A stretch of 64,000 nt of DNA from Lachnospiraceae bacterium (GTDB lineage Bacteria > Bacillota > Clostridia > Lachnospirales > Lachnospiraceae): positions 1-64,000 of the forward strand of contig SVFC01000008.1 in NCBI GenBank assembly GCA_015057035.1, in the 5' to 3' direction. Both the position numbers and the translations under genes were made by a program. The notes beneath the pieces are model-generated. The model was not told where the DNA came from and did no database searches. It was given only the letters and a program-made list of their open reading frames with translations. Of the stretch, positions 1 through 64,000 are shown piece after piece. Position 1 is the stretch's first letter. Each line of letters starts with the position of its first letter.

Positions 1-156
1 CGATTTCCAAGAAATCGTTTTACTGTTTTAAGGTCATCTTATAAAAGATGTGTTCGCTAGATCTTTGTCTAGACTTGAATTATTCTCATTGAATCTTTCA
101 AGGTTTTTCACTGTTTAGTTATCAAGGAACTTTGTTGTCGAATTTCTCGCGACAAC
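1..156 (-). other. Leader of a probable rRNA operon (16S gene off the left edge)
   Basis: Read on the minus strand, the segment downstream of the promoter at 163-191 contains a boxA-like stretch (GTTCCTTGATAACTAAACAG, about 109-129) and several small inverted repeats (134-140 with 150-156, 57-61 with 68-72, 35-40 with 45-50, 1-7 with 11-17). This arrangement is typical of the untranslated leader before 16S rRNA in Clostridia. No 16S sequence is inside the window, so the rRNA identity is an inference from leader resemblance and promoter strength. Confidence 0.6.
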
Positions 157-162
157 TTTGAT

Positions 163-191
163 AGAATATCACATGTCACTTTCCATGTCAA
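163..191 (-). promoter_or_regulatory. Strong sigma-A promoter P2 of the probable rRNA operon
   Basis: On the minus strand TTGACA (186-191) is separated by exactly 17 bases from TATTCT (163-168), with an A/T-rich upstream stretch at 192-225 resembling an UP element. Transcription would start near 156 and run off the left edge. Confidence 0.75.
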
Positions 192-271
192 CAACTTTTT
201 TAAACTTTTTTTAAAGTTTTTGTCGCATTTTTCTCGCCTCAAAGTTGTGCACTTTAGCGAGATGCTTTGTT

Positions 272-300
272 ATAATAGCACGAGGGTATCCCAAAGTCAA
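272..300 (-). promoter_or_regulatory. Upstream tandem promoter P1 with a palindromic box in its spacer
   Basis: On the minus strand TTGACT (295-300) and TATTAT (272-277) are 17 bases apart. The spacer contains GGGTATCCC (284-292 on the plus strand), and the inverted version GGGATACCC recurs at 363-371. Two tandem promoters about 110 bp apart are characteristic of rRNA operons. The paired near-palindromic boxes may be protein-binding sites. Confidence 0.6.
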
Positions 301-372
301 CAACAAAATTTCAATTTTTACAAAGAAATTTTTACACCACAAGATGTTGTTTTTGTAGACTCGGGATACCCC

Positions 373-399
373 AATTTTACTAGATGAAATTGTAAAATT
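373..399 (-). terminator. Weak AT-rich hairpin after the CvpA-like gene
   Basis: AATTTTAC (373-380) and GTAAAATT (392-399) form an 8-bp AT-rich stem just downstream of the leftward gene ending at 412. There is no long T run on the minus strand, so termination here is uncertain. Confidence 0.25.
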
Positions 400-411
400 T
401 AACTACATATA

Positions 412-1110
412 TTATAGAACTTTTCCAACCACCATTAAGATTGGATTGTTTTCATATAACCATGTAAGAATCTGTGATCCATTCACCAACGCAATCAATT
501 CTGTGTTTGCACCGGTATATGCCAGCACTGCAATAATGGTAAGCACCACCCAGCACCACACTAATCCTTTGAGTGCACCTGCAGCAATGCCTAATAATGT
601 GTTTGCCTGTCCGATTAGAGGAAGCATTGCAACCAAATCAAAAACTTTCTCTACAACAATAAGTCCAATTCTGGTAACAATGATTACAATGAGCAAGCTA
701 ACCAGATAGGCCGCACCATTTGCAAGGTCCGTTGTATCCACTTCTATATCACCTGTACTTGTGACAAGATCCGCCAGGGATTCATGTTCCCCAAGAATCG
801 CTTCTTTTAATTGAGCTGGAAGCTGTGCTTCAACCTCTGCAATTTTTTCATTATCTAAAGCCCCTGCAACTCCATCCATCACTTCATCAATTGCAGCGTT
901 CAACTTGTCAGATACCGTTTCCTGAATCACCGCTGCCAATGGCGTATGCTTTACAATTCCTTCTGCAACGATTGGCGTTGCAATATAGCATGCCACCAAA
1001 ACAACAATCCAGGATACCAAGGACAAGGCCACTTTCATAAAACCTGTTTTGTAACCCCAGATAACATTCCCTGCAACAAGTGCCAAAATAACGATTAATA
1101 ACCAATTCAT
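412..1110 (-). CDS. CvpA-family membrane protein
   Basis: This 232-residue integral membrane protein has the CvpA (colicin V production) arrangement: an N-terminal hydrophobic helix, a YKTGFMK loop and a second helix within the first 45 residues, then a roughly 85-residue soluble insert rich in Glu and Asp (about 50-135), then further hydrophobic segments with a GLIVVEKVFDLVAMLP stretch. CvpA proteins are inner-membrane proteins linked to envelope homeostasis; the biochemical role is not established. The start has a GAGGTGAG ribosome site. It overlaps the upstream gene by four bases (ATGA), so the two are translationally coupled. The large insert between the helices is longer than in short CvpA proteins. 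Confidence 0.75.
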   Translation of the reverse strand: MNWLLIVILALVAGNVIWGYKTGFMKVALSLVSWIVVLVACYIATPIVAEGIVKHTPLAAVIQETVSDKLNAAIDEVMDGVAGALDNEKIAEVEAQLPAQLKEAILGEHESLADLVTSTGDIEVDTTDLANGAAYLVSLLIVIIVTRIGLIVVEKVFDLVAMLPLIGQANTLLGIAAGALKGLVWCWVVLTIIAVLAYTGANTELIALVNGSQILTWLYENNPILMVVGKVL

Positions 1111-2300
1111 TTTAATCTCACCTCTTCTGTTGTTTCTTTAAAAATAAACGTGTAATTCTGCGCGCCATCCCTTGCAATAATTTTGTATAATGGCTTTTCA
1201 AACGTATAAGCAAATTTCTTAATGCTGTGTAATGTAAAGAGCTCACATTCTCTTTCATTTGAAGCACAGATTTCATTATTAGATAAGAACTCTATTTTGG
1301 TATAGGCAATGGAAATGTCATTTTCCATAACGGTCTTTCCCTTTAAATCCATAACCTTTACGTGCCAGAGATTATCTGTATCTACACTATCATATACAAT
1401 ACCTATATATTTGTCATTATAAAAATAACTTTGTATTTCCTTCTCTAAGATAATCTCTTTTGATAATTCCGGCTTTTGAGCCCCCTCAAACAATAATATT
1501 TTTCCAGTTCCAAATGCTATCATTTGAGAATCAGACAAATATTCTATCTCAGGAATCAAAAGATCATTATAAGTATAGGTTCCAACATTATTATCAATTT
1601 GGCTTTGTCCAACCGAACCGAAGTTATAGAAGGATATTGTAGTTCCTACGGCGCCTTGGCTAGTATCGATCATGTTAACCGCTAGTTTTTTCCCATCCTT
1701 CGACAACGCAATATCTAACGGAAAGCTTCCTTGTTCTCCATAAAACTTACCGTTAGCTAATTCTTCCCCTTTCTTGTCGAAAAGTTTTATCTGCGCCTCT
1801 GCTTCCCCTCGCATGAGAATCGCTACCGTTCCCTGACTTGCTATGGATACAGTTTGAATTGGAAGAGTTGTTTCAATCTTACATTGCAATCCCTTTTCTC
1901 CAAGAACGTTCACCTCTGTTCCACCACGGTCATAAATTACCACGTACTTTCCACATACATCCACATGAGGTGCAGACATCTCATAGGACTGATTCCATAA
2001 AATATCTCTGCTATGTGTTACACAAGCGGCTCCATCATTACTATATTCTATTATGTAATCATTAAACTGAGCAAATTTAGCCACATCGGTATTATTGCGT
2101 TCAATGCTATTTCTTATCTCATAGGAAGTAAAGCTTCTTAACGCATATAACAGTTCCACCGCAACAACAAGAATCACAATAATCGCAGTAATTTCTATCA
2201 CTCTAAAAATAATCTTGCGTCTATGCTGTCGAATCTGTGCTTCTAATTCTTCCTGATTTACTTCTACCGTTTTCAGTCCTTTTTTATTAATTTCTGCCAC
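1107..2300 (-). CDS. DUF5711-type membrane-anchored protein of unknown function
   Basis: A 397-residue protein with a basic cytoplasmic N-terminus (QIRQHRRKIIFR), one transmembrane helix at about 32-52, and a long extracellular part made of beta-strand repeats with WNQSYEM, KLAVNMI and similar beta-propeller-like strand patterns. I recognise the overall build as the DUF5711 family common in Lachnospiraceae, whose function is unknown. The start codon is GTG, preceded by an AAAGGA site. It forms an operon with the CvpA-like gene (four-base overlap), which suggests an envelope role. An extended -10 promoter lies just upstream at 2344-2352. Confidence 0.6.
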   Translation of the reverse strand: MAEINKKGLKTVEVNQEELEAQIRQHRRKIIFRVIEITAIIVILVVAVELLYALRSFTSYEIRNSIERNNTDVAKFAQFNDYIIEYSNDGAACVTHSRDILWNQSYEMSAPHVDVCGKYVVIYDRGGTEVNVLGEKGLQCKIETTLPIQTVSIASQGTVAILMRGEAEAQIKLFDKKGEELANGKFYGEQGSFPLDIALSKDGKKLAVNMIDTSQGAVGTTISFYNFGSVGQSQIDNNVGTYTYNDLLIPEIEYLSDSQMIAFGTGKILLFEGAQKPELSKEIILEKEIQSYFYNDKYIGIVYDSVDTDNLWHVKVMDLKGKTVMENDISIAYTKIEFLSNNEICASNERECELFTLHSIKKFAYTFEKPLYKIIARDGAQNYTFIFKETTEEVRLK

Positions 2301-2343
2301 AGGATCTTTCCTTTCCAGTAAGTTCTTTCTTCATACAGATAGA

Positions 2344-2352
2344 ATTATAGCA
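2344..2352 (-). promoter_or_regulatory. Extended -10 promoter for the DUF5711/CvpA pair
   Basis: The minus strand reads TGCTATAAT (TG-N-TATAAT), an extended -10 element 44 bases before the GTG start of the DUF5711-type gene. No good -35 is visible, as is usual for this promoter class. Confidence 0.45.
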
Positions 2353-2382
2353 CATTACTTTTATTTCTTCATCCTTTTTCTC

Positions 2383-3252
2383 TTATTCATCTTCTTCCGT
2401 TCCGGGAACGACTTCTACCGGAATATTGTTTTCGTCTTCGGTCTCGGAACTCTCCGTCGCCCCCGCCTCTGTCGATATCTGATTTGGTGCGCCAAAGATT
2501 GATTCACGATTTTCATACGCTCCGACTGCAATAATAAATACCAGCATGGCGATTGCAATTGCTAATCCTGCATTTCCACCTTCCTTTTCCATAGACATTT
2601 TTTGTTCCGAAAGCATTTGACGATATTTTCCTCTTGCACCCACCACCGAATCTAGTGGTGTTATTTCTACTTGTGCCATACTCTCATCATTTTCCACCTC
2701 GTTATTTAAGTCTATGACCTCTTCATAACGAAGTTCTTTGACAACGCCATCTGTTTTTTTATTCTTTTTTGCTCGATAATAAATATAAAATCCATCTTTC
2801 GGCAATAATTTATTTTCCTTATATATATAGAAGGTTTCTTCTTGCTCTAAGGAATCCATCAAAAGAATTAACTGATGTACACCCCCAAAATGTTCTCTAT
2901 GTATCCTTTCAAGTTCCGGTGTCATTGATGGTTGCATTCCTTTGACATCGATTGACCATCCTACAATAATCATATCTTCATAAAATTTCTTAACTTCTTT
3001 AAACACCTGACTCCAGGCATAATTATTCCATTGTGGCACACCCCCTGCAAACTCAATTCCATTGACGGGAATTACAGCCTCAATAAAAGTTGCATATTTT
3101 CCCTCCATTCTTTCCGTGTGTCCCATCAATACCTTTACACTTTTTTCCTGATAATCATTTTCTCGCAATCTTGCGTAGGCAAGATTTTCTATGTATATTT
3201 TGTCTTCCTCTCGTGGTGTACCTATTTGTGTTACATTCTTAATCTCAATCAT
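2383..3252 (-). CDS. Degenerate JAB/MPN-like domain protein with C-terminal membrane helix
   Basis: A 289-residue protein. The first about 170 residues follow the alternating helix and strand order of JAB/MPN domains: KVLMGHTE, TFIEAVIPV, IVGWSID, HREHFGG, LILLMDS, then GFYIYYR. The place where the metal-binding HxH and S/D residues would sit reads GWSIDVKGMQPS, so a metalloprotease active site is absent. Residues about 230-250 form a transmembrane helix followed by an acidic Glu/Thr-rich tail. I chose the ATG at 3252 because AAAGGAG precedes it; an ATG 45 bases upstream has no ribosome site. The fold assignment is an inference; the role is unknown. It stands alone between the DUF5711 promoter and the transketolase terminator. 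Confidence 0.5.
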   Translation of the reverse strand: MIEIKNVTQIGTPREEDKIYIENLAYARLRENDYQEKSVKVLMGHTERMEGKYATFIEAVIPVNGIEFAGGVPQWNNYAWSQVFKEVKKFYEDMIIVGWSIDVKGMQPSMTPELERIHREHFGGVHQLILLMDSLEQEETFYIYKENKLLPKDGFYIYYRAKKNKKTDGVVKELRYEEVIDLNNEVENDESMAQVEITPLDSVVGARGKYRQMLSEQKMSMEKEGGNAGLAIAIAMLVFIIAVGAYENRESIFGAPNQISTEAGATESSETEDENNIPVEVVPGTEEDE

Positions 3253-3335
3253 AAGGCCCACTCCTTTTTTCCTAATGCTATCACAAGCCCCTTGCAAATT
3301 TTGGCGAATGATGAAAGCCTTCCCAAAAAGAAGTA

Positions 3336-3374
3336 GACAAAAAAACTGCCATATCCCGAAGATATGACAGTTTC
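3336..3374 (-). terminator. Rho-independent terminator of the dnaX-recR-transketolase operon
   Basis: On the minus strand a stem of about 13 bp around AAACTG..ATATC with a TTCGG-type loop is followed by TTTTTTTGT. It lies 18 bases after the last transketolase gene. Confidence 0.85.
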
Positions 3375-3391
3375 CTATTATAATAATGTAA

Positions 3392-4333
3392 TTATTTTAC
3401 GAATGCTTTTACTTTTTTGTAAATGCCTTCTGCATCCAACTCATATTTGTGAAGAAGTTCAAGCGCTGGTCCTGATTCACCGAAACGATCCTCTACACCG
3501 ATACGGAGAACTTTTGTAGGAGCCTTTTCTGCTAACACTTCACAAACAGCACTTCCGAGGCCACCAATCGTAGAGTGTTCTTCTACAGTTACTACTTTTC
3601 CTGTTTTGGTTGCAGATGCGATTACTAATTCCTCATCTAATGGTTTAATGGTATGAATGTTGATTACTTCTGCATTGATGCCATCTGCTTCTAACATTTT
3701 AGCAGCTTCAATTGCTTCACAAACTTCAAGGCCTGTTGCGAAGATAGATACGTCTGTACCCTCTTTTAACACGATACCTTTACCGATTTCGAATTTGTAA
3801 TCTGGATGATCGTTAATTACAGGAACAGCGAGACGTCCAAAGCGAAGGTACACTGGACCAACATGTTCATAGGCTGCTTTTACGGCTGCTTTTGCTTCAA
3901 TATCGTCTGCTGGATTGATAACGATCATTCCTGGAATCTCTCTCATAAGGGCAAGGTCTTCTAAGCACTGATGAGAAGCACCGTCTTCACCTACAGAAAT
4001 ACCAGCATGGGTTGCACCGATTTTTACATTTAAGTGTGGATATCCAATTGCATTACGTACCTGTTCGTAGTTACGTCCTGCTGCAAACATTGCGAAAGAG
4101 CTGATAAATGGTACTTTTCCACAAGTAGAGATACCTGCTGCGATACCTGTCATATTACATTCTGCAATACCGATATCCCAATGGCGTTCTGGAAATGCTT
4201 TCTGGAAAACGCAAGTTTTTGTTGCGCCAGCAAGGTCAGCATCCAATACGATTAAATCTTCATGTTCTTTTCCGAGTTCTGCCAGGGCATTACCATAGCT
4301 ATCACGGGTTGCGATTTTCTTTATTTCTGACAT
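3392..4333 (-). CDS. Transketolase, C-terminal subunit
   Basis: This 313-residue protein is the pyrimidine-binding plus C-terminal half of a split transketolase, the thiamine-diphosphate enzyme that moves two-carbon units in the non-oxidative pentose phosphate pathway. Recognisable features are DLAGATKT near the start, the DIGIAECNMTGIAAG segment carrying the catalytic Glu that activates thiamine diphosphate, GEDGASHQCLEDLALMREIP, and VEEHSTIGGLGSAV near the C-terminus. It overlaps the N-terminal subunit gene by 13 bases, as expected for two parts of one complex made in equal amounts. Split transketolases are usual in Clostridia, so this is not a broken gene. It is the last gene of the operon. 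Confidence 0.92.
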   Translation of the reverse strand: MSEIKKIATRDSYGNALAELGKEHEDLIVLDADLAGATKTCVFQKAFPERHWDIGIAECNMTGIAAGISTCGKVPFISSFAMFAAGRNYEQVRNAIGYPHLNVKIGATHAGISVGEDGASHQCLEDLALMREIPGMIVINPADDIEAKAAVKAAYEHVGPVYLRFGRLAVPVINDHPDYKFEIGKGIVLKEGTDVSIFATGLEVCEAIEAAKMLEADGINAEVINIHTIKPLDEELVIASATKTGKVVTVEEHSTIGGLGSAVCEVLAEKAPTKVLRIGVEDRFGESGPALELLHKYELDAEGIYKKVKAFVK

Positions 4334-5157
4334 AATGCTGCACCTACTTTCTCTAAATCTTCCATTGCAATAGCATATTCAGCATCATTTGGTGCTTTTC
4401 CATGCCATCCAGCCTGATTTTCCATGAAGGAAACCCCTTTACCCTTTAAGGTTTTAGCGATAATTGCGGTTGGTTTGCCCTTTGTTTCGCGGGCTTCTTT
4501 GAATGCTGCACGAATTTCATCAAAATCATTGCCATCGATTACGATGGTGTGGAAATTGAAAGCTTCGAATTTCTTGTCAATTGGATAAGGTGAACATACA
4601 TCACTGATTTCACCGTCAATCTGAAGATTGTTATTATCAACAATAACTACGAGGTTGTCTAATTTCTTGTGACCAGCCCACATAGCTGCTTCCCAAATCT
4701 GACCTTCCTGAATTTCACCATCACCTGTAAGTGTATATACGCGGTAATCCTTGTTGTCAAATTTGCCTGCTGCTGCCATACCAACTGCAACAGATACACC
4801 CTGTCCTAATGAACCAGAAGACATATCAACACCTGGAATATGTTTCATATCTGGATGTCCCTGTAAATAGGAACCAGTATGACGAAGAGTAACTAAATCC
4901 TCTTTTGGGAAATATCCTCTTTCTGCAAGTGTAGAATATAATCCTGGAGCAACATGTCCCTTTGATAAAACAAAACGGTCACGGTCTGCCATCTTTGGAT
5001 TCTTTGGATCAATGTTCATTTCTTCAAAATACAGATAAGTAAAAATATCTGCTGCTGACAAAGATCCGCCTGGATGTCCAGCTTTTGCACTGTGTACAGA
5101 AGTCACAATGCCTTTGCGAATTTCATTCGCGATTTTTGCGAGCTCTAAATTGTTCAT
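4321..5157 (-). CDS. Transketolase, N-terminal subunit
   Basis: A 278-residue protein with the thiamine-diphosphate-binding half of transketolase. HSAKAGHPGGSLS near residue 22 and DRFVLSKGHVAPGLYS near 60 are the classic transketolase segments. GDGEIQEGQIWEA around 143-155 followed by VIVDNNNLQIDG is the GDG...NN pyrophosphate and magnesium site. Together with the overlapping downstream gene it would make an active enzyme linking glycolytic and pentose phosphates. It follows recR by only 14 bases in a long operon that starts at the CarD-like gene, an association with DNA replication and repair genes that looks positional rather than functional. Confidence 0.92.
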   Translation of the reverse strand: MNNLELAKIANEIRKGIVTSVHSAKAGHPGGSLSAADIFTYLYFEEMNIDPKNPKMADRDRFVLSKGHVAPGLYSTLAERGYFPKEDLVTLRHTGSYLQGHPDMKHIPGVDMSSGSLGQGVSVAVGMAAAGKFDNKDYRVYTLTGDGEIQEGQIWEAAMWAGHKKLDNLVVIVDNNNLQIDGEISDVCSPYPIDKKFEAFNFHTIVIDGNDFDEIRAAFKEARETKGKPTAIIAKTLKGKGVSFMENQAGWHGKAPNDAEYAIAMEDLEKVGAALCQK

Positions 5158-5171
5158 AGTCTCTTTCCTTT

Positions 5172-5768
5172 CTAAAGTTGCGTTCTTCCCTCGAGGGCTC
5201 TAAGGAGAGTCACCTCATCAATATATTCCAAATCGCCACCGACTGGAACGCCGCTTGCGATTCTGGTTACTTTGATACCGGTTGGCTTGATCAGCTTGCT
5301 GATGTACATTGCCGTAGTCTCCCCTTCTAGGCTGGAATTGGTCGCAATAATTACCTCATCCACATCTGCTTCTAAACGAATCATCAACTCTTTTAACTTA
5401 ATATCATTTGGACCAATCCCCAGCATTGGCGAAATAGCCCCATGCAGCACGTGATATACCCCTTCAAATTTGCCAGTTTTCTCATAAGCTGCTAGATCTC
5501 TGGTATTTTCCACCACCATAATCACCTTTTGATTACGGGTCGAATCTTTACAAATCGGACAAACATCTTCGTCCGTCAATGTAAAACAACACTTACAATA
5601 TTTTACATTTCTCTTGGCCTCCAAAATGGCATTGGAAAGAGCTTCGACCTGCTCTGTTGGCATATTTAAAATATGAAAAGCCAGTCTTTGTGCCGATTTT
5701 GCACCAATACCCGGAAGACCAGAGAATTCTTCAATCAATTTTGATATTTGCTTGCTGTAATAATCCAT
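5172..5768 (-). CDS. recR: Recombination mediator protein RecR
   Basis: A 198-residue protein of the usual RecR length. It has an N-terminal helix-hairpin-helix ([17 protein letters not shown], 18-34), a zinc finger (C58-x2-C61 and C70-x2-C73), and a Toprim domain ([18 protein letters not shown] and the [10 protein letters not shown] segment). RecR works with RecO to load RecA on single-stranded DNA during gap repair. The gene follows ybaB and dnaX, the conserved dnaX-ybaB-recR order of Firmicutes. Confidence 0.96.
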
Positions 5769-5780
5769 TCTTCTCCTGGC

Positions 5781-6122
5781 TTAGAACATTCCGCCGCCAA
5801 GACCTCCTGTAATTTTTGACATAGACTGCTGTGAAGCTTCTTCTACTTTACGAAGTGCTTCATTGGTTGCAGCAACGATTAAATCTTCCAACATTTCGAT
5901 ATCATCTGGATCTACTACTTCTTCTGAAAGTTTTACTTTTAAAACTTCTTTCTTCCCAGAAACAGTTACTTCTACAGCCCCGCCACCTGCAGTTGCTGTC
6001 ATTTCCATTTCTTCCATCTGTTTCTGTGCTTCTTCCATCTGGCGCTGCATTCTCTGCGCCTGTTTCATAAGATTATTCATGTTTCCTGGCATACCGCCTG
6101 GGAATCCACCTCTTTTTGCCAT
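5781..6122 (-). CDS. YbaB/EbfC family nucleoid-associated protein
   Basis: A 113-residue protein that starts with a Gly/Met-rich stretch ([20 protein letters not shown]), continues with a long Gln/Glu-rich helix ([18 protein letters not shown]), a beta-rich middle ([19 protein letters not shown]) and a C-terminal helix. This is the EbfC/YbaB dimer fold, a small DNA-binding protein of the nucleoid. It lies between dnaX and recR with gaps of 20 and 12 bases, the standard arrangement, and the three are almost certainly co-transcribed. Confidence 0.93.
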
Positions 6123-6142
6123 GTTTATATTCCTCCTAAAAT

Positions 6143-7732
6143 TTAAAAATTCTCTTCTTCAATATCAAATTGGATTAAATCTCGCAAATCTGGTACCGAT
6201 TCTTTTGCACTTCTACCAGATTCATTTTTACGCACGGTAATTTCTACTTCTTTTCCAATACGTTTTGCAATGATTTCTTTTAGACTTGTAATACAATCAG
6301 AACGATTTTCATTGAGATAACCGAATGCATTTTCATCATCCAACACCAACAGGAGTTCCTGATTTCCACCTAAGGACGGAACTGCTTTACTTAAATAGTT
6401 CTTGGTAATCGCTCCAATCTCTGCCAAAATGGATTTCCAATTCTTGATTACCTGTTGGATATCCTCTGGAATTGCCTTTGGAAGCTGTGGCTTTGCTGCT
6501 GGTGCAGCTTCTGGGCTAGAACTATATGAGCCACCATTTCCAGCCACTCCACCCATTGGCGCAGCCGCAACCGGAATTCCATGAGCAATTTTTGCCTCAA
6601 TACTAGCAATTCTGTCAATGACAGATTCGTAGTCCTTTTCCATTTGTGGTTTACACAATTTGATAATTGCAATTTCTATTAAAATTCGCTTCTGAGAAGC
6701 ATATTTTATCTGATTTCCTAATTCCGAGAAAATGCGGATATAACGCATCAGCACTTCTGGTTTTACCATCTGTGCCTCTTCTTTTAATGCATTTAGATGC
6801 TCTTTAGAAACATCCAATACTTCTTCCATATCATCAGAACTCTGCATAAGCAACAGATTGCGCAGATACCAGGTAAAATCCGTTACCATCTGACCCATTT
6901 CGCGACCTTCATCCACAAGCACATCTAACGTGCCAATGGCGCCCGTGATGTCTTTTGCCAGAATCTGACGCAATAGTCTAGAGAAAATCTCCGTATCCAC
7001 CGCCCCAAGAACTTCTAGCACATTGTCATAAGTCAACGTTTCTCCTAAATGAAATGCAATACACTGGTCCAAAAGACTAAGTGCATCTCGCATAGAACCA
7101 TCTCCGGCTTTTGCCACATAACGGATGGCTTTTTCTTCCACATCAACCTGTTCTTCTTTCATCAGGTCCATCAGACGGTCCGAAATAGTATCAATGGAGA
7201 TTCTATGAAAATCATATCTCTGGCAACGAGACAGGATTGTAATTGGAATCTTGTGAGCTTCTGTGGTTGCCAGAATGAAAATTACATATGCTGGCGGTTC
7301 TTCCAGGGTTTTCAACAAAGCATTAAATGCACCTGCAGAGAGCATATGCACCTCATCGATGATATACACCTTGAATTTGCCTTCTGTTGGACGATAAGTC
7401 ACTTCTTCTCGAATCTGACGTATATTGTCCACACCATTGTTAGAAGCCGCATCGATTTCGATGACATTCATAGAAGATCCGTCTGCAATTGCCTTACAGG
7501 TTGGACATTCTCCACACGGACTGCCGTCTACTGGGTGCTCGCAGTTTACTGCCTTGGCAAAAATCTTGGCAACCGTGGTCTTTCCAGTTCCTCTGGTTCC
7601 ACAAAAAAGATACGCATGTCCGATGCGATCGGCTTTTATTTGATTTTTCAGAGTTGTTACGATATGCTCCTGCCCCTTAACGTCTTCAAACTCCTGTGGG
7701 CGGAACTTCCGATAGAGAGCCGTATATGACAC
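6143..7732 (-). CDS. dnaX: DNA polymerase III subunit gamma/tau
   Basis: A 529-residue clamp-loader ATPase. The AAA+ module carries Walker A GTRGTGKT (45-52), the zinc module C64/C73/C76/C79, Walker [11 protein letters not shown], the ATTE sensor 1 and the SRC arginine-finger motif (LSRCQRYDF). The oligomerisation domain follows (to about 360). The C-terminal part has a Gly/Ser/Ala/Pro linker (about 395-425) and a domain that probably contacts the polymerase. The length fits a full-length tau of Gram-positive type. It is third in the operon that begins at 8279; the preceding small gene ends 27 bases upstream. Confidence 0.96.
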
Positions 7733-7759
7733 GCTTTCACCAACTTCCTTCCTAATTAA

Positions 7760-7990
7760 TTATTGCTTTTCAGGTCTTGGCGCACGTTCCTTTTTGCGTC
7801 CAATATAAACATTCCATTTCAGATATGCTTCCTGGGCATTTCTGGATTTGTAGATTACGTTCTTCTCTTCTCCCACAATATCCACTATGCTATACCAGCC
7901 TTTGTCATACTGGAATTCTGCAACCTTGTCATCCAATTCTTTGGTTCCCAAGGTAAATCTATTAATCACTTGTGACTGCTGTTGTGACAT
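7760..7990 (-). CDS. Small conserved protein of unknown function in the dnaX operon
   Basis: A 76-residue basic protein beginning MSQQQSQVINRFTLGTKELD and ending in a charged tail (RKKERAPRPEKQ). It contains no signal peptide, membrane segment or known motif that I recognise; the middle (FQYDKGWYSIVDIVGEEKNVIY) looks like a small beta fold. I chose the ATG at 7990, with an AAAGG site eight bases upstream, over an in-frame ATG 27 bases earlier that lies inside the preceding gene. It begins one base after the stop of the CarD-like gene, so the two are coupled. Confidence 0.6.
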   Translation of the reverse strand: MSQQQSQVINRFTLGTKELDDKVAEFQYDKGWYSIVDIVGEEKNVIYKSRNAQEAYLKWNVYIGRKKERAPRPEKQ

Positions 7991-7991
7991 T

Positions 7992-8279
7992 TTAATTACC
8001 TTTCTGCTGCAATACATACTCTACCGCAGCCTTTAATATTTCATTTTTTTCTAACTCAGGATTCTTCTTTAATTCCCGCGCTTCGTCCTCCGTAAAAATC
8101 TCCCGCAAAACCACTTGATGATTATTCACTGGAATATATGATACTTTGGATGTGTCAAAAACCGACTTTAATACATAATAAGGAAGCGTTTCTCCTTTGG
8201 TAGCCGGTAATTGCACGATATTGTCTACAATACAAACGCCCTGAGTTTCACTATAAATGATCTGCTTCTTCTGAAACAT
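7992..8279 (-). CDS. Short CarD/RID-domain protein
   Basis: A 95-residue protein whose first about 60 residues (IYSETQGVCIVDNIVQLP, then YYVL and VSYIPV) match the CarD / TRCF RNA-polymerase-interacting domain, in which a small Tudor-like barrel binds the beta subunit. CarD proteins adjust open-complex stability at promoters; this one is shorter than the usual about 160 residues and has only a short helical tail in place of the DNA-binding domain. The ATG at 8279 has a strong GGAGGAG ribosome site, so a longer open frame upstream is not translated. It is the first gene of the operon, behind a good promoter at 8319-8347. Confidence 0.7.
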   Translation of the reverse strand: MFQKKQIIYSETQGVCIVDNIVQLPATKGETLPYYVLKSVFDTSKVSYIPVNNHQVVLREIFTEDEARELKKNPELEKNEILKAAVEYVLQQKGN

Positions 8280-8318
8280 TATTCTCTCCTCCGGGTCTAA
8301 ACATATTTTAACTAAGAT

Positions 8319-8347
8319 ATCATACCATAGATTCAAACTTGTTGCAA
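8319..8347 (-). promoter_or_regulatory. Promoter of the CarD-dnaX-recR-transketolase operon
   Basis: On the minus strand TTGCAA (8342-8347) and TATGAT (8319-8324) are separated by 17 bases, 40 bases before the CarD-like start. The same intergenic stretch must also hold the rightward promoter of the kinase gene; TTGTCT-17-TAATAC at 8388-8416 is a candidate. Confidence 0.6.
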
Positions 8348-8483
8348 ACAAACAATAACTTGTATTTTTTAATCTGGTCTTGTAATTTTGTCTTTTTTTG
8401 GATATGGTAATAATACCAAAACCGTATATACTTACTAACATATTTATTTTATACACAATCTTCATATATCAGGAGGAATTATT

Positions 8484-9317
8484 ATGAAAAGAATCATAAC
8501 TGTACAAGATATTTCCTGCGTAGGAAAATGCTCCCTTACCGTTGCCCTTCCAATCATTTCGGCTATGGGTGTAGAAGCAGCTATTCTTCCAACCGCAGTT
8601 CTTTCTACACATACTATGTTTTCCGAATTTACCTGCAAGGATTTAACTGACCAGATAGAACCAATTGCAGAGCACTGGAAAAAAGAAAACTTAAGTTTCG
8701 ACGCCGTTTATACAGGATACTTAGGTTCCTTTGAACAGATTGACTTAATGAAGAAATTCTTTGAGGATTTTAAAACAGAATCAAATATTCTCTTTGTAGA
8801 CCCTGCTATGGCTGACAACGGCAAATTATATCCTGCTTTTGACGAAGCTTTTGCAAAACACATGGCTACCCTCTGTGGAAAAGCAGATATCATCGTGCCA
8901 AACATTACCGAAGCCGCATTTATGACAGATATGGAATACAAGAGCGAATATGACGAAGCCTATGTAAAAGAAATGTTGATAAAACTTTGTGACCTAGGCG
9001 CTAAGATTAGCATTTTAACAGGTGTAGGATTTGAAGAAGGAAAAACTGGTGTTATGGGCTATGACAGTACAACAGGCGAGTTCCATTATTACGAACACGA
9101 CAAGCTCCCTGTAAGCTTCCACGGAACTGGAGATATCTTCTCCAGCACATGTGTTGGTGCAATCTCCAATGGTATGGATTGGAAGGATGCAGTTAAGGTG
9201 GCAGCTGATTACACTGCTGAATGCATCAGACTTACTCTGGAAGATCCTGCAAAGCCTTGGTACGGGGTGAATTTCGAGCAGGCAATTCCTTATTTGCTGG
9301 GGCTTATGAATAAATAA
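8484..9317 (+). CDS. Pyridoxamine kinase (PdxY/PdxK type)
   Basis: A 277-residue ribokinase-fold enzyme that would phosphorylate pyridoxal, pyridoxine or pyridoxamine to feed the vitamin B6 salvage pathway. The N-terminus IITVQDISCVGKCSLTVALP is the typical substrate-binding start; PTAVLSTHT follows near residue 40, AVYTGYLGS near 75, and the C-terminal anion hole and catalytic Asp are in HGTGDIFSS near 212. A GGAGGAATT ribosome site precedes the ATG. It is a single-gene unit closed by a bidirectional terminator. The product would serve PLP enzymes such as the neighbouring CysK and IscS, but that link is only contextual. Confidence 0.9.
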   Translation: MKRIITVQDISCVGKCSLTVALPIISAMGVEAAILPTAVLSTHTMFSEFTCKDLTDQIEPIAEHWKKENLSFDAVYTGYLGSFEQIDLMKKFFEDFKTESNILFVDPAMADNGKLYPAFDEAFAKHMATLCGKADIIVPNITEAAFMTDMEYKSEYDEAYVKEMLIKLCDLGAKISILTGVGFEEGKTGVMGYDSTTGEFHYYEHDKLPVSFHGTGDIFSSTCVGAISNGMDWKDAVKVAADYTAECIRLTLEDPAKPWYGVNFEQAIPYLLGLMNK

Positions 9318-9367
9318 GACGAGCAGAACGTTAAGACAACGGCAAAATTGTCTTTAATGCAAAAAAG

Positions 9368-9408
9368 AAGGTTCTTGTGTGATGAGTTTCATCACATAAG
9401 AACCTTTT
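9368..9408. terminator. Bidirectional terminator between the kinase gene and cysK
   Basis: A long stem AAGGTTCTT..TGTGATG (9368-9384) pairs with CATCACA..AAGAACCTT (9390-9406), flanked by A runs on one side and TTTT on the other. It can stop both converging transcripts. Confidence 0.85.
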
Positions 9409-9413
9409 CTTAT

Positions 9414-10343
9414 TTACTGAAATAACTTTGTAGAGTAATATCGATCTCCACTATCTGGAAGCAACACCACAAATGTTTTTCCTTCTGACTCTGGACGCTT
9501 TGCCACGTCCACTGCCGCCACAAGGGCTGCACCAGAAGAGATTCCAACTAAAAATCCTTCTTTTGCGGCAATCAGCTTACCAAATTCAATGGCTTTCTCA
9601 TCTTCTACTGTAACAATCTCATCATAAACATCCTGATCCAAAATGCTTGGAACAAATCCCGCACCAATTCCCTGAATGCCATGAGCCCCGGCTCTTCCTT
9701 CTGACAAAAATGGGGAAGACGCTGGCTCCATTCCGATAATCTGTATCTCTGGATTCTGTTCTTTCAAATAGCGTCCAGTTCCCGTAATTGTTCCACCAGT
9801 TCCGATTCCCGCCACAAAGATATCCACATTTCCGTCCGTGTCTTTCCAGATTTCCGGGCCCGTGGTTTTATAATGAGCGTTAGCATTGGCAGGATTATCA
9901 AACTGGGCAGGAATAAAACTTCCCGGTATTTCTCTTTGAAGTTCCTCGGCCTTTTCAATAGAACCCTTCATACCAAGCGCACCGTCAGATAATACAACTT
10001 CCGCACCATATGCCTTGATAATGTTACGGCGTTCCACGCTCATAGTATCCGGAATGACAATGATACAACGATAGCCTTTTACTGTGGCAACAGAAGCCAG
10101 ACCAATCCCCGTATTTCCTGAGGTTGGCTCAATAATGGTCGCACCAGGCTTTAAAAGTCCGTCTTTTTCCGCCTGCTCTATCATCTCAAGTGCCACACGG
10201 TCCTTGGCTGATCCAGCAGGATTCAAATATTCTAATTTTGCTAACAATCTGCATTTTAGTCCAAAATGCGCCTCTATAGAGTTAAGACGAAGCAATGGCG
10301 TTTTTCCCACCAGCTCCGTCACTCCGTTATATATTCTTTCCAT
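9414..10343 (-). CDS. cysK: Cysteine synthase A (O-acetylserine sulfhydrylase)
   Basis: A 309-residue PLP enzyme of normal length that makes cysteine from O-acetylserine and sulfide. The PLP Schiff-base lysine is K47 in NPAGSAKDR; the substrate loop TSGNTG is at 74-79; the phosphate-binding loop GTGGTITGTG is near 180; and SGAALVAA lies near the C-terminus. It is the last gene of a leftward cluster that includes the Fe-S assembly genes and mnmA, all of which use cysteine sulfur, so it probably supplies their substrate. The gap to mnmA is 36 bases. Confidence 0.95.
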   Translation of the reverse strand: MERIYNGVTELVGKTPLLRLNSIEAHFGLKCRLLAKLEYLNPAGSAKDRVALEMIEQAEKDGLLKPGATIIEPTSGNTGIGLASVATVKGYRCIIVIPDTMSVERRNIIKAYGAEVVLSDGALGMKGSIEKAEELQREIPGSFIPAQFDNPANANAHYKTTGPEIWKDTDGNVDIFVAGIGTGGTITGTGRYLKEQNPEIQIIGMEPASSPFLSEGRAGAHGIQGIGAGFVPSILDQDVYDEIVTVEDEKAIEFGKLIAAKEGFLVGISSGAALVAAVDVAKRPESEGKTFVVLLPDSGDRYYSTKLFQ

Positions 10344-10379
10344 ATATTTCCCTAACTTTTATTCATTACATTCCGCCCT

Positions 10380-11465
10380 TTAGGCACGATCAATAGTTCC
10401 ACCACACAGCACATAATCATCCCGGTAAAATACTGCCGCCTGACCAGGTGTCATAGCTCTCTGCGGTTCATCAAATCTACAAAGGACTCTGCCATCTTCT
10501 AATAAGGTAAGTTTGCAAGGTGCACCTTTATGAGAGTAACGCACTTTACCAATTGCGTCGACTTCTTCTCCAGGACGAAGCTCTGGCATACCCATATAGT
10601 TCATATCCTTCACATAGCATGACTTTTCAAAAAGCTGCTCCGATTGACAGATTACCACTTCATTGGTTTCTGGACGAAGTTCCTTAACAAAAAGTGGTGT
10701 TGGTGCAGTAAGCCCAAGTCCCTTCCTCTGTCCTACAGTATAATGGATAATTCCCTTATGTGTTCCAAGGATTTTCCCTTCCGTGTCCACAAAATTACCT
10801 GGCTTATAGGTGGTTCCCGTTTCTCGTTCAATAAATCCTGCGTAATCGCCATCTGGAATAAAACAGATATCCTGACTATCCTGTTTATGCGCTACAGGCA
10901 ATTGAATCTTCTGGGCAATCTCTCGAATCTCATTCTTAGTATATGCTCCCACCGGCATAAGGGTGTGGGATAACTGCTCCTGGGTGAGATTATACAGAGC
11001 ATAGGTCTGATCCTTTTCTGCTGTTACAGAATTCTGGATGGTATATCTGCCATTTTCCAACTGTTTGATTCTAGCGTAATGTCCTGTGGCAATATAGTCT
11101 GCACCGATTTCCAAGCCTCTCTTTAAAAGTGCTTCCCACTTCACATGGCGGTTGCAGGCATTACATGGATTTGGTGTACATCCTCTCTGGTACTCATTTA
11201 CGAAGTAATTTATTACATTTTCTTGAAATTCAGAGCGGAAATTCATTACATAATACGGTATTTCCAGGAGTTGAGCCACTCTTCTGGCATCATCAACAGC
11301 AGAAAGACCACAGCATCCGCCCTCTTCTTCCTGGGTAAATACATCTTCTTCCTGCCAGATTTGCATGGTCACACCGACAACGTCATAGCCCTGCTCTTTT
11401 AACAAATATGCGGCCACCGAAGAGTCTACCCCTCCGGATAAGCCCACAATTACTTTTTTCTTCAT
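10380..11465 (-). CDS. mnmA: tRNA 2-thiouridylase MnmA
   Basis: A 361-residue enzyme that puts sulfur on U34 of Lys, Glu and Gln tRNAs. The ATP pyrophosphatase loop SGGVDSS is at 10-16. The TPNPCNACNRHVKW segment carries the first catalytic Cys (C101; C104 is also present), and QDICFIPDG carries the second around residue 200. The C-terminal beta-barrel for tRNA contact follows. Sulfur would come from the IscS-type desulfurase encoded two genes upstream, which explains the clustering. The length and motifs are complete. Confidence 0.95.
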   Translation of the reverse strand: MKKKVIVGLSGGVDSSVAAYLLKEQGYDVVGVTMQIWQEEDVFTQEEEGGCCGLSAVDDARRVAQLLEIPYYVMNFRSEFQENVINYFVNEYQRGCTPNPCNACNRHVKWEALLKRGLEIGADYIATGHYARIKQLENGRYTIQNSVTAEKDQTYALYNLTQEQLSHTLMPVGAYTKNEIREIAQKIQLPVAHKQDSQDICFIPDGDYAGFIERETGTTYKPGNFVDTEGKILGTHKGIIHYTVGQRKGLGLTAPTPLFVKELRPETNEVVICQSEQLFEKSCYVKDMNYMGMPELRPGEEVDAIGKVRYSHKGAPCKLTLLEDGRVLCRFDEPQRAMTPGQAAVFYRDDYVLCGGTIDRA

Positions 11466-11487
11466 ACTCTACCCTTCTTGATAGATA

Positions 11488-11931
11488 TTAATACTCTTCT
11501 TCCTCAGCTTCTTCGTGTTCACTGATATCTGTTACTGGTTTTTCTAATCCTTCGATTACGATACCGTGTTTTTCTGCATAATCCCAAAGAGCTGCATGGA
11601 TTGCTTCTTCTGCAAGAAGAGAACAATGTACTTTCACTGGTGGAAGTCCATCCAACGCTTCCATAACTGCTTTGTTTGTTACATGAAGCGCTTCCTGAAC
11701 AGTTTTACCAACTACAAGTTCTGTTGCCATACTGCTGGTTGCAACTGCTGCACCACAGCCAAAAGTCTTAAACTTTGCATCACGAATCACCTGATTTTCA
11801 TCAATGTCTAAATAAATACGCATAATGTCTCCACATTTTGCGTTACCAACTGTACCTACACCGCTGGCATTTTCGATTTCTCCTACATTTCTTGGATTGT
11901 TAAAATGGTCCATTACTTTTTCGCTATACAT
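11488..11931 (-). CDS. iscU: Fe-S cluster assembly scaffold, NifU/IscU type
   Basis: A 147-residue scaffold on which Fe-S clusters are built. The three cluster ligands are C33 (NAKCGD), C59 (FGCGAA) and C103 (VHCSLLAE), with the stabilising Asp D35. The first about 125 residues form the IscU/NifU N-terminal domain; the acidic tail (SEHEEAEEEEY) is extra. It directly follows the desulfurase gene (gap 49 bases), the usual partner order in Clostridia. Confidence 0.93.
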   Translation of the reverse strand: MYSEKVMDHFNNPRNVGEIENASGVGTVGNAKCGDIMRIYLDIDENQVIRDAKFKTFGCGAAVATSSMATELVVGKTVQEALHVTNKAVMEALDGLPPVKVHCSLLAEEAIHAALWDYAEKHGIVIEGLEKPVTDISEHEEAEEEEY

Positions 11932-11980
11932 AATTTTACTCTTCTTTCTGTTTAATCTATTTCACGGAAACCCTGTCCGC

Positions 11981-13183
11981 TTATTTACTATATTTTTTTC
12001 CGTCTCCGTGCTTCTTCACGAAGTCTTCGTAAAGTGGTGACATGCTACGCAGTCTTGCGATAATCTCTGCCAGCTTGTCCACTGTATAATCAATATCTTC
12101 CTTGGTAGTTTCTTCGGATAAGGTCAAACGAAGAGAACCGTGAGCAATCTCATGTGGCAAACCGATTGCCAGAAGAACATGGGATGGATCCAAAGAACCT
12201 GAGGTACAAGCAGAACCACTACTACCGTAGATTCCCGCCTGATCTAAAAGGATTAACATTCCTTCTCCTTCGATAAAACGGAAGCAGAAGTTGGCATTAT
12301 TTGGAAGGCGGTCTGTTCTATGTCCATTCAGTCTTGCATATGGAACCTTTTCCAACACCTGCTCAATCAGATAATCTCTCATCTCAGCTATTTTCTTGCC
12401 ATTTTCTTCCATGGTCTGTGAAGCGATTTCCACCGCCTTGCCCATACCAACGATGCCTGGAACATTATGTGTTCCTGCACGACGACGTCTCTCCTGGGCA
12501 CCACCATGCATGAAGGATAAGATCTTAACTCCTTTGCGGATATACATAACACCGATACCCTTTGGCCCGTGAATCTTGTGTCCACTGGCACTTAACATAT
12601 CAATGTGCATCTCATCTACGTTAATTGGAATGTGCGCAAATGCCTGTACCGCATCTGTGTGGAACAACACACCATGTTTATGAGCAAGCTCGCCAATTTC
12701 GCGAAGCGGCTGAATGGTTCCAATCTCATTGTTCGCAGCCATTACAGAGATCAAAATGGTATCTGGGCGAATCGCTGCTTCTAATTCATCTAATTTAATC
12801 ACACCATCCTGGTCTACGTTAACATAAGTTACTTCAAAGCCCTGTTTTTCCAGCCACTGGCAGGTATGAAGTACTGCGTGATGTTCAATCTTGGATGTGA
12901 TGATGTGTTTTCCTTTGTTCTGATAAGCTTCTGCTGTAGCTTTGATTGCCCAGTTATCAGACTCACTACCGCCACCTGTAAAATAGATTTCTTCGTTTTT
13001 AGCACCAATCAGGTTCGCAACCTGTTCTCTGGCTTCATGCACAGCCTTCTGGGCTGGATTTGCAAAGCTGTAAAATGCTGCTGGGTTAGCAAAATGCTCT
13101 GTAAAAAATGGATTCATTGCTTCAAGCACTTCTGGATAAACCCTTGTTGTTGCGGCATTATCTAAGTAAATAATTTTTTCCAT
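11981..13183 (-). CDS. iscS: Cysteine desulfurase, NifS/IscS type
   Basis: A 400-residue PLP enzyme that takes sulfur from cysteine for Fe-S assembly and tRNA thiolation. Visible landmarks are YLDNAATTRVYPEV at the start, the ITSKIEHHAVL histidine segment, the PLP lysine in SASGHKIHGPKG, and the mobile-loop catalytic cysteine in GSACTSGSLDPSHV near 325. I chose the ATG at 13183 (MEKIIYLD), preceded by AGGATAGGA; an in-frame ATG 18 bases upstream overlaps that site. It follows the Rrf2-type regulator gene closely, giving the order iscR-iscS-iscU. Confidence 0.94.
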   Translation of the reverse strand: MEKIIYLDNAATTRVYPEVLEAMNPFFTEHFANPAAFYSFANPAQKAVHEAREQVANLIGAKNEEIYFTGGGSESDNWAIKATAEAYQNKGKHIITSKIEHHAVLHTCQWLEKQGFEVTYVNVDQDGVIKLDELEAAIRPDTILISVMAANNEIGTIQPLREIGELAHKHGVLFHTDAVQAFAHIPINVDEMHIDMLSASGHKIHGPKGIGVMYIRKGVKILSFMHGGAQERRRRAGTHNVPGIVGMGKAVEIASQTMEENGKKIAEMRDYLIEQVLEKVPYARLNGHRTDRLPNNANFCFRFIEGEGMLILLDQAGIYGSSGSACTSGSLDPSHVLLAIGLPHEIAHGSLRLTLSEETTKEDIDYTVDKLAEIIARLRSMSPLYEDFVKKHGDGKKYSK

Positions 13184-13207
13184 ATTCCTATCCTCTTTCA
13201 TCTTTGT

Positions 13208-13630
13208 CTATTCTGTTATTCCGTTTTGCCAATCTACCATATCCTGCAGGGTGGTGTTATCTACCACTTCTCCAACCGCAGCATTCATCTTTTCAAAAAG
13301 CATTGCGGATACACATTTTCCTTTTTTATCGCATTCGCCTGTGGTTTCATCCACACAGGACACTGGCGCGATACTTCCTTCTGCCAAGCGCAAAATCATG
13401 CCAATGGTGTAATCCTTCGGTTCTCTTGTGAGAAGATAACCTCCCTGTGCTCCACGAACACTCTTTACGTATTCTGCTTTATTGAACATGGCAATAATCT
13501 GTTCTAAATATTTCTCTGATATGCTCTGTCTTGCAGCAATGTCCTTCACTCGAACCGGACCTTGGTCGCGATTCATTGCTAGGTCAATCATAATGCGCAA
13601 AGCATATCTTCCTTTGCTTGAAATCTGCAT
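13208..13630 (-). CDS. iscR: Rrf2/IscR-family transcriptional regulator
   Basis: A 140-residue winged-helix regulator. The helix-turn-helix covers about 24-60 (VRVKDIAARQSISEKYLEQI), the wing is SVRGAQGGYLL, and the C-terminal loop holds C92, C100 and C106, the spacing expected for a [2Fe-2S] cluster in IscR-like proteins. It probably senses Fe-S status and regulates its own operon (iscS, iscU, mnmA, perhaps cysK). The promoter at 13664-13692 has a repeated AACTATA element that could be its operator, but no perfect known IscR box is visible. Confidence 0.88.
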   Translation of the reverse strand: MQISSKGRYALRIMIDLAMNRDQGPVRVKDIAARQSISEKYLEQIIAMFNKAEYVKSVRGAQGGYLLTREPKDYTIGMILRLAEGSIAPVSCVDETTGECDKKGKCVSAMLFEKMNAAVGEVVDNTTLQDMVDWQNGITE

Positions 13631-13663
13631 ATTTTACCCCTTTATTTTAATTCCTACCAAATT

Positions 13664-13692
13664 AGTATAGTTTTCCATCTATAGTTTGTCAA
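13664..13692 (-). promoter_or_regulatory. Promoter of the iscR-iscS-iscU operon
   Basis: On the minus strand TTGACA (13687-13692) and TATACT (13664-13669) are 17 bases apart. The repeated AACTATA elements straddle the spacer, and ATACTAATTTGGTAGGAAT overlaps the start region; either may be a regulator site. Confidence 0.65.
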
Positions 13693-13743
13693 CCTATATA
13701 TACAAAGTTTCTTTTTTAAAACATACATTCTCGAAAAACAAAA

Positions 13744-13778
13744 AAGGAAGCCATCCTGCATCGCAGTCTGACTTCCTT
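13744..13778 (-). terminator. Terminator downstream of the SRP RNA gene
   Basis: On the minus strand AAGGAAG...CTTCCTT with an inner CTGC/GCAG pairing is followed by TTTTTTG. It ends the SRP RNA transcript. Confidence 0.8.
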
Positions 13779-13806
13779 ATTTTTCCCATTTCCCTTATTT
13801 AAATAC

Positions 13807-13998
13807 GCTCGACTTTTCTTTGTGGCAACAAAGCCACCCTCACATAGCTCCACCCAGGCACCCTCGCGGCACATGAGATTGACCGCTTATGGCTGCTGTA
13901 TTCCTACCCTGACCAGGTTCACGGGTCCCATTGCGCAAGACCCAGATCTCAACACTACATGAAGAGCAGCTTTCTTGCCACAAAACGACAAGTCGCTC
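13807..13998 (-). ncRNA. ffs: Signal recognition particle RNA
   Basis: The minus strand contains the SRP core: GGGTCTTGCGCAATGGGACC, then CCTGGTCAGGGTAGGAATAC and AGCAGCCATAAGC, which is the Ffh-binding hairpin (about 13883-13937). The arms continue to pair outward: CTTCATGTAG with CTATGTGAGG, AAAGC with GCTTT, TTTGTGGCAA (13975-13984) with TTGCCACAAA (13819-13828), and CGACTT with AAGTCG. The paired region therefore spans about 190 nt, well beyond a minimal 4.5S RNA. A promoter at 14007-14036 and a terminator at 13744-13778 frame it. Exact ends are approximate. Confidence 0.9.
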
Positions 13999-14006
13999 GA
14001 GATGTT

Positions 14007-14036
14007 AGTATACGCTATAAGATTAAAAATTGTCAA
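14007..14036 (-). promoter_or_regulatory. ffs: Promoter of the SRP RNA gene
   Basis: On the minus strand TTGACA (14031-14036) and TATACT (14007-14012) are 18 bases apart, placing the transcript start near 14000. It lies immediately after the end of tadA. Confidence 0.75.
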
Positions 14037-14063
14037 GGCTTACCGAATATCTTTTTCCTCTTT

Positions 14064-14558
14064 CTATGCTTCAAAGCCTTCCCTTTGCTTTTTCTCCTGG
14101 CTTTTTTTATCGCGAAGTTCCTGGAAAAATCCCGACAACATCGTAGAACATTCTTCCTCCAGCACACCTTTTACCATCTCAACCTGATGATTGAATTCCT
14201 TCATCTGCAACAGATTAATCACAGAGCCTGCACATCCAGCCTTTGGATTCATAGACCCAATGACCACTTTTGCAAGGCGGGACTGAACAATTGCTCCTGC
14301 ACACATCTGGCAAGGCTCTAGGGTAACGTACATGGTACAGTCCTCTAATCGCCAGTCCCCTGTTTTCTTGCTGGCTTTTTTTATCGCCGCAATTTCCGCA
14401 TGGGCCAAGGTGTTTTTGTCAGTGTTTCTTCTATTATATCCACGGGCGATGATTTTTCCATTCTGAACAATCACACAGCCGATAGGAACTTCTTCCAATG
14501 CATATGCTTTTTTTGCTTCCCGAATGGCAGCACGCATATATTTTTCATCCTGAGTCAT
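14064..14558 (-). CDS. tadA: tRNA-specific adenosine deaminase TadA
   Basis: A 164-residue zinc deaminase that converts A34 of tRNA-Arg(ACG) to inosine. The zinc and proton-shuttle residues are complete: H53-A-E55 in LAHAEIAAI, and C83 and C86 in EPCQMCAGAI. The C-terminal tail is basic. Position next to the SRP RNA gene is conserved in many Firmicutes; there dnaX often follows too, but here the dnaX cluster lies elsewhere (about 6-8 kb). Confidence 0.94.
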   Translation of the reverse strand: MTQDEKYMRAAIREAKKAYALEEVPIGCVIVQNGKIIARGYNRRNTDKNTLAHAEIAAIKKASKKTGDWRLEDCTMYVTLEPCQMCAGAIVQSRLAKVVIGSMNPKAGCAGSVINLLQMKEFNHQVEMVKGVLEEECSTMLSGFFQELRDKKSQEKKQREGFEA

Positions 14559-14579
14559 AGATTTCTCTCTCCATTATGT

Positions 14580-14585
14580 TATAAT
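14580..14585 (+). promoter_or_regulatory. -10 element for the acetyltransferase gene
   Basis: TATAAT lies 42 bases before the ATG at 14628 in the 69-base divergent gap between tadA and the acetyltransferase gene. No clear -35 is seen. Confidence 0.35.
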
Positions 14586-14627
14586 GTATATAGTATATCA
14601 TAACCAAATTTCCGAAAGAAGGCAATT

Positions 14628-15191
14628 ATGTTATTAAAATATGAAACCAATCGACTGATTTTAAAAGTGCTAGGCCCAGATTACGCGCCAGACGTTCTTC
14701 GTTTTTACGAAAATGACAAAGAACTTTTCGAGCGCTATGAAACCGACCGTTGTAACAACTTCTATACAGAAGGACATCAAAGAACCATATTAAATCTAGA
14801 ATATGGTCTATGCCTAAAGCTTCAACTTGTTCGCTTCTATGCATTTTTAAAAGAAGATCCAGATACTATCATCGGCACCGTAAGCCTCTATGAAATATCC
14901 AAAGCCCTCTCCAAAACAGAGATTGGATATAAATTCGCCAGCGCTTACCACCACCAAGGATATGCTTCTGAGGCCGTGGAGAAAATATTGGATGTGGCCT
15001 TTACAGAGTTACAGTTACATCGAGTTTGCGCCCACGTTCACGAAAGCAATCTACCATCCATCCGTCTGTTAGAAGGCCTGGGATTTGAAAAAGAAGGCAT
15101 TTGTCGCCATCACATGTATATGGGTGGCAAGTGGGTGGATCATCTGCAGTATAGCTTGCTGGCGCCACCTATTCCATCTGTATCGGAATAA
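14628..15191 (+). CDS. GNAT-family N-acetyltransferase (RimJ/RimL type)
   Basis: A 187-residue acetyl-CoA-dependent acetyltransferase. The start TNRLILKVLGPDYAPDVLRF is typical of the RimJ/RimL branch; GTVSLYEI and IGYKFASAYHHQGYASEAV form the beta-4/beta-5 and acetyl-CoA pyrophosphate loop; and HRVCAHVHESNLPSIRLLEGLGFEKEG is the C-terminal signature. Substrate cannot be told from sequence (ribosomal protein, peptide or antibiotic). The ribosome site is GAAGGCA. Its last 23 bases overlap the end of the convergent gene. Confidence 0.85.
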   Translation: MLLKYETNRLILKVLGPDYAPDVLRFYENDKELFERYETDRCNNFYTEGHQRTILNLEYGLCLKLQLVRFYAFLKEDPDTIIGTVSLYEISKALSKTEIGYKFASAYHHQGYASEAVEKILDVAFTELQLHRVCAHVHESNLPSIRLLEGLGFEKEGICRHHMYMGGKWVDHLQYSLLAPPIPSVSE

Positions 15192-16059
15192 ACCAACACC
15201 CAAAGGTTCCCTGCTTCAATTCCATCTGTCTTGGAGCAGGAACACTTATTATCTCTTCCATTTTCGCCTCCGAAACCTCCTCTGGAAGCGTCTGGAATTC
15301 TGGAAATCCAAATAATGTCGCCATAACCATTTCCGGTTTCTCATAGATGCCCGGAACTCCCAGATAAGTTTTCTCACCATCAGCTTCAGTCGTCTTTTTA
15401 AGGACGAGGTACCCGTAATTAAAGAAACCGTGAACCAGGAACCGGTTGTTGCAGAGGTACCAATTGGGGCTTGGAAGGTTTTTGATGGCATTTAATTCCA
15501 TTTTTTGATATGCAACAAGTTCGTAGGTGACAGACTCGGAAGATTCCACAGTTTCCTGCAAATTATCGTCTTTGCATAAATCATTTTCGATCTGCAAGTC
15601 TTCTTTAACATCTTCTGCTTCTTGTTCCTCAACTTGCATTGAAACACTCATCTCCGATAAACTTCCCTGTTCTTCCCACATTCGAAACTTCTTGCTACCA
15701 ATCACTTCTGCGTAGGCATCATCCCAACAACTTGCCATATAATTATTGTTAGAAAATATCAAACCAACTCCCACAACTTCTTCTAAAATGAATCCAGAGT
15801 TTCTAATATTATTCGCCTCGAATTCTAATTGCATATCTGTCTGGCTGTTTAATAAAGAAAGCTTCCCTAACTCAATTCCTAGCAATCCATTTTTCCACAC
15901 GTAGGCGTATATTTCCCCATTCCCTTGGATACCAATATAATTGCGCACACTAATCTGAAAAATGACCTTTCCATTTCGCTCATCCACTCGAACGAATCCC
16001 GTATTCTTGGTTTTTTGTCCTTGTTCGTATTCATATAAATATGTAATAAATCGCTTCAA
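15169..16059 (-). CDS. DUF6128-type protein of unknown function
   Basis: A 296-residue protein that I recognise as the DUF6128 type found in Lachnospiraceae. The N-terminal about 100 residues (YLYEYEQG, GFVRVDERNGKVIFQI, YAYVWKNG) form a beta-rich domain; a Glu/Ser-rich acidic linker covers about 135-175; and the C-terminal about 100 residues (NWYLCNNRFLVHGFFNYGYLVL, TYLGVPGIYEKPEMVMATLFGFPEF, FGCWFIPI) form a second conserved block. No signal peptide or membrane segment is visible. It converges on the acetyltransferase gene with a 23-base overlap of the 3' ends. Confidence 0.6.
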   Translation of the reverse strand: MKRFITYLYEYEQGQKTKNTGFVRVDERNGKVIFQISVRNYIGIQGNGEIYAYVWKNGLLGIELGKLSLLNSQTDMQLEFEANNIRNSGFILEEVVGVGLIFSNNNYMASCWDDAYAEVIGSKKFRMWEEQGSLSEMSVSMQVEEQEAEDVKEDLQIENDLCKDDNLQETVESSESVTYELVAYQKMELNAIKNLPSPNWYLCNNRFLVHGFFNYGYLVLKKTTEADGEKTYLGVPGIYEKPEMVMATLFGFPEFQTLPEEVSEAKMEEIISVPAPRQMELKQGTFGCWFIPIQME

Positions 16060-16135
16060 ATCACTACTTCTCCTATTATATTGTTATTATTTTATGCGGG
16101 ATTTATAGAAAAAATAATTTTTTTTAAAAATATTG

Positions 16136-16164
16136 TTGACTTTTTTCATGAGATAATATATATT
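16136..16164 (+). promoter_or_regulatory. Promoter of perR-rbr
   Basis: TTGACT (16136-16141) and TATATT (16159-16164) are 17 bases apart, 45 bases before perR. The palindrome-like GATATC and nearby TATTGAT elements overlap the start region and may be a metal-regulator site, but no perfect Per or Fur box is seen. Confidence 0.55.
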
Positions 16165-16208
16165 GATATCAGTAACAATTCCTATTATTGATTTGAAAGG
16201 AGTCACAC

Positions 16209-16592
16209 ATGATAAAACATAGTCGCCAAAGAGATGCTATCCGACAGAATTTGATGAATCGATATGATCACCCAACTGCCGAGACAGTATATATGGATAT
16301 CAAAGGGGACTTCCCAAACGTCAGCTTAGGAACTGTTTACCGCAACCTCTCACTTCTATCAGATTTGGGAGAGATTCAGAAGATTACAACGGGCAACGGT
16401 CCTGACCGATTCGATGGCAATCCGAAGCCACACTGCCACTTCCAATGCAGAGGTTGCAGCAGTGTCCTGGATATTGACTTCGAAGAACAGGAAGAACTTA
16501 ACGCTCGCGTAAGCAAACATTTCCCAGGGGTCATTGAGGGAAACAGCATTCAGTTCTACGGACTTTGTCCAGACTGTATAACAACACATTAA
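16209..16592 (+). CDS. perR: PerR-type peroxide-responsive Fur-family repressor
   Basis: A 127-residue Fur-superfamily regulator. The short length and HPTAETVYMDI motif match PerR. The likely regulatory-metal ligands are H21, D69, H75, H77 and an Asp in LDIDF (88 or 90), corresponding to the PerR His-Asp set whose histidines are oxidised by peroxide. The structural zinc site is C80-x2-C83 and C120-x2-C123. The helix-turn-helix recognition helix is NVSLGTVYRNLSLL. It lies directly before the rubrerythrin gene, a classic PerR target, so autoregulation and control of rbr are likely. Confidence 0.88.
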   Translation: MIKHSRQRDAIRQNLMNRYDHPTAETVYMDIKGDFPNVSLGTVYRNLSLLSDLGEIQKITTGNGPDRFDGNPKPHCHFQCRGCSSVLDIDFEEQEELNARVSKHFPGVIEGNSIQFYGLCPDCITTH

Positions 16593-16637
16593 TTAAGAAA
16601 ACAAATTGAAACGTTCTAAAACAAGGAGGAAAAAATT

Positions 16638-17183
16638 ATGGCACAGTATGTATGTTCAGTATGTGGTTACACTCACGAAGGAGACTCTGCACCAGAGCAG
16701 TGTCCAGTATGTAAAGTAGGTTCTGACAAATTCATCGAACAGAAGGGTGAAAAAGTTTGGGCAGCAGAACACATCGTTGGAGTAGCAAAAGGCGTTAGCG
16801 AAGACATCCTTATGGACCTTCGTGCAAATTATGAAGCAGAGTGTACAGAAGTTGGCATGTACCTTGCAATGGCTCGCGTAGCTCACCGTGAAGGATACCC
16901 AGAAATTGGACTTTACTATGAAAAAGCTGCTTGGGAAGAAGCAGAACACGCTGCAAAATTCGCAGAATTACTCGGCGAAGTTGTAACCGACTCTACTAAG
17001 AAAAACCTTGAAATGCGCGTTGCTGCAGAACACGGCGCAACAGAAGGCAAGACAATGCTTGCTAAGAAAGCAAAAGAGCAGAACTTAGACGCTATCCATG
17101 ACACAGTTCATGAAATGGCTAGAGACGAGGCTAGACATGGCAAAGCATTTGAAGGATTATTGAATAGATATTTTGGAAAATAA
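16638..17183 (+). CDS. rbr: Rubrerythrin (NADH peroxidase type, N-terminal rubredoxin domain)
   Basis: A 181-residue protein with the rubredoxin-like iron site at the N-terminus (C6-x2-C9 and C22-x2-C25) and a ferritin-like di-iron domain behind it ([49 protein letters not shown]). This reversed domain order is known from clostridial oxygen-induced rubrerythrins, which reduce hydrogen peroxide to water. A strong AAGGAGG site precedes the ATG. It is the second gene after perR (gap 45 bases) and ends at a bidirectional terminator. Codon use is strongly biased, suggesting high expression. Confidence 0.93.
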
Positions 17184-17196
17184 TATAAACAAACGA

Positions 17197-17226
17197 AAAC
17201 AGCAGGGATAAACTCCCTGCTGTTTT
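17197..17226. terminator. Bidirectional terminator after rubrerythrin
   Basis: AAAACAGCAGGGA pairs with TCCCTGCTGTTTTT around a short loop. It lies between converging genes and has an A run and a T run on opposite sides. Confidence 0.85.
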
Positions 17227-17229
17227 TAT

Positions 17230-17823
17230 TTACATCTCCTCAACCGCCTTCGGCACAATCATAAACGTCGCCAGATAATGGCCAAGATTTCCAACTATTG
17301 CAATCAACTGTGAAACCAATATCACAGTCTCTTCCGGAAACGTCCTCCACACAACAAAAAGCGTTACTGTCGCAGATATTACCGAATAAGCAATCATCGC
17401 ACCCATGATTACTTTGATTGCAATAATATATTCAAAGCCTTTATATGTTACATAGATTAAAAATGCATAATATACCAGCCATACAAGATTTGAGAACACC
17501 CAGCCGCCTGATACTTTTTCACCGAGTATCTGATAATCTTCCCATGCATACATGGCTGTAACCGCGAACTGAAACACAAAGGTACAGCACAGCAATAATT
17601 GTGACTTTTCTGTTTTATAGAATACCAACACATACACCAGTAGCATCACTGTTGGCATAAGCCCCAAACCTGTGTTAATGATATTATCTGATGTAAGCGG
17701 ATACATATCCGTCATTAGATGAAGCATTCCCGCCTGCAAGAGTTTCATCAGCAACGAAATCATCAATAAAACCGAAGTTGTCATAGCAACTTTATCTTCC
17801 TTAATTCTATCAAATAAACCCAT
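17230..17823 (-). CDS. Multi-spanning membrane protein of unknown function
   Basis: A 197-residue protein with about six hydrophobic helices (from VAMTTSVLLMISLLMKLL to HYLATFMIV) and short loops. No catalytic or transport motif is recognisable. I chose the ATG at 17823 (MGLFDRIKED), which has GGAGG seven bases upstream; an ATG 12 bases earlier is itself part of that site. It stands alone between rbr and the PilZ genes, transcribed opposite to both. Confidence 0.6.
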   Translation of the reverse strand: MGLFDRIKEDKVAMTTSVLLMISLLMKLLQAGMLHLMTDMYPLTSDNIINTGLGLMPTVMLLVYVLVFYKTEKSQLLLCCTFVFQFAVTAMYAWEDYQILGEKVSGGWVFSNLVWLVYYAFLIYVTYKGFEYIIAIKVIMGAMIAYSVISATVTLFVVWRTFPEETVILVSQLIAIVGNLGHYLATFMIVPKAVEEM

Positions 17824-17971
17824 ATTTTCCTCCATTCAATCAGAATCTTTTTTAATTATAGCAGACTCCCTACTCTTGTAGCAATTCATAATATAAAATT
17901 CATTTCTTCCCCCTTTTCTTTTGGTAAAGAAATGGTATAATTTACTTGTATTATGTATGATGGAGGGGAAT

Positions 17972-18634
17972 ATGAAATACGTCTTTTCTGAAATACCAGA
18001 AGGTAGTCCAATTGCACTAATGCTACACAACGGTTCCATTCATATGCGAATGGACGCTGATATTGTTAGTTTTGTTCGCGAAGATATTGCTATTATCACG
18101 TTGCATACCTCTATTACTCAGATTTTAAAGTTTGATAATATCGATATCGAGGTACTCTTTACCACTCGCGATGGAATCCCATACCAGTGGCGCAAAGCCA
18201 AAATTGTATATTTTAAGGGAAACTATGTCCTGCAAGTAAAGGGCGATGGCGCAAGATACAATCGCCGCTGTACATATCGTGTTGGTGTCTCCCGCTCAGC
18301 TCAGCTTCAAACAAACGACGGACGCGAATACAGAGTTATGGTAAAAGACGTTAGCCTCACAGGCTTCTCTGTTACTGACCGCAGCGGAGATGTTGTATTA
18401 TTTGAAGGCGATGGTGCCACCTTGGTTTACGAGGATCTTGGCCACGAACTTGATCTCCTTGGTACAGTAGTTCGTATTATAGAAAAAGACGGATACAAGA
18501 CCTACGGTTTTAGTATCCTCCGTTCCTGCAAGGACCTTCCATCCTATATCGCTATGAAGCAACGTAGAAAACGTAATAATTTGCCACCATCTTATGTTAT
18601 TGACCCAGAGAACAAAGGAGAAGAAGAAGTATGA
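17972..18634 (+). CDS. PilZ-domain protein, first of a tandem pair
   Basis: A 220-residue protein. The first about 90 residues form a YcgR-N-like beta domain (KYVFSEIPEGSPIALML, LFTTRDGIPYQW). The PilZ domain starts at about 95 with the c-di-GMP-binding R99-x3-R103 (RRCTYR) and continues with D126-x-S-x2-G131 (DVSLTG). It would bind cyclic di-GMP and change a partner, perhaps motility or envelope machinery. I chose the ATG at 17972 because GGAGGGG precedes it. It overlaps the next PilZ gene by four bases (ATGA). Confidence 0.85.
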   Translation: MKYVFSEIPEGSPIALMLHNGSIHMRMDADIVSFVREDIAIITLHTSITQILKFDNIDIEVLFTTRDGIPYQWRKAKIVYFKGNYVLQVKGDGARYNRRCTYRVGVSRSAQLQTNDGREYRVMVKDVSLTGFSVTDRSGDVVLFEGDGATLVYEDLGHELDLLGTVVRIIEKDGYKTYGFSILRSCKDLPSYIAMKQRRKRNNLPPSYVIDPENKGEEEV

Positions 18635-19239
18635 AAGTAGAATTTCCATCTTTAGAACCAGGCAGTCGATTAAACCTGAACATCTCTAATGGCTTAAACA
18701 GCCTTGAAATGGGCTCTACTCTTGTAAAACATGTAAAAGACCACATTGCTTTAATTAGTCTTGACCACACAGAACATGTATTGAAATTTGATAATGTTAC
18801 TATAAATGCTATCTACACAAACCCAGAAGGAATTCCATACATCTGGCTTAACGTAAAAATCGTGTTCTATCAAGGACAATACCTGATTCAAGTGGACCCT
18901 AACGGCGGACGCCGTCACAATCGACGTTGCAGTTTCCGTGTTGGAGTTTCTCAAAGCGTTCGTATGCATGTAGATTCTTTGGGTGCTGTTGACGCAATGA
19001 TTCGTGATATTAGTTTAAGTGGATTCTCTGTTACTGACCGTAAAAACGAATGGCATTTGCCAAAAGGTGCTCGTGGATCTATCAAATTCGAAGACCTTGG
19101 ACACGAACTGGAACTAGAAGGATATGTTGTACGAATTGATGACCAGGAAACCTATTGTGTGTATGGGTTTGTTATTACTCGCGCAAGTCGAGACCTATCC
19201 TCTTATGTAAATATTAAACAACGTAGAACTAGAAACTAA
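18631..19239 (+). CDS. PilZ-domain protein, second of a tandem pair
   Basis: A 202-residue paralogue of the preceding protein. It has the same N-terminal beta domain and a PilZ domain with R99-x3-R103 (RRCSFR) and D126-x-S-x2-G131 (DISLSG) at the same residue numbers. The identical placement indicates tandem duplication followed by divergence. Both retain all c-di-GMP-contacting residues. The pair is closed by its own terminator. Confidence 0.85.
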   Translation: MKVEFPSLEPGSRLNLNISNGLNSLEMGSTLVKHVKDHIALISLDHTEHVLKFDNVTINAIYTNPEGIPYIWLNVKIVFYQGQYLIQVDPNGGRRHNRRCSFRVGVSQSVRMHVDSLGAVDAMIRDISLSGFSVTDRKNEWHLPKGARGSIKFEDLGHELELEGYVVRIDDQETYCVYGFVITRASRDLSSYVNIKQRRTRN

Positions 19240-19244
19240 AAAAT

Positions 19245-19291
19245 AAGCAGCTACAAATCTTTTTACATGATTTTGTAGCTGCTAAATTTTT
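19245..19291. terminator. Terminator between the PilZ pair and the CapA-like gene
   Basis: AGCAGCTACAAA (19246-19257) pairs with TTTGTAGCTGCT (19272-19283), followed by AAATTTTT. The A-rich other side makes it useful for the converging gene too. Confidence 0.75.
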
Positions 19292-20507
19292 ACTGCTTTT
19301 CTTTTACTAAACCGTTTTCATCAATCTCAATATTAATTGAAATATCTTCTAAATGTTTAAAAATTCGTTCTGCTTCTTCTCCAGATACGATTTGTGTTTT
19401 CGCTTTTTTCTGAATCGCAGGAACTACGGTAACCTCTAGGCTCTGTTCTTCATCATTCCCTGAAAAATGCAATTGAATTAACATACTATCCAAGGTCTTA
19501 TTGTTAAACCAGAAATTTCCTAAGCTATAAATAATTGGTTTACCATTATAATATTCCATTCCCTGTAAACAATGAGAATGTCCACCAATAATTACATCCG
19601 CACCTGCATCCAAATATTCCTTGCCCGTGGTAAGCTGCACATCCTGTAACTTGGTGCTGTATTCTGTACCCCAATGAACTACCGCTACAACAAAATCTGC
19701 ATTCGCCTTCGCTTCCTTAATAACCTCCAGGAAAAGTGTGGTATCATAACAGCGTAAAATTCCAGGGCTGTCTTCTGTTGCCTGAGGTGTCATTTTGTAT
19801 TTCTCTGCGCGAGAGGCGCCAACAAGAGCCACTATCTTACCATCAAACTCAAAATACAATGGTTTCATAGCTTCCTCTAGATTTTTCCCTGCACCAAAGT
19901 ATTTGATGCCTGCATTCTCTAATGTGGCAAAGGTATCCAGCAACGCTTCTTTTCCGTAATCATACACATGGTTGTTTGCCAACTGAGCTACGTCTACCCC
20001 CATCTCTTGAAGAACCGCCACTCTATCAGGATGCGCGCGGAAAGTATATGCTTTTCCTTTTAAAGGCGAGCCCTTTGTGCTGTATGTAAATTCATTATTT
20101 AGACACATCAGGTCTGCTTCCTGCATAATTGTCATCAACTCTGGCGAGATACATCCGTAGATTCCATTCTCACTTTTATCCAGCTGCGCAGTAGTAACCG
20201 CACTCTCATCCAAACTGATATCTCCCCCGAAACACAAGGTAAAATCGTACTCATGCAGGTCTGGAAGCTCTGTTTCTGTAGGAACCTCTGTTTCAGAATC
20301 TGTCTCACTTTCCGTTACCACTTCTGTGATATCTTCTGTGCCTGATGATGGAAGATGAGATTCACTTTCGTGAAAAGACCCTGTCTCACCTACATCTCCC
20401 GTCTGGCTTGTCCCACTCTCAGCTGATAGTCCATTTCCACAGCCAACCAATAGGAACAACGCCAAAAGCAACGCCAAAACTCGGCTCAAATTAAATCTTG
20501 ATTTCAT
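19290..20507 (-). CDS. CapA-family lipoprotein (poly-gamma-glutamate synthesis PgsA/CapA type)
   Basis: A 405-residue protein with a lipoprotein signal (LALLLALFLLVGC; lipidated Cys at 23) and a Thr/Glu/Ser-rich linker to about residue 88. The CapA metallophosphatase-like domain follows: CFGGDISLDE, LNNEFTYS, LANNHVYDYG, VVHWGTEYS and GGHSHCLQGME carry the Asp, Asn and His residues of a di-metal site. Such proteins are associated with capsule or poly-gamma-glutamate export, but no pgsB/pgsC neighbours are present, so it may act on another envelope polymer. It forms its own unit with no linked genes. Confidence 0.8.
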   Translation of the reverse strand: MKSRFNLSRVLALLLALFLLVGCGNGLSAESGTSQTGDVGETGSFHESESHLPSSGTEDITEVVTESETDSETEVPTETELPDLHEYDFTLCFGGDISLDESAVTTAQLDKSENGIYGCISPELMTIMQEADLMCLNNEFTYSTKGSPLKGKAYTFRAHPDRVAVLQEMGVDVAQLANNHVYDYGKEALLDTFATLENAGIKYFGAGKNLEEAMKPLYFEFDGKIVALVGASRAEKYKMTPQATEDSPGILRCYDTTLFLEVIKEAKANADFVVAVVHWGTEYSTKLQDVQLTTGKEYLDAGADVIIGGHSHCLQGMEYYNGKPIIYSLGNFWFNNKTLDSMLIQLHFSGNDEEQSLEVTVVPAIQKKAKTQIVSGEEAERIFKHLEDISINIEIDENGLVKEKQ

Positions 20508-20559
20508 TTTCTTCCCCTTTATATACTTTACTTATTCATATTATAACGCTTTTCGGACA

Positions 20560-20600
20560 AAAAGTAACCCCCTTGTGAAGGGTATTCACAAAGGGGGCAA
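20560..20600 (-). terminator. Terminator of the sugar ABC operon
   Basis: On the minus strand CCCCCTTTGTGAA pairs with CTTCACAAGGGGG around a four-base loop, followed by TTACTTTTTG. It lies directly after the LacI-type gene. Confidence 0.85.
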
Positions 20601-20602
20601 AA

Positions 20603-21616
20603 CTATCTATCTATTTTCTTTACACTCTCACCTTGAATCAGTTCAAACGGCACAATCACATGACTGGCAGGCCGATTATAATCCATCATTCCAAGGAGCA
20701 CCTCTACACTCTTGGTGGCAATCTCCTTATACCCCTGACGGATAGTCGCAATCTTTGGATTATAGTATTCTGCCAAAGGAATACCATCAAATCCCATAAC
20801 CGAAATATCTTCCGGAACCTGAAGTCCGTAATCACGTATTGCTCGTACTGCACCAACAGCCATCGTATCAGCCATTGCAAATATCGCGGTTAACGGCAAT
20901 CCTTTTTTTAATAATCGTGTAGTGGCGCGATATGCACTATCAAAAGAGAACCTGCCTGATTCATAATATGCATCTGGATCAAATTCTAATCCGTGCTTCT
21001 CAAAGCTATTCAAGCACCCCATAAAGCGCTGCTTAGATGTACGACTGACAAATCTGTCACCACCTATAACACCAATATTACGATGTCCTTGTGCTAACAA
21101 ATAATCCATCGCCGTTTCTGAAGCCGCCACGTCGTCTGTTGCAATGGAAGAGAGATTCTCAAATCCCAGCATATCGCCCTGGTTTGTTACCAAGACACTC
21201 GGTACTGTAACCGCAGAAAACTCTGCCTCAAAATACTGTGGGTTACCACCAAGAAACATTACACCAAGAGGTTTTCTCTCTCTGCAAAGTCGTACCGCTT
21301 CTTCAACTTCGTTCCTGTCTTCGTCCAAATAGTACACGCGAAGAGAATAAGAAGTCTCCGCAACAATGTTTTGCATCTCTTCAATGATGCTGGCAAAAAG
21401 CATATTGGATGTACCTTTTACCAAAACCAGAATATTCTTGGTCACACCCTGCTTCAAATGCTTCGCATTGTTGTTTGGCACGAAATGATATGCCTCTACT
21501 ATCTCCATTATCTTCTGTTTTGCAACAGGACTCACATCTGATTTATTGTTTAACACACGGGATACCGTGCTCACAGAGTAGCCTGATTCTCTAGCAATAT
21601 CTACAATTGTAATCAT
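20603..21616 (-). CDS. LacI-family transcriptional regulator
   Basis: A 337-residue regulator with the N-terminal helix-turn-helix TIVDIARESGYSVSTVSRVLNN, the hinge helix (PNNNAKHLKQG), and a periplasmic-binding-protein-like sensor domain (MFLGGNPQYF, GHRNIGVIGGD, TAIFAMADTMAVGAVRAI, VPEDISVMGFDGIPLAEY). It is the last gene of the sugar ABC operon and probably represses it by binding the AACGTT-centred repeats at 24744-24770, lifting on sugar binding. The effector is unknown. Confidence 0.9.
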   Translation of the reverse strand: MITIVDIARESGYSVSTVSRVLNNKSDVSPVAKQKIMEIVEAYHFVPNNNAKHLKQGVTKNILVLVKGTSNMLFASIIEEMQNIVAETSYSLRVYYLDEDRNEVEEAVRLCRERKPLGVMFLGGNPQYFEAEFSAVTVPSVLVTNQGDMLGFENLSSIATDDVAASETAMDYLLAQGHRNIGVIGGDRFVSRTSKQRFMGCLNSFEKHGLEFDPDAYYESGRFSFDSAYRATTRLLKKGLPLTAIFAMADTMAVGAVRAIRDYGLQVPEDISVMGFDGIPLAEYYNPKIATIRQGYKEIATKSVEVLLGMMDYNRPASHVIVPFELIQGESVKKIDR

Positions 21617-21621
21617 CTTTT

Positions 21622-22464
21622 TTATCCTTTGACTGCTCCCGCAGCAACACCTTTAATGATGTACTTCTGACCACACAGATATACTACAATAATTGGAATT
21701 ACTGTAAGCATAATACATGCCATCATTGGTCCCATCTCTACTCTACCGTAACCGCCTCTGAAGTACTGAATCAACATAGGAATGGTTCTGTATTCCTTAA
21801 TATCCAATACCAATGTTGGCAACAGGTAATCGTTCCATACCCACATAGCCTCCAAAATACCAACCGAAATCATCGTTGGTTTTAGCATAGGCATAACAAT
21901 CTGAAAATACGTCTGAATCGGATTACAGCCATCAATCATAGCTGCTTCCTCAATCTCTACTGGAATGGATTTCATAAATCCGGTAAACATAAATACCGCA
22001 AGTCCAGCGCCAAATCCCAAGTAGATTACCCAGATATTCCATGGGGTGTTAAATTTCAAACGGTCTGCTGTCTGAGATAATGTGAACATTACCATCTGGA
22101 AAGGCACAACCATCGAAAATGCAAACATAAAGTACAGTGCTTTTGCGAAAAATGTATTAACACGAGTAATATACCACGCGCACATAGAACAAAGCAAGAG
22201 AATTGCCGCAACTGATGTAATTGTAATTACCAAACTATAACCCAAGCTCTTTAAAAAGCCCTGTGATTCGATTGCGGTAATGTAGTTTTGTAAGCCCGCA
22301 AAAATCTCTGCCGTTGGCAAATCAAATACGGTATCTGTACTAATTGCATTTTCCTGCTTAAAGGTATTAATTAAAATCATAAACACAGGATAAATCCACG
22401 CTACAGAAAGCACGGTTAAAACAACTGTCAAAAGAACATTTCCCACTTTAACGAATTTCTTCAT
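21622..22464 (-). CDS. Sugar ABC transporter permease, MalG type
   Basis: A 280-residue CUT1-family permease with six hydrophobic helices and the EAA loop EEAAMIDGCNPIQTYFQIVMP that docks the ATPase. The ATG at 22464 follows the stop of the other permease gene by one base, so the two are coupled; a longer frame upstream begins inside that gene. The operon has no ATPase, so a shared ATPase such as MsmX encoded elsewhere must energise it, as is usual for CUT1 systems in Firmicutes. Confidence 0.9.
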   Translation of the reverse strand: MKKFVKVGNVLLTVVLTVLSVAWIYPVFMILINTFKQENAISTDTVFDLPTAEIFAGLQNYITAIESQGFLKSLGYSLVITITSVAAILLLCSMCAWYITRVNTFFAKALYFMFAFSMVVPFQMVMFTLSQTADRLKFNTPWNIWVIYLGFGAGLAVFMFTGFMKSIPVEIEEAAMIDGCNPIQTYFQIVMPMLKPTMISVGILEAMWVWNDYLLPTLVLDIKEYRTIPMLIQYFRGGYGRVEMGPMMACIMLTVIPIIVVYLCGQKYIIKGVAAGAVKG

Positions 22465-22465
22465 T

Positions 22466-23317
22466 TTAACTCTGCACCTCCCTCTTACGTGTTGCATTCA
22501 GCTGAATCAAAGAAATAGTTACAACTAAAATACAGAAGATTACCGCCTTTGCCTGACCATATCCCTTCCACTGCATTCCTGCACGAGAATAGAAGGTCTG
22601 ATAAATATTTAAAGCTAACATATCAGTTGTATGATTTGGATCACCGCCTGTAAGGGCTAAGTTCTGATCAAACAACTTGAATGAATTTGTCAATGTTAAG
22701 AATACGCAAACAGTAATTGAAGACATAACCATAGGAAGTTTTACTTTAATCAAAGTCTGCCATGAATTTGCACCATCTACTCTTGCGGCTTCTAATACAT
22801 CCTCAGAGATATTCTGAAGTCCTGCGATGTAGATAATCATCATATAACCTATCTGCTGCCAGCACATCAGGATAATTAATCCCCAGTAACCCGCTGCAGT
22901 ATTTAATGCTAATAGTGGTGCTTCCACCAGAGATAGCACACAGTTAATTAAAATCTGCCAGATATAACCCAGCACAATTCCACCAATTAAGTTTGGCATA
23001 AAGAATACTGTACGGAAGAAGTTTGTACCTTTGAGTCCTCTTGTCAATAATAACGCCAAAGTAAACGCAATCACGTTAATTGAGAGAATAGATACTACCG
23101 CAAACGCCACAGTAAAACCAAATGAATCTAAAAACGCTTCATCCTGTAACACATAAATGTAGTTTTTAAGTCCGTTCCATTTTGCATTATCTACCGTTGT
23201 AAACTGGCAGAAAGATAAATATAATCCTTGAAGAAATGGCCAGATAAAACCAATACAGAATGCGATAAATGTAGGAAGCGTGAAAATCGGTCCATATTTT
23301 TTTAACGCCTTTTCCAT
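22466..23317 (-). CDS. Sugar ABC transporter permease, MalF/UgpA type
   Basis: A 283-residue CUT1 permease with six hydrophobic helices and the EAA loop EAARVDGANSWQTLIKVKLP. It pairs with the MalG-type permease directly downstream to form the transmembrane channel. A hairpin with a T run just upstream (23352-23383) separates it from the binding-protein gene and probably lowers its expression relative to that gene. Confidence 0.9.
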   Translation of the reverse strand: MEKALKKYGPIFTLPTFIAFCIGFIWPFLQGLYLSFCQFTTVDNAKWNGLKNYIYVLQDEAFLDSFGFTVAFAVVSILSINVIAFTLALLLTRGLKGTNFFRTVFFMPNLIGGIVLGYIWQILINCVLSLVEAPLLALNTAAGYWGLIILMCWQQIGYMMIIYIAGLQNISEDVLEAARVDGANSWQTLIKVKLPMVMSSITVCVFLTLTNSFKLFDQNLALTGGDPNHTTDMLALNIYQTFYSRAGMQWKGYGQAKAVIFCILVVTISLIQLNATRKREVQS

Positions 23318-23351
23318 AGTTTCCTCCTAGTGAATGTCAAATATGACGTAT

Positions 23352-23383
23352 AAAAAATGGCCAGGCAGGATGGCTGCCTGGCC
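23352..23383 (-). terminator. Intra-operon terminator between binding protein and permease genes
   Basis: On the minus strand GGCCAGGCAG and CTGCCTGGCC form a 10-bp GC-rich stem followed by ATTTTTT. It lies right after the binding-protein stop codon and before the MalF gene, a common way to make excess binding protein. Confidence 0.8.
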
Positions 23384-23394
23384 TAAGTTAACTA

Positions 23395-24684
23395 TTATTT
23401 TGTAAGATTTGCTTCTTTAGCCCATCCTTCTACGAATGCTGTTACAACTGCATTCCAGTTAGCATCTGTTGGGTCAGCTGCATATGCTGTTAAAGCAGAA
23501 CCAACACCATTCTTCCATTCTTCTGATGGCATTGTTGGGAAGTTCCAAGATACTGGAGTCTTTCCTACTGCTGTTAACTGTGCATCAACCTTAACGAAAA
23601 GGTTTGGAGATTCAACAGCTTTCTTGAATGGAATTACAAATCCCATATCATCAGCCATAGCTTTTGTTCCTTCTTCAGAAGTTACACACCAGTTAATGAA
23701 ATCAAGAGTAGCTTTGATATCAACTTCGCTTGCGTTCTTGTTTACACACCAGTAGTTTTCTGTACCTGTACATAATCCCTGTTTAGCTTCTTCGCCTACA
23801 CCAACATAAATTGGAATCATTGTTAAATCGTTGTCTGTGAATTTGCCTTCACCTACAAGGTTGCCATATTCCCAAGAACCATTCTGGAAGAATACTGCTT
23901 TGCCAGCGAGGAATTCGTTACGAGAGTCATCACCTGTCTTAGCTGCTAAATCTTTACCAGCGCATGTGCTGTTGTTGATGTAAAGATCCCAAATCTGACG
24001 GTAGTTATCAAGGTATGTACCTTTGATAGCGTCTGTTGTTCCAATACCATCTTTCTGGTATTCGAAGTAGATTGGTAAGTTAGCTAAGTGTGTCTTAAAT
24101 CTCCAGTCAGAAGATCCATCCATACCAGCTGAAGAGAATGCTGAGAATCCGAGTTCAGCAGATCTAGCTGTGATGTCTTCTGCAACTTTCTTTAAATCTT
24201 CGAAAGAATCAATCTGGTCAACAGAATATCCTGCTTTAGCAAGTAATGTCTTGTTAACGATAATACCATATGATTCAACTACGTATGCGATACCATGTAC
24301 AGCATTGCCTTCTTTTAATGCAAAAGCATCGCTTGTTAACTGTTTGTAAATTTCAGATCCTGCAAGGTCATAGCAGTAATCTTTCCAGTTAGCAAGACCT
24401 ACAGGTCCGTTAACCTGGAATAATGTAGGAGCATCGCTCTTACCCATTTCACTCATAAGAGTTGTTTCATATTCACCAGATGCTGCTGTAACAACTTTAA
24501 CTTTAACACCAGTCTGTTGTTCATAAGATGCTGCAAGAGCTTCCCATTCTTCTTTCTGTTCTGGCTTGAAGTTCAAGTAGTAAACTGAAGCTTCTGTGTC
24601 AGCGTTTGCTGCTCCGTCACAACCAACGAACATTGTTAATCCCATTGCTGCAACGAGAAGTAAAGATAATAATTTCTTTTTCAT
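23395..24684 (-). CDS. Sugar ABC transporter substrate-binding lipoprotein
   Basis: A 429-residue extracellular solute-binding protein (family 1). The lipoprotein signal MKKKLLSLLLVAAMGLTMFVGC ends in the lipidated Cys at 22. The mature part has the family-1 pattern: VYYLNFKPEQKEEWEALAASYEQQTGVKVKV near the start, FQVNGPVGL, GIAYVVESYGIIVNKTLLAKAGY, and WEYGNLVGEG. I chose the ATG at 24684 because AGGAGGG precedes it. As first gene of the operon it lies behind the LacI-type operators. Substrate is unknown; uptake of oligosaccharides from pectin or galactan is possible but not shown. Confidence 0.9.
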   Translation of the reverse strand: MKKKLLSLLLVAAMGLTMFVGCDGAANADTEASVYYLNFKPEQKEEWEALAASYEQQTGVKVKVVTAASGEYETTLMSEMGKSDAPTLFQVNGPVGLANWKDYCYDLAGSEIYKQLTSDAFALKEGNAVHGIAYVVESYGIIVNKTLLAKAGYSVDQIDSFEDLKKVAEDITARSAELGFSAFSSAGMDGSSDWRFKTHLANLPIYFEYQKDGIGTTDAIKGTYLDNYRQIWDLYINNSTCAGKDLAAKTGDDSRNEFLAGKAVFFQNGSWEYGNLVGEGKFTDNDLTMIPIYVGVGEEAKQGLCTGTENYWCVNKNASEVDIKATLDFINWCVTSEEGTKAMADDMGFVIPFKKAVESPNLFVKVDAQLTAVGKTPVSWNFPTMPSEEWKNGVGSALTAYAADPTDANWNAVVTAFVEGWAKEANLTK

Positions 24685-24730
24685 TTCCGTTTTCCCTCCT
24701 GAAATTGTTATGAATTTGTGCACCGTTTGC

Positions 24731-24770
24731 GCAACCAAAACACTCGGTAACGTTCTCGGTAACGTTTTCA
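24731..24770 (-). promoter_or_regulatory. Cluster of LacI-family operator-like sites
   Basis: Two direct repeats TCGGTAACGTT at 24744-24754 and 24756-24766 (period 12) are centred on the AACGTT core typical of LacI-type operators. A third LacI-like palindrome, TTGCGCAA at 24727-24734, lies closer to the gene. All are 45-85 bases before the binding-protein start, where the operon promoter must be. Confidence 0.6.
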
Positions 24771-24839
24771 TAAGATATTTTTAACACATTTTGCCCTCTG
24801 ACACAATCCCCTTTTTAACATTTTGCACATATGTATAAA

Positions 24840-24889
24840 AAAACCACAATAATTTTGTTAAGATGTTACAACAAAATTATTATGGTTTT
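24840..24889 (-). terminator. Terminator of the two-component system operon
   Basis: A 20-bp stem (24840-24859 with 24870-24889; AAAACCA..TGGTTTT ends) is followed on the minus strand by TTTTTTT. It lies 13 bases after the histidine kinase gene. Confidence 0.85.
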
Positions 24890-24902
24890 TCTGAGCAACC
24901 GA

Positions 24903-27197
24903 TTACGCAATTCGGTCAAACTTTAAGATTACTTTGAATAAATCTCCATCGATATCCAGCTTCATAGTTCCGTTCATAAGCTCAGTCAAACTCTGCGCAA
25001 TAGACAAACCTAATCCACTACCTTCTGTATGTCTGGAACTATCGCCACGGACAAATCTCTGCATTAATTGGTCACTTGGTATGTTAAGTGCTGTTTTTGA
25101 GATATTTTTAAATACAATCTGTACCTTGTCGCCCTGTTCCTCTAAGGACACATACACTCTAGTATTCTCCTGAGAATACTTGCATACATTGTTCATCAGG
25201 TTATCCAGCACTCGCCAGATATGCCTTCCATCTGCCATTATTTTTACTGGTTCTTCTGGCTTACTTACCACAGCCTCCAAACCACTTGCAGCCAACTTAT
25301 CTTCAAACTCACCTACCACCTGGGTCAAAAGAACTCCCATATCGCATTCTTCCAGATTCACTTCCAGATTACCAGTGGAAGCCTTTGATGCTTCCATTAA
25401 ATCCTCAATCAGTTTTTTCAAACGAGCTGATTGACGGTCAAGTACATCTACGTATTCGATCATAGTGGAATCTGTAATTTCTTCTTTTTTGATTAAGTCC
25501 ACATAATTAATGATAGATGTGAGAGGCGTCTTAATATCATGTGACACGTTAGTAATAAGCTCTGTTTTAAAGCGCTCGCTCTTCATCTGATCCTCTACTG
25601 CAATGGCAATGCCATCACTTACCTGATTGATATCATCTGCATGCTCCTTAAAATCCCATAGCATATGAGATGTATCAATTGGATGGATGAAATCTCCCGC
25701 AGCAACTCTCTTGGCACCTTCTTTCAGCGCCTTCATCTGAACCAGCACATATAAAACTGCTACCAACTCAATTCCTTTGCCAAGAAGGAACCAGCCCATA
25801 ATTGCTCCTATAGAATGTTGATTCATAATTAAAACAAATGCTTCCACAAGAGAAATTCCAAATAGAGCTATGACACCCTTCCAGAACAAAGACATATGTT
25901 CACGAGCAATCTCACACAGGAAAATCATTGGACGGCTTATGTAATACAACTCACTATAGCGGAAGATGCTCTTTGTTTTTATTCTCGTAATAACATTGCT
26001 CACATATACAAAGAACACGAACAAAAACAAACTTGCGATTAGCAACATCGGTATTACATATCCCTGTACTGTAATTGGCCATTTTTCCTGATATATAAAC
26101 AGTTCGTTATATACCCCTATCAGACAAACAACTCCAACTTCTACAAGAACAACCATACCTGTAAATAATGCAATCGGTATTTTATGGAAAAAGCGTAATT
26201 TTTCCTTTTCTTCCGGGGCGGACACTGCCAAAAGCACTAAGCCAACCACAATTCCCAATAATGAGAAGCAAAGCACCATCGGCACATAATTTTCCAATTG
26301 GTAAAGCTTATCAACAAGTGTTTCATATTCCAAAAACAAATCTTTCTTTTCCAGTGGTTGTGCAAGGGCCATCCGCACACGATAGGAGGTAACCTTATCA
26401 CTAACATAATACACATGATAAGAATTTACATAGTAATTCATCGTACAGAGTTGCTCTTGAATCGTGGTATTATCTGAAATAATTTGAACACTACTTCCTA
26501 GATAAGCTTCTGTAATTCCCATTTTCTTGTCTGCAATTCTTACCCATTCCCACTCTCGATATTCTGTAGGATCCAAAGTTTTACCATAATAACTATTATA
26601 ATAAATTTCCACTCCATCCCTTACGGTTAAGCCATAGTCGTAAGACACCCCATTATGGGAAACATATAGATAATCCACCTTAAAATATCCAACCGCTGTA
26701 TGATAATAGAACAATCCCGTGTTTACATCAAAGGCATAACCATCAATCGGGGTTGGAACCATCAAATCCGACACAGAGGTCTGATACCCAGAATTCAACG
26801 CCTGCAAAAGTGATTTTGTACTATATCTTTTTTCACTACTGGCATAGACATTCTTCAACTCAAAAGTTGCTACTACACCTTCCGGCATATTAGAAAAGCT
26901 CTTTGTTACAACTGGTTCTTCTGATGCATTCGACAAATACTCTAGCTTTTCAATCGTCATATAGAGGTTGGTATTCTGCAGATACTCCTTTTCTTCCAAT
27001 AGATGTAAGTAATCTACACCATAAAGTGCATAGCTTTGCATGATTTTGTTATATCCTGCCTCTAACACCCTATCTTTTTCCGGTTCTTCTGCAAAATAGA
27101 GCGTACCCACAGCGCCTGCCATAAGCCCTAAAATCGACAACACGCACAATAAACAGGCAAGAAATCTCACCCAAATATTTTGTATGTATTTTTTCAT
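24903..27197 (-). CDS. Membrane sensor histidine kinase
   Basis: A 764-residue kinase. A first helix (about 11-34) precedes a roughly 275-residue extracellular domain (to about 310), followed by several membrane helices between about 312 and 480. A linker helix leads to the dimerisation box NVSHDIKTPLTSIINYV (His at about 551), and the ATP-binding domain carries the N box (NLMNNVCKYS) and G2 box (EGSGLGLSIAQSL). The G1 box is weak (degenerate around RHIWRV). It phosphorylates the response regulator encoded three bases upstream. The large extracellular domain points to an outside signal; its ligand is unknown. One terminator serves both genes. Confidence 0.88.
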   Translation of the reverse strand: MKKYIQNIWVRFLACLLCVLSILGLMAGAVGTLYFAEEPEKDRVLEAGYNKIMQSYALYGVDYLHLLEEKEYLQNTNLYMTIEKLEYLSNASEEPVVTKSFSNMPEGVVATFELKNVYASSEKRYSTKSLLQALNSGYQTSVSDLMVPTPIDGYAFDVNTGLFYYHTAVGYFKVDYLYVSHNGVSYDYGLTVRDGVEIYYNSYYGKTLDPTEYREWEWVRIADKKMGITEAYLGSSVQIISDNTTIQEQLCTMNYYVNSYHVYYVSDKVTSYRVRMALAQPLEKKDLFLEYETLVDKLYQLENYVPMVLCFSLLGIVVGLVLLAVSAPEEKEKLRFFHKIPIALFTGMVVLVEVGVVCLIGVYNELFIYQEKWPITVQGYVIPMLLIASLFLFVFFVYVSNVITRIKTKSIFRYSELYYISRPMIFLCEIAREHMSLFWKGVIALFGISLVEAFVLIMNQHSIGAIMGWFLLGKGIELVAVLYVLVQMKALKEGAKRVAAGDFIHPIDTSHMLWDFKEHADDINQVSDGIAIAVEDQMKSERFKTELITNVSHDIKTPLTSIINYVDLIKKEEITDSTMIEYVDVLDRQSARLKKLIEDLMEASKASTGNLEVNLEECDMGVLLTQVVGEFEDKLAASGLEAVVSKPEEPVKIMADGRHIWRVLDNLMNNVCKYSQENTRVYVSLEEQGDKVQIVFKNISKTALNIPSDQLMQRFVRGDSSRHTEGSGLGLSIAQSLTELMNGTMKLDIDGDLFKVILKFDRIA

Positions 27198-27200
27198 TCT

Positions 27201-27890
27201 TTATTCACCTTCCATCTTGTACCCACGGCCCCAAACCACCTTTAGGAATCGAGGCTCCTGAGGATTCACTTCAATCTTCTCTCTGAGATGACGAATATGT
27301 ACTGCTACTGTATTTTCTGTACCGTAAGGATTATCCTTCCACACCCTCTCATAGATTTCATTTGGCGAAAATACCTGACCTGGATGGTCCATAAGAAGTT
27401 TTAAAATATCATATTCTGTACGGGTAAGATTCACTTTTTCTCCATCCAGCGTTACTTCCTTAGCCTTATCATCTATCTCGATGCCGCCCATACGGGATTT
27501 TGCCGTATCCTTTGCTCCACTTCCAAGCATCATATAACGACGAAGCTGGGATTTTACCCTTGCCTGAAGTTCCACAGGATTGAATGGCTTGGTAATATAA
27601 TCATCCGCACCCACCGTAAGACCTAAAACCTTGTCCGTGTCCTCACTTTTGGCTGTTAACAAAATCACTGGAACATTGGAGATTTCACGAATCTGAACCA
27701 TTGCCTGAATCCCATCCAGCACAGGCATCATAATATCCATAAGCACCAGATGAATCTCCTGTTTTTCCACGATATCTACCGCTTCTTTTCCATTGTAAGC
27801 TTCAATTACATTATGCCCTTCACTGGTGAGATAAATCTTCAAAGCAGATACAATATCCTTTTCATCATCACATACTAATACATTGTACAT
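27201..27890 (-). CDS. OmpR/PhoB-family response regulator
   Basis: A 229-residue regulator. The receiver domain has the acidic pocket D8/D9, the phospho-acceptor D52 (LVLMDIMMP), T79 and K101 (ITKPFNP). The C-terminal winged helix (LTRTEYDILKLLMDHPGQVFS, ENTVAVHIRHLREKI, VVWGRGYKM) binds DNA. It is the first gene of a two-gene operon with the histidine kinase. A terminator of the preceding gene lies 39 bases upstream of its start. Confidence 0.94.
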   Translation of the reverse strand: MYNVLVCDDEKDIVSALKIYLTSEGHNVIEAYNGKEAVDIVEKQEIHLVLMDIMMPVLDGIQAMVQIREISNVPVILLTAKSEDTDKVLGLTVGADDYITKPFNPVELQARVKSQLRRYMMLGSGAKDTAKSRMGGIEIDDKAKEVTLDGEKVNLTRTEYDILKLLMDHPGQVFSPNEIYERVWKDNPYGTENTVAVHIRHLREKIEVNPQEPRFLKVVWGRGYKMEGE

Positions 27891-27928
27891 ATCTTTCCTC
27901 CGGAGTTCTTTTCCCTACAAAAGAGAAA

Positions 27929-27962
27929 ACGCTACAATAGCTTTATGGTTCTATTGTAGCGT
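27929..27962 (-). terminator. Terminator after the TPR-GGDEF gene
   Basis: On the minus strand ACGCTACAATAG pairs with CTATTGTAGCGT (12 bp), followed by TTTTCTCTTTTG. It separates the GGDEF gene from the two-component system. Confidence 0.75.
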
Positions 27963-28015
27963 ATAAAACATTAATATCCAATGCCCTAACTCATTAAGAT
28001 TTTATGAAGATAGGG

Positions 28016-29647
28016 CTAACAACTCATTACGATCTCTTCCTCGATTTCTTTTAAGTTGCCGACGCAATAGTTGTTTCTCTGCTTTTTCTTAACACGATAT
28101 AACATATCGTCCGCAGCATGTAAGTAGTCCCACATACGATTGCCCTTCTTAGGAACATCCCAACAAAGGCCCTGTGAAATGGTTACTACCTTCGCTACCT
28201 TTGACTTCTCAAACGGAATGGCTTCTGCCATTACCTTCTGACGAAGTTCCTCTGCATATGCAATCGCCTGTTCTTTGGTAATATCTGCATAAATGAGCAT
28301 AAACTCATCACCACCATAACGGGCAACAAACGCATCGTGTTCTTTTTCCATAGTTTTCAGCACATTTGCAACACGAACGAGACATTCATCTCCCATCTGA
28401 TGTCCATAGGTATCATTGAAACCTTTGAAATCATCAATATCTAAGATTTCTACCACAAGAGATATATTACTTTCCAGACACTGCTCAAAAATCTCTTCAC
28501 TATAATCATTCAGACGAAGTCTGTTACTAAGCTGGGTTAATGGATCTGTTTCCGAACGCGCTAGCAGAATCTGGTTTTCCTTCACCATCTCTTTATTCTC
28601 GCGCTGTACTTTTTCCAGATTCTTTTTCAAAGTCAGCACATTATTCATCATTGTTCTAGTCTCAACTTCGGAACGCTCTGATAATTCGTAATATAAGCTT
28701 GCCGCCTGAAGATAATCTGCCGCTTTGCCATATTTACGGTAATATTTGATTTTTAAACTAATGAGTTTTAGATGCAGATTTGTAAAATCTAAATTCTTAA
28801 TCAATGGTTCCAGCGTTTCAATAATATGCCAGAATTCTTCCTGTTTATTTCTATCCAGAAGCACCTTGCAGTAATCAAAATAATCATCAAAGGTATCCAT
28901 AACCGGGACATTTGTGCTTGTTGCTTTATGTATGCGAGCGATGTTTTCCTCGCATTTTTCATCATCGCCCACGATATGATAATACATTGCTTCTGCACAA
29001 AGCACTGTACCCATAAGATAACTATCATCTGGAAGTTCATATTCCGAATGGATTGCATCAAAACATCGTTTCGCTTCTGTCAGTCGACCACAACAAAGGT
29101 TTGCTTTGGCAAGATTCTGATACAACGCCAACATATAATCCTGATATCGTTCCGAATCTTGATGCTTCGCAAAATACTCATAAACCGGCGTTAAAACCTC
29201 TACTGCTTCTTCATATCTGCCACAAATAATATTCAGCGCGCCTACGTTAATCGCAATTGTATTGGCAAACGTTTCATTTCCAGCCTTTTTGCTGTACTCC
29301 ATGGCATTCATATAATAGTCTGCCGCAATTACCGCATTGCCTCGGTTCATTGATGTAATTCCAAGGAAATTATAACAGCGGGACATCATATCCCATTCTT
29401 CCACTTTACTTAAATAAGCCAAAGCACTGGTAACCGCTTCGAAAAAATGACTTCCGTCATTTAATACATAGTAGACAACACCACAATAGTAATAACCAAA
29501 CGCAATCAAACTGTCATCTTTGATTTTATTACCATATTCTATTACATCATTACAGAGTTTCAAGGTAAGTTCTGCGTCCTGCATACAGTTTTCCTGTATG
29601 GTTTCCATCCAGGACTGAACATATTCATTGTATTTTGTTTTGTCCAT
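28016..29647 (-). CDS. TPR-repeat diguanylate cyclase (GGDEF)
   Basis: A 543-residue protein. About 1-330 consist of helical TPR-like repeats (LNDGSHFFEAVTSALAYLSKVEEWDMMSRC and similar, with YYxxG patterns), then a coiled linker (KKNLEKVQRENKEMVKENQ), then a GGDEF domain from about 375. The active loop is RYGGDEFML (about 441-449), with DPLTQLSNR at the domain start. All catalytic residues are present, so it should make c-di-GMP. The position of the inhibitory RxxD site reads KEHD, so product feedback may be weak. No membrane segment or other sensor domain is seen. A strong AAGGAGGAGG site precedes it. Confidence 0.88.
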   Translation of the reverse strand: MDKTKYNEYVQSWMETIQENCMQDAELTLKLCNDVIEYGNKIKDDSLIAFGYYYCGVVYYVLNDGSHFFEAVTSALAYLSKVEEWDMMSRCYNFLGITSMNRGNAVIAADYYMNAMEYSKKAGNETFANTIAINVGALNIICGRYEEAVEVLTPVYEYFAKHQDSERYQDYMLALYQNLAKANLCCGRLTEAKRCFDAIHSEYELPDDSYLMGTVLCAEAMYYHIVGDDEKCEENIARIHKATSTNVPVMDTFDDYFDYCKVLLDRNKQEEFWHIIETLEPLIKNLDFTNLHLKLISLKIKYYRKYGKAADYLQAASLYYELSERSEVETRTMMNNVLTLKKNLEKVQRENKEMVKENQILLARSETDPLTQLSNRLRLNDYSEEIFEQCLESNISLVVEILDIDDFKGFNDTYGHQMGDECLVRVANVLKTMEKEHDAFVARYGGDEFMLIYADITKEQAIAYAEELRQKVMAEAIPFEKSKVAKVVTISQGLCWDVPKKGNRMWDYLHAADDMLYRVKKKQRNNYCVGNLKEIEEEIVMSC

Positions 29648-29674
29648 AACTTACCTCCTCCTTCTTAAATAATG

Positions 29675-30406
29675 TTATTCTTCAAGAAGTTCCTCTGGAT
29701 CCATCGGAACTCCATCTTTTAACATCTGAAAATAGACACATGGTCCTTCTATCGCATAATACTTGGTTGGTTCACTAACATATCCGATTACCTGTCCGGA
29801 TTCCACCATATCTCCAACCTTAAAATTCAATTCTTTTAATTGACCATAAACAGCTGTATAGCCATCGCCCAAATCCTGGGTTACCGTACAGCCAGTTTCT
29901 TCATTTGTTTCGATACTAATAATTTTTCCTTTTGCTACAATATATACTTTGTCATTTACATCTCCGCCAATTACCATAGCTGGATGATACTGATACTGCT
30001 GTAACGTTGGAAAATACACAGTTCCATCCATACTATAATCTAAGAGCGTTGGTCCCTGCAAAGGCCACACCAAGCCCCTTTCTGGCTGAAAATGAAGCAC
30101 TTCCTGCGTCACATTGCCTACAGGCGCATCTTCCTCCGGCTTCTCGCCTTCCTGTGGCTCATTTTCTGCCACCTGACTATCATCTACGTTAGGCTCCATT
30201 TCGCTTTCTGTATTTTGAGAATCATCTCCCACGGCCACCTGGCTATTACCTTCCATATCATCCTGAGAATCCTGTGTGCTTTCTACAACAGGAGTTTTTC
30301 CCTCCTGTGCCTTCTTTTGTGACTGGTCATAGGCATACATACCCGCAAAACCAACTGCGCCTACCAAAACACATGCAATGGCGGCAATATATTGATACTT
30401 TTTCAT
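29675..30406 (-). CDS. Membrane-anchored LytM/M23-like protein, catalytically degenerate (SpoIIQ-like)
   Basis: A 243-residue protein with one N-terminal helix (about 7-24), a Gln/Glu/Asp-rich linker to about 100, and a LytM fold (KIISIETNEETGCTVTQDL, YGQLKELNFKVGDMVESGQVIGYV). The zinc ligands of M23 endopeptidases are not kept: the final HxH motif reads CVYFQ. It may therefore bind peptidoglycan or a partner without cutting, as SpoIIQ does in Bacillus engulfment. I chose the ATG at 30406, nine bases after GGAGG; an ATG nine bases earlier has no room for the site. It probably shares a transcript with the GGDEF gene (27-base gap). Confidence 0.7.
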   Translation of the reverse strand: MKKYQYIAAIACVLVGAVGFAGMYAYDQSQKKAQEGKTPVVESTQDSQDDMEGNSQVAVGDDSQNTESEMEPNVDDSQVAENEPQEGEKPEEDAPVGNVTQEVLHFQPERGLVWPLQGPTLLDYSMDGTVYFPTLQQYQYHPAMVIGGDVNDKVYIVAKGKIISIETNEETGCTVTQDLGDGYTAVYGQLKELNFKVGDMVESGQVIGYVSEPTKYYAIEGPCVYFQMLKDGVPMDPEELLEE

Positions 30407-30481
30407 ATGGCACATCCTCCGTCATCAAATTTTCTTTGATAACAGTATTTGCGCCCTTTTATTTTTTATACAAAGAAACCT

Positions 30482-31348
30482 TTATAAATATTTTCCAACA
30501 ATATTGCTAAGTTTTGCAAATTGTTCCAGAGATAATGCCTCTCCACGAATGGTAGCTGGAACCCCCAATTCTTCAATGCATTTCTGAATGGTTTCTTTAT
30601 CTAAATGAAGGCCCTGGAAATTATTTAATCCATTCGCCAACGTTTTTCTTCTTTGATTAAAGGAAGCTCGAATCAACTGGAACATTAATTGTTCATTTTC
30701 TACCTGCACTGGTGGCTGGGCATGTCTCTCTAAACGGATCACCGCACTTCCCACCTTTGGTTGTGGCATAAAACAACTTGGTGGAACATTCAATACAATC
30801 TTAGGATTTGCATAGTACTGTACTGCCAGAGAAAGGGCACCATATTCCTTACTTCCTGGGCCTTCCTGCATACGGTCCGCCACTTCCTTCTGCACCATAA
30901 TGGTGATACTGTCAATTGGTACATGGCTTTCAAAAAGTCCCATAATGATTGGAGTTGTAATATAATATGGAAGATTTGCCACAACTTTAATTGGCTTTCC
31001 ATGATTTCTCTCTTCTGCCAAAGCCTTAATGTCAACCTTTAAGATATCTTCATTAATGACTTCCACATTATCATATGCACTTAAGGTATCTGCTAGAATT
31101 GGAATTAAATTCTTGTCAATCTCCACTGCCACCACTTCTCTTGCTGACTCGCAGAGATACTGTGTCATGGTTCCAATTCCCGGTCCAATTTCCAATACAA
31201 AGTCGTCCTTGGTAATCTGGGCAGCATCAATGATTCCTTCCAGGATTCTGGTATCAATCAAAAAGTTCTGTCCAAATTTCTTTTGAAAATTAAAACCGTA
31301 TTTTTGTAAAACTTCTATGGTATTCTTTGGATTTCCAAGTGTTGCCAT
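30482..31348 (-). CDS. rsmA: 16S rRNA dimethyladenosine transferase
   Basis: A 288-residue methyltransferase that dimethylates two adenines at the 3' end of 16S rRNA. The SAM loop LEIGPGIGTMTQYL, the catalytic NLPYYITTPII, and KVGSAVIRL and FNQRRKTLANGL near the C-terminus are standard. It lies downstream of tatD in the metG operon, a common arrangement in Firmicutes (metG-tatD-rsmA). Confidence 0.95.
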   Translation of the reverse strand: MATLGNPKNTIEVLQKYGFNFQKKFGQNFLIDTRILEGIIDAAQITKDDFVLEIGPGIGTMTQYLCESAREVVAVEIDKNLIPILADTLSAYDNVEVINEDILKVDIKALAEERNHGKPIKVVANLPYYITTPIIMGLFESHVPIDSITIMVQKEVADRMQEGPGSKEYGALSLAVQYYANPKIVLNVPPSCFMPQPKVGSAVIRLERHAQPPVQVENEQLMFQLIRASFNQRRKTLANGLNNFQGLHLDKETIQKCIEELGVPATIRGEALSLEQFAKLSNIVGKYL

Positions 31349-31397
31349 ATGTTCCTCTCTTCTTATCTTCTAATTATCCCTCGTTTATGGTTGTAAC

Positions 31398-32174
31398 CTA
31401 CTTCACCTTAGAAAAAAGTGTACGTGCATTATTTTCTGTAACTCGCTCTACTTCTTCTATGGAAACACCCTTAATTTCTGCAATTCTTTCTACTACATAA
31501 GGCAAATATAAAGAACTGTTTCTTTTTCCACGATATGGCTCTGGCGCCATATAAGGACAGTCTGTTTCCAGCAAAATGCGTGTGAGCGGAATCGCCTCGA
31601 CTGTTTCTATCAATTTCTTAGCGTTTTTAAAGGTCACTACCCCTCCAACGCCAATGTAATATCCCATTTTAATAAATTCCAAGGCCATCTCCTTAGAATA
31701 GGAATAGCAATGAATCACTCCTGGAATTTCTTCTGCGTGATGCTCTTTCATCACCTGCATGGTGTCAGCTGCTGCATCTCTGGAATGTACGATAATTGGT
31801 AAGCCTGTTTCTCTTGCCAGCTCAATCTGACGGCCAAACCAGTATCTCTGCCGCTCCTGCACTTCTGGCTCTTTGTCCCAGTAGTAATCCAGTCCGATTT
31901 CGCCAATGGCTACTGTTTTTTCCCATGATGCCTGCTCTCTCATCCAATCGAAAAAAACTTCGTCCAGTTCATCAATTTCACTTGGATGCACTCCAACGGC
32001 TGCATATACATGCTCGTACTTTTTAGCAAGTTCTACTGTATCTCTGGTTGATTCCACCGACGCACCACTATTGATAACTATGCCAATGCCCGCTTCGGGA
32101 AGGCTTTTGAGGATCTCATCCCTGTCTTCTGCAAAGCGGTCATCATCATAATGGGCATGTGTTTCAAAAATCAT
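31398..32174 (-). CDS. tatD: TatD-family deoxyribonuclease
   Basis: A 258-residue metal-dependent hydrolase of TIM-barrel fold. Metal ligands are visible in FETHAHYDDDRF (start), GEIGLDYYWD, VHSRDAAADT, GVIHCYSYS, and ETDCPYMAPEPYRGKRN. TatD enzymes degrade damaged DNA or RNA 3' ends. The start overlaps the stop of the Nudix gene by one base (TAATG), so the two are coupled. It lies between the Nudix gene and rsmA in the metG operon. Confidence 0.92.
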   Translation of the reverse strand: MIFETHAHYDDDRFAEDRDEILKSLPEAGIGIVINSGASVESTRDTVELAKKYEHVYAAVGVHPSEIDELDEVFFDWMREQASWEKTVAIGEIGLDYYWDKEPEVQERQRYWFGRQIELARETGLPIIVHSRDAAADTMQVMKEHHAEEIPGVIHCYSYSKEMALEFIKMGYYIGVGGVVTFKNAKKLIETVEAIPLTRILLETDCPYMAPEPYRGKRNSSLYLPYVVERIAEIKGVSIEEVERVTENNARTLFSKVK

Positions 32175-32716
32175 TACATATGCTCCTCTAACATCTCTAA
32201 TTCTGCAATATCAATGCAATGTGGAATCGTACGGTTTCTCACCGCGTCTTTACATTCTTCAAAATCCATCCACATGACACTTTCAATTTCTTCTTCCTGC
32301 AACGTCATGTCGCAGATTTCCATATCTTTCCACAATAAGAAGACCTTTGCAACCTGGTTATCCACATATGGATGACCGTGGAATTCTTTTTGTGCAAAAG
32401 TACGGTGTAATCCACACTCAATCAGTTCCGCTGGGTCTATAACAATGTTTAGTTCTTCCTGGAGCTCTCTTAAACCTGAAGGAATGAAATCTACTCCCGC
32501 AGGAATATGTCCGGCACTGGAAATGTCATAACACCCTGGAAATGAGTCTTTATATTTTGCTCTTTTCTGCAACAAAATCTGAACTCGACCTTCTCGTCTT
32601 CGCACAATCCAGATATGGGTTGTGCGATGACGGGTACCAGTTCTATGTGCATCCGTTCTATCGATGGTTTCCCCTGTTGGGAGACCGTTTTCATCTACGA
32701 TGTCGATAAGTTCCAT
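32174..32716 (-). CDS. Nudix hydrolase with an altered Nudix box
   Basis: A 180-residue Nudix protein of the YfcD/IDI-like branch (ELIDIVDENGLPTGETIDRTDAH at the start, THIWIVRR, ILLQKRAKYKDSFPGCYD). The Nudix box reads AGHIPAGVDFIPSGLRELQE and continues ELNI: the catalytic REUxEE core is kept, but the first Glu of the G-x5-E motif is Val. It may therefore have changed substrate or reduced activity. It sits 38 bases after metG and is coupled to tatD. Confidence 0.82.
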   Translation of the reverse strand: MELIDIVDENGLPTGETIDRTDAHRTGTRHRTTHIWIVRRREGRVQILLQKRAKYKDSFPGCYDISSAGHIPAGVDFIPSGLRELQEELNIVIDPAELIECGLHRTFAQKEFHGHPYVDNQVAKVFLLWKDMEICDMTLQEEEIESVMWMDFEECKDAVRNRTIPHCIDIAELEMLEEHM

Positions 32717-32754
32717 TTGTTATCCTCCAAACATGGAATGCGAAGCATCCCATA

Positions 32755-34752
32755 TTAACAGATTTCTGCTCCACTTGGCATTGGTTTTTCCGGTGTCATA
32801 AGTGCAAGGTTGCCTTCTGCATCCTCAGCACAGAGAAGCATACCTTCTGATACTACACCTGCGAGTTTTGCTGGTTTTAAGTTTACTAATACCATCACTT
32901 TTTTACCAACCATCTCTTCTGGCGTATAATCTTTGCGAATTCCAGATACAATCTGTTTTACCTGGCTTCCAATCTTAACCTGTGAGCAAAGAAGTTTTTT
33001 CGATTTTTCTACTGCTTCACAAGCGATGATTTCGCCTACCTGAAATTGCATCTTCATAAAATCATCATACTCGATTTCTGCTTTTGCTTCAATGTCAATT
33101 ACTGGTTCTTCCACTTTTTCGGCTTCTTCTGTTGCTCCACCATTCAAACGTGCCTGTTCAGCTTCGTATTCTGCCTTCTGAGCCGCCTGAATTGCTTCCA
33201 CCTTAGGAAGTACTTCCTTGGCATCTAAACGAGCGAAAAGGATTTCTGGAGTTTCTGTAACCTTTTTGCCACTTTCATATAAACCGAATTTATCTAATTC
33301 ATCTAAGCCACGAAGTTCTGTGTTAAGCTGAGCCACGATTCTTTCTGCTGTGCTTGGCAGGAAGCTGTGAAGCAAGCTTGCGCCAATGGTAATAGCCTCT
33401 GTTAAGTTATAAAGAACTTCTGCAAGACGTTCCTGCTGTGCTTCGTCTTTTGCTAATGCCCATGGCATTGTTTCATCAATGTATTTGTTACAACGACGGA
33501 ATACTGCAAAACACTCTGAAATGGCATCTGCTACACGAAGCTTATCCATTTTTTCTGCAACACGTGCCTGTGCGCCAGTTACAACCGCCTTAAGGTCTGC
33601 GTCAACTTCGTCAGTAACACCTGTAGAACGCACTACGCCACCAAAGTATTTATTGGTCATAGAAATCGTTCTGTTTACAAGGTTTCCAAGAATGTTTGCA
33701 AGGTCTGAATTGAAACGTTCAATTACTAAATCCCAGGTAATTACACCATCGTTTTCAAATGGCATTTCGTGAAGTACGAAGTAACGGGTTGCATCAACAC
33801 CGAATAAATCTACCATATCGTCGGCATAGATTACGTTACCCTTAGACTTACTCATCTTATCTCCACCCTGAAGTAACCATGGATGACCAAATACCTGTTT
33901 TGGAAGTGGAAGATCCAATGCCATTAAGAAGATTGGCCAGTAAATCGTATGGAAACGAACGATGTCTTTTCCGATTAAGTGAAGGTCTGCTGGCCAGTTC
34001 TTTGCGAACATTTCGTTAGAACCGTCTGGGTCATAACCAATCTTGGTGATGTAGTTAGTAAGAGCATCCAGCCATACATATACTACGTGTTTTGGATCGA
34101 AGTCTACCTGTACTCCCCATGTAAAGGAGGTACGGGAAACACAGAGATCCTGCAAGCCTGGAAGTAAGAAGTTGTTCATCATTTCGTTCTTACGGCTCAC
34201 TGGCTGAATAAAGTCTGGATGTGTATTAATATGCTCAATTAACTTATCTGCATACTTGCTCATTTTGAAAAAGTACGCTTCTTCTTTGGCTGGCTTTACA
34301 TCACGGCCACAGTCTGGACATTTTCCATCAACTAACTGTGATTCTGTCCAGAAAGACTCACATGGAGTACAGTAAAGTCCTTCATAAGAGCTCTTATAGA
34401 TGTCACCCTTGTCATATAATTTTTTGAAGATTTTCTTAACACATGCTTCGTGGTCGTCATCTGTTGTACGAACGAAGCTGTCATAAGAAGAATCTACTAA
34501 ATCCCAGATATTTTTTACGGTTCCAGCTACTTCGTCTACGAACTGCTTTGGTGTGATTCCAGCAGCCTCAGCCTTTTCCTGAATCTTCTGACCATGTTCG
34601 TCGGTTCCTGTCTGGAACCACACATCATAGCCTTCCGCTCTCTTATATCTTGCGATTGCGTCAGCTAAGATGATTTCATAAGTATTACCGATATGTGGTT
34701 TGCCTGAAGTATAGGCAATTGCTGTAGTAATATAATATTTTCCTTTGCTCAT
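32755..34752 (-). CDS. metG: Methionyl-tRNA synthetase
   Basis: A 665-residue class I synthetase. The ATP-binding HIGH-type motif is HIGN (20-23), the zinc module is YCTPCESFW...CPDCGRD near 130-150, the second ATP motif is KMSKS (near 300), and the C-terminal about 110 residues form a tRNA-binding Trbp111 domain (DFMKMQFQVGEI...KLAGVVSEGMLLCAED). A Glu/Ala-rich linker (about 510-550) joins the parts. I chose the ATG at 34752 because GAGAGG precedes it; the frame open further upstream lies in the T-box leader. It is the first gene of metG-nudix-tatD-rsmA and is controlled by that leader. Confidence 0.96.
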   Translation of the reverse strand: MSKGKYYITTAIAYTSGKPHIGNTYEIILADAIARYKRAEGYDVWFQTGTDEHGQKIQEKAEAAGITPKQFVDEVAGTVKNIWDLVDSSYDSFVRTTDDDHEACVKKIFKKLYDKGDIYKSSYEGLYCTPCESFWTESQLVDGKCPDCGRDVKPAKEEAYFFKMSKYADKLIEHINTHPDFIQPVSRKNEMMNNFLLPGLQDLCVSRTSFTWGVQVDFDPKHVVYVWLDALTNYITKIGYDPDGSNEMFAKNWPADLHLIGKDIVRFHTIYWPIFLMALDLPLPKQVFGHPWLLQGGDKMSKSKGNVIYADDMVDLFGVDATRYFVLHEMPFENDGVITWDLVIERFNSDLANILGNLVNRTISMTNKYFGGVVRSTGVTDEVDADLKAVVTGAQARVAEKMDKLRVADAISECFAVFRRCNKYIDETMPWALAKDEAQQERLAEVLYNLTEAITIGASLLHSFLPSTAERIVAQLNTELRGLDELDKFGLYESGKKVTETPEILFARLDAKEVLPKVEAIQAAQKAEYEAEQARLNGGATEEAEKVEEPVIDIEAKAEIEYDDFMKMQFQVGEIIACEAVEKSKKLLCSQVKIGSQVKQIVSGIRKDYTPEEMVGKKVMVLVNLKPAKLAGVVSEGMLLCAEDAEGNLALMTPEKPMPSGAEIC

Positions 34753-34779
34753 TTTTGTTTCCTCTCTTTCATATAAAAA

Positions 34780-35063
34780 GGCTCGCCCTCTATTTCTAGA
34801 AGACGAGCCATAATAAACCCGTGTTACCACTTCTCTTCACTGATGCCTTGCGACAACAGCCTCATCAGATGCCGCATTCTATCAAACCAGACTGCGATAT
34901 CCTCCCGCTATAACAGGCGGTCCCGTCGGCTGCTATCACAAGGTTCACAACCGCCACTCCAAAGCCATCTTCCATGTAGCTTCCTTCACTTCCTCGCACC
35001 ACACCGAACAGTTCGGGGGAAGTCTCTCTGTAAAAATCCATTACATGTACTCTCTTTTTCAAT
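34780..35063 (-). promoter_or_regulatory. T-box riboswitch (methionine) upstream of metG
   Basis: Read on the minus strand this leader has an AGUA motif near the start (35053 region), a long stem I, the specifier candidate TAC-ATG-GA (ATG at 34973-34975), the T-box AAGTGGTAACACGGG (34818-34832) whose UGGU would pair with an ACCA tRNA end, and a terminator GGCTCG...CGAGCC (34780-34809) followed by TTTTT. Uncharged tRNA-Met would stabilise the antiterminator and switch the operon on. The specifier codon is the weaker part of the call; class and position are solid. Confidence 0.85.
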
Positions 35064-35090
35064 GTGTTTGTTTATTAATCTACGGTATTT

Positions 35091-35119
35091 AATTTATCAC
35101 GCAATCAAGCTTTCGTCAA
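35091..35119 (-). promoter_or_regulatory. Promoter of the metG T-box operon
   Basis: On the minus strand TTGACG (35114-35119) and TAAATT (35091-35096) are 17 bases apart. The -35 touches the stop codon of the preceding small gene. Confidence 0.55.
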
Positions 35120-35391
35120 GATTTTAAAGCATTTAACTCTTCATTTAAGCGTTCCAGTTCTGCTTTTGCCTCTATAATAGATGGAAAATACACCTTTTCT
35201 TCCACATCTTCGTCTTTATGGGCCTCATAAAAGGCTTTGCCAAGAAGCGCATACTGTTTTTGCAGAAAATCTTCTTTGGTATGAATGTCGTATTTTAACT
35301 GCGCCAGTTTTGTTGTATCTTTTGCAAATTCCTCTACGTCTTTTCCTACGCTGATAAGATTGTCTTTAAATTTGTCAAAATCGAATGCCAT
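35116..35391 (-). CDS. Small helical protein of unknown function
   Basis: A 91-residue, strongly charged, all-helical protein (FDKFKDNLISVGKDVEEFAKD, AQLKYDIHTKEDFLQKQYALL, AKAELERLNEELNAL), predicted coiled coil, without signal peptide or membrane helix. I do not recognise a specific family beyond resemblance to small zinc-free stress or septum-associated helical proteins. It follows the Na/Ca exchanger gene by 15 bases and so falls under the yybP-ykoY leader as second gene; the metG promoter starts at its end. Confidence 0.55.
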   Translation of the reverse strand: MAFDFDKFKDNLISVGKDVEEFAKDTTKLAQLKYDIHTKEDFLQKQYALLGKAFYEAHKDEDVEEKVYFPSIIEAKAELERLNEELNALKS

Positions 35392-35406
35392 AATCTATAC
35401 CTCTTC

Positions 35407-36414
35407 TTATACTGTTGGCATATCTCTCATTACAACATATACCATATATGCCACATATGCGAGCACCATAAGGATACCCATTGGACGCTTTAACTGTTTT
35501 GTCTTGCCTGCTACTACCCAGCAGATAAGTGTTGCTACTACCACTGCAAGAATGTCAATTGCATTGTTCATAATAAATCCAATTGGGCTAATAGAGGATG
35601 CAATACCAAGTACTAACAAGATGTTAAATACGTTAGAACCAATTGCGTTACCAAGTGCCATATCAACTTCACCCTTACGAGCTGCTACGATAGAAGTAAC
35701 AAGTTCTGGAAGGGATGTACCAACTGCTACAATGGTAAGTCCAACTAATGTTTCTGACATACCAAACTTCATAGCAAGTGTACTAGCAGAGTCAACGACC
35801 CAGTCACCACCAATTGCGATAGCTGCTGCACCACCAACGATAGAGATGATACTCATCAGCACAGACTGTGTAACTAATTCTTCTTCGTCCGAACCCGGCT
35901 GAATGCCTTCATTGTTTCTTGCTCTTAAAGCAGAACGAATCATAAGGAATAAGAAACCAGCAAAAAATGCTAATAAAATAATACCATCAATACGTCCAAG
36001 TACCATTCCATCACCTACTCCAACCATTCCAAGAACCACTAAAAGAACAGCAGCAAGAATAGAATATGGGATATCTCTGCGGATAGTATCTTTATCTACA
36101 TCTACAGTCTGAAAGATTGCACATAAACCTACTACAACCAATAAGTTGAAAAGGTTTGAACCCGATACATTACTAATTGCAAGAGAATTGCTTCCTGCCA
36201 AGGATGCAGAAATAGAAACCGCAGTTTCCGGAAGTGATGTTCCCATTGCAACAATTGTAAGACCGATAATAAGAGATGGAACTCTAAGTCTCTTTGCAAC
36301 GTTAGATGCACCTTCAACGAAGAAATCTGCACCCTTAATTAAACCCACAAAACCGATTACCAAAAGGATAATCGCTCCAGGGATCGTCTGTAAAAACTGT
36401 GTTAAAGCTTCCAT
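35407..36414 (-). CDS. Calcium/sodium antiporter-family membrane protein (YrbG/CaxA type)
   Basis: A 335-residue antiporter of the Ca2+/cation family with about ten helices. The two inverted alpha repeats carry the conserved Glu-containing motifs: VAMGTSLPETAVSISASLAGSN and VAVGTSLPELVTSIVAARKG, each followed by a GS(N)NLFNL or GSNVFNIL asparagine motif. It moves cations (Ca2+, or Mn2+) out of the cytoplasm. Because a yybP-ykoY-type Mn2+ leader stands directly upstream, manganese export is a real alternative to calcium. The small helical gene after it is probably co-transcribed. Confidence 0.88.
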   Translation of the reverse strand: MEALTQFLQTIPGAIILLVIGFVGLIKGADFFVEGASNVAKRLRVPSLIIGLTIVAMGTSLPETAVSISASLAGSNSLAISNVSGSNLFNLLVVVGLCAIFQTVDVDKDTIRRDIPYSILAAVLLVVLGMVGVGDGMVLGRIDGIILLAFFAGFLFLMIRSALRARNNEGIQPGSDEEELVTQSVLMSIISIVGGAAAIAIGGDWVVDSASTLAMKFGMSETLVGLTIVAVGTSLPELVTSIVAARKGEVDMALGNAIGSNVFNILLVLGIASSISPIGFIMNNAIDILAVVVATLICWVVAGKTKQLKRPMGILMVLAYVAYMVYVVMRDMPTV

Positions 36415-36474
36415 AAAAATACTCTCCTTTTCTTTTACATTTTATTCTTTAACTTACATTTTAAATAAGTAGGT

Positions 36475-36620
36475 ACTAAAAAAACCCATATATGCCCACT
36501 TAAATCATAAGCATACATGAGTCTCATTCTTTAAGATTTGCCAGGTCTAACGACCGAGTCTGTTGACAAATCACACTTATCGTGCAAACTACTCCCCCAC
36601 GTGGATTTTCCGTACCTTTA
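36475..36620 (-). promoter_or_regulatory. yybP-ykoY-type (Mn2+) riboswitch with terminator
   Basis: On the minus strand the leader reads GGGGGAGTAG (near 36590-36599), GTCAACAGAC, a CCTGGC element and GAGACTCATG, matching the yybP-ykoY aptamer pattern (GGGGAGUAG ... GUCAACA). It is followed by a 12-bp stem ACTCATGTATGC with GCATATATGGGT and a run of seven T (36477-36525). Mn2+ binding is known to prevent termination in this class, turning on the exporter gene downstream. A promoter TTGACG-18-TACATT lies at 36632-36661. Confidence 0.8.
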
Positions 36621-36631
36621 CTTCTTATTAT

Positions 36632-36661
36632 AATGTAACAAAGAATTGCGTTATTCGTCAA
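36632..36661 (-). promoter_or_regulatory. Promoter of the exporter riboswitch leader
   Basis: On the minus strand TTGACG (36656-36661) and TACATT (36632-36637) are 18 bases apart; an overlapping TATAAT (about 36627-36632) could serve instead. The rest of 36415-36809 holds the leader to its left and the deoD promoter to its right. Confidence 0.4.
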
Positions 36662-36721
36662 CCCCAATTTGTATTTCTGTGGAAAAGCATCAAATTATTT
36701 ACAAAATTGGACGTTTGGGAC

Positions 36722-36750
36722 TTTTCAATATGGTAATTCTGGCATAAAAT
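36722..36750 (+). promoter_or_regulatory. Candidate promoter of deoD
   Basis: TTTTCA (36722-36727) and TAAAAT (36745-36750) are 17 bases apart. A small inverted repeat GGACA..TGTCC (36763-36781) lies between it and the gene, possibly an operator. Confidence 0.4.
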
Positions 36751-36809
36751 ATAGATAAATATGGACATCCCTAAAGTGTCCTTAATGAATAAGAGAAGGA
36801 GATTACATT

Positions 36810-37520
36810 ATGAGTATGATTAAAACACCACACATTAATGCAGAAGAAGGCGCATTCGCTAAGACCGTCTTAATGCCAGGCGATCCACTCCGTGCAAAAT
36901 ATATCGCTGAAACCTATTTAGAAAATCCTAGACTTGTTACCTCTGTTCGTAACATGTTTGGTTATACAGGAACATATAAGGGAAGAGAAATCTCGGTTAT
37001 GGGTTCAGGTATGGGTATGCCATCCATCGGAATCTATTCTTATGAATTATTTAGCTTCTTTGGCGTTGAAAACATTATTCGTATCGGTTCTGCCGGAGCT
37101 TACTCAGACAAGCTGAAAGTTAGAGATATCGTGATTGGTATGGGCGCTTGTACTAACTCAAATTATGCTCACCAGTATAATTTAAAGGGAACTTTTGCTC
37201 CAATCGCTGACTACGAATTAATGCAGAAAGCCATCGATATTGCAAAAGAACAGGGCACTCCTGTAGTCGTAGGTAACGTACTTTCTTCTGACCCATTCTA
37301 TGATGCAGACCCAACAGCACGCGATCGTTGGAAAGAAATGGGCGTTCTGTGTGTAGAAATGGAAGCGGCAGCTCTCTATATGAACGCTGCTAAGCTTAAC
37401 AAGAAAGCTCTTTGCATCTGCACAATTTCTGACCACTTATATACTGGCGAAGAATTATCCGCTGAAGAACGTCAGGTTACATTCAACAAGATGATGGAAA
37501 TCGCATTGGAGTTAGCATAA
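36810..37520 (+). CDS. deoD: Purine nucleoside phosphorylase DeoD
   Basis: A 236-residue hexameric-type PNP, the usual length. It splits purine (deoxy)nucleosides with phosphate into base and sugar phosphate. Landmarks are TPHINAEEGAFAKTVLMPGDPLRAKYIAE at the start, the phosphate-binding R in RNMFGYTGTYKG, GSGMGMPSIGIYSYEL, VLCVEMEAAALY with the nucleoside-contacting Glu residues, and TISDHLYTGE with the catalytic Asp. It stands alone before the tyrS leader. AGGAGAT precedes the ATG. Confidence 0.95.
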   Translation: MSMIKTPHINAEEGAFAKTVLMPGDPLRAKYIAETYLENPRLVTSVRNMFGYTGTYKGREISVMGSGMGMPSIGIYSYELFSFFGVENIIRIGSAGAYSDKLKVRDIVIGMGACTNSNYAHQYNLKGTFAPIADYELMQKAIDIAKEQGTPVVVGNVLSSDPFYDADPTARDRWKEMGVLCVEMEAAALYMNAAKLNKKALCICTISDHLYTGEELSAEERQVTFNKMMEIALELA

Positions 37521-37527
37521 AAACAAG

Positions 37528-37557
37528 TTGACAACTAACCTCGCTAGTGTCTATAAT
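37528..37557 (+). promoter_or_regulatory. Promoter of the tyrS T-box leader
   Basis: TTGACA (37528-37533) and TATAAT (37552-37557), both perfect consensus, are 18 bases apart. Transcription would begin near 37564. Confidence 0.8.
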
Positions 37558-37563
37558 ACACGT

Positions 37564-37850
37564 AATTGAAGTATTCAAAAGGCTGTGACGGGAACAAGTA
37601 CACTTTTGCAGAACACACAGAAAGTAGCCGGTTGATGAGAGGCGCGTGGGAAACAAATCTGGAATACATCCTTGAGCTTTGCACCGAATTCCTATTTATT
37701 CTGGATAGTAGGCTGCAACGTAGTAGCGCACGTTACAAGCGCCGGAGTGTTGTCGGACACTTACAGAGGTAGACAATGTGAATTGTCTACGAAAAAAGGT
37801 GGTATCACGAGCTTATGCCTCGTCCTTTTATAAGGGCGAGGCTTTTTTGT
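37564..37850 (+). promoter_or_regulatory. T-box riboswitch (tyrosine) upstream of tyrS
   Basis: The leader contains the classic specifier loop GGAATACATC with Tyr codon TAC at 37665-37667, the T-box AAGGTGGTATCACGAG (37796-37811) whose UGGU matches the ACCA end of tRNA-Tyr, and a terminator GCCTCGTCC...GGGCGAGGC (37817-37842) followed by TTTTTT. Uncharged tRNA-Tyr should promote read-through into tyrS. The stretch 37851-37911 holds only the ribosome-binding region. Confidence 0.92.
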
Positions 37851-37911
37851 GCGAATAAGCAGAGAAGTATCGCTCAATCTCAACTTTTTAATCAACAGGG
37901 AGGAATAAAAA

Positions 37912-39138
37912 ATGACATTATACGACGAACTCGTTGCCCGTGGCCTTATCGCCCAGGTAACAAACGAAGAAGAAATCAAAAACTTAATCAATAACGGCAA
38001 AGCCACATTCTACATTGGCTTTGACCCAACAGCAGACAGCCTTCACGTAGGACACTTCATGGCTCTTTGCCTTATGAAACGTCTTCAGATGGCAGGAAAC
38101 AAACCAATCGCTCTTATCGGTGGCGGAACAGCCATGATCGGAGACCCTTCTGGACGTACCGACATGCGTCAGATGATGACAGAAGAAACTATCGCACACA
38201 ACGTTGAATGCTTCAAGAAACAGATGAGTCGCTTCATCGACTTCTCAGAAGGCAAGGCTCTTCTTGTAAACAACGCAGACTGGTTGATGGACTTAAACTA
38301 CATCGACGTACTTCGTGAAGTTGGCCCACACTTCTCTGTAAACCGTATGCTTACTGCAGAATGCTACAAACAGCGTATGGAAAAAGGTTTAAGCTTCTTA
38401 GAATTTAACTACATGATTATGCAGTCATACGACTTCTACAAATTATTCCAGGATTACGATTGTAACCTTGAATTCGGTGGCGACGACCAGTGGAGCAACA
38501 TGCTCGGTGGTACAGAGCTTATCCGTCGTAAATTAGGAAAAGACGCACACGCTATGACTATTACACTTCTTCTTAACTCAGAAGGCAAGAAAATGGGTAA
38601 AACCCAGTCTGGTGCAGTATGGCTTGATGCTGAAAAAACATCTCCATTCGACTTCTTCCAGTACTGGAGAAACGTTGGCGATGCTGACGTATTAAAATGC
38701 ATCCGTATGCTTACTTTCCTTCCAATGGAAGAAATCGAAGCAATGGATTCCTGGGAAGGCGCACAACTCAACCAGGCAAAAGAAATTCTCGCATACGAAT
38801 TGACTAAGCTAGTTCACGGCGATGAAGAAGCCGACAAAGCAAGAGAAGCTTCCCATGCATTATTTGCAGGTGGTGGTTCCCTTGCAAACATGCCAACTGT
38901 AGAACTTACAGCAGACGATTTTGCTAACGGCAATATGGATATTATGGCAGTTTTAGTAAAAGCAAACCTTTGCGAAAGCCGTTCTGACGCACGTCGCGCC
39001 GTACAGCAGGGTGGTGTAACCGTTGCTGATGAAAAAGTAACTGATATCACAACTTCTTACGATGCTAGCGCATTCGAAGGCGAAGGCTTAATCGTAAAAC
39101 GTGGTAAGAAGAAATTTGCTAAGTTAATTATGGCTTAA
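37912..39138 (+). CDS. tyrS: Tyrosyl-tRNA synthetase
   Basis: A 408-residue class I synthetase of the TyrRS1 type. The HIGH-type motif is HVGHF (near 46-49), the tyrosine-binding segment is YMIMQSYDFYKLFQDYDCNLEFGGDDQWSN, the KMSKS-type motif is KMGKT (near 226), and a C-terminal S4 RNA-binding domain covers about 345-408 (CESRSDARRAVQQGGVTVADEKV). GGGAGG precedes the ATG. It is regulated by the Tyr T-box leader and closed by its own terminator. Confidence 0.96.
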   Translation: MTLYDELVARGLIAQVTNEEEIKNLINNGKATFYIGFDPTADSLHVGHFMALCLMKRLQMAGNKPIALIGGGTAMIGDPSGRTDMRQMMTEETIAHNVECFKKQMSRFIDFSEGKALLVNNADWLMDLNYIDVLREVGPHFSVNRMLTAECYKQRMEKGLSFLEFNYMIMQSYDFYKLFQDYDCNLEFGGDDQWSNMLGGTELIRRKLGKDAHAMTITLLLNSEGKKMGKTQSGAVWLDAEKTSPFDFFQYWRNVGDADVLKCIRMLTFLPMEEIEAMDSWEGAQLNQAKEILAYELTKLVHGDEEADKAREASHALFAGGGSLANMPTVELTADDFANGNMDIMAVLVKANLCESRSDARRAVQQGGVTVADEKVTDITTSYDASAFEGEGLIVKRGKKKFAKLIMA

Positions 39139-39155
39139 ATCTCTTTCAAAACAAC

Positions 39156-39191
39156 AAAACGCTTGTGGAATCACTTCCACAAGCGTTTTGT
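39156..39191. terminator. Bidirectional terminator between tyrS and the galactanase gene
   Basis: AAAACGCTTGTGGAA pairs with TTCCACAAGCGTTTT around TCAC, a perfect 15-bp stem flanked by A-rich and T-rich sides. Confidence 0.88.
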
Positions 39192-39220
39192 ATATTTCTA
39201 TAATACCCTTTTACACTCCA

Positions 39221-41254
39221 TCAGTCCGCTACGCGAATCAACTCCACACAATCTATGGTACCCCAGGCACCAGCCGCTGCCTTAATCTCAATTCCCACTT
39301 TCATCGTTCCGCTATTGCACAAGATGTTCGTGATGGAAGGCTCCTGCCAGTTCATCCATCCAGCCAACGTAAATGTTTGCTCATAACGCACACCATCACT
39401 AATCACATAAATCAAAAGTGTGGCATCATCGCCTGCTGCATCTCCTTGTACCGACAAAGAGAATGCGTACTTTCCTTTTTCTAAAGAAGTGACCGGCTGT
39501 TCCGCCGAGAACTCAACCGGCTGATCGCTCCAAAAATGAAGGCTCTTCGTACCCTCTTTTGCATCCGCCTGTTTCTCCTGATAATCCGTAGTTCCTGCAA
39601 CCAGTTCCGTTATTTTCCACATAGAAGTGTCACTCTCTTCAAAGGAAGGATTCTTCACATAATTCTTCGGTTGCTCTTTGGTCCCCACTCGAACAAAATA
39701 GAATGTTTTTAGGGATTCCAGTGGATATCCTTCTGGACTAAACAATGATGTTGGAATACATCCTGTTGCACCATAATATTTACCTGCGTCATTAGGGTCA
39801 TAGCTTCCTGCATAGGAACTTGCCCAACCTGCGCCATAAAGTTCTCGCTTATTATGCTTCTCAGCCTCGCTGTCTCCTGGCACATCAATCCACGCTGGTT
39901 CCCAGTAAAAGACTCCAATAGCATAATCACCCAGCTCTTTCATTGCATTCACGCAAGCTCGAATTTCATCTGCCTGCCCCTGTACGCTTCGCTCATATTC
40001 ACCAGCTGTAGAAGAAGAATATGCCCAGGAAGTTTCTGCAATCATAACTTTTTTTCCGCTGATATTATGTACCGTTTTTAACTGCTCCTTCAGATTCTCC
40101 AGTGTTCCATGATACTCAGGATAATAGGAAGAAGCAAAGACATCATAGTCCACGCCATAGTTTTGTAAACAATTTGCATAATATGAATATCTCTTCTTCT
40201 CAGGGTTTGTGTAATGTACGCCAATTAAGATGCCCTTATTTGTATCTCGTACGGCTTTTGCCGCAGATTTCATCAGTCTGTATATATTGGCTTCCGTCTT
40301 TTCACCGCAAATGCCACCCGTGGTTTCATTACCCACCTGCACCATTCCAATTTGTATTCCAGCATTCTGAATTGCTTTAATGCTTTCTACGGTGTAGTTA
40401 TAGATGGCAGTTTCTTTTTCCTCGAGGCTCATATTTTCCCATGCCTTTGGCGCCTGCTGCTTGGCAGGGTCTGCCCAGAAGTCCGAATAGTGAAAATCCA
40501 CCATCAGTCCCATTCCATACTCTGCTGCACGTTTTCCCAAAGCAATTGCCGTATCTACGGTACAGTTTCCACCACCATATCCTTTTCCCTCAGCATCAAA
40601 AGGATCATTCCATACACGCACTCGAATATAATTCACACCTGCTTGACTGAGCGTTTTAAATATATCCTGTGCCTTACCATCAAACCCATAAAACACTCTG
40701 CCGCTTGCTTCGAGAGAAAGCAGGCTTGAAATATCCACGCCCATCATAAAATCATCTGACAAACCTTCGACTTGGGATATCGTCAGAGACGTAGTTATTT
40801 TCTCCGCTTCTTCTGAACCGTTGTCTTCCGTGCCTGTATCTGTTGGTGGTTGCTCCTGCGAACCATCTTCCTCTGATCCTGTATCCACTGGAGTTTTGTT
40901 TTCCGAGCCATCTTCCTCCGAGCCGGTATCCACTGGAGTTTTACCTTCCGAGCCATCTTCCTCTGATCCTGTATCTACTGAAGAATCGCTGTCAGACTCC
41001 GTTTCTGTTGGTTCGCCTGGTTCTGTTGATTCGCTTGGTTCTGTTGGTTCGCCTGATTCTGTTGGTTCATCTGTTTCTGTCTGTATCTCAGATGTTCCAT
41101 CTTCTACACTACTCCCCTCCTGAGAATTGCTCTCCACACTATCTGTAGTGCTATTATCCTCCGTTATGCTTTCTCCACCAGTTGCTGAGCCACAACCATA
41201 TAAAGAAAATATCATAACAATGATTAATAGAATCGAAATCGCTTTTCTCTTCAC
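39221..41254 (-). CDS. GH53 endo-beta-1,4-galactanase lipoprotein with C-terminal binding-like domain
   Basis: A 677-residue lipoprotein (signal KRKAISILLIIVMIFSLYGC; lipidated Cys 21). A very acidic linker with tandem units of the type PVDTGSEEDGSE occupies about 25-150. The GH53 barrel follows (MGVDISSLLSLEASG, VNYIRVRVWNDPFD, MVDFHYSDFWADPAKQ); the acid/base Glu is in VQVGNET (about 307) and the nucleophile Glu in MIAETSWAY (about 406). The last about 140 residues (NPSFEESDTSMWKI onward) look like a beta-sandwich carbohydrate-binding module. It should cut type I arabinogalactan, the galactan side chains of pectin, at the cell surface. The start is GTG at 41254 after GGGGG; no ATG fits the signal peptide. 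It is divergent from the GH1 gene. Confidence 0.9.
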   Translation of the reverse strand: MKRKAISILLIIVMIFSLYGCGSATGGESITEDNSTTDSVESNSQEGSSVEDGTSEIQTETDEPTESGEPTEPSESTEPGEPTETESDSDSSVDTGSEEDGSEGKTPVDTGSEEDGSENKTPVDTGSEEDGSQEQPPTDTGTEDNGSEEAEKITTSLTISQVEGLSDDFMMGVDISSLLSLEASGRVFYGFDGKAQDIFKTLSQAGVNYIRVRVWNDPFDAEGKGYGGGNCTVDTAIALGKRAAEYGMGLMVDFHYSDFWADPAKQQAPKAWENMSLEEKETAIYNYTVESIKAIQNAGIQIGMVQVGNETTGGICGEKTEANIYRLMKSAAKAVRDTNKGILIGVHYTNPEKKRYSYYANCLQNYGVDYDVFASSYYPEYHGTLENLKEQLKTVHNISGKKVMIAETSWAYSSSTAGEYERSVQGQADEIRACVNAMKELGDYAIGVFYWEPAWIDVPGDSEAEKHNKRELYGAGWASSYAGSYDPNDAGKYYGATGCIPTSLFSPEGYPLESLKTFYFVRVGTKEQPKNYVKNPSFEESDTSMWKITELVAGTTDYQEKQADAKEGTKSLHFWSDQPVEFSAEQPVTSLEKGKYAFSLSVQGDAAGDDATLLIYVISDGVRYEQTFTLAGWMNWQEPSITNILCNSGTMKVGIEIKAAAGAWGTIDCVELIRVAD
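40830..40990. repeat. Short tandem repeats encoding the acidic linker of the galactanase
   Basis: Three near-identical units of about 48 bases encode TGSEED-type segments of the linker, followed by shorter EPTE/GEPTE-type repeats to about 41100. They are in-frame coding repeats, not a CRISPR or regulatory array. Confidence 0.75.
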
Positions 41255-41338
41255 AGTCTCTCGTCCCCCGTAATTTCTATTATTTTGTGTTCCAATAACA
41301 CTCCATCTTTCTCTTATAATAACACACATCTAGACATC

Positions 41339-41367
41339 TTGTGTTATAAAAAAACAAGTTTTATAAT
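41339..41367 (+). promoter_or_regulatory. Promoter of the GH1 gene
   Basis: TTGTGT (41339-41344) and TATAAT (41362-41367) are 17 bases apart, 46 bases before the GH1 start. A minus-strand extended -10 (TGTTATTAT, 41316-41324) in the same gap may serve the divergent galactanase gene. Confidence 0.6.
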
Positions 41368-41412
41368 ATTTCTATCACCTAATATGAAAATGCAATTTGA
41401 GGAGGTTAACAT

Positions 41413-42726
41413 ATGGGATTTGACAAAGAATTTCTCTGGGGCGCTGCCAGCGCTGCACATCAGGTAGAAGGGGCTTATGATGAAGATGGAAAAGGCCTAG
41501 GTATCTGGGATTCCTTGGCAGAAGGACATGTAAAACACGGAGAAAATGGCAATATTGCCTGTGACCACTATCATCGCTACAAAGAAGATGTGTCCATAAT
41601 GAAAGAATTGGGTTTAAAATCCTACCGCTTTTCCGTAAGCTGGCCTCGTGTAATGCCAGAACCAGGCGTAATCAATGAGAAAGGCCTCCTGTTCTATATC
41701 AACCTTGTAGATGAACTTGTAAATGCAGGAATCACTCCAATGTGTACCCTGTTCCACTGGAACCTGCCAATGTGGGCACACGAATGGGGCGGTTGGGAAA
41801 ACGAAAAAACTATTGGCTATTTTGAAGAATATACAAAAGTTGTGGTAGATGCGCTATCCGACAAAGTATCTTACTGGATTACCTTAAATGAGCCACAGTG
41901 CTTTGTAGGATGCGGTTATTGGAACGGCGCACATGCCCCTTTCCAAACACTTCCTATCGAACGAATCAAAACCATCACTCGTGTAGTTATGCTGACCCAT
42001 GGTAAAGCCGCTAAAATTATTCGCGAAAATGCAAAAACTGCACCAAAGATTGGTTTTGCACCTACCTGCGATGCCTGGGTTCCAACAGATATGAGTGAAG
42101 AAGCTATTACAAAAGCCCAAAACTTAAGTTTACGAGATGAGGCCAATCCTTTTACTATGATTTATTGGGCTGACCCAATTGTCCTTGGACAGATTCCAGA
42201 ATCTTTAAAGGATACCCTGTCAGAAGAAGACATCCAGATCATTCATCAGCCATTGGATTTTTATGCGTATAATGTATATAGCTCCAGTAACTATGGCGGT
42301 GAGCCTCTCGTACAAAATCCAGAGGTAACACCAGGTCTTGCCCGTACCACTATGGACTGGGTAATCCAACCAGCGGTTATGTACTGGGCATCCAAATTCT
42401 TATATGAAAGATATCAGCTTCCTATTCTGATTACCGAAAACGGTATGGCAAACAATGACTTTGTGATGTTGGATGGTAAGGTTCACGACCCACAAAGAAC
42501 GGACTATCTGGTTCGTTATCTTATGGAATTGAAACGCGTTATGGAAGATGGTGTTCCTGTCATTGGATATCAGTACTGGTCTATTATGGACAATTTTGAA
42601 TGGGCAGAAGGCTATGATAAACGATTTGGATTAGTTTATGTGGATTACAACACCCAGAAGCGTACCTTAAAAGATACCGCCTATGTATATGCGGACATTA
42701 TTCGTGCCAACGGAGAACATTTATAG
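41413..42726 (+). CDS. GH1 beta-glucosidase/beta-galactosidase
   Basis: A 437-residue retaining glycosidase of family GH1. FLWGAASAAHQVEGAYDEDGKG is the N-terminal signature; the acid/base is E160 in TLNEP and the nucleophile E342 in ITENG; and the aglycone region WSIMDNFEWAEGYDKRFG follows. No phospho-sugar-binding motif (Ser/Lys/Tyr of 6-phospho-beta-glycosidases) is evident, so it probably acts on unphosphorylated beta-glucosides or beta-galactosides. No signal peptide, so it is cytoplasmic and could finish hydrolysis of imported galacto-oligosaccharides made by the divergent galactanase. A strong GAGGAGG site precedes the ATG. Confidence 0.93.
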   Translation: MGFDKEFLWGAASAAHQVEGAYDEDGKGLGIWDSLAEGHVKHGENGNIACDHYHRYKEDVSIMKELGLKSYRFSVSWPRVMPEPGVINEKGLLFYINLVDELVNAGITPMCTLFHWNLPMWAHEWGGWENEKTIGYFEEYTKVVVDALSDKVSYWITLNEPQCFVGCGYWNGAHAPFQTLPIERIKTITRVVMLTHGKAAKIIRENAKTAPKIGFAPTCDAWVPTDMSEEAITKAQNLSLRDEANPFTMIYWADPIVLGQIPESLKDTLSEEDIQIIHQPLDFYAYNVYSSSNYGGEPLVQNPEVTPGLARTTMDWVIQPAVMYWASKFLYERYQLPILITENGMANNDFVMLDGKVHDPQRTDYLVRYLMELKRVMEDGVPVIGYQYWSIMDNFEWAEGYDKRFGLVYVDYNTQKRTLKDTAYVYADIIRANGEHL

Positions 42727-42734
42727 AAAAACAT

Positions 42735-42791
42735 AAAAACACGTGACTCTAAGAAGCGGCTTGTACCGAAGTCTTATTGTCACGTGTTTTT
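42735..42791 (+). terminator. Terminator of the GH1 gene
   Basis: AAAAACACGTGAC (42735-42747) pairs with GTCACGTGTTTTT (42779-42791), a 13-bp stem with a 31-base loop, ending in TTTTT. Confidence 0.7.
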
Positions 42792-42855
42792 CATATCCTC
42801 TACTTTTTAGTTTCTTTGGGATATTTCTTCGATTCTTTCAATTTCTTTTTTATGC

Positions 42856-42965
42856 ATATGGTATCGCAAACCGTGTCTACGCTTTTCACCGCACTCCACC
42901 TTCCCCTTGGTTATTGTATGGATATGGTATCACAAATCGTGTCTTACTTTTTCGCCGCACTCCAC
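42856..42965. repeat. Pair of imperfect direct repeats of about 44 bp
   Basis: The unit ATATGGTATCGCAAACCGTG... (42856-42899) recurs as ATATGGTATCACAAATCGTG... (42922-42965), both ending in GCACTCCAC, with a spacing of 66 bases. They lie in the 243-base gap between the GH1 gene and the putative immunity gene and touch the immunity gene's 3' end. Function unknown. Confidence 0.7.
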
Positions 42966-42969
42966 TATG

Positions 42970-43389
42970 CTATGCGAGCTTAACAGTTATACTTTCACAG
43001 AAACCAAAATGCTCATAAAGGCGGTGTTCAATAACAGCATTATTGATTTTTCGTTTGGATGATGCACTTTCAAACAACACCCAAGAAAGCCTCCCTTGCT
43101 TAATTAATGTTCTACCGTAAGCATTATCTAGTTCTTTCTCTATTTTTAAGAAAGAGGCTATCAGATCGTCTTTTTTCTCTGATTGATTTAAAATACGCAC
43201 ATCAACATAAAAAGCATTTCCGTTTTCCGTGTAAATAGCTATATTGCATTTACAATCAGTAAATATGTTAACATCCGAGAAATGTACTACATTATCCGCT
43301 GAATATTTGTGTGGTGATGTAACACAACACACTCGCGAAAAAAAGCTGTCAATAGATTTAAAATATATTTTTTCTTTAAAGATTTCCAT
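42970..43389 (-). CDS. Putative immunity protein for the RHS-TNT toxin
   Basis: A 139-residue soluble protein of no family I recognise (MEIFKEKIYFKSIDSFFSRV at the start, FYVDVRILNQ, SWVLFESASSKRKINNAVIE). It starts 14 bases after the stop of the RHS toxin gene on the same strand, the place where a cognate immunity gene stands in polymorphic toxin loci. Lack of a signal peptide fits a cytoplasmic NADase inhibitor. I chose the ATG at 43389, eight bases after AGAGG; an ATG six bases earlier is too close to that site. The immunity role is an inference from position only. Confidence 0.55.
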   Translation of the reverse strand: MEIFKEKIYFKSIDSFFSRVCCVTSPHKYSADNVVHFSDVNIFTDCKCNIAIYTENGNAFYVDVRILNQSEKKDDLIASFLKIEKELDNAYGRTLIKQGRLSWVLFESASSKRKINNAVIEHRLYEHFGFCESITVKLA

Positions 43390-43403
43390 TATCATTTCCT
43401 CTT

Positions 43404-46400
43404 TTATAATAACTCCAAAAAGCCAAATTGGATCAATCGTTTTACTGACATCCAAGAAAAGTACTGGAAACCACCACCATTAGCTACAATACCCGTGCTG
43501 ACTTTAAAACCCTTAAGTACACGATAAGAGTTTAATTGTAAGGAGTTAGATGCAGGTAAATCCAACAAAGAGTAATGTGTCCCCGGATCAGTTAAATATC
43601 TACCGAACTGACTGCCATAACGATCCAATTTCATTCCCGGTTCAAGATTCATCGACCCCTCCGTTCCTGGCATAGCTCCTTTCATTGTACATGTATTGCT
43701 TAAATAACTTCCGCAAATAGCAGTTCCAACAATTGCAACTGTTTCGGTTGCACCTGAGTAAACATCATACGCTGTTTGGTTACCATTAAACACCGTATCT
43801 CGCACAAAATTATCTCCAGTAACAGCCTGTTGTATATCTGCTACACCATTTACTGTGGTAAGTACTCCTGCAGTGATTGTAACTGCCGCAGTTGCAATCA
43901 TAGCAACAGGAGCTCCAGCAACACATACTGCTACACCTGCAGCAACGGCTGCTATACCTGTTACAATTCTACCAACGCCTTTTGCAAATCCCCATAAATC
44001 GAATGTACCATAGGGATCATATCCCATAACAGGATTGTTTCCACAGTAAGCAAATAGATTGTAACTGGTAAGTCCTCCCGTACCTAAATATGCAATATCA
44101 TCCGCATTAATAAACCGACCAATCTCAGGATCGTAATAACGGCTGGATACATAGTAGAGTCCCGTCTCTACATCATAATAATACCCTCTGTATCGGAACG
44201 GATTATACACCGCCTCTGTATCTTCTCCACCATTGTGATAGGTGGTAGTGACATCGCCCCACGCATCATAGATATAGGATACCAACAAGGTGCCGTTGGA
44301 ACTGTATACCGCAACAATGTCTCCCTGCAGATTTCTCTCAAACCAGTAGGATTCATAGGTGCCTGCAGCATCTGACACCTCTCGGTACTGCATTCCAATA
44401 GGACTTCCGTCTGCATCATACAGATATACTAGTAGCTGATTGCCCCATTCCTCAGCGATAATCTGGCTTCCATTCAGCCGATAGGTATGTTCTACCCCAT
44501 TCACAGTCTTGCTGACACGAATACCTTCATCATTGTATTCAAACTCCAGCGTATAGTAATTACCTGAAGCCATGGACAGCCTTCTGCCATTCTCCCATCT
44601 AAAACGCCAGTGAGTACCATTATAATAATTTATTGGATTTCCGATTTCATCATAAGTAAAGGTTGTTCCATCAAAACTGGTTAGTTTGTCTCCCCAGTTC
44701 TCATCATTATATTCGTAAGTATATGTATAAAGCGCATTAGAAGGCGTCACACCTGCAGCAGTTATGTTATATTCACTCTTGGTTAGGATATTTCCTGCAT
44801 TATCATAGGTGTAGACATAGGTTCTACCCAACAGTGTGTTATCCTCTCGAAGCAACTGTCCTAAATCATCATAAACATAGCGGAATTCCTGACCATTACT
44901 CAGTTTTATTTTCGTAATGTTTCCATTATCATCATAGGTATATGTATAGGTTAATGCCGCATATTCATTGACCTTACTGGTATACGTATGTACGAGCGAA
45001 GAGGTATTGACCGGTTCATTTGAGTTGCTGTTATCATTTGGTTGAGCTACAAACTCATAGTCCACTGTATTGATAAACTGCTTATCCGAAGTCCCCTGCA
45101 TAAAGTTGTATACCTTACCAGACATTCTCTTAAAAATGTCATAGGTATAGGTTACCGCACCATTCGCATAAGGCGTTAGTACCCAGTACAGGCCTACGGA
45201 ATCATCATCATTATACTTGAACTGGTAACCAAACCGACTGTTGCTATCGTTGTCTACTCCAAAATATCCCGTTATATAGTCAAAATTATACTGAACATTT
45301 TCCAGACGCGACTTGTCATCATAATAAAACTTCGCCCCAAAGGTGTTAACCAGTTTTTCCGTATCATACTCCACATGCCCAATTAGACGCTTGTTGGCAT
45401 CGTAACTGTAGAGAATGCTTTTTCCTGTTAACAGGTTGTCGAACTGATATAACTGACCATAAGCATTATATTTATAGGAATAGGCCTGTTTTTCTGTACT
45501 GCCTTCAATATACCATACTTCAGAGATATTATCAAACGTATCATACACATATCTTACTGAGAAGCCGTTGGCATAATGAAGGGTATTCAGTTTTCCATTA
45601 TGGCTGTTATACTCGTAACTTACAATCTCGTTACTGCCTACAGATATGGAATCCGTTTTACCAAAGTTGTCGTAACGGAAGTTATAGGTGGTAGCTTCTG
45701 TAGTAATACTCTGTAGCAGGTTTGCAGAATTATAGGTATAATCCACCTTTTCTCCACTTGTATCCGCCTCATACGTTGCCTCTTCCGTATAAATAGCAGG
45801 CATAACAGAAGTAATGTTACCAGCAGCATCATAGGTATAACAGGTTCCTGTGTCAGTATTCGTATTGATTACTGCCAAAAGCCTGCCATTAACAGAATCA
45901 TAGAAATACTTTGTCATAACTCCTAAATTGCTGATTTCTGCCAGTAACACACCAAAGTTTCTAGAAAGAGAATCTGTTTCGTATACATAATGCTGCGTGA
46001 TTCTCTCTGTAGAAATTGAATAATTCGTACCATTATAGGTTGTCACACTGGTTAATTGTCCATAATTATCGTAAACGTATTTTGTTTGGGTTTGTGGCAC
46101 CGTTGTAATCAGTTCTCCAGCGTTTATATAAGCATATGGATAGGATAACCTCGAACCAACCGAACTTGTAAATGTGGAATATGTTTCGGTCTCAACATTA
46201 TTGGCTACAGTGTAAGTATAATCATAGAGTTCTCCACGGTTATTTGCCATACGAATCAAGTTGTTGTTTTCATCATACACATAGACCTCTTCGTAATAAC
46301 CGTTTCTCTGCACCTGCACTAAGCCATTATCATAATATTCTGTAGTTACAGTAGATTCGTCAATCACCTGCGTCAGATAGATATTATCGAAATAGCCTAC

Positions 46401-49400
46401 ACCAGGATTGCCCTTATAGATAGCGCTAACATCTATCGTCTTTACCAATTTTTCATCTGTTGTAATACTCTTCGATACAAACTGCCACTCATTACTGTAA
46501 TTTTGGAAGGCAAGTTCAAATCTATCGGTACTATCATCTGAATATGTCACCTCAACCAGAAGTCCGAATGTGCCAGAAGGTACCTGATAAGTTCCTTTTC
46601 CCATTCCGGATACAACAAAGGTTTTTGCGGTGGTATCTGTCTGTGTAGCTGAAGCGGTATAAATCCTCTGGGTTGCAGTACTATCCGACGTTAGTTTAAT
46701 TACATTGCCTAACAGTTCATTCTCATATACTACGGTACCCGTGGTACTCCAGTAATTGCTATATTTATACTGTGTAGTTCCCTTATGGGAATCCTCAAAG
46801 TTCCCGAATTCCACCATACTGTAGCCACTCTGACCGATGTTCTCCTCCAGCATCACATTATCAACAAGAACATACGTGTCGCCTTCATTTCCACCCACTT
46901 TGTTAGTTACAATAATGTCTATCACAAACTGCTCACCACCTGTAGAATTGCAGTTTGATGCTTTAAAATTCAGACTGACATTTACGAAACCATCTGTAGC
47001 ATTGTCTTCATTTACTGCAATTAGCTTATAGGCAGTATTATCTGTTCCATCCTGAGATGTTGCTTTAATTCCTATCGTTACATTCTCTGCCTCATAGGAA
47101 CAAATATCCATAGACAACGTATAGTCTCCTTCCGGAAGAAAAACCGTCTGCCGTAGGAAATCTGAAGTATTAGTAACTACATCCACACGTGCACTATAGT
47201 TACCATGAGTATCTCTGGTTGTCTCATTAACCGCTTCCACAAAAGAGATATTTGTAGTGTTTGACCATCCGGAAGCATTAGATGTGCCTAAACGTTTCTC
47301 AAATCCACCGTTGAAAATGTAATTACTTGTTGCACCGCCCACAGCTGTAGAGTTTTTGATATTGTTTTTTACATTCTCTTGTGTTTCATATTCTCCGCTG
47401 GTAGCACCATAAATCGTGGTTCTTTCAACATCAGTAGAATAACAACTGGTTACACGTCCCTGCTTATCAAAGATATAACAGGTGATGATATCATCATCCG
47501 TTCCATGCACATCATCACTGCCACTTGTACGAACCTCTGTATAATCCGTGCGATAGGTATAGGTTATCTTCTGCCCATCTTCGGAATCCTTTGCATATTC
47601 CGTTACAGAAGTAACTCGCTCACCTGTATAGGTATACTCCACAGAGTATCCAGAAGTTTCATCATGAGCAGCTATCAGTTTCCCGCTACTATTATATTCA
47701 TAAGTAACCGTGGTAACTATCTGGTTCTCATTGATAAACTCTATTTTTTTCAGATATCCATAATAGTCACCTGAAACATCGCTTGTCGTATAGTAATGTG
47801 GTGAATAATATAACTTCACCTTTGGTGCGTTATCATAACCATATATCTGTACCTGTTTTAACTGGTCATATGCATTATATGTATAATTCTCAAAACTTAT
47901 CGCAGAACGATCCTTTGGTATTAACCATACTTGCGCAATTTTTCCATCACTCGACTGGAGGTACCTTAATACATTTCCATTTCTATCCGTTTTCGTATGA
48001 AGCACTGCTCCCACACCGATATCACTCGTACTAACGTTGGTCTCATAAAATGTACGAACATTATGGTTCATATCCGTAATCTCATATATCCCGTCACCAA
48101 TCTCTAAAGTTAACAGTAATCCATCGGTATCTTTATATGTAGTGGTACTAGTTCCATCCGGGAAAAAGGTATGCTCTGTACCATCGGCATCCGTCCAGAT
48201 ATAATAAGTTATTTCTTCCCCGTCGGCATTATAATACGTATCTGGAACCAAATATTCGTTGACGTTCATCTTAAATCCATAGCCTATTCTTGGAACGATA
48301 TTTGGAACTTTTGCCACAGCGGATGTAGCATATTTTCCCGCATATGCCTGGTTATATACCAGAGTAGTACCATGGCCAAACAATTGCTCATTTGATGCAA
48401 GTATTCCAATCGTAAAGATCAATTCGCCGCTGGTATTGTTAATATATCCTGTGCCGGCAGCACCCACATTCTGTGTAGAATAGGACCAATAGTCTTCCAG
48501 CCCATCCATTTTAGTATAGTTAATCTGTAATGGTGCTGCTGTTTTACTTCCGAGAACAAAACGGAATACTAAGTCATTTATACCAGAAGGTTTTGTTACT
48601 GGTTTAATAGCAAAACCATAATTCTTCTCTGGGTTGTCGTACCACTCAAGAACATTCTGTGTGATATCCCATTCATACTCCCATATCGCAGAGTCTGAAT
48701 CCCCAATATTCTTTGCACCCTTCTGATAGTCATAAACAAGAGTTGATATCTGTCCTGCTACTCCTTTTTCATATTCGTTATAGCAGAAGGTCTCTGGGTC
48801 CCAGTCACTTAGAATCGGATATATGCCAAGATCAAGACTATAAGAAGTATTTGGGTAGCATTCATTCCATTCATGTCCGGTTACTATAAAACTAGCGCTG
48901 GTGATAGTCGCATTCTCTGGTAATACAGGCAATTCTTCTAATTTGATGAAGGTTGTGCTCCATGTACCAACCCATAGATGGTCTGTATGCTCCAAAGAAT
49001 ACGGATCCGTCCTTTGGATACTAGTTCCTGCGATGGAATCTTTGCTTAGCGTAACGACAGAAGGGTCAATATACACTGGGAATACACGTTCCGCATCATT
49101 GATCCATTCTGCATCAGCCGTAACTGTAAGGGCATACTTTCCGTTTCCAATTCTTGTAAGTGCATATGTTACTCCACTAGAGCTCATTCCACTGGCATCA
49201 TACATAATTCCTGCTGGAATGCGGTAAACGGTTTGATTTGTATTTGGATCATAGATGTTTACGGAACCATCTTCCTCCAAAGCGGCTTCCAGGTTATTCA
49301 ATTTGATGGTAAATGTATACTGATAGCTGTCCTTTTTCTCCTTAACAATGATGTTCTCTTTTACCTTTAAATCCTCAAGGACATACTCTAAGTCCACACC

Positions 49401-49979
49401 ATCCAGAATATCTGCATACAGAATCTTTGAAGATAAGTTATCCAGAGCCATTAACTTTTGAAGGTCTGTGGCTGTTTCGTCTGGCTCTTCGCTAGTATTT
49501 GTCACGCAGCCTGTGGTTTTCTTGATGGCATTGTCCAAAGACATCGTAATCTTTCGGTTGCCATCATGCAGCGTAAATAATCCGCCGTTTCCGGTAATTT
49601 TCTTGGCGAACTTGATTCTTGCATCGCTGGTAGAAAATTCACTTCCGGATTCGGACAGATGATTATTGATATCCTGCCAATTTCCATCTGCGTCTTGAAC
49701 ATGAACTGGAGTGGTATACTGCACTGCCACATAGCTTCCATCTTCAAGCCGGAAATGTTTTACTCTTTCCTCGCGAAGCTCTGTGACCTCGTATACTTCA
49801 CTCGTTGTGTCCGTGTTTGTGTTGGTTGTGGTTGTAACTCCTTCCTCATTCTGCAGTAGTTCCGGATCCGCCCCCTGGCCCGTCTGTGCTTGCACATGAC
49901 TTGCCCAGGATGTGAATAGCATAGTTACTACTAACATCATGGAAATGAGTTTCATCCATGGTTTGCTTCTTGTTAGCAT
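43404..49979 (-). CDS. Giant secreted RHS/YD-repeat protein with C-terminal TNT (NAD+ glycohydrolase-like) toxin domain
   Basis: A 2191-residue WapA-like protein. Order of parts: signal peptide (1-32, ending ASHVQAQ); an N-terminal beta region; a DNRLRE-type module (about 316-470); RHS/YD repeats with YTYD, YDxxG and YEYN motifs (about 500-1960), interrupted by two carbohydrate-binding-like inserts (about 890-1030 and 1056-1200); the RHS core end NPVMGYDPYGT (about 1980-1990); a hydrophobic Ala/Val/Gly-rich segment (about 1998-2035); and a C-terminal domain (about 2110-2191). That domain reads GMKLDRYGSQFGRYLTDPGT, SYRVLKGFKV and NGGGFQYF, matching the tuberculosis necrotizing toxin fold, with the conserved Arg (2120) and Gln (2172). 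I chose the ATG at 49979 after AAAGGA. The likely role is contact-dependent killing by NAD+ depletion. Confidence 0.82.
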   Translation of the reverse strand: MLTRSKPWMKLISMMLVVTMLFTSWASHVQAQTGQGADPELLQNEEGVTTTTNTNTDTTSEVYEVTELREERVKHFRLEDGSYVAVQYTTPVHVQDADGNWQDINNHLSESGSEFSTSDARIKFAKKITGNGGLFTLHDGNRKITMSLDNAIKKTTGCVTNTSEEPDETATDLQKLMALDNLSSKILYADILDGVDLEYVLEDLKVKENIIVKEKKDSYQYTFTIKLNNLEAALEEDGSVNIYDPNTNQTVYRIPAGIMYDASGMSSSGVTYALTRIGNGKYALTVTADAEWINDAERVFPVYIDPSVVTLSKDSIAGTSIQRTDPYSLEHTDHLWVGTWSTTFIKLEELPVLPENATITSASFIVTGHEWNECYPNTSYSLDLGIYPILSDWDPETFCYNEYEKGVAGQISTLVYDYQKGAKNIGDSDSAIWEYEWDITQNVLEWYDNPEKNYGFAIKPVTKPSGINDLVFRFVLGSKTAAPLQINYTKMDGLEDYWSYSTQNVGAAGTGYINNTSGELIFTIGILASNEQLFGHGTTLVYNQAYAGKYATSAVAKVPNIVPRIGYGFKMNVNEYLVPDTYYNADGEEITYYIWTDADGTEHTFFPDGTSTTTYKDTDGLLLTLEIGDGIYEITDMNHNVRTFYETNVSTSDIGVGAVLHTKTDRNGNVLRYLQSSDGKIAQVWLIPKDRSAISFENYTYNAYDQLKQVQIYGYDNAPKVKLYYSPHYYTTSDVSGDYYGYLKKIEFINENQIVTTVTYEYNSSGKLIAAHDETSGYSVEYTYTGERVTSVTEYAKDSEDGQKITYTYRTDYTEVRTSGSDDVHGTDDDIITCYIFDKQGRVTSCYSTDVERTTIYGATSGEYETQENVKNNIKNSTAVGGATSNYIFNGGFEKRLGTSNASGWSNTTNISFVEAVNETTRDTHGNYSARVDVVTNTSDFLRQTVFLPEGDYTLSMDICSYEAENVTIGIKATSQDGTDNTAYKLIAVNEDNATDGFVNVSLNFKASNCNSTGGEQFVIDIIVTNKVGGNEGDTYVLVDNVMLEENIGQSGYSMVEFGNFEDSHKGTTQYKYSNYWSTTGTVVYENELLGNVIKLTSDSTATQRIYTASATQTDTTAKTFVVSGMGKGTYQVPSGTFGLLVEVTYSDDSTDRFELAFQNYSNEWQFVSKSITTDEKLVKTIDVSAIYKGNPGVGYFDNIYLTQVIDESTVTTEYYDNGLVQVQRNGYYEEVYVYDENNNLIRMANNRGELYDYTYTVANNVETETYSTFTSSVGSRLSYPYAYINAGELITTVPQTQTKYVYDNYGQLTSVTTYNGTNYSISTERITQHYVYETDSLSRNFGVLLAEISNLGVMTKYFYDSVNGRLLAVINTNTDTGTCYTYDAAGNITSVMPAIYTEEATYEADTSGEKVDYTYNSANLLQSITTEATTYNFRYDNFGKTDSISVGSNEIVSYEYNSHNGKLNTLHYANGFSVRYVYDTFDNISEVWYIEGSTEKQAYSYKYNAYGQLYQFDNLLTGKSILYSYDANKRLIGHVEYDTEKLVNTFGAKFYYDDKSRLENVQYNFDYITGYFGVDNDSNSRFGYQFKYNDDDSVGLYWVLTPYANGAVTYTYDIFKRMSGKVYNFMQGTSDKQFINTVDYEFVAQPNDNSNSNEPVNTSSLVHTYTSKVNEYAALTYTYTYDDNGNITKIKLSNGQEFRYVYDDLGQLLREDNTLLGRTYVYTYDNAGNILTKSEYNITAAGVTPSNALYTYTYEYNDENWGDKLTSFDGTTFTYDEIGNPINYYNGTHWRFRWENGRRLSMASGNYYTLEFEYNDEGIRVSKTVNGVEHTYRLNGSQIIAEEWGNQLLVYLYDADGSPIGMQYREVSDAAGTYESYWFERNLQGDIVAVYSSNGTLLVSYIYDAWGDVTTTYHNGGEDTEAVYNPFRYRGYYYDVETGLYYVSSRYYDPEIGRFINADDIAYLGTGGLTSYNLFAYCGNNPVMGYDPYGTFDLWGFAKGVGRIVTGIAAVAAGVAVCVAGAPVAMIATAAVTITAGVLTTVNGVADIQQAVTGDNFVRDTVFNGNQTAYDVYSGATETVAIVGTAICGSYLSNTCTMKGAMPGTEGSMNLEPGMKLDRYGSQFGRYLTDPGTHYSLLDLPASNSLQLNSYRVLKGFKVSTGIVANGGGFQYFSWMSVKRLIQFGFLELL

Positions 49980-50058
49980 CTTCTTTTGTCCTTTCTTCTC
50001 CCCATCTTTTAAGCATAACACTTGTTTTTGACGAGAAAAAGGGACAGAGTTGGCAACT

Positions 50059-50095
50059 ATAGAAAATGCGTGACATTTTGTCACGCATTTTCTAT
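50059..50095 (-). terminator. Hairpin between the two-repeat protein gene and the RHS gene
   Basis: AGAAAATGCGTGACA (50061-50075) pairs with TGTCACGCATTTTCT (50079-50093), a perfect 15-bp stem. The T run on the minus strand is short (TTTTCTATAG), so read-through into the RHS gene is possible. The stem includes the stop codon of the upstream gene. Confidence 0.55.
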
Positions 50096-50637
50096 AAGAC
50101 TCTCACTTCAAAGGCTGTTGTCTGCGGTGGAATGCTAGCTGTCATAAAGTTGGCATGTCGCACTCTTACACGCATTCCTGCTCTCAAGTCTGAAAATTGA
50201 ATTTGTCTTCCACTTCGACCAATAATTCCTGCATTATCCGCCAGATTAAATCTTACAATGCTGGACAAGTTTCCATCGCTAATGGTGGTAAAATTCCGAT
50301 TCCTGTGGTTAAAATCCAAAATTCTACCTGTGGTAAACTCATCCGCCTGGGAACCTCTTACAACTCGAATCACATATGCATTGGTCTGTGGTGGAATACT
50401 GCGAGTCATAGCAGAAGATGCGGTAGCATCTATAATCATGCCTCTGTTCAATGCCATAGGTGATATCCTTCGACCATTCTGACTCAATATTGTAGTACGG
50501 GGTCCCACCACCAGCACTACTGTCTGCTCGTTCCATCGATTATTTCCCAGTTCCCGATAACGCACTGTCACAAAAGTCGAGCCTCGATCTGTGGTTATAT
50601 TTTGTATTCTTCCGTTGTTTATGTTAATAACGGGCAT
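50092..50637 (-). CDS. Two-repeat beta-rich protein of unknown function
   Basis: A 181-residue, all-beta protein made of two repeats of about 90 residues. Each has an NGRRISP/SGRQIQF turn, a GMI/GMR strand and an IPPQT-x-A-x-x-VRV ending (SIPPQTNAYVIRV in the first, SIPPQTTAFEVRV in the second). No signal peptide, membrane helix or catalytic motif is seen. It lies directly upstream of the giant RHS toxin gene on the same strand (112 bases from its start codon), so a helper role is possible but unsupported. The family is not recognised. Confidence 0.6.
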   Translation of the reverse strand: MPVININNGRIQNITTDRGSTFVTVRYRELGNNRWNEQTVVLVVGPRTTILSQNGRRISPMALNRGMIIDATASSAMTRSIPPQTNAYVIRVVRGSQADEFTTGRILDFNHRNRNFTTISDGNLSSIVRFNLADNAGIIGRSGRQIQFSDLRAGMRVRVRHANFMTASIPPQTTAFEVRVL

Positions 50638-50699
50638 TTTTTAACACCATTCCTTTTTTACTAGTATATTCAAGCAAAAAAGAAGTAGTGTCATCCTAT

Positions 50700-51647
50700 C
50701 TATTGTTCTTCAAAGAAACTGCGAAACTCCTCTGCCAACGTATCTCCATAGATAACATACTGCTGCCCCTCGATTGAAATTACATCTTCTGAATAGAAAA
50801 ACATCATATCAGCATTCCCTGAAACGGAAAGGAAATATCCCATATAGTGTTCTGAAATGCTACTTTCATGAACTACTTTTACTCTTACATAATTTCTATC
50901 AAAAAGAGCAAGCAACTCCTTCTTCTGCTCTCCTGTAAGCGTATATTTTTTTAATTCTGCGTCGCTTACATCACTGACATATATAGTCGCATTCTCTTCC
51001 TCAACTCCATCCAGAAACAAATCTTTCAAGTTTCTTGGAAAAAACACATATCCAACTGCAATTAGCAGAATCACTACCACTAAAACCACTTTTCCAAACT
51101 TGCTAGATAAGAAGCGAACCCCCAAATCTACATCGCTATCTCCGCAAATCACCGGTAAATTTGCTAACACTGGCCATACAAAAGCCATAACAAAAATATA
51201 CAGCACATTTTTCCAGGTAACTTCATTATAGGAATGCAAACTGGTAAGTACCTGTAGCAGCATGCAGAATGGTGCAATCTTGGCATAAAACTTAAACAAA
51301 TACGTTACTTTCATCTTGCGGATTTCACTCAAATCAATAGGCACATATTTCAGTTTATCAATAATACGGACTGTTTTGGCGTTGTTCGTGTACAAATTTT
51401 CTGTATAAGTAGTATATGGACGTAAATATAAGAAACCCGCCAATGGTCCAAACATAAGAACCATCATCCAGCCCAGCAACTCTACGTCGCCATCAACCTG
51501 CGCTATCATTTCCTGTACTGGAATTGCACATCCAATCAGCATAAACACCACCAGAAATCCAGCACCAATCCAGGTTCCTATGGTATCTGGTTTCCAGCCT
51601 TGAAAATCCTTATAAAATTTTCGAACTTTTTTCTGTTCTTCAGTCAT
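50700..51647 (-). CDS. Membrane protein of a YtrA-regulated ABC transporter locus
   Basis: A 315-residue protein with about six hydrophobic helices (IGAGFLVVFMLIGCAI, MMVLMFGPLAGFLYL, NVLYIFVMAFVWPVLAN, VVLVVVILLIAVGYVFF) and a C-terminal about 110-residue soluble region (EEENATIYVSDVSDAELKKY onward). It follows the ATPase gene and probably acts as partner permease. No standard ABC-permease motif is visible, so this is by context. Confidence 0.6.
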   Translation of the reverse strand: MTEEQKKVRKFYKDFQGWKPDTIGTWIGAGFLVVFMLIGCAIPVQEMIAQVDGDVELLGWMMVLMFGPLAGFLYLRPYTTYTENLYTNNAKTVRIIDKLKYVPIDLSEIRKMKVTYLFKFYAKIAPFCMLLQVLTSLHSYNEVTWKNVLYIFVMAFVWPVLANLPVICGDSDVDLGVRFLSSKFGKVVLVVVILLIAVGYVFFPRNLKDLFLDGVEEENATIYVSDVSDAELKKYTLTGEQKKELLALFDRNYVRVKVVHESSISEHYMGYFLSVSGNADMMFFYSEDVISIEGQQYVIYGDTLAEEFRSFFEEQ

Positions 51648-51699
51648 AATTTTTATTCCTCATATCTTACAATTTTGTTTCAGGCATTTTCTTTTGAGA

Positions 51700-52359
51700 T
51701 TAAACCTCTTGGAACACTGATAACGTATCACCAAACTTCACCAACCTGCCATCCTCCATAATACCCACGTAATCCATTTTCCTATGAATCTCATCCTGAA
51801 TATGACTGGTCATAATAATGGAAGCCTTCTCGTCTGCGATAATCTCCTGCAACATTTTAAAATAATCAATACGGAATACCGGATCCATTCCCGCTGTTGC
51901 CTCATCTATCAAATAGATAGCAGGCTTGTGCGCCATAGCGAACGCAGTCTGGAACTTAAACATTTCACCGCGAGACATCTTCCCAAGGGTTTTCTTAGGG
52001 GATAACTCCATCTTTTTCATCGCGCTATAAAACATACCCTTGTCCCACACCTCATATAAGGGGCCCAATATCTCACCATTTTGCTCCGCTGTACGCTCTA
52101 GGAAAAAAGAATTGTTATCAGAAATGAATCCAATTTTATTCATCATATTACGGTGATTGTCTCGAATATTGACACCGTTAATTCTAATCTCGCCCGAATA
52201 TTGCTGCCTTGGATTCATAATATAATCCAAAAGGGTTGATTTTCCGGCACCATTTTTTCCCGCAAGCCCCATGATATATCCTGCTTCCAGAGAAAAATTG
52301 ATATCCTGCAAGGCATATTTCTTAGATGTGCCTGTCACATTAATAAACTCCAAAATCAT
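51700..52359 (-). CDS. ABC transporter ATP-binding protein, second of the locus
   Basis: A 219-residue ATPase. Walker A is GKNGAGKST (34-42), the Q-loop region is IGFISDNNSFF, the signature is the unusual KMSRGE in place of LSGGQ, Walker B is AIYLIDEAT and the H-loop is TSHIQDE. The short length and MSRGE signature match the YtrB/YtrE-like group of antibiotic- or cell-wall-stress exporters. It pairs with the following membrane protein gene. Confidence 0.88.
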   Translation of the reverse strand: MILEFINVTGTSKKYALQDINFSLEAGYIMGLAGKNGAGKSTLLDYIMNPRQQYSGEIRINGVNIRDNHRNMMNKIGFISDNNSFFLERTAEQNGEILGPLYEVWDKGMFYSAMKKMELSPKKTLGKMSRGEMFKFQTAFAMAHKPAIYLIDEATAGMDPVFRIDYFKMLQEIIADEKASIIMTSHIQDEIHRKMDYVGIMEDGRLVKFGDTLSVFQEV

Positions 52360-52371
52360 ATTGCACCTCGC

Positions 52372-52752
52372 TTATTTGCTTCCAAATTCGTACAGCGCTT
52401 CTGCCATTTCAACAAGATCTTGGCAACTAAGACCTGCGTCCTTTGCCTCGTGAATGACTTCCGCTAATCTTTTTTCTAGCATCATTAGCTGCTTTTCCTT
52501 CAAAAAGTCCGTGTTGTACTCGCAAACATAGAATCCTTTTCCTGCTACAGAGCGGATAAGACCCTCTTGTTCCAGTTCTTCATAGGCCCTTTTGGTTGTA
52601 ATGACACTAACCTGCAAATCTCCTGCCAGGGCGCGAATAGATGGAAGCGCCTCGTTCGTTTTCAGTTCTCCTGTCACAATGGCATTTTTCAACTGATTTA
52701 CAATCTGCTCGTAGATTGCCAGGGTGCCTTGTGGTTGTATTACGATTTTCAT
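52372..52752 (-). CDS. GntR-family regulator, YtrA type
   Basis: A 126-residue regulator: a winged-helix domain (IYEQIVNQLKNAIVTGELKTNEALPSIRALAGDLQVSVITTKRAYEELEQEGLIRSVAGKGFYV) followed by a short two-helix dimerisation tail. This short architecture is the YtrA subfamily, which controls ABC transporter operons by binding palindromes. It lies in the middle of the operon it would control; the 50-bp palindrome at 54438-54487 is the obvious candidate operator. Confidence 0.9.
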   Translation of the reverse strand: MKIVIQPQGTLAIYEQIVNQLKNAIVTGELKTNEALPSIRALAGDLQVSVITTKRAYEELEQEGLIRSVAGKGFYVCEYNTDFLKEKQLMMLEKRLAEVIHEAKDAGLSCQDLVEMAEALYEFGSK

Positions 52753-52762
52753 AATCTACCTC

Positions 52763-53530
52763 TTATTTTTTAAACATATTGAATTCGACTTTTTCATTGG
52801 TTGGAACCTTACTAAGCACTTGGAAGGTAAGTTCATAATTTCCCGCCTGTACAATGGTTCCCCGATATTGGGTAACAATAATTATCACATCAAAGATAAC
52901 GAACGCCACTAAAGAGATTCCTATAGCGATTCCACTCCACAATTCCATTTCTGCTGTCATATCAATCGCTTCAAAACCTGCTAAAAGCAAAAGTCCCCAA
53001 ACCATAAGAACTATATTCATCCAGGCCCATCTGGTTTTACCATTTTTGTCTATACGTGCCTGACTTATAGTCTGATCGTTCTTTCCTTTTCCCTCAAAGC
53101 AGATGTGTACTGCAATACCAACAGAAAAATGTATAAACGCAATGGCTGCAATCTGTAATGGCTTAAATCCATAGTAAAGACTAAAAAGAAGTTCTATAAC
53201 GATTCCCAACACAACAGGAAATCCTATCTTCATAAGCAATACCGCATTGATATATTCTCTTCTATCTTCTTCCTTCATTGGACATAGAAACATAGCTTTC
53301 GGCATCAAGAATCTGGAACTCAAACCACTGAATCCCATTAAGAAAAATGGAAACATCTTAATCATGGTAAACCACATAAACTGCGCAAAATTCGGATTAG
53401 AACCACTAATAATGATTGGATAAAGAAAAACCCAGTAAATCAGCCAAAATCCTGCGTTGTTTTTCTGTAATTTTTTAAAATTTCTTGGATGTAGGGATGA
53501 CATATAACTTTGAAATGCTCGTTTTAACAT
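52763..53530 (-). CDS. ABC transporter permease
   Basis: A 255-residue membrane protein with about six helices (FWLIYWVFLYPIIISG, MFPFFLMGFSGLSS, FPVVLGIVIELLFSLYYG, ALIHFSVGIAVHIC-like, IVLMVWGLLLLAGF, IAIGISLVAFVIFDVIIIV). It overlaps the upstream ATPase gene by seven bases, so the two are translated together as an exporter. No sequence motif fixes a substrate. Confidence 0.7.
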   Translation of the reverse strand: MLKRAFQSYMSSLHPRNFKKLQKNNAGFWLIYWVFLYPIIISGSNPNFAQFMWFTMIKMFPFFLMGFSGLSSRFLMPKAMFLCPMKEEDRREYINAVLLMKIGFPVVLGIVIELLFSLYYGFKPLQIAAIAFIHFSVGIAVHICFEGKGKNDQTISQARIDKNGKTRWAWMNIVLMVWGLLLLAGFEAIDMTAEMELWSGIAIGISLVAFVIFDVIIIVTQYRGTIVQAGNYELTFQVLSKVPTNEKVEFNMFKK

Positions 53531-54384
53531 ATCTCTACTCCTTTCTTACGCTTTGTTACGTGATACATAAATTCTTCTATGGTTGGAGCAGATACAATAT
53601 ATGATGTATCATACTCATCTATCTTACGGTGTAGAACTAACGCTTTTGTAGAAAAATCGCCTTTTTCCATATGGATGATTCTCTGCTCTGGCAAGAGGTT
53701 CATTCTGTAATCCTCACCTGCTACGATGCGGTAACGTGTTCGAATATCTTCAATATCTGTCGCCAGAAGAATAGAGCCTTTTTCCATATAAATAATATAA
53801 TCTGCAATTCTATCCAGGTCATCTGTTAAGTGTGTGGCAAGAATTACTGTATGCTCACCATCTGCAATAAATTCTTTCAACTTAGATAAAAACTCATCTC
53901 TAAAATCCGGGTCAAAGTTTCCTGTTGGTTCATCCAAAAGCAATAACTTTGGTCTATGTGCTAACGCAAACGCGAACTGGAATTTCAACTCCTCACCTTT
54001 GGAAAGATGTTTGTATTTTTTCTTAGGATCTAGTTCGTAATTTTCTAATAACTTTAGGAAATACTGTTCGTCATACTTCGAATAAAATCTTCCAAAATAA
54101 CTTGCATTTTCTTGAAGTGTCATATGGTCTTCATATAATCTCTCCTGAAGCACTACTCCTAACATATCATGAAGTTCATCTTCATGTTCCTGGTAGTTTA
54201 AACCCATTAATTCTACATCGCCCTCATTTGGCTGATATAAGCCCATTAGAATATGAAGCAGAGATGTCTTACCGCACCCGTTAGCACCAATTAATCCAAT
54301 GATGTAGCCCTCTGGGATATCTAAGGTAATGTCTCTTAATTGAAACGTCCCTAAGAGTTTTTTCACTTTATTTAGCTTAATCAT
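53524..54384 (-). CDS. ABC transporter ATP-binding protein, first of the locus
   Basis: A 286-residue ATPase with Walker A GANGCGKTS (34-42), signature LSKGEELKFQFAFALAHRP, Walker B LLLLDEPTGNFD and switch His in LATHLTDDL. The C-terminal about 70 residues extend beyond the ATPase core and may be regulatory. It is the first gene of the five-gene YtrA-type operon, starting about 50 bases downstream of the palindrome promoter. Confidence 0.9.
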   Translation of the reverse strand: MIKLNKVKKLLGTFQLRDITLDIPEGYIIGLIGANGCGKTSLLHILMGLYQPNEGDVELMGLNYQEHEDELHDMLGVVLQERLYEDHMTLQENASYFGRFYSKYDEQYFLKLLENYELDPKKKYKHLSKGEELKFQFAFALAHRPKLLLLDEPTGNFDPDFRDEFLSKLKEFIADGEHTVILATHLTDDLDRIADYIIYMEKGSILLATDIEDIRTRYRIVAGEDYRMNLLPEQRIIHMEKGDFSTKALVLHRKIDEYDTSYIVSAPTIEEFMYHVTKRKKGVEIC

Positions 54385-54437
54385 AATATTCCTCCATACA
54401 CAATCCCACGTCTACCTCATCTCCGGAAACGACAATA

Positions 54438-54487
54438 GCCGTGTACATCTACTGTATATGTCTATATATACAGTAAATATACACGGC
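54438..54487. promoter_or_regulatory. 50-bp palindromic operator overlapping the ABC operon promoter
   Basis: The two arms, GCCGTGTA-N4-TACTGTATAT (54438-54459) and its inverse (54466-54487), match at nearly every position. On the minus strand -35 TTGACA lies at 54488-54493 and -10 TATATA at 54465-54470 (17 apart), so the right arm and centre occupy the promoter. A dimeric GntR/YtrA repressor bound here would block transcription. GTGTA..TACAC outer blocks resemble the YtrA site of Bacillus. Confidence 0.85.
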
Positions 54488-54513
54488 TGTCAACACTTTT
54501 TTAAAATTATTTA

Positions 54514-55023
54514 CTAATACGGGGCCTCTACCACGTGATACCAGTAGTTTTCCAGATTCCGCGTCCATATATGTCTCTCTTCTTCCGGCCCATTAATCCA
54601 TGAAGGTTTTTCATCTGGGGAATATGTTAGACAATAATTACCATTGGTGATGCAAAAGGATATGCGATTATTATGAATCCGAATTACGTCCAAACTAGAA
54701 TCTTTATTTGGGAAACCCTCTCTGAAGATTGCTTCTAATGCTTCGTTTACATCTTCCGGACTTTCTAAATACTTCCCTTCATCTGCATCGTATAGGCGTA
54801 TGTTTTTATCCACTGTATAGGATACTGACAAATACTTGTCCTCTTCTCCCTGATAGCTTTCCAAAATATAATCCTTAATTGCATTAAATTCTTCTACATA
54901 TTCTTCATATTCTGCAGTATACTTCCAAGTATTAGTATATGAGAATAGCAACAACGGAAAAACTCTTGTTAAAAATAACAGAAATACTATGACTACAATT
55001 ACTATTATAATTCCCTTTTTCAT
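54514..55023 (-). CDS. Membrane-anchored protein of unknown function
   Basis: A 169-residue protein with one N-terminal helix (GIIIVIVVIVFLLFLTRVFPLLLF) followed by an extracellular domain containing a Glu/Tyr-rich stretch (EYEEYVEEFNAIKDYILES) and a YNYW-like ending (TRNLENYWYHVVEAPY). I do not recognise a family. A promoter lies at 55059-55087. It ends next to the ABC-operon palindrome but has its own unit. Confidence 0.55.
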   Translation of the reverse strand: MKKGIIIVIVVIVFLLFLTRVFPLLLFSYTNTWKYTAEYEEYVEEFNAIKDYILESYQGEEDKYLSVSYTVDKNIRLYDADEGKYLESPEDVNEALEAIFREGFPNKDSSLDVIRIHNNRISFCITNGNYCLTYSPDEKPSWINGPEEERHIWTRNLENYWYHVVEAPY

Positions 55024-55058
55024 CTACCTACCCCTATCCTTTCTCTACTTTCAGAGTA

Positions 55059-55087
55059 AGAGTAATCCTTTATGAACCGTTTGTCAA
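55059..55087 (-). promoter_or_regulatory. Promoter of the 169-residue membrane-anchored protein gene
   Basis: On the minus strand TTGACA (55082-55087) and TACTCT (55059-55064) are 17 bases apart. The near-palindrome TATCGAAATTCGATA lies just upstream at 55096-55110 and may bind a regulator. Confidence 0.5.
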
Positions 55088-55160
55088 TATATTTTTATCG
55101 AAATTCGATACATTTGCTCTCAATGTAGGCATTCCAGAGGACATTGACTATCATAGGAAC

Positions 55161-55198
55161 GAAAAAGACTGCGTACATTGCTGCACACAGTCTTTTTC
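55161..55198 (-). terminator. Terminator of the giant pectinase gene
   Basis: GAAAAAGACTG pairs with CAGTCTTTTTC, extended by GCAGC-type inner pairing. On the minus strand it ends in TTTTTCG. It lies 31 bases after the stop codon. Confidence 0.8.
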
Positions 55199-55228
55199 AA
55201 CTTATAGCCATCTGCTATATAATAATTC

Positions 55229-58200
55229 TTATTCTTCTGTCGCAAATTTCTTTTTTGCAAAGAAGCCAGCTGTTACAAATGCTGCACCAAGAAGAGTAAT
55301 CATAAAGATGATTCCTGTATCCATTAAATCGCCTGTTTCATTAACGATTGGTGCTTTCCACTCAGCATTATAAGAAGTCTTTTCCCACTGAAGCACTGTA
55401 AGATCTAACTTTCCAGCACCTGCATAGTATGGAACAATACCTGTTACTTCTTTTGCATCGTACAATACGTAATCTGCATATGGAAGACTTGCGATGAATG
55501 CATCTGCATCTGTGATGAGAATATCATCATCTGCACTTGTCTTGTTCTTAACTACGAGATCTACATACTTGCCATTCATAGAATACAAGCTGTTAATTGC
55601 ATTGATATATCCTGCTGGACTTGAGCCATTACCAGAGTTAAGTGCATCCTGGATGCCTCTGATGAAGCAGTTCTCAAGGAGTACCTGCGCTCCACATGTA
55701 GAAGCTGCACCATTGCTTACAAACTTAGAAGCAAGTGGTGAAGTTCCAAGAGATAATCTTGCCTTTAAGATGTCCTTAGAATCCATTACACAGTTATATA
55801 CATGTGCGTTACCATAACGAAGTCTTGGTAAACGGTCCATAGAATTCAAGTAGTAGTTATTTGCCAGAGTCACGCGGATACCAGCTGCATTTACAGAAGT
55901 ATCGTCCTGTCCGAAGAGGTGAGTCTTCTTCTGGAAGTATGCATATTTGTAAACTAATTCTTCTGACATTCCACCAGCTTTTAATTCTTTGTAGTATGCA
56001 TAGTCGTCTTCGTTCGCTTTGATTTCATCCATCATTACGTTGAAGAATGTATCATCTTCACTACCTGGTAAGAATTCACACCAAGAGATTGTGATATGTG
56101 ACATTGGATTTGGATTCTTAATATCAATGATTCCATCGTATGCTTTGTAGAATGTACAATGGTCAATCCAGATTCCATCACTACCAGAGTCGATAGTCAT
56201 GTAATCCCAGTCATTTCTATCATAATCGCCATGTGTATCTTCGTCCCACTCCCAGAGCTCATCAAACTTAATATTACGGATGATGATGTTTTCTGCCTTC
56301 TTCATAGTAATATTTGCATGTTTGATTGAAGCACCGTTTAATGAGAAGATTGTTAAGTTAGAGATCTCTTCTAAGTTCAGCTGTGATACACCTGATTTAA
56401 TCAATGTTGGATGTGTCAATGCCTGATTCTTGTATGCTTTAATTACTTTGCTATAGCTATCAAAGTTTTCGATTTCATAGCATCCTAAGTTAATGTCTGC
56501 AGCTAATTCAATAACTGTATTCTGACGGCCAGTCTTAGCTGCAAGAATTGCATCTAAGAACTCTTCTGCAGTATCAACTTTATAGTAATTAGCATTTGTT
56601 TCAAGTAAGAGTCCGCCACCAGTTACACCAAATGCATCTGCGTAACCTTCCATGTCGTACATCTTAAGTCCTGTGTCATCGCCATCTGTAAAGAGATATT
56701 CATATTCTACAGGTTCTGCTGTATCATATTTTTCTCTTTCTGTTTCAACACTTCCTACATAGCTTCCTGAAGAGATGTTAGACATTACTGTTGCTACATC
56801 CCATCCAAGATATGTTGCTGATGTCATCTTTTCTGCCATTTCTGGGCTAATCTGACGTCTGTCGCTGTTGATTAAGTAACCTGGTCCATAGGTTCCATAT
56901 TCGAAGAATCTAGCATCTTCTGCCATATTTCCACTCATATCTCCATATGGATCATACTTGTTAATGATTTCGCCCATATAACAGTTAATCCAAGTAATGT
57001 ATGCATTAGCGCCCCATGGTCTAGCAAGGAGATAGCTTGCGCCTGTACATCCTTCTTCTGCTGTGATTACACAGTTGTTGAAGGTTAAACCATATGTTGC
57101 GTTTGCATCTGTCTTAGGGGCACATACATAACCTGAGTTCTTAGTAGGTTCATATACGAAGATGATTTCACAATCGTTGAAGTAAGACTGTGCTTTGTCA
57201 CCAGAGTAAATGAAGTCTACCAAACCTTTGATTTCGCACTTGTAGTAATACTGTTTTCCGCTATGCATATAAAGAGTATCCTGTACACCTTCGAAACCAA
57301 CGTTTACAAATACAGAATTGTCCGCTTCAACACGGATTGCATCTGCAGATTTGTTGCTCTTGCCATCATTTGTTGAATATACATAATCGTTTGCAAAGGA
57401 GATGTTTTCAGCGGTAAAGCCTGTAGCACCTGACTGAATGTAGGTTGCACATCTCTTATCCATATCTCCACCAGCTTCATAAGCTGCTCCAAGAGAGCCT
57501 GGATAGAAGTGGATTAATGTATTTTCTCTGTCTTCACCAATAAGGGTGATGTTCTTAGTATTAACTACTAATCTTTCTTCGTAACTTCCTGCCATAACGA
57601 GGATGACTGTTCTGTTCGTTTCGTCTGCCAATGTGCTTGTTGCACCCGCTGCGTCAACTGCTGCCTGAATGGTCTTGTAGGTTGGAATACCATTTACGAG
57701 TTCGCCATCTGTGCCTGTGTAAGCAGCATCAACAACTACATCATAATTGGTTAAGTATACGAAGTTAAATGTCTGTCTTGTCGTATTGCCATCTACATCC
57801 TTGAAGAAGATATTTACATCATTTCTTCCTGGCTGGACTGCAATTTCTAATGCAAATGTATCTCTTGCATCAAGCACCTTAACTGCTGCCTGAGTCGTAC
57901 CTACAAACGCTGTTAAAGTTCCCTTACCATATACAACACCTTCAATCACAACTTTGTTCTTGAATACTGTATCGTAAGATTTCTTTGTAATAAAGATGCC
58001 AGTTTCTTCTTTTTCCTGAGCATATTCGCCTTCACGTTCAGATGCTACTACTTTCCATTCTGTTACTGAATATGGGCTTTCGTTTTCATCTGTTTCGCTA
58101 ACAGCCTTTACATAATAGTAATATGGTACATCTACTTTTACATCTTTATCTGTAAATGTATTTGTTGTAAGACGTTCTGCTACAACAACAGCGCCTTCTG

Positions 58201-61200
58201 GTCCCTGGTCACTTGTGTATCTGTATACTACATAGTATTCAGCGCCATTAATCTTCTGCCATGTAACAACAATCTGTTTGTCTTTTTCTTCTAATTCTAC
58301 TACTGGTTTTTCTAAAGCACCTTTTACATAGATTGTGCTCTCCATAGTAGCATAATTATTTCTTTCTCCACCGAGAGATTCTTTGCCAAGCTGTCCACAT
58401 ACACGGAACTTATAGTTACCACCATCGCCTGCTGGAAGCACGTAGCGATATGTAAATCCTGTCACATCCTGTGTCAGTTCTACCCATTCTCCGCCATCTT
58501 TCTGCACTTCAACTACGTAGGTTCCATCGTATTCTGGAACTGTACCTGTCCAAGAAATATCGATAAATTCTCTTGTTTCAGAGCCAACCGCTGTAACGTT
58601 AGATGCTACAGGAGCGGTTCCTTCTGGATGATAACAAGCGTTCTGATCATAGTATACTGTCTTGCCATCGCCACTTGTGTAAATCATATTAGTGATTGTT
58701 GCGTCAACGTTTGCAAGCATAAATCCGAAGTAGAATTCCGTTGGTGTTGCACCATTTTCTGCTACTGGATTCTGTGACCAGCTTCTTGTCTGGGTTACAC
58801 CGTCATCATCAACGAATGTAATGGTTACTGTAGGTCTTGTATCAGCCATAGTAATTACATAGTGCACAAGACGATTTAATCCGATATTCTCTTCTGCTGG
58901 TGAGCCGGCACCAACGAAGCCTGTTGCACTCTTAGAGTAGAGACCACGAACCTTGATTCCGCCTCTTAAGCCCAGTGAATATACATGATCATTGGTAAAT
59001 ACACCTGCTAAGAAACCACCGCTATTGCTTGTGTCTCTTGAGTCTGTAATAATTACGTCAAATTCTAACTTGTTATCATCTGATGTCATTGGGAACAGAT
59101 AATATCCAAGGTTAGAAACATCCTTAAATGCTTCTCCATACTTACCACCAGCCTGGCTAAGTGTTAACTTCTGTCCGATTGGCTGTACGGTTAAGCTGTC
59201 TTTGTTATTTCCTTTTGGAATATCATTTGTATCTGTGTCTGTTACAGCATCGCTATCTGTGTTTGGTACAGATGGCATTACTGGCTGCTCTTCTACTTCA
59301 ACGTCCTTTGCAGGATATGTAACTGCAATACCAGAGATATATGCTGTGCCCGTTGCAACAATATCAATTGTGCCTGCTTCACCAGTATATTCAACTGTAG
59401 TTGAAGATTCTGTTGTGCTGGCAGCTACACCGTTAATAGTATAAAGTGCATACTGCGCCTGACCAGCATGTGGTGTAACTGTAATAGTACATGGTCCTAA
59501 TACAGGAACCTTGAGAATGGTTCCACTATTTACTGCTGCACAGCAATTATCGCCATTAGAAGCAAGTTTGCCGTTGGTTGCATCCACATAAATTCCATGG
59601 AACCATCCAGTTGTTCCTTCAATCTTGTTTGGAACTACTGCAAATGACCAAGAAGTCTTTTCTGTAAATGTAATTGCATGATTTACCGGAGCACCTGCTA
59701 CTGTTAATGTTCCATCTGTTTTAATAGTGTAAGCCATCTGTTCGAAGTCTCCACCAATAGTAACTGTGTAAACACCGTCGCGTAACTGGATTGCTTCACC
59801 AGCTTCGAATTCATACATTGCACCATCTGCATGAGTAAATGTATAAACGAGTTCTTTTCCTGATAAATCAGGTGTTGAACCTAAACTAATAATAACTTTG
59901 TAGAATACTTTCTTGTTAAATTCAAGATTAAGAGTGGTATCTGCGTGATAAGTAATTGCTCCTGCTGGAGTAATCATATCGTACTCATCAACACCAATAC
60001 CTTCTACTTTGTATGTTGTTCCCTGCTCTAATACTACAGAGTAGGTATGGTTTGTTGTATTAATTGTTACTTCTGGAACTGTATAGATAGAAGCTGTTGT
60101 TGCTGTAAACTTAAGACCTGTTAAAAGTCCTGCATCTTCTAATCCTGTGTTGTATGTTCCTGATAATGTATAGGTCTTTGGCGCGTAAGTAATAGAATTT
60201 GTTGCAACAACTGTGTTCTTACCAACAACTCTAAACTGCCAAGTTCCAAATCCCAAATCTTTTGTACCAAGATTTACTGCCAATGATCCTTCTGTCTTGT
60301 TACCAGCAACTTTGCCTAATTTAATCCATTTTTCACCATCTTTTGATGCTTCAATAGAATAATTTGCAGTTTCATCACCGGCTGTACCTGTAAAGGAAAC
60401 ATTTACAGTTGCACCTGTTGCATCAGTTTCATCCTGTGCTACTGTTACATCTTTTACAGTTGGGTATTTTACTCCGCCCTTCTGTGCTACTACAATCTTG
60501 AAAATGTAGTTGCTGCTTGAGCTACTTCCTAAATAGTAGGTACCAGCTGCATCTAATGTAAAGGTTGAAATGTACGCTGTATTTTTGATTGATCCAACAC
60601 TTGTAATCGCAGCCTGATTGCCTTCCGCATCAATAACCTTAATCTCGCGGCCATCACCACCAGATACCCAATATACAGTTACATCTGCTTCTGCTACTGT
60701 TGTAAATTTAATTGCAGCTTTTGTTTTTGATAAACTTCCACCTAATGAAAGTCTCTTTGTAGATACATATCCATCTTCAAAAGACTGTGCCTTTGCTTCG
60801 ATTGCAGAGTTACTATGACTGATTAAGGTAAAGTCGCCACATACAACTTCCTCTCCTTCTGCAAGGTCGCCTTTTGCTTTTGATTCCATATCTCCAATAT
60901 CGAGCGTTAATGTTGGAGCCTGTGGAACTTCTTCTTTTACTACAATTTTAAAAATATAGTTACTGCTTGAACTACTTCCTAAATAGTATGTTCCTGCTGC
61001 TTCTAAAGTAAGTGTTGAGATGTATGCTGTGTTTTTGATTGATCCAACACTTGTAATTGCAGCCTGATCACCCGCTTCATTAATAATCTTGATTTCACGG
61101 CCATCTCCGCCAGACATCCAATATACAACTACTTCGGATGCGTTTGCTGTTGTAAATTTAATAGCCGCTTTAGTTTTTGATAATGATCCGCCTAAAGAAA

Positions 61201-62317
61201 GTCTATTGGTTGATACATATCCATCTTCAAAAGTAACTTTCTTTGCTTCAATAGCTGAATTACTATGACTAACTAATGTGAAGTCACCGTTTTCAACTAA
61301 CTGGCCTTCAGTAAGTCCGCCCTTTGCCACGGTGTCCATATCGCCAACTTCGAATACTTTTTCAACGACTGAAGGAGCTTTTACTTCTGTCTGCACCTTA
61401 ACATAATGAATATATCCGCTACCGGAAATTTCGATAGTAACTGTAGTTGCTTCTTTTGCAGTATAAGTAAATTCTACATCCGTACCATCCGTTGCAGCTC
61501 CACCTAAGGACTGACTTTCCACAACCGTTGTACTTCCTACCTTTAATACTGCACTTGCTGAGCCGTACTGGCATGCTCCTACAACAATTGTTGTATCACC
61601 AGCTGGTACATTGATTGCAATCTTAGATCCAGTTGCTACATCCGCACCATGTGCATCTCCACGATGTTTGAACGTTCCGGATACTGCTACCGCTGCATTG
61701 CTTCCTGCATATAATTCACAGTCTGCACTTGTCAAATCCCAAGACAATACTTTGTTTGCTGGAATTGTTACAAGTTCCTTATCAGCGCTTTCGGCTTTTG
61801 CCTTTATGTAATGAACAAAGCCGCTTCCAGAAATCTCTAAATCAACAGTAGTAGCTTCTGCTGCCGTATACTCAAAGACTACTTCTTCTGTATCTGCTGA
61901 CAGACCGCCGAGCGCCTTTGTTTCAGATACTGCTGTACCTCCCACTTTGAGAGTACCGCTTGCTGAACCATACTGGCACGCTCCTACGGTAATAACGACT
62001 TTTCCTGCCGGTACATTGATGGAAAATACGGTTCCGCCTGGAACACTTGCGCCATGCTGAGCACCATTCAGTGTAATCGCACCTGTGATTGTTAAGATTC
62101 CATCATCAGTGGTATAACTTCCATCAGTGTCAGCATACGCACCAAAGCCTGATTCTCTCATATCCCAGGTTACTTCTGCGCCATCTAATACAAGCGCATT
62201 TTGTCCTGCCCAAATCGGTTCTGGCATAACGCCTACCAATGACATCATCATTGCAAGTGTCATAAACCAAGCCATTATACGAGTTCCGACTTTTCTTGTT
62301 TTTGCTTTTTTAAGCAT
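55229..62317 (-). CDS. Giant cell-surface pectinase: repeated binding-like modules, pectin methylesterase (CE8) and pectate lyase (PL1)
   Basis: A 2362-residue secreted protein. Order: signal peptide (1-38); a pair of related beta modules (about 45-165 and 190-315; GACQYGSAS blocks); a second pair of about 150-residue modules (about 318-612; GDM and GSLSKTKAAIKFTT blocks); Ig-like and Fn3-like modules; a third copy of the first type (about 900-1010); a CE8 pectin methylesterase (about 1525-1870: GVQDTLYMH, GLVDFIYSGDKAQ, YLLARPWG); and a PL1 pectate lyase (about 1930-2280: WIDHCTFYKAYDGIIDI, RLPRLRYGN). The tail has NETGD-LMDTG, a hydrophobic helix and KKK, a wall-sorting or membrane anchor. 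The esterase demethylates pectin so the linked lyase can cut it. The gene is single, with its own terminator. Confidence 0.9.
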   Translation of the reverse strand: MLKKAKTRKVGTRIMAWFMTLAMMMSLVGVMPEPIWAGQNALVLDGAEVTWDMRESGFGAYADTDGSYTTDDGILTITGAITLNGAQHGASVPGGTVFSINVPAGKVVITVGACQYGSASGTLKVGGTAVSETKALGGLSADTEEVVFEYTAAEATTVDLEISGSGFVHYIKAKAESADKELVTIPANKVLSWDLTSADCELYAGSNAAVAVSGTFKHRGDAHGADVATGSKIAINVPAGDTTIVVGACQYGSASAVLKVGSTTVVESQSLGGAATDGTDVEFTYTAKEATTVTIEISGSGYIHYVKVQTEVKAPSVVEKVFEVGDMDTVAKGGLTEGQLVENGDFTLVSHSNSAIEAKKVTFEDGYVSTNRLSLGGSLSKTKAAIKFTTANASEVVVYWMSGGDGREIKIINEAGDQAAITSVGSIKNTAYISTLTLEAAGTYYLGSSSSSNYIFKIVVKEEVPQAPTLTLDIGDMESKAKGDLAEGEEVVCGDFTLISHSNSAIEAKAQSFEDGYVSTKRLSLGGSLSKTKAAIKFTTVAEADVTVYWVSGGDGREIKVIDAEGNQAAITSVGSIKNTAYISTFTLDAAGTYYLGSSSSSNYIFKIVVAQKGGVKYPTVKDVTVAQDETDATGATVNVSFTGTAGDETANYSIEASKDGEKWIKLGKVAGNKTEGSLAVNLGTKDLGFGTWQFRVVGKNTVVATNSITYAPKTYTLSGTYNTGLEDAGLLTGLKFTATTASIYTVPEVTINTTNHTYSVVLEQGTTYKVEGIGVDEYDMITPAGAITYHADTTLNLEFNKKVFYKVIISLGSTPDLSGKELVYTFTHADGAMYEFEAGEAIQLRDGVYTVTIGGDFEQMAYTIKTDGTLTVAGAPVNHAITFTEKTSWSFAVVPNKIEGTTGWFHGIYVDATNGKLASNGDNCCAAVNSGTILKVPVLGPCTITVTPHAGQAQYALYTINGVAASTTESSTTVEYTGEAGTIDIVATGTAYISGIAVTYPAKDVEVEEQPVMPSVPNTDSDAVTDTDTNDIPKGNNKDSLTVQPIGQKLTLSQAGGKYGEAFKDVSNLGYYLFPMTSDDNKLEFDVIITDSRDTSNSGGFLAGVFTNDHVYSLGLRGGIKVRGLYSKSATGFVGAGSPAEENIGLNRLVHYVITMADTRPTVTITFVDDDGVTQTRSWSQNPVAENGATPTEFYFGFMLANVDATITNMIYTSGDGKTVYYDQNACYHPEGTAPVASNVTAVGSETREFIDISWTGTVPEYDGTYVVEVQKDGGEWVELTQDVTGFTYRYVLPAGDGGNYKFRVCGQLGKESLGGERNNYATMESTIYVKGALEKPVVELEEKDKQIVVTWQKINGAEYYVVYRYTSDQGPEGAVVVAERLTTNTFTDKDVKVDVPYYYYVKAVSETDENESPYSVTEWKVVASEREGEYAQEKEETGIFITKKSYDTVFKNKVVIEGVVYGKGTLTAFVGTTQAAVKVLDARDTFALEIAVQPGRNDVNIFFKDVDGNTTRQTFNFVYLTNYDVVVDAAYTGTDGELVNGIPTYKTIQAAVDAAGATSTLADETNRTVILVMAGSYEERLVVNTKNITLIGEDRENTLIHFYPGSLGAAYEAGGDMDKRCATYIQSGATGFTAENISFANDYVYSTNDGKSNKSADAIRVEADNSVFVNVGFEGVQDTLYMHSGKQYYYKCEIKGLVDFIYSGDKAQSYFNDCEIIFVYEPTKNSGYVCAPKTDANATYGLTFNNCVITAEEGCTGASYLLARPWGANAYITWINCYMGEIINKYDPYGDMSGNMAEDARFFEYGTYGPGYLINSDRRQISPEMAEKMTSATYLGWDVATVMSNISSGSYVGSVETEREKYDTAEPVEYEYLFTDGDDTGLKMYDMEGYADAFGVTGGGLLLETNANYYKVDTAEEFLDAILAAKTGRQNTVIELAADINLGCYEIENFDSYSKVIKAYKNQALTHPTLIKSGVSQLNLEEISNLTIFSLNGASIKHANITMKKAENIIIRNIKFDELWEWDEDTHGDYDRNDWDYMTIDSGSDGIWIDHCTFYKAYDGIIDIKNPNPMSHITISWCEFLPGSEDDTFFNVMMDEIKANEDDYAYYKELKAGGMSEELVYKYAYFQKKTHLFGQDDTSVNAAGIRVTLANNYYLNSMDRLPRLRYGNAHVYNCVMDSKDILKARLSLGTSPLASKFVSNGAASTCGAQVLLENCFIRGIQDALNSGNGSSPAGYINAINSLYSMNGKYVDLVVKNKTSADDDILITDADAFIASLPYADYVLYDAKEVTGIVPYYAGAGKLDLTVLQWEKTSYNAEWKAPIVNETGDLMDTGIIFMITLLGAAFVTAGFFAKKKFATEE
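60480..61370. repeat. Tandem coding repeat of about 450 bp in the pectinase gene
   Basis: The block coding GDM...GSLSKTKAAIKFTT...GTYYLGSSSSSNYIFKIVV occurs twice with a period of 450 bases (for example GATACATATCCATCTTCAAA at about 60762 and 61212). High DNA identity indicates recent duplication of one module. Confidence 0.85.
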
Positions 62318-62725
62318 ATCCTTTCCTCCCTTATGATATTTGCGATCCTATTCCCCGTGCCTGAAAGAGCCCCTTATTCTCTTTCCTGCATTAAAAGCAT
62401 AGTATCCCTTAGTTTGATATTATCAATTTTTTAATAATTTGGATAGTGACAATAATTACAACCTTTTTTAGCTAAAATTAGATGTTTTGCACAAAATGCG
62501 CACAAAAATAGTACTAATTTCCTACAAAAAGCCTATTATTTTTCGTCTTTTTTCGAAAAGTCCACTCTTTTACCCCCGCTTCAAATTGTGTCTAATCTTA
62601 GAAAAATTGATATTTCATTTATTTTTTCTTGGATTTTTTGACGTATCTATCTTCCATTATCTTTTATAAACAAAAATCGCCGGCACCCTAAGGTGCCGAC
62701 GATAATTCATACCTCATATAAAATT
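62318..62725 (-). promoter_or_regulatory. 408-base gap: pectinase promoter region and atp terminator
   Basis: No gene fits here. On the minus strand TTGATA (62421-62426) and TACTAT (62399-62404) are 16 bases apart and could drive the pectinase. Between promoter and gene a GGAAAGAG/CTCTTTC hairpin lies in the leader, unlike any riboswitch I know. The stretch 62450-62665 is AT-rich without recognisable structure. The atp terminator is at 62672-62703. Confidence 0.5.
62672..62703 (-). terminator. Terminator of the ATP synthase operon
   Basis: On the minus strand TCGTCGGCACC pairs with GGTGCCGGCGA around TTAG/CCTAA, followed by TTTTTG. It follows atpC by about 23 bases. Confidence 0.9.
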
Positions 62726-63130
62726 CTATCGATATCCCGCAAGATCAATTCTTATTAAAGCTTTACGAAGAGCAAATTCTGCACGGGCCACATCTATGTC
62801 CGTAGTTTTATTTGCAATTCGTTCTTCTGCACGATCTTTTGCAGCCTCTGCACGATTTACATCGATTTCATCTGGCCACTCAGCCACTTCTGCGAGAAGT
62901 GTAACCTTATCTCCGAGAATCTCTGCAAAACCAGCATGTACTGCTGCTACAGTTTCTTCTTCGCCATGATGGATTGTCACAATCCCAGGCGCAAGCACTG
63001 TAGTCATAGGAATATGATTTGCATATACACCAATCTCTCCTGCTGCAGTCGTAAACTCAATAAAGCGAGCCTCGCCTTCATAGAAGATACGATCTGGTGT
63101 AATAATTTCTACTCTGAAAATATCTGCCAT
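62726..63130 (-). CDS. atpC: ATP synthase epsilon subunit
   Basis: A 134-residue protein with the epsilon fold: an N-terminal beta barrel (FRVEIITPDRIFYEGEARFIEFTTAAGEIGVYANHIPMTTVLAPGIVTI) and a C-terminal two-helix hairpin (DVNRAEAAKDRAEERIANKTTDIDVARAEFALRKALIRI). It links the catalytic head to the rotor and tunes ATPase activity. It is the last gene of the atp operon, following atpD by 30 bases. Confidence 0.95.
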   Translation of the reverse strand: MADIFRVEIITPDRIFYEGEARFIEFTTAAGEIGVYANHIPMTTVLAPGIVTIHHGEEETVAAVHAGFAEILGDKVTLLAEVAEWPDEIDVNRAEAAKDRAEERIANKTTDIDVARAEFALRKALIRIDLAGYR

Positions 63131-63160
63131 AATTCATTCCTTTCTGCATGGTAGCGAATA

Positions 63161-64000
<840 letters not shown>

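Follow-up and report, generated by a model that had tools for sequence, protein, structure and literature searches.

The locus described here lies on the minus strand of a 64,000-nucleotide stretch of DNA from a Lachnospiraceae bacterium (contig SVFC01000008.1), which we call the window. It probably encodes a Gram-positive RHS polymorphic toxin of the WapA-like type, with an NAD(P)+-hydrolysing TNT tip and a cognate immunity gene, the two being exchanged as a cassette. The tip and its neighbouring gene are found together on two diverged RHS backbones, in genomes of different families. The features of the locus are listed in Table 1.

Table 1. Features of the RHS–TNT locus and of the sequence behind it (window coordinates)
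Feature	Position	Strand	Basis
RHS polymorphic toxin gene	43404..49979	-	Intact frame; RHS_repeat, Rhs_assc_core, DNRLRE and TNT profiles
Putative N-terminal signal peptide, residues about 1–31	49887..49979	-	Hydropathy peak at residues 11–29; AxA-like VQA-QT site by eye
RHS core end, Rhs_assc_core residues about 1904–1991, ending NPVMGYDPYG	44007..44270	-	NCBIfam TIGR03696, E 4.3e-19
Hydrophobic Ala/Gly/Val-rich pre-toxin stretch	43851..43979	-	Kyte–Doolittle 19-residue windows >1.6 within residues 2001–2043
TNT-family toxin domain, residues about 2112–2189	43413..43646	-	PF14021; sequence match to AfNADase
Leu 2139 codon, at the QRXL Arg site of most other sampled TNT domains	43563..43565	-	Alignment to AfNADase R148; 30-row alignment
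Candidate cognate immunity gene, 139 residues	42970..43389	-	14-base gap after RHS gene; moves with tip; dN/dS 0.18–0.21; no family match
Exchanged block common to window and L015 (core end from residue 1925, tip, immunity gene)	42986..44206	-	84.9% nucleotide identity, 1222 columns
Part common to window and L014 (end of TNT domain and immunity gene)	42968..43481	-	90% nucleotide identity, 514 columns
52-nt repeat, first copy, directly behind immunity stop; resembles left end of an IS3-family element	42914..42965	-	IS reading inferred from genome G824
52-nt repeat, second copy, 83% identical	42848..42899	-	Repeat search
Terminator-like inverted repeat between convergent genes	42735..42791	.	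20-nt arms, 90% complementary

The RHS frame is unbroken from an ATG at 49979 to a stop at 43404, and encodes 2191 amino acids plus the stop. Profile searches place YD repeats and an RHS-associated core before the tip; RHS_repeat matches in seven stretches of the protein (E 9.4e-18), and DNRLRE is also matched (E 1.7e-12). The motifs occur in the order NPVMGYDPYG (residue 1982), the hydrophobic stretch, DRYG (2119), GRYL (2126), SYRVLK (2151) and GGGFQY (2168). A previous sequence-only reading had described a signal peptide, YD repeats, this core end, a hydrophobic segment and ordered C-terminal motifs, and all are present in the order it gave, with above-chance support from the profiles for the TNT, RHS and DNRLRE parts; the signal peptide is a putative one, called from sequence and hydropathy without a dedicated predictor. 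There is a single DPxG in the whole protein, at residue 1988, and a motif scan found no second one, and hence no DPxG-x18-DPxG pair before the toxin. Neither a wall-anchoring domain among the Pfam and NCBIfam matches nor an LPxTG or NPxT-type motif was found. The source genome, which is 85% complete, yielded one TNT gene and one RHS gene. RHS frames of the same genus, read by eye in 11 stretches, carry various other tips, none of them with TNT motifs.

The tip belongs to the TNT family, as had been proposed from its motifs. The PF14021 profile matches the RHS protein with an E value of 1.1e-13 and 51.8 bits, where the cut-off is 27 (E 3.3e-15 and 57.6 bits in a whole-genome search), and the closest solved structure by sequence is that of the Aspergillus fumigatus NADase, AfNADase (PDB 6YGE/6YGF/6YGG; E 2e-5). 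Arg 2120, Tyr 2128 and Gln 2172 of the tip align to R129, F137 and Q194 of AfNADase, residues whose mutation inactivated that enzyme (PMC7955114). The catalytic Arg of DRXG, the aromatic residue eight positions on, and the Gln of GGGxQ are thus all present, and to this extent the earlier claim that the conserved Arg and Gln of TNT are retained was correct. It did not hold for the second conserved Arg, in the QRXL motif (R780 in TNT, R148 in AfNADase), which is replaced by Leu 2139 in the window and by Leu also in L015; in addition, five loop residues before the catalytic Gln are missing by comparison with AfNADase and in the 30-row alignment. The DRXG Asp, which is the salt-bridge partner of the QRXL Arg, is retained.

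According to published work, all TNT proteins conserve this salt bridge (PMC7955114), and tuberculosis TNT needs it for stability; there, the R780A mutation made activity undetectable and left the protein partly unfolded (PMC6398120). Among 29 sampled TNT tips, the QRXL Arg is missing in 10; both partners are missing in eight of these, and the Arg alone in two, including the window tip. Rows without the Asp and Arg columns are left out of this count, L090 was removed because it duplicates L086, and the window and L015 count as one. The left-out pieces that reach the QRXL column have Leu in three cases (L092 and the second pieces of L089 and L087) and Arg in two overlapping copies of one place. 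The Fisher value of 1e-5 for the Asp/Arg residue alignment takes no account of the relatedness of the rows. On this sample, the QRXL Arg is therefore not defining for the Pfam family as a whole, and as the window tip keeps the catalytic Arg, aromatic residue and Gln, the absence of the QRXL Arg does not imply loss of hydrolysis.

A [WY]P motif, present upstream of the domain in seven of ten relatives among the matches listed, is missing in the window tip. In a tree of 26 tips, the window, L015 and L073 tips are grouped with support of 92/78, which is below the starred level, and the window tip belongs to no starred set. The structure predicted for the tip from a two-row alignment has very low confidence (pLDDT 34.9) and lends no support to the ART-type palm fold expected of a TNT domain. 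No relatives of the tip were found in phages and viral contigs, and a search of plasmids gave one record, from Agrobacterium larrymoorei, at 33% identity.

The expectation that tip and neighbour travel together was borne out by two further loci, a chimera at L015 and a copy at L014. The L015 genome belongs to another family of the same class. From residue 1925 onwards, 241 of 267 residues of the RHS protein are identical between the window and L015 (90%), compared to 528 of 1777 aligned columns (30%) before that point. The gap between tip and neighbour is 14–15 bases in both of these intact loci, and the L015 contig ends within the region of the shared block. In L014, an intact neighbour lies behind the last 30 codons of a tip (a 30-residue match at L014:7895-7984), and no TNT match was found in the L014 genome. 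L014 may be part of a polyimmunity locus, a series of toxin-less immunity genes on one strand: eleven plus-strand frames of 90–354 amino acids follow the neighbour in the stretch examined there, and ten of them, scanned against Pfam, gave nothing over the cut-off. Covariation of the tip with the next gene among relatives, which had been suggested as a check, is thus seen on three loci; L014 and L015, which are both from animal guts, were found by a species scan with exact peptide patterns, which reaches close relatives only.

The TNT tip is under strong purifying selection: between the window and L015, dN/dS for the domain is 0.050/1.13, or about 0.04 (Fisher p 1e-19). The neighbour is under purifying selection too, with values of 0.096/0.46 against L015 (p 8e-8) and 0.062/0.34 against L014 (p 2e-7). 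The L014 branch alone has five synonymous and seven non-synonymous changes, which are too few to show selection on the orphan gene.

The neighbour could alternatively start at an in-frame ATG two codons upstream, giving 141 amino acids, but the start of the 139-residue form appears better spaced from a GAGGA sequence. Consistent with the earlier statement that it matches no known family, the 139-residue protein gave no match in Pfam, NCBIfam, PADLOC or PDB sequences. For the window protein, no Pfam family was met at E 10, including the immunity families and, among these, Imm35, 36, 60 and 61, which are listed as partners of Ntox40 (see below). The other two members, from L015 and L014, each met only one Pfam family, an unrelated one, at E 0.08 and 0.2. 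Comparison of the neighbour with Imm59-like and Imm63-like TNT partners, classes that were assigned by eye, gave hhalign probabilities of 0.1–0.2, compared to 97.7 for a control between two Imm59-like groups; L071 was placed in the Imm63-like set without a test of its own. Pfam matches the L007 partner to Imm63 just over the cut-off and the L077 partner to Imm59 below it; the L013 partner resembles an unrelated family, again under the cut-off, and those at L012, L067, L068, L081 and L084 have no match. The structure predicted for the neighbour from a three-row alignment is again of very low confidence (pLDDT 33.9) and supports no immunity fold.

Searches of viral contigs, plasmids, 397 genomes of the family and 392 genomes of the order gave no credible relatives of the neighbour. 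Three weak partial matches were obtained in the family search besides the window itself: L003, which was set aside since the frame around it starts like ParA (read by eye); L004, also set aside, whose frame faces a more gene-like one; and L005. The sole match besides the window in the order search, L033, lies opposite a long open frame and was rejected. Behind the gene, the 52-nt repeat occurs in the two copies of Table 1; neither of the two patterns searched found a further one in the source genome.

A gene of similar size to the neighbour is found 16 bases behind the related TNT tip of L073. Its kinship with the neighbour is only suggested, and we do not count it as established. In favour are a global shuffle z score of 4.9 (none of 1000 shuffles as high; 3 of 1000 in the local test), a two-sequence blastp E value of 0.001, and an hhalign E value of 0.003 over 55 C-terminal columns. 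Against it are an hhalign probability of 10 and a rank of fourth among 777 frames, at E 0.53, in a search with a profile built from the three sure members. With the L073 gene as a single-sequence query, the three sure members were not among the best 12 matches listed.

On the preferred reading, the giant RHS protein would be exported via the Sec route, its RHS shell carrying the C-terminal tip, and the hydrophobic pre-toxin stretch may help the tip across the target membrane. The tip would then hydrolyse NAD(P)+ inside the target cell. The 139-residue protein would stay in the cytosol, where it could bind the tip and protect the producer and its kin; its gene probably protects its maker. Recombination in the conserved RHS core would swap the tip and the immunity gene as one cassette, and the immunity gene may also be retained alone. 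Counting against this reading are the Leu in place of the QRXL Arg, the missing [WY]P motif and five loop residues, and the failure to find a second DPxG or a wall-anchoring motif or domain.

Alternatively, the tip might be a TNT-family toxin with changed NAD chemistry, such as slow hydrolysis, a preference for NADP or the transfer of ADP-ribosyl groups onto a target. The AfNADase counterparts of Leu 2139 and of the deleted loop touch nicotinamide or sit beside the catalytic Gln (PMC7955114), and the rest of the tip is well conserved with L015; however, the catalytic Arg, aromatic residue and Gln are kept, and the QRXL Arg is also missing from other sampled tips, and we consider this reading unlikely. 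It is quite improbable that the tip is decayed and inactive, leaving the locus as a relic and the neighbour as a leftover. Such decay would fit the missing salt-bridge Arg, the five residues deleted near the active site and the relic-like repeats behind the immunity gene, but not the low dN/dS of the TNT domain between the window and L015, the intact frame of 2191 codons, or the occurrence of the same tip variant in genomes from two different families.

The neighbour could also be a passenger inside the exchanged block rather than an immunity protein, as it has no homology to any known immunity family. We regard this as improbable in view of its close and constant spacing behind the tip in both intact loci and its joint transfer, its intact frame in L014 where the tip is lost, and the similarly sized gene behind the related tip of L073. 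That the RHS protein is aimed at an animal host rather than at bacteria is highly improbable: the exchange of the tip with its neighbour, the orphan copy of the neighbour in L014, whose genome gave no TNT match, and the variety of tips that RHS genes carry elsewhere in the genus all fit bacterial competition, even though tuberculosis TNT acts on host macrophages (PMC6398120) and both sure relatives are of animal-gut origin.

Among the closest known systems is Rhs1CT1036/RhsI1-1036 of Serratia marcescens SJC1036, for which Tne3/Tne4 groups have been proposed (PMC10539506). There too, a pfam14021 tip on an RHS protein is followed by a small immunity gene, and the immunity protein is unrelated to the tuberculosis immunity factor, has orphan copies in other strains and takes part in tip–immunity exchange. 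Its reported active-site set of Arg1401, Phe1417 and Gln1467 matches the three residues kept in the window tip, which for its part carries Leu in place of the QRXL Arg and is short of five loop residues. The Serratia toxin is delivered by a type VI system, while the window protein begins with a putative signal peptide. TelB/TipB of Streptococcus intermedius, which serves contact-dependent antagonism between Gram-positive bacteria, likewise pairs a TNT-like NADase tip with a cognate immunity protein (PMC5555719); TelB, however, is an LXG protein exported by Esx (type VII), rather than an RHS protein with a putative signal peptide.

In architecture, the window protein resembles WapA of Bacillus subtilis and Streptococcus suis, a Gram-positive RHS protein with a signal peptide (putative in the window), YD repeats, a variable C-terminal toxin and an immunity gene (a candidate in the window) (PMC12704120). 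WapA differs in having a DPxG-x18-DPxG pair; in the window protein DPxG occurs once, and no domain for wall anchoring was recognised. The main text of that paper uses neither the term TNT nor the term NAD. Zhang et al. (2012) described Ntox40 as a DRxxG toxin domain that is carried by different backbones, RHS among them, in Firmicutes, fungi and further groups, and that is partnered by several immunity families unrelated to one another (Imm35, 36, 59, 60, 61 and 63; PMC3482391), whereas the window neighbour matches no Pfam family. We infer that Ntox40 is PF14021. AfNADase shares the catalytic Arg and Gln with the window tip, which has Tyr for its Phe (PMC7955114), and differs in having R148 and the full loop.

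A wider scheme can be put forward tentatively. A Clostridia branch of Leu-type TNT toxins may have lost the Asp–Arg salt bridge, the window tip being a step on the way (Asp kept, Arg lost, loop shortened), and one sub-branch may be guarded by a new immunity family (window, L015, L014 and perhaps, in diverged form, L073), with cassettes spreading between families partly inside insertion-sequence ends.

Since RHS–TNT tips with unrelated and orphan immunities have been published for Serratia, the general kind of system is already known. What the window adds to this known kind of bacterial weapon is an unusual active site and, as far as the searches indicate, an apparently new antidote family. The neighbour is a candidate addition to the several unrelated immunity types that the toxin family already has, and TNT is thereby well suited to the question of how varied the means of inhibiting a single enzyme can be. 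The window variant lacks the salt-bridge Arg and is under strong purifying selection, so that the published statements on conservation and stability can be tested anew; a comparison of natural variants without the salt bridge would show what the Asp–Arg bridge is for. For gut ecology, the locus documents a toxin–immunity cassette carried by dissimilar RHS proteins in two families from the same class, while a third genome retains the immunity gene as an orphan.

The RHS protein begins with a hydrophobic leader and gave profile matches to a DNRLRE domain (E 1.7e-12), to RHS repeats in seven stretches (E 9.4e-18), to the RHS-associated core (E 4.3e-19) and, at the C-terminus, to the TNT domain PF14021 (E 1.1e-13), here called the tip. 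The motifs that the sequence-only reading had listed for this protein are all present, in the order it gave. The candidate immunity gene (the neighbour) follows 14 bases behind the RHS gene with its own GAGGA sequence. In the window's genome, an assembly rated 85% complete, a single TNT domain was detected, and the six RHS-repeat matches listed all lie within the RHS gene. Three further genes of the region are included in the table; the linker of the GH53 enzyme is of low complexity, with repeated PVDTGSEEDGS-like units.

Features of the window and of two related loci in other genomes
Feature	Location	Strand	Remarks
GH53 enzyme	window 39221-41329	-	lipoprotein-like; E 4.6e-103
Neighbour	window 42970-43389	-	139 codons
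Two 52-nt repeats	window, directly behind neighbour's stop		
RHS gene	window 43404-49979	-	intact frame, 2191 codons
DUF3221 protein	window 50092-50637	-	181 aa; E 1.3e-6; directly upstream of RHS gene
Second giant	window 55229-62317	-	2362 aa; no RHS matches; pectinesterase (E 1.1e-36) and pectate lyase (E 3.6e-16) domains; hydrophobic segment near C-terminus
Displaced TNT tip piece and next gene	L073:1462-2212		behind RHS gene end bearing another tip
Dispersed repeat	L014:7096-16274		nine copies, 65-100% alike

The solved structure closest to the tip by sequence is AfNADase (E 2e-5). In a pairwise alignment R129, F137 and Q194 of AfNADase, residues whose mutation is reported to inactivate that enzyme (PMC7955114), stand opposite Arg 2120, Tyr 2128 and Gln 2172 of the tip. 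The tip differs from AfNADase in two respects: Leu 2139 stands in place of R148, which holds the nicotinamide and pairs with D128, and five residues ahead of the Gln are absent. R780, the counterpart of R148 in tuberculosis TNT, is reported as required for activity and stability (PMC6398120), and the salt-bridge residues have been called conserved in all TNT proteins (PMC7955114). We found no report of TNT domains lacking this Arg in the open-licence literature, at the level of titles and the starts of abstracts.

We then compared tips found in the family, class and phylum to which the window belongs, a small sample whose statistics ignore relatedness. Both the Asp and the Arg are kept in 19 of the 29 tips covering both columns, and neither in eight, all of which have Leu at the Arg position; the Asp occurs without the Arg in two (the window and L008), and the Arg without the Asp in none. 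In the printed alignment the DRXG Arg is retained in 29 of 30 rows (Lys in the remaining one), the active-site aromatic in all 30, and the catalytic Gln in every one of the 26 rows extending to its column; the loop ahead of it is missing from two of these 26, the window and L015, a second locus carrying tip and neighbour. A [WY]P motif, which would correspond to the Phe-Pro-Pro of tuberculosis TNT, precedes the domain in seven of ten printed relatives and is missing from the window. No usable predicted structure was obtained for either tip or neighbour. Profile and core residues place the window tip in the TNT family, yet it lacks one feature described as universal, a lack that other tips of its phylum share.

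Synonymous change is in strong excess in all three comparisons made: dN 0.050 and dS 1.13 for the TNT domain against L015, and, for the neighbour, 0.096 and 0.46 against L015 and 0.062 and 0.34 against L014. On these substitution rates, the tip is judged not to be decaying.

Scanning a collection of 84,980 species genomes for the neighbour protein, by a method that picks up close relatives only, gave two sure relatives, L015 and L014. At L015 (a water-buffalo gut assembly, from another family of the same class) the neighbour sits behind a different RHS giant. Up to residue 1925 this protein and the window's agree in 30% of positions (528 of 1777 aligned columns), and in 38% over the 150 residues that lead up to this point; beyond it the identity is 90% (241 of 267). 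The DNA match starts at the same place, about 67 residues before the core end, and runs at 85% identity across tip and neighbour. The arrangement is a chimera joined within the conserved core, and exchange within the core is a route described for RHS toxins (PMC10539506). At L014 (a sheep colon assembly) the neighbour, at 87% protein identity, is preceded by just the last 30 tip codons; a search of that genome found no TNT match, although RHS repeats are present in other parts of it. The neighbour therefore exists in two settings, paired with a tip and orphaned, and on the evidence of these three loci tip and neighbour travel together.

The repeats behind the neighbour may bear on how such cassettes move. 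In the window's genome the first 16 bases of the 52-nt repeat have two occurrences, both behind the neighbour, against ten (six exact, four with one mismatch) in the genome of L073, a locus with a related orphan tip; none were found in three further genomes, and the reversed control pattern gave no hits in any of the five. In L073's genome an IS3-type transposase (rve, HTH_21, rve_2) precedes one copy by about 60 bases. At L073 itself, one copy marks where the orphan tip piece starts, and a second lies about 190 bases beyond the gene that follows this piece (about 2398-2450); IS3-type end repeats flank tip piece and next gene on both sides. The orphan neighbour at L014 is flanked by two copies of a different dispersed repeat, which has an exact GGGGACGGTTCTGT core in four of its nine copies. 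The copies are interspersed with surrounding plus-strand genes that belong to no known family, and the stretch may be an immunity-gene array. We infer that the repeats at the three loci are insertion-sequence ends or similar relics of cassette movement.

The neighbour matched nothing in Pfam, NCBIfam or PADLOC, and a profile search of PDB sequences gave only two hits, which we attribute to chance (E 0.45 and 1.4). Behind many sampled TNT tips lies an Imm59-like or Imm63-like gene, classes assigned partly by eye, and others have no clear partner or an unclassed one. Profile comparison did not relate the neighbour to either class; as a control, it joined two Imm59-like groups (probability 97.7). 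The orphan tip at L073 is 52% identical to the window tip. A gene of 150 residues lies 16 bases behind it, and the end of this gene bears a suggestive resemblance to that of the neighbour. Six immunity families have been tabled for Ntox40 by Zhang et al. (PMC3482391); we take Ntox40 to be the toxin family of the window tip.

Among the other loci, L086 and L090 (G1202) carry two tandem TNT pieces with an Imm59-like frame behind each, in what looks like stacked tip-immunity modules. L035 and L036 (G397 and G432, of the same genus as the window) have RHS tips with a common start, MWPNPIKWVKDKTKKAAKAV, two consecutively per stretch, their ends and next genes differing.

We favour the reading that the RHS protein would be a weapon exported by the Sec route, that its TNT tip would destroy NAD(P)+ inside a neighbouring cell, and that the 139-aa protein would be the antidote. 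TNT tips on Serratia RHS proteins have been published, along with unrelated immunity proteins and immunity copies that are orphans (PMC10539506), as has TelB, a NADase of the TNT type with which Gram-positives compete in a contact-dependent way (PMC5555719). What is new, as far as we have seen, is a Leu-type tip with a shortened loop, an immunity candidate without known family, and the spread of that candidate between families of one class, Clostridia.
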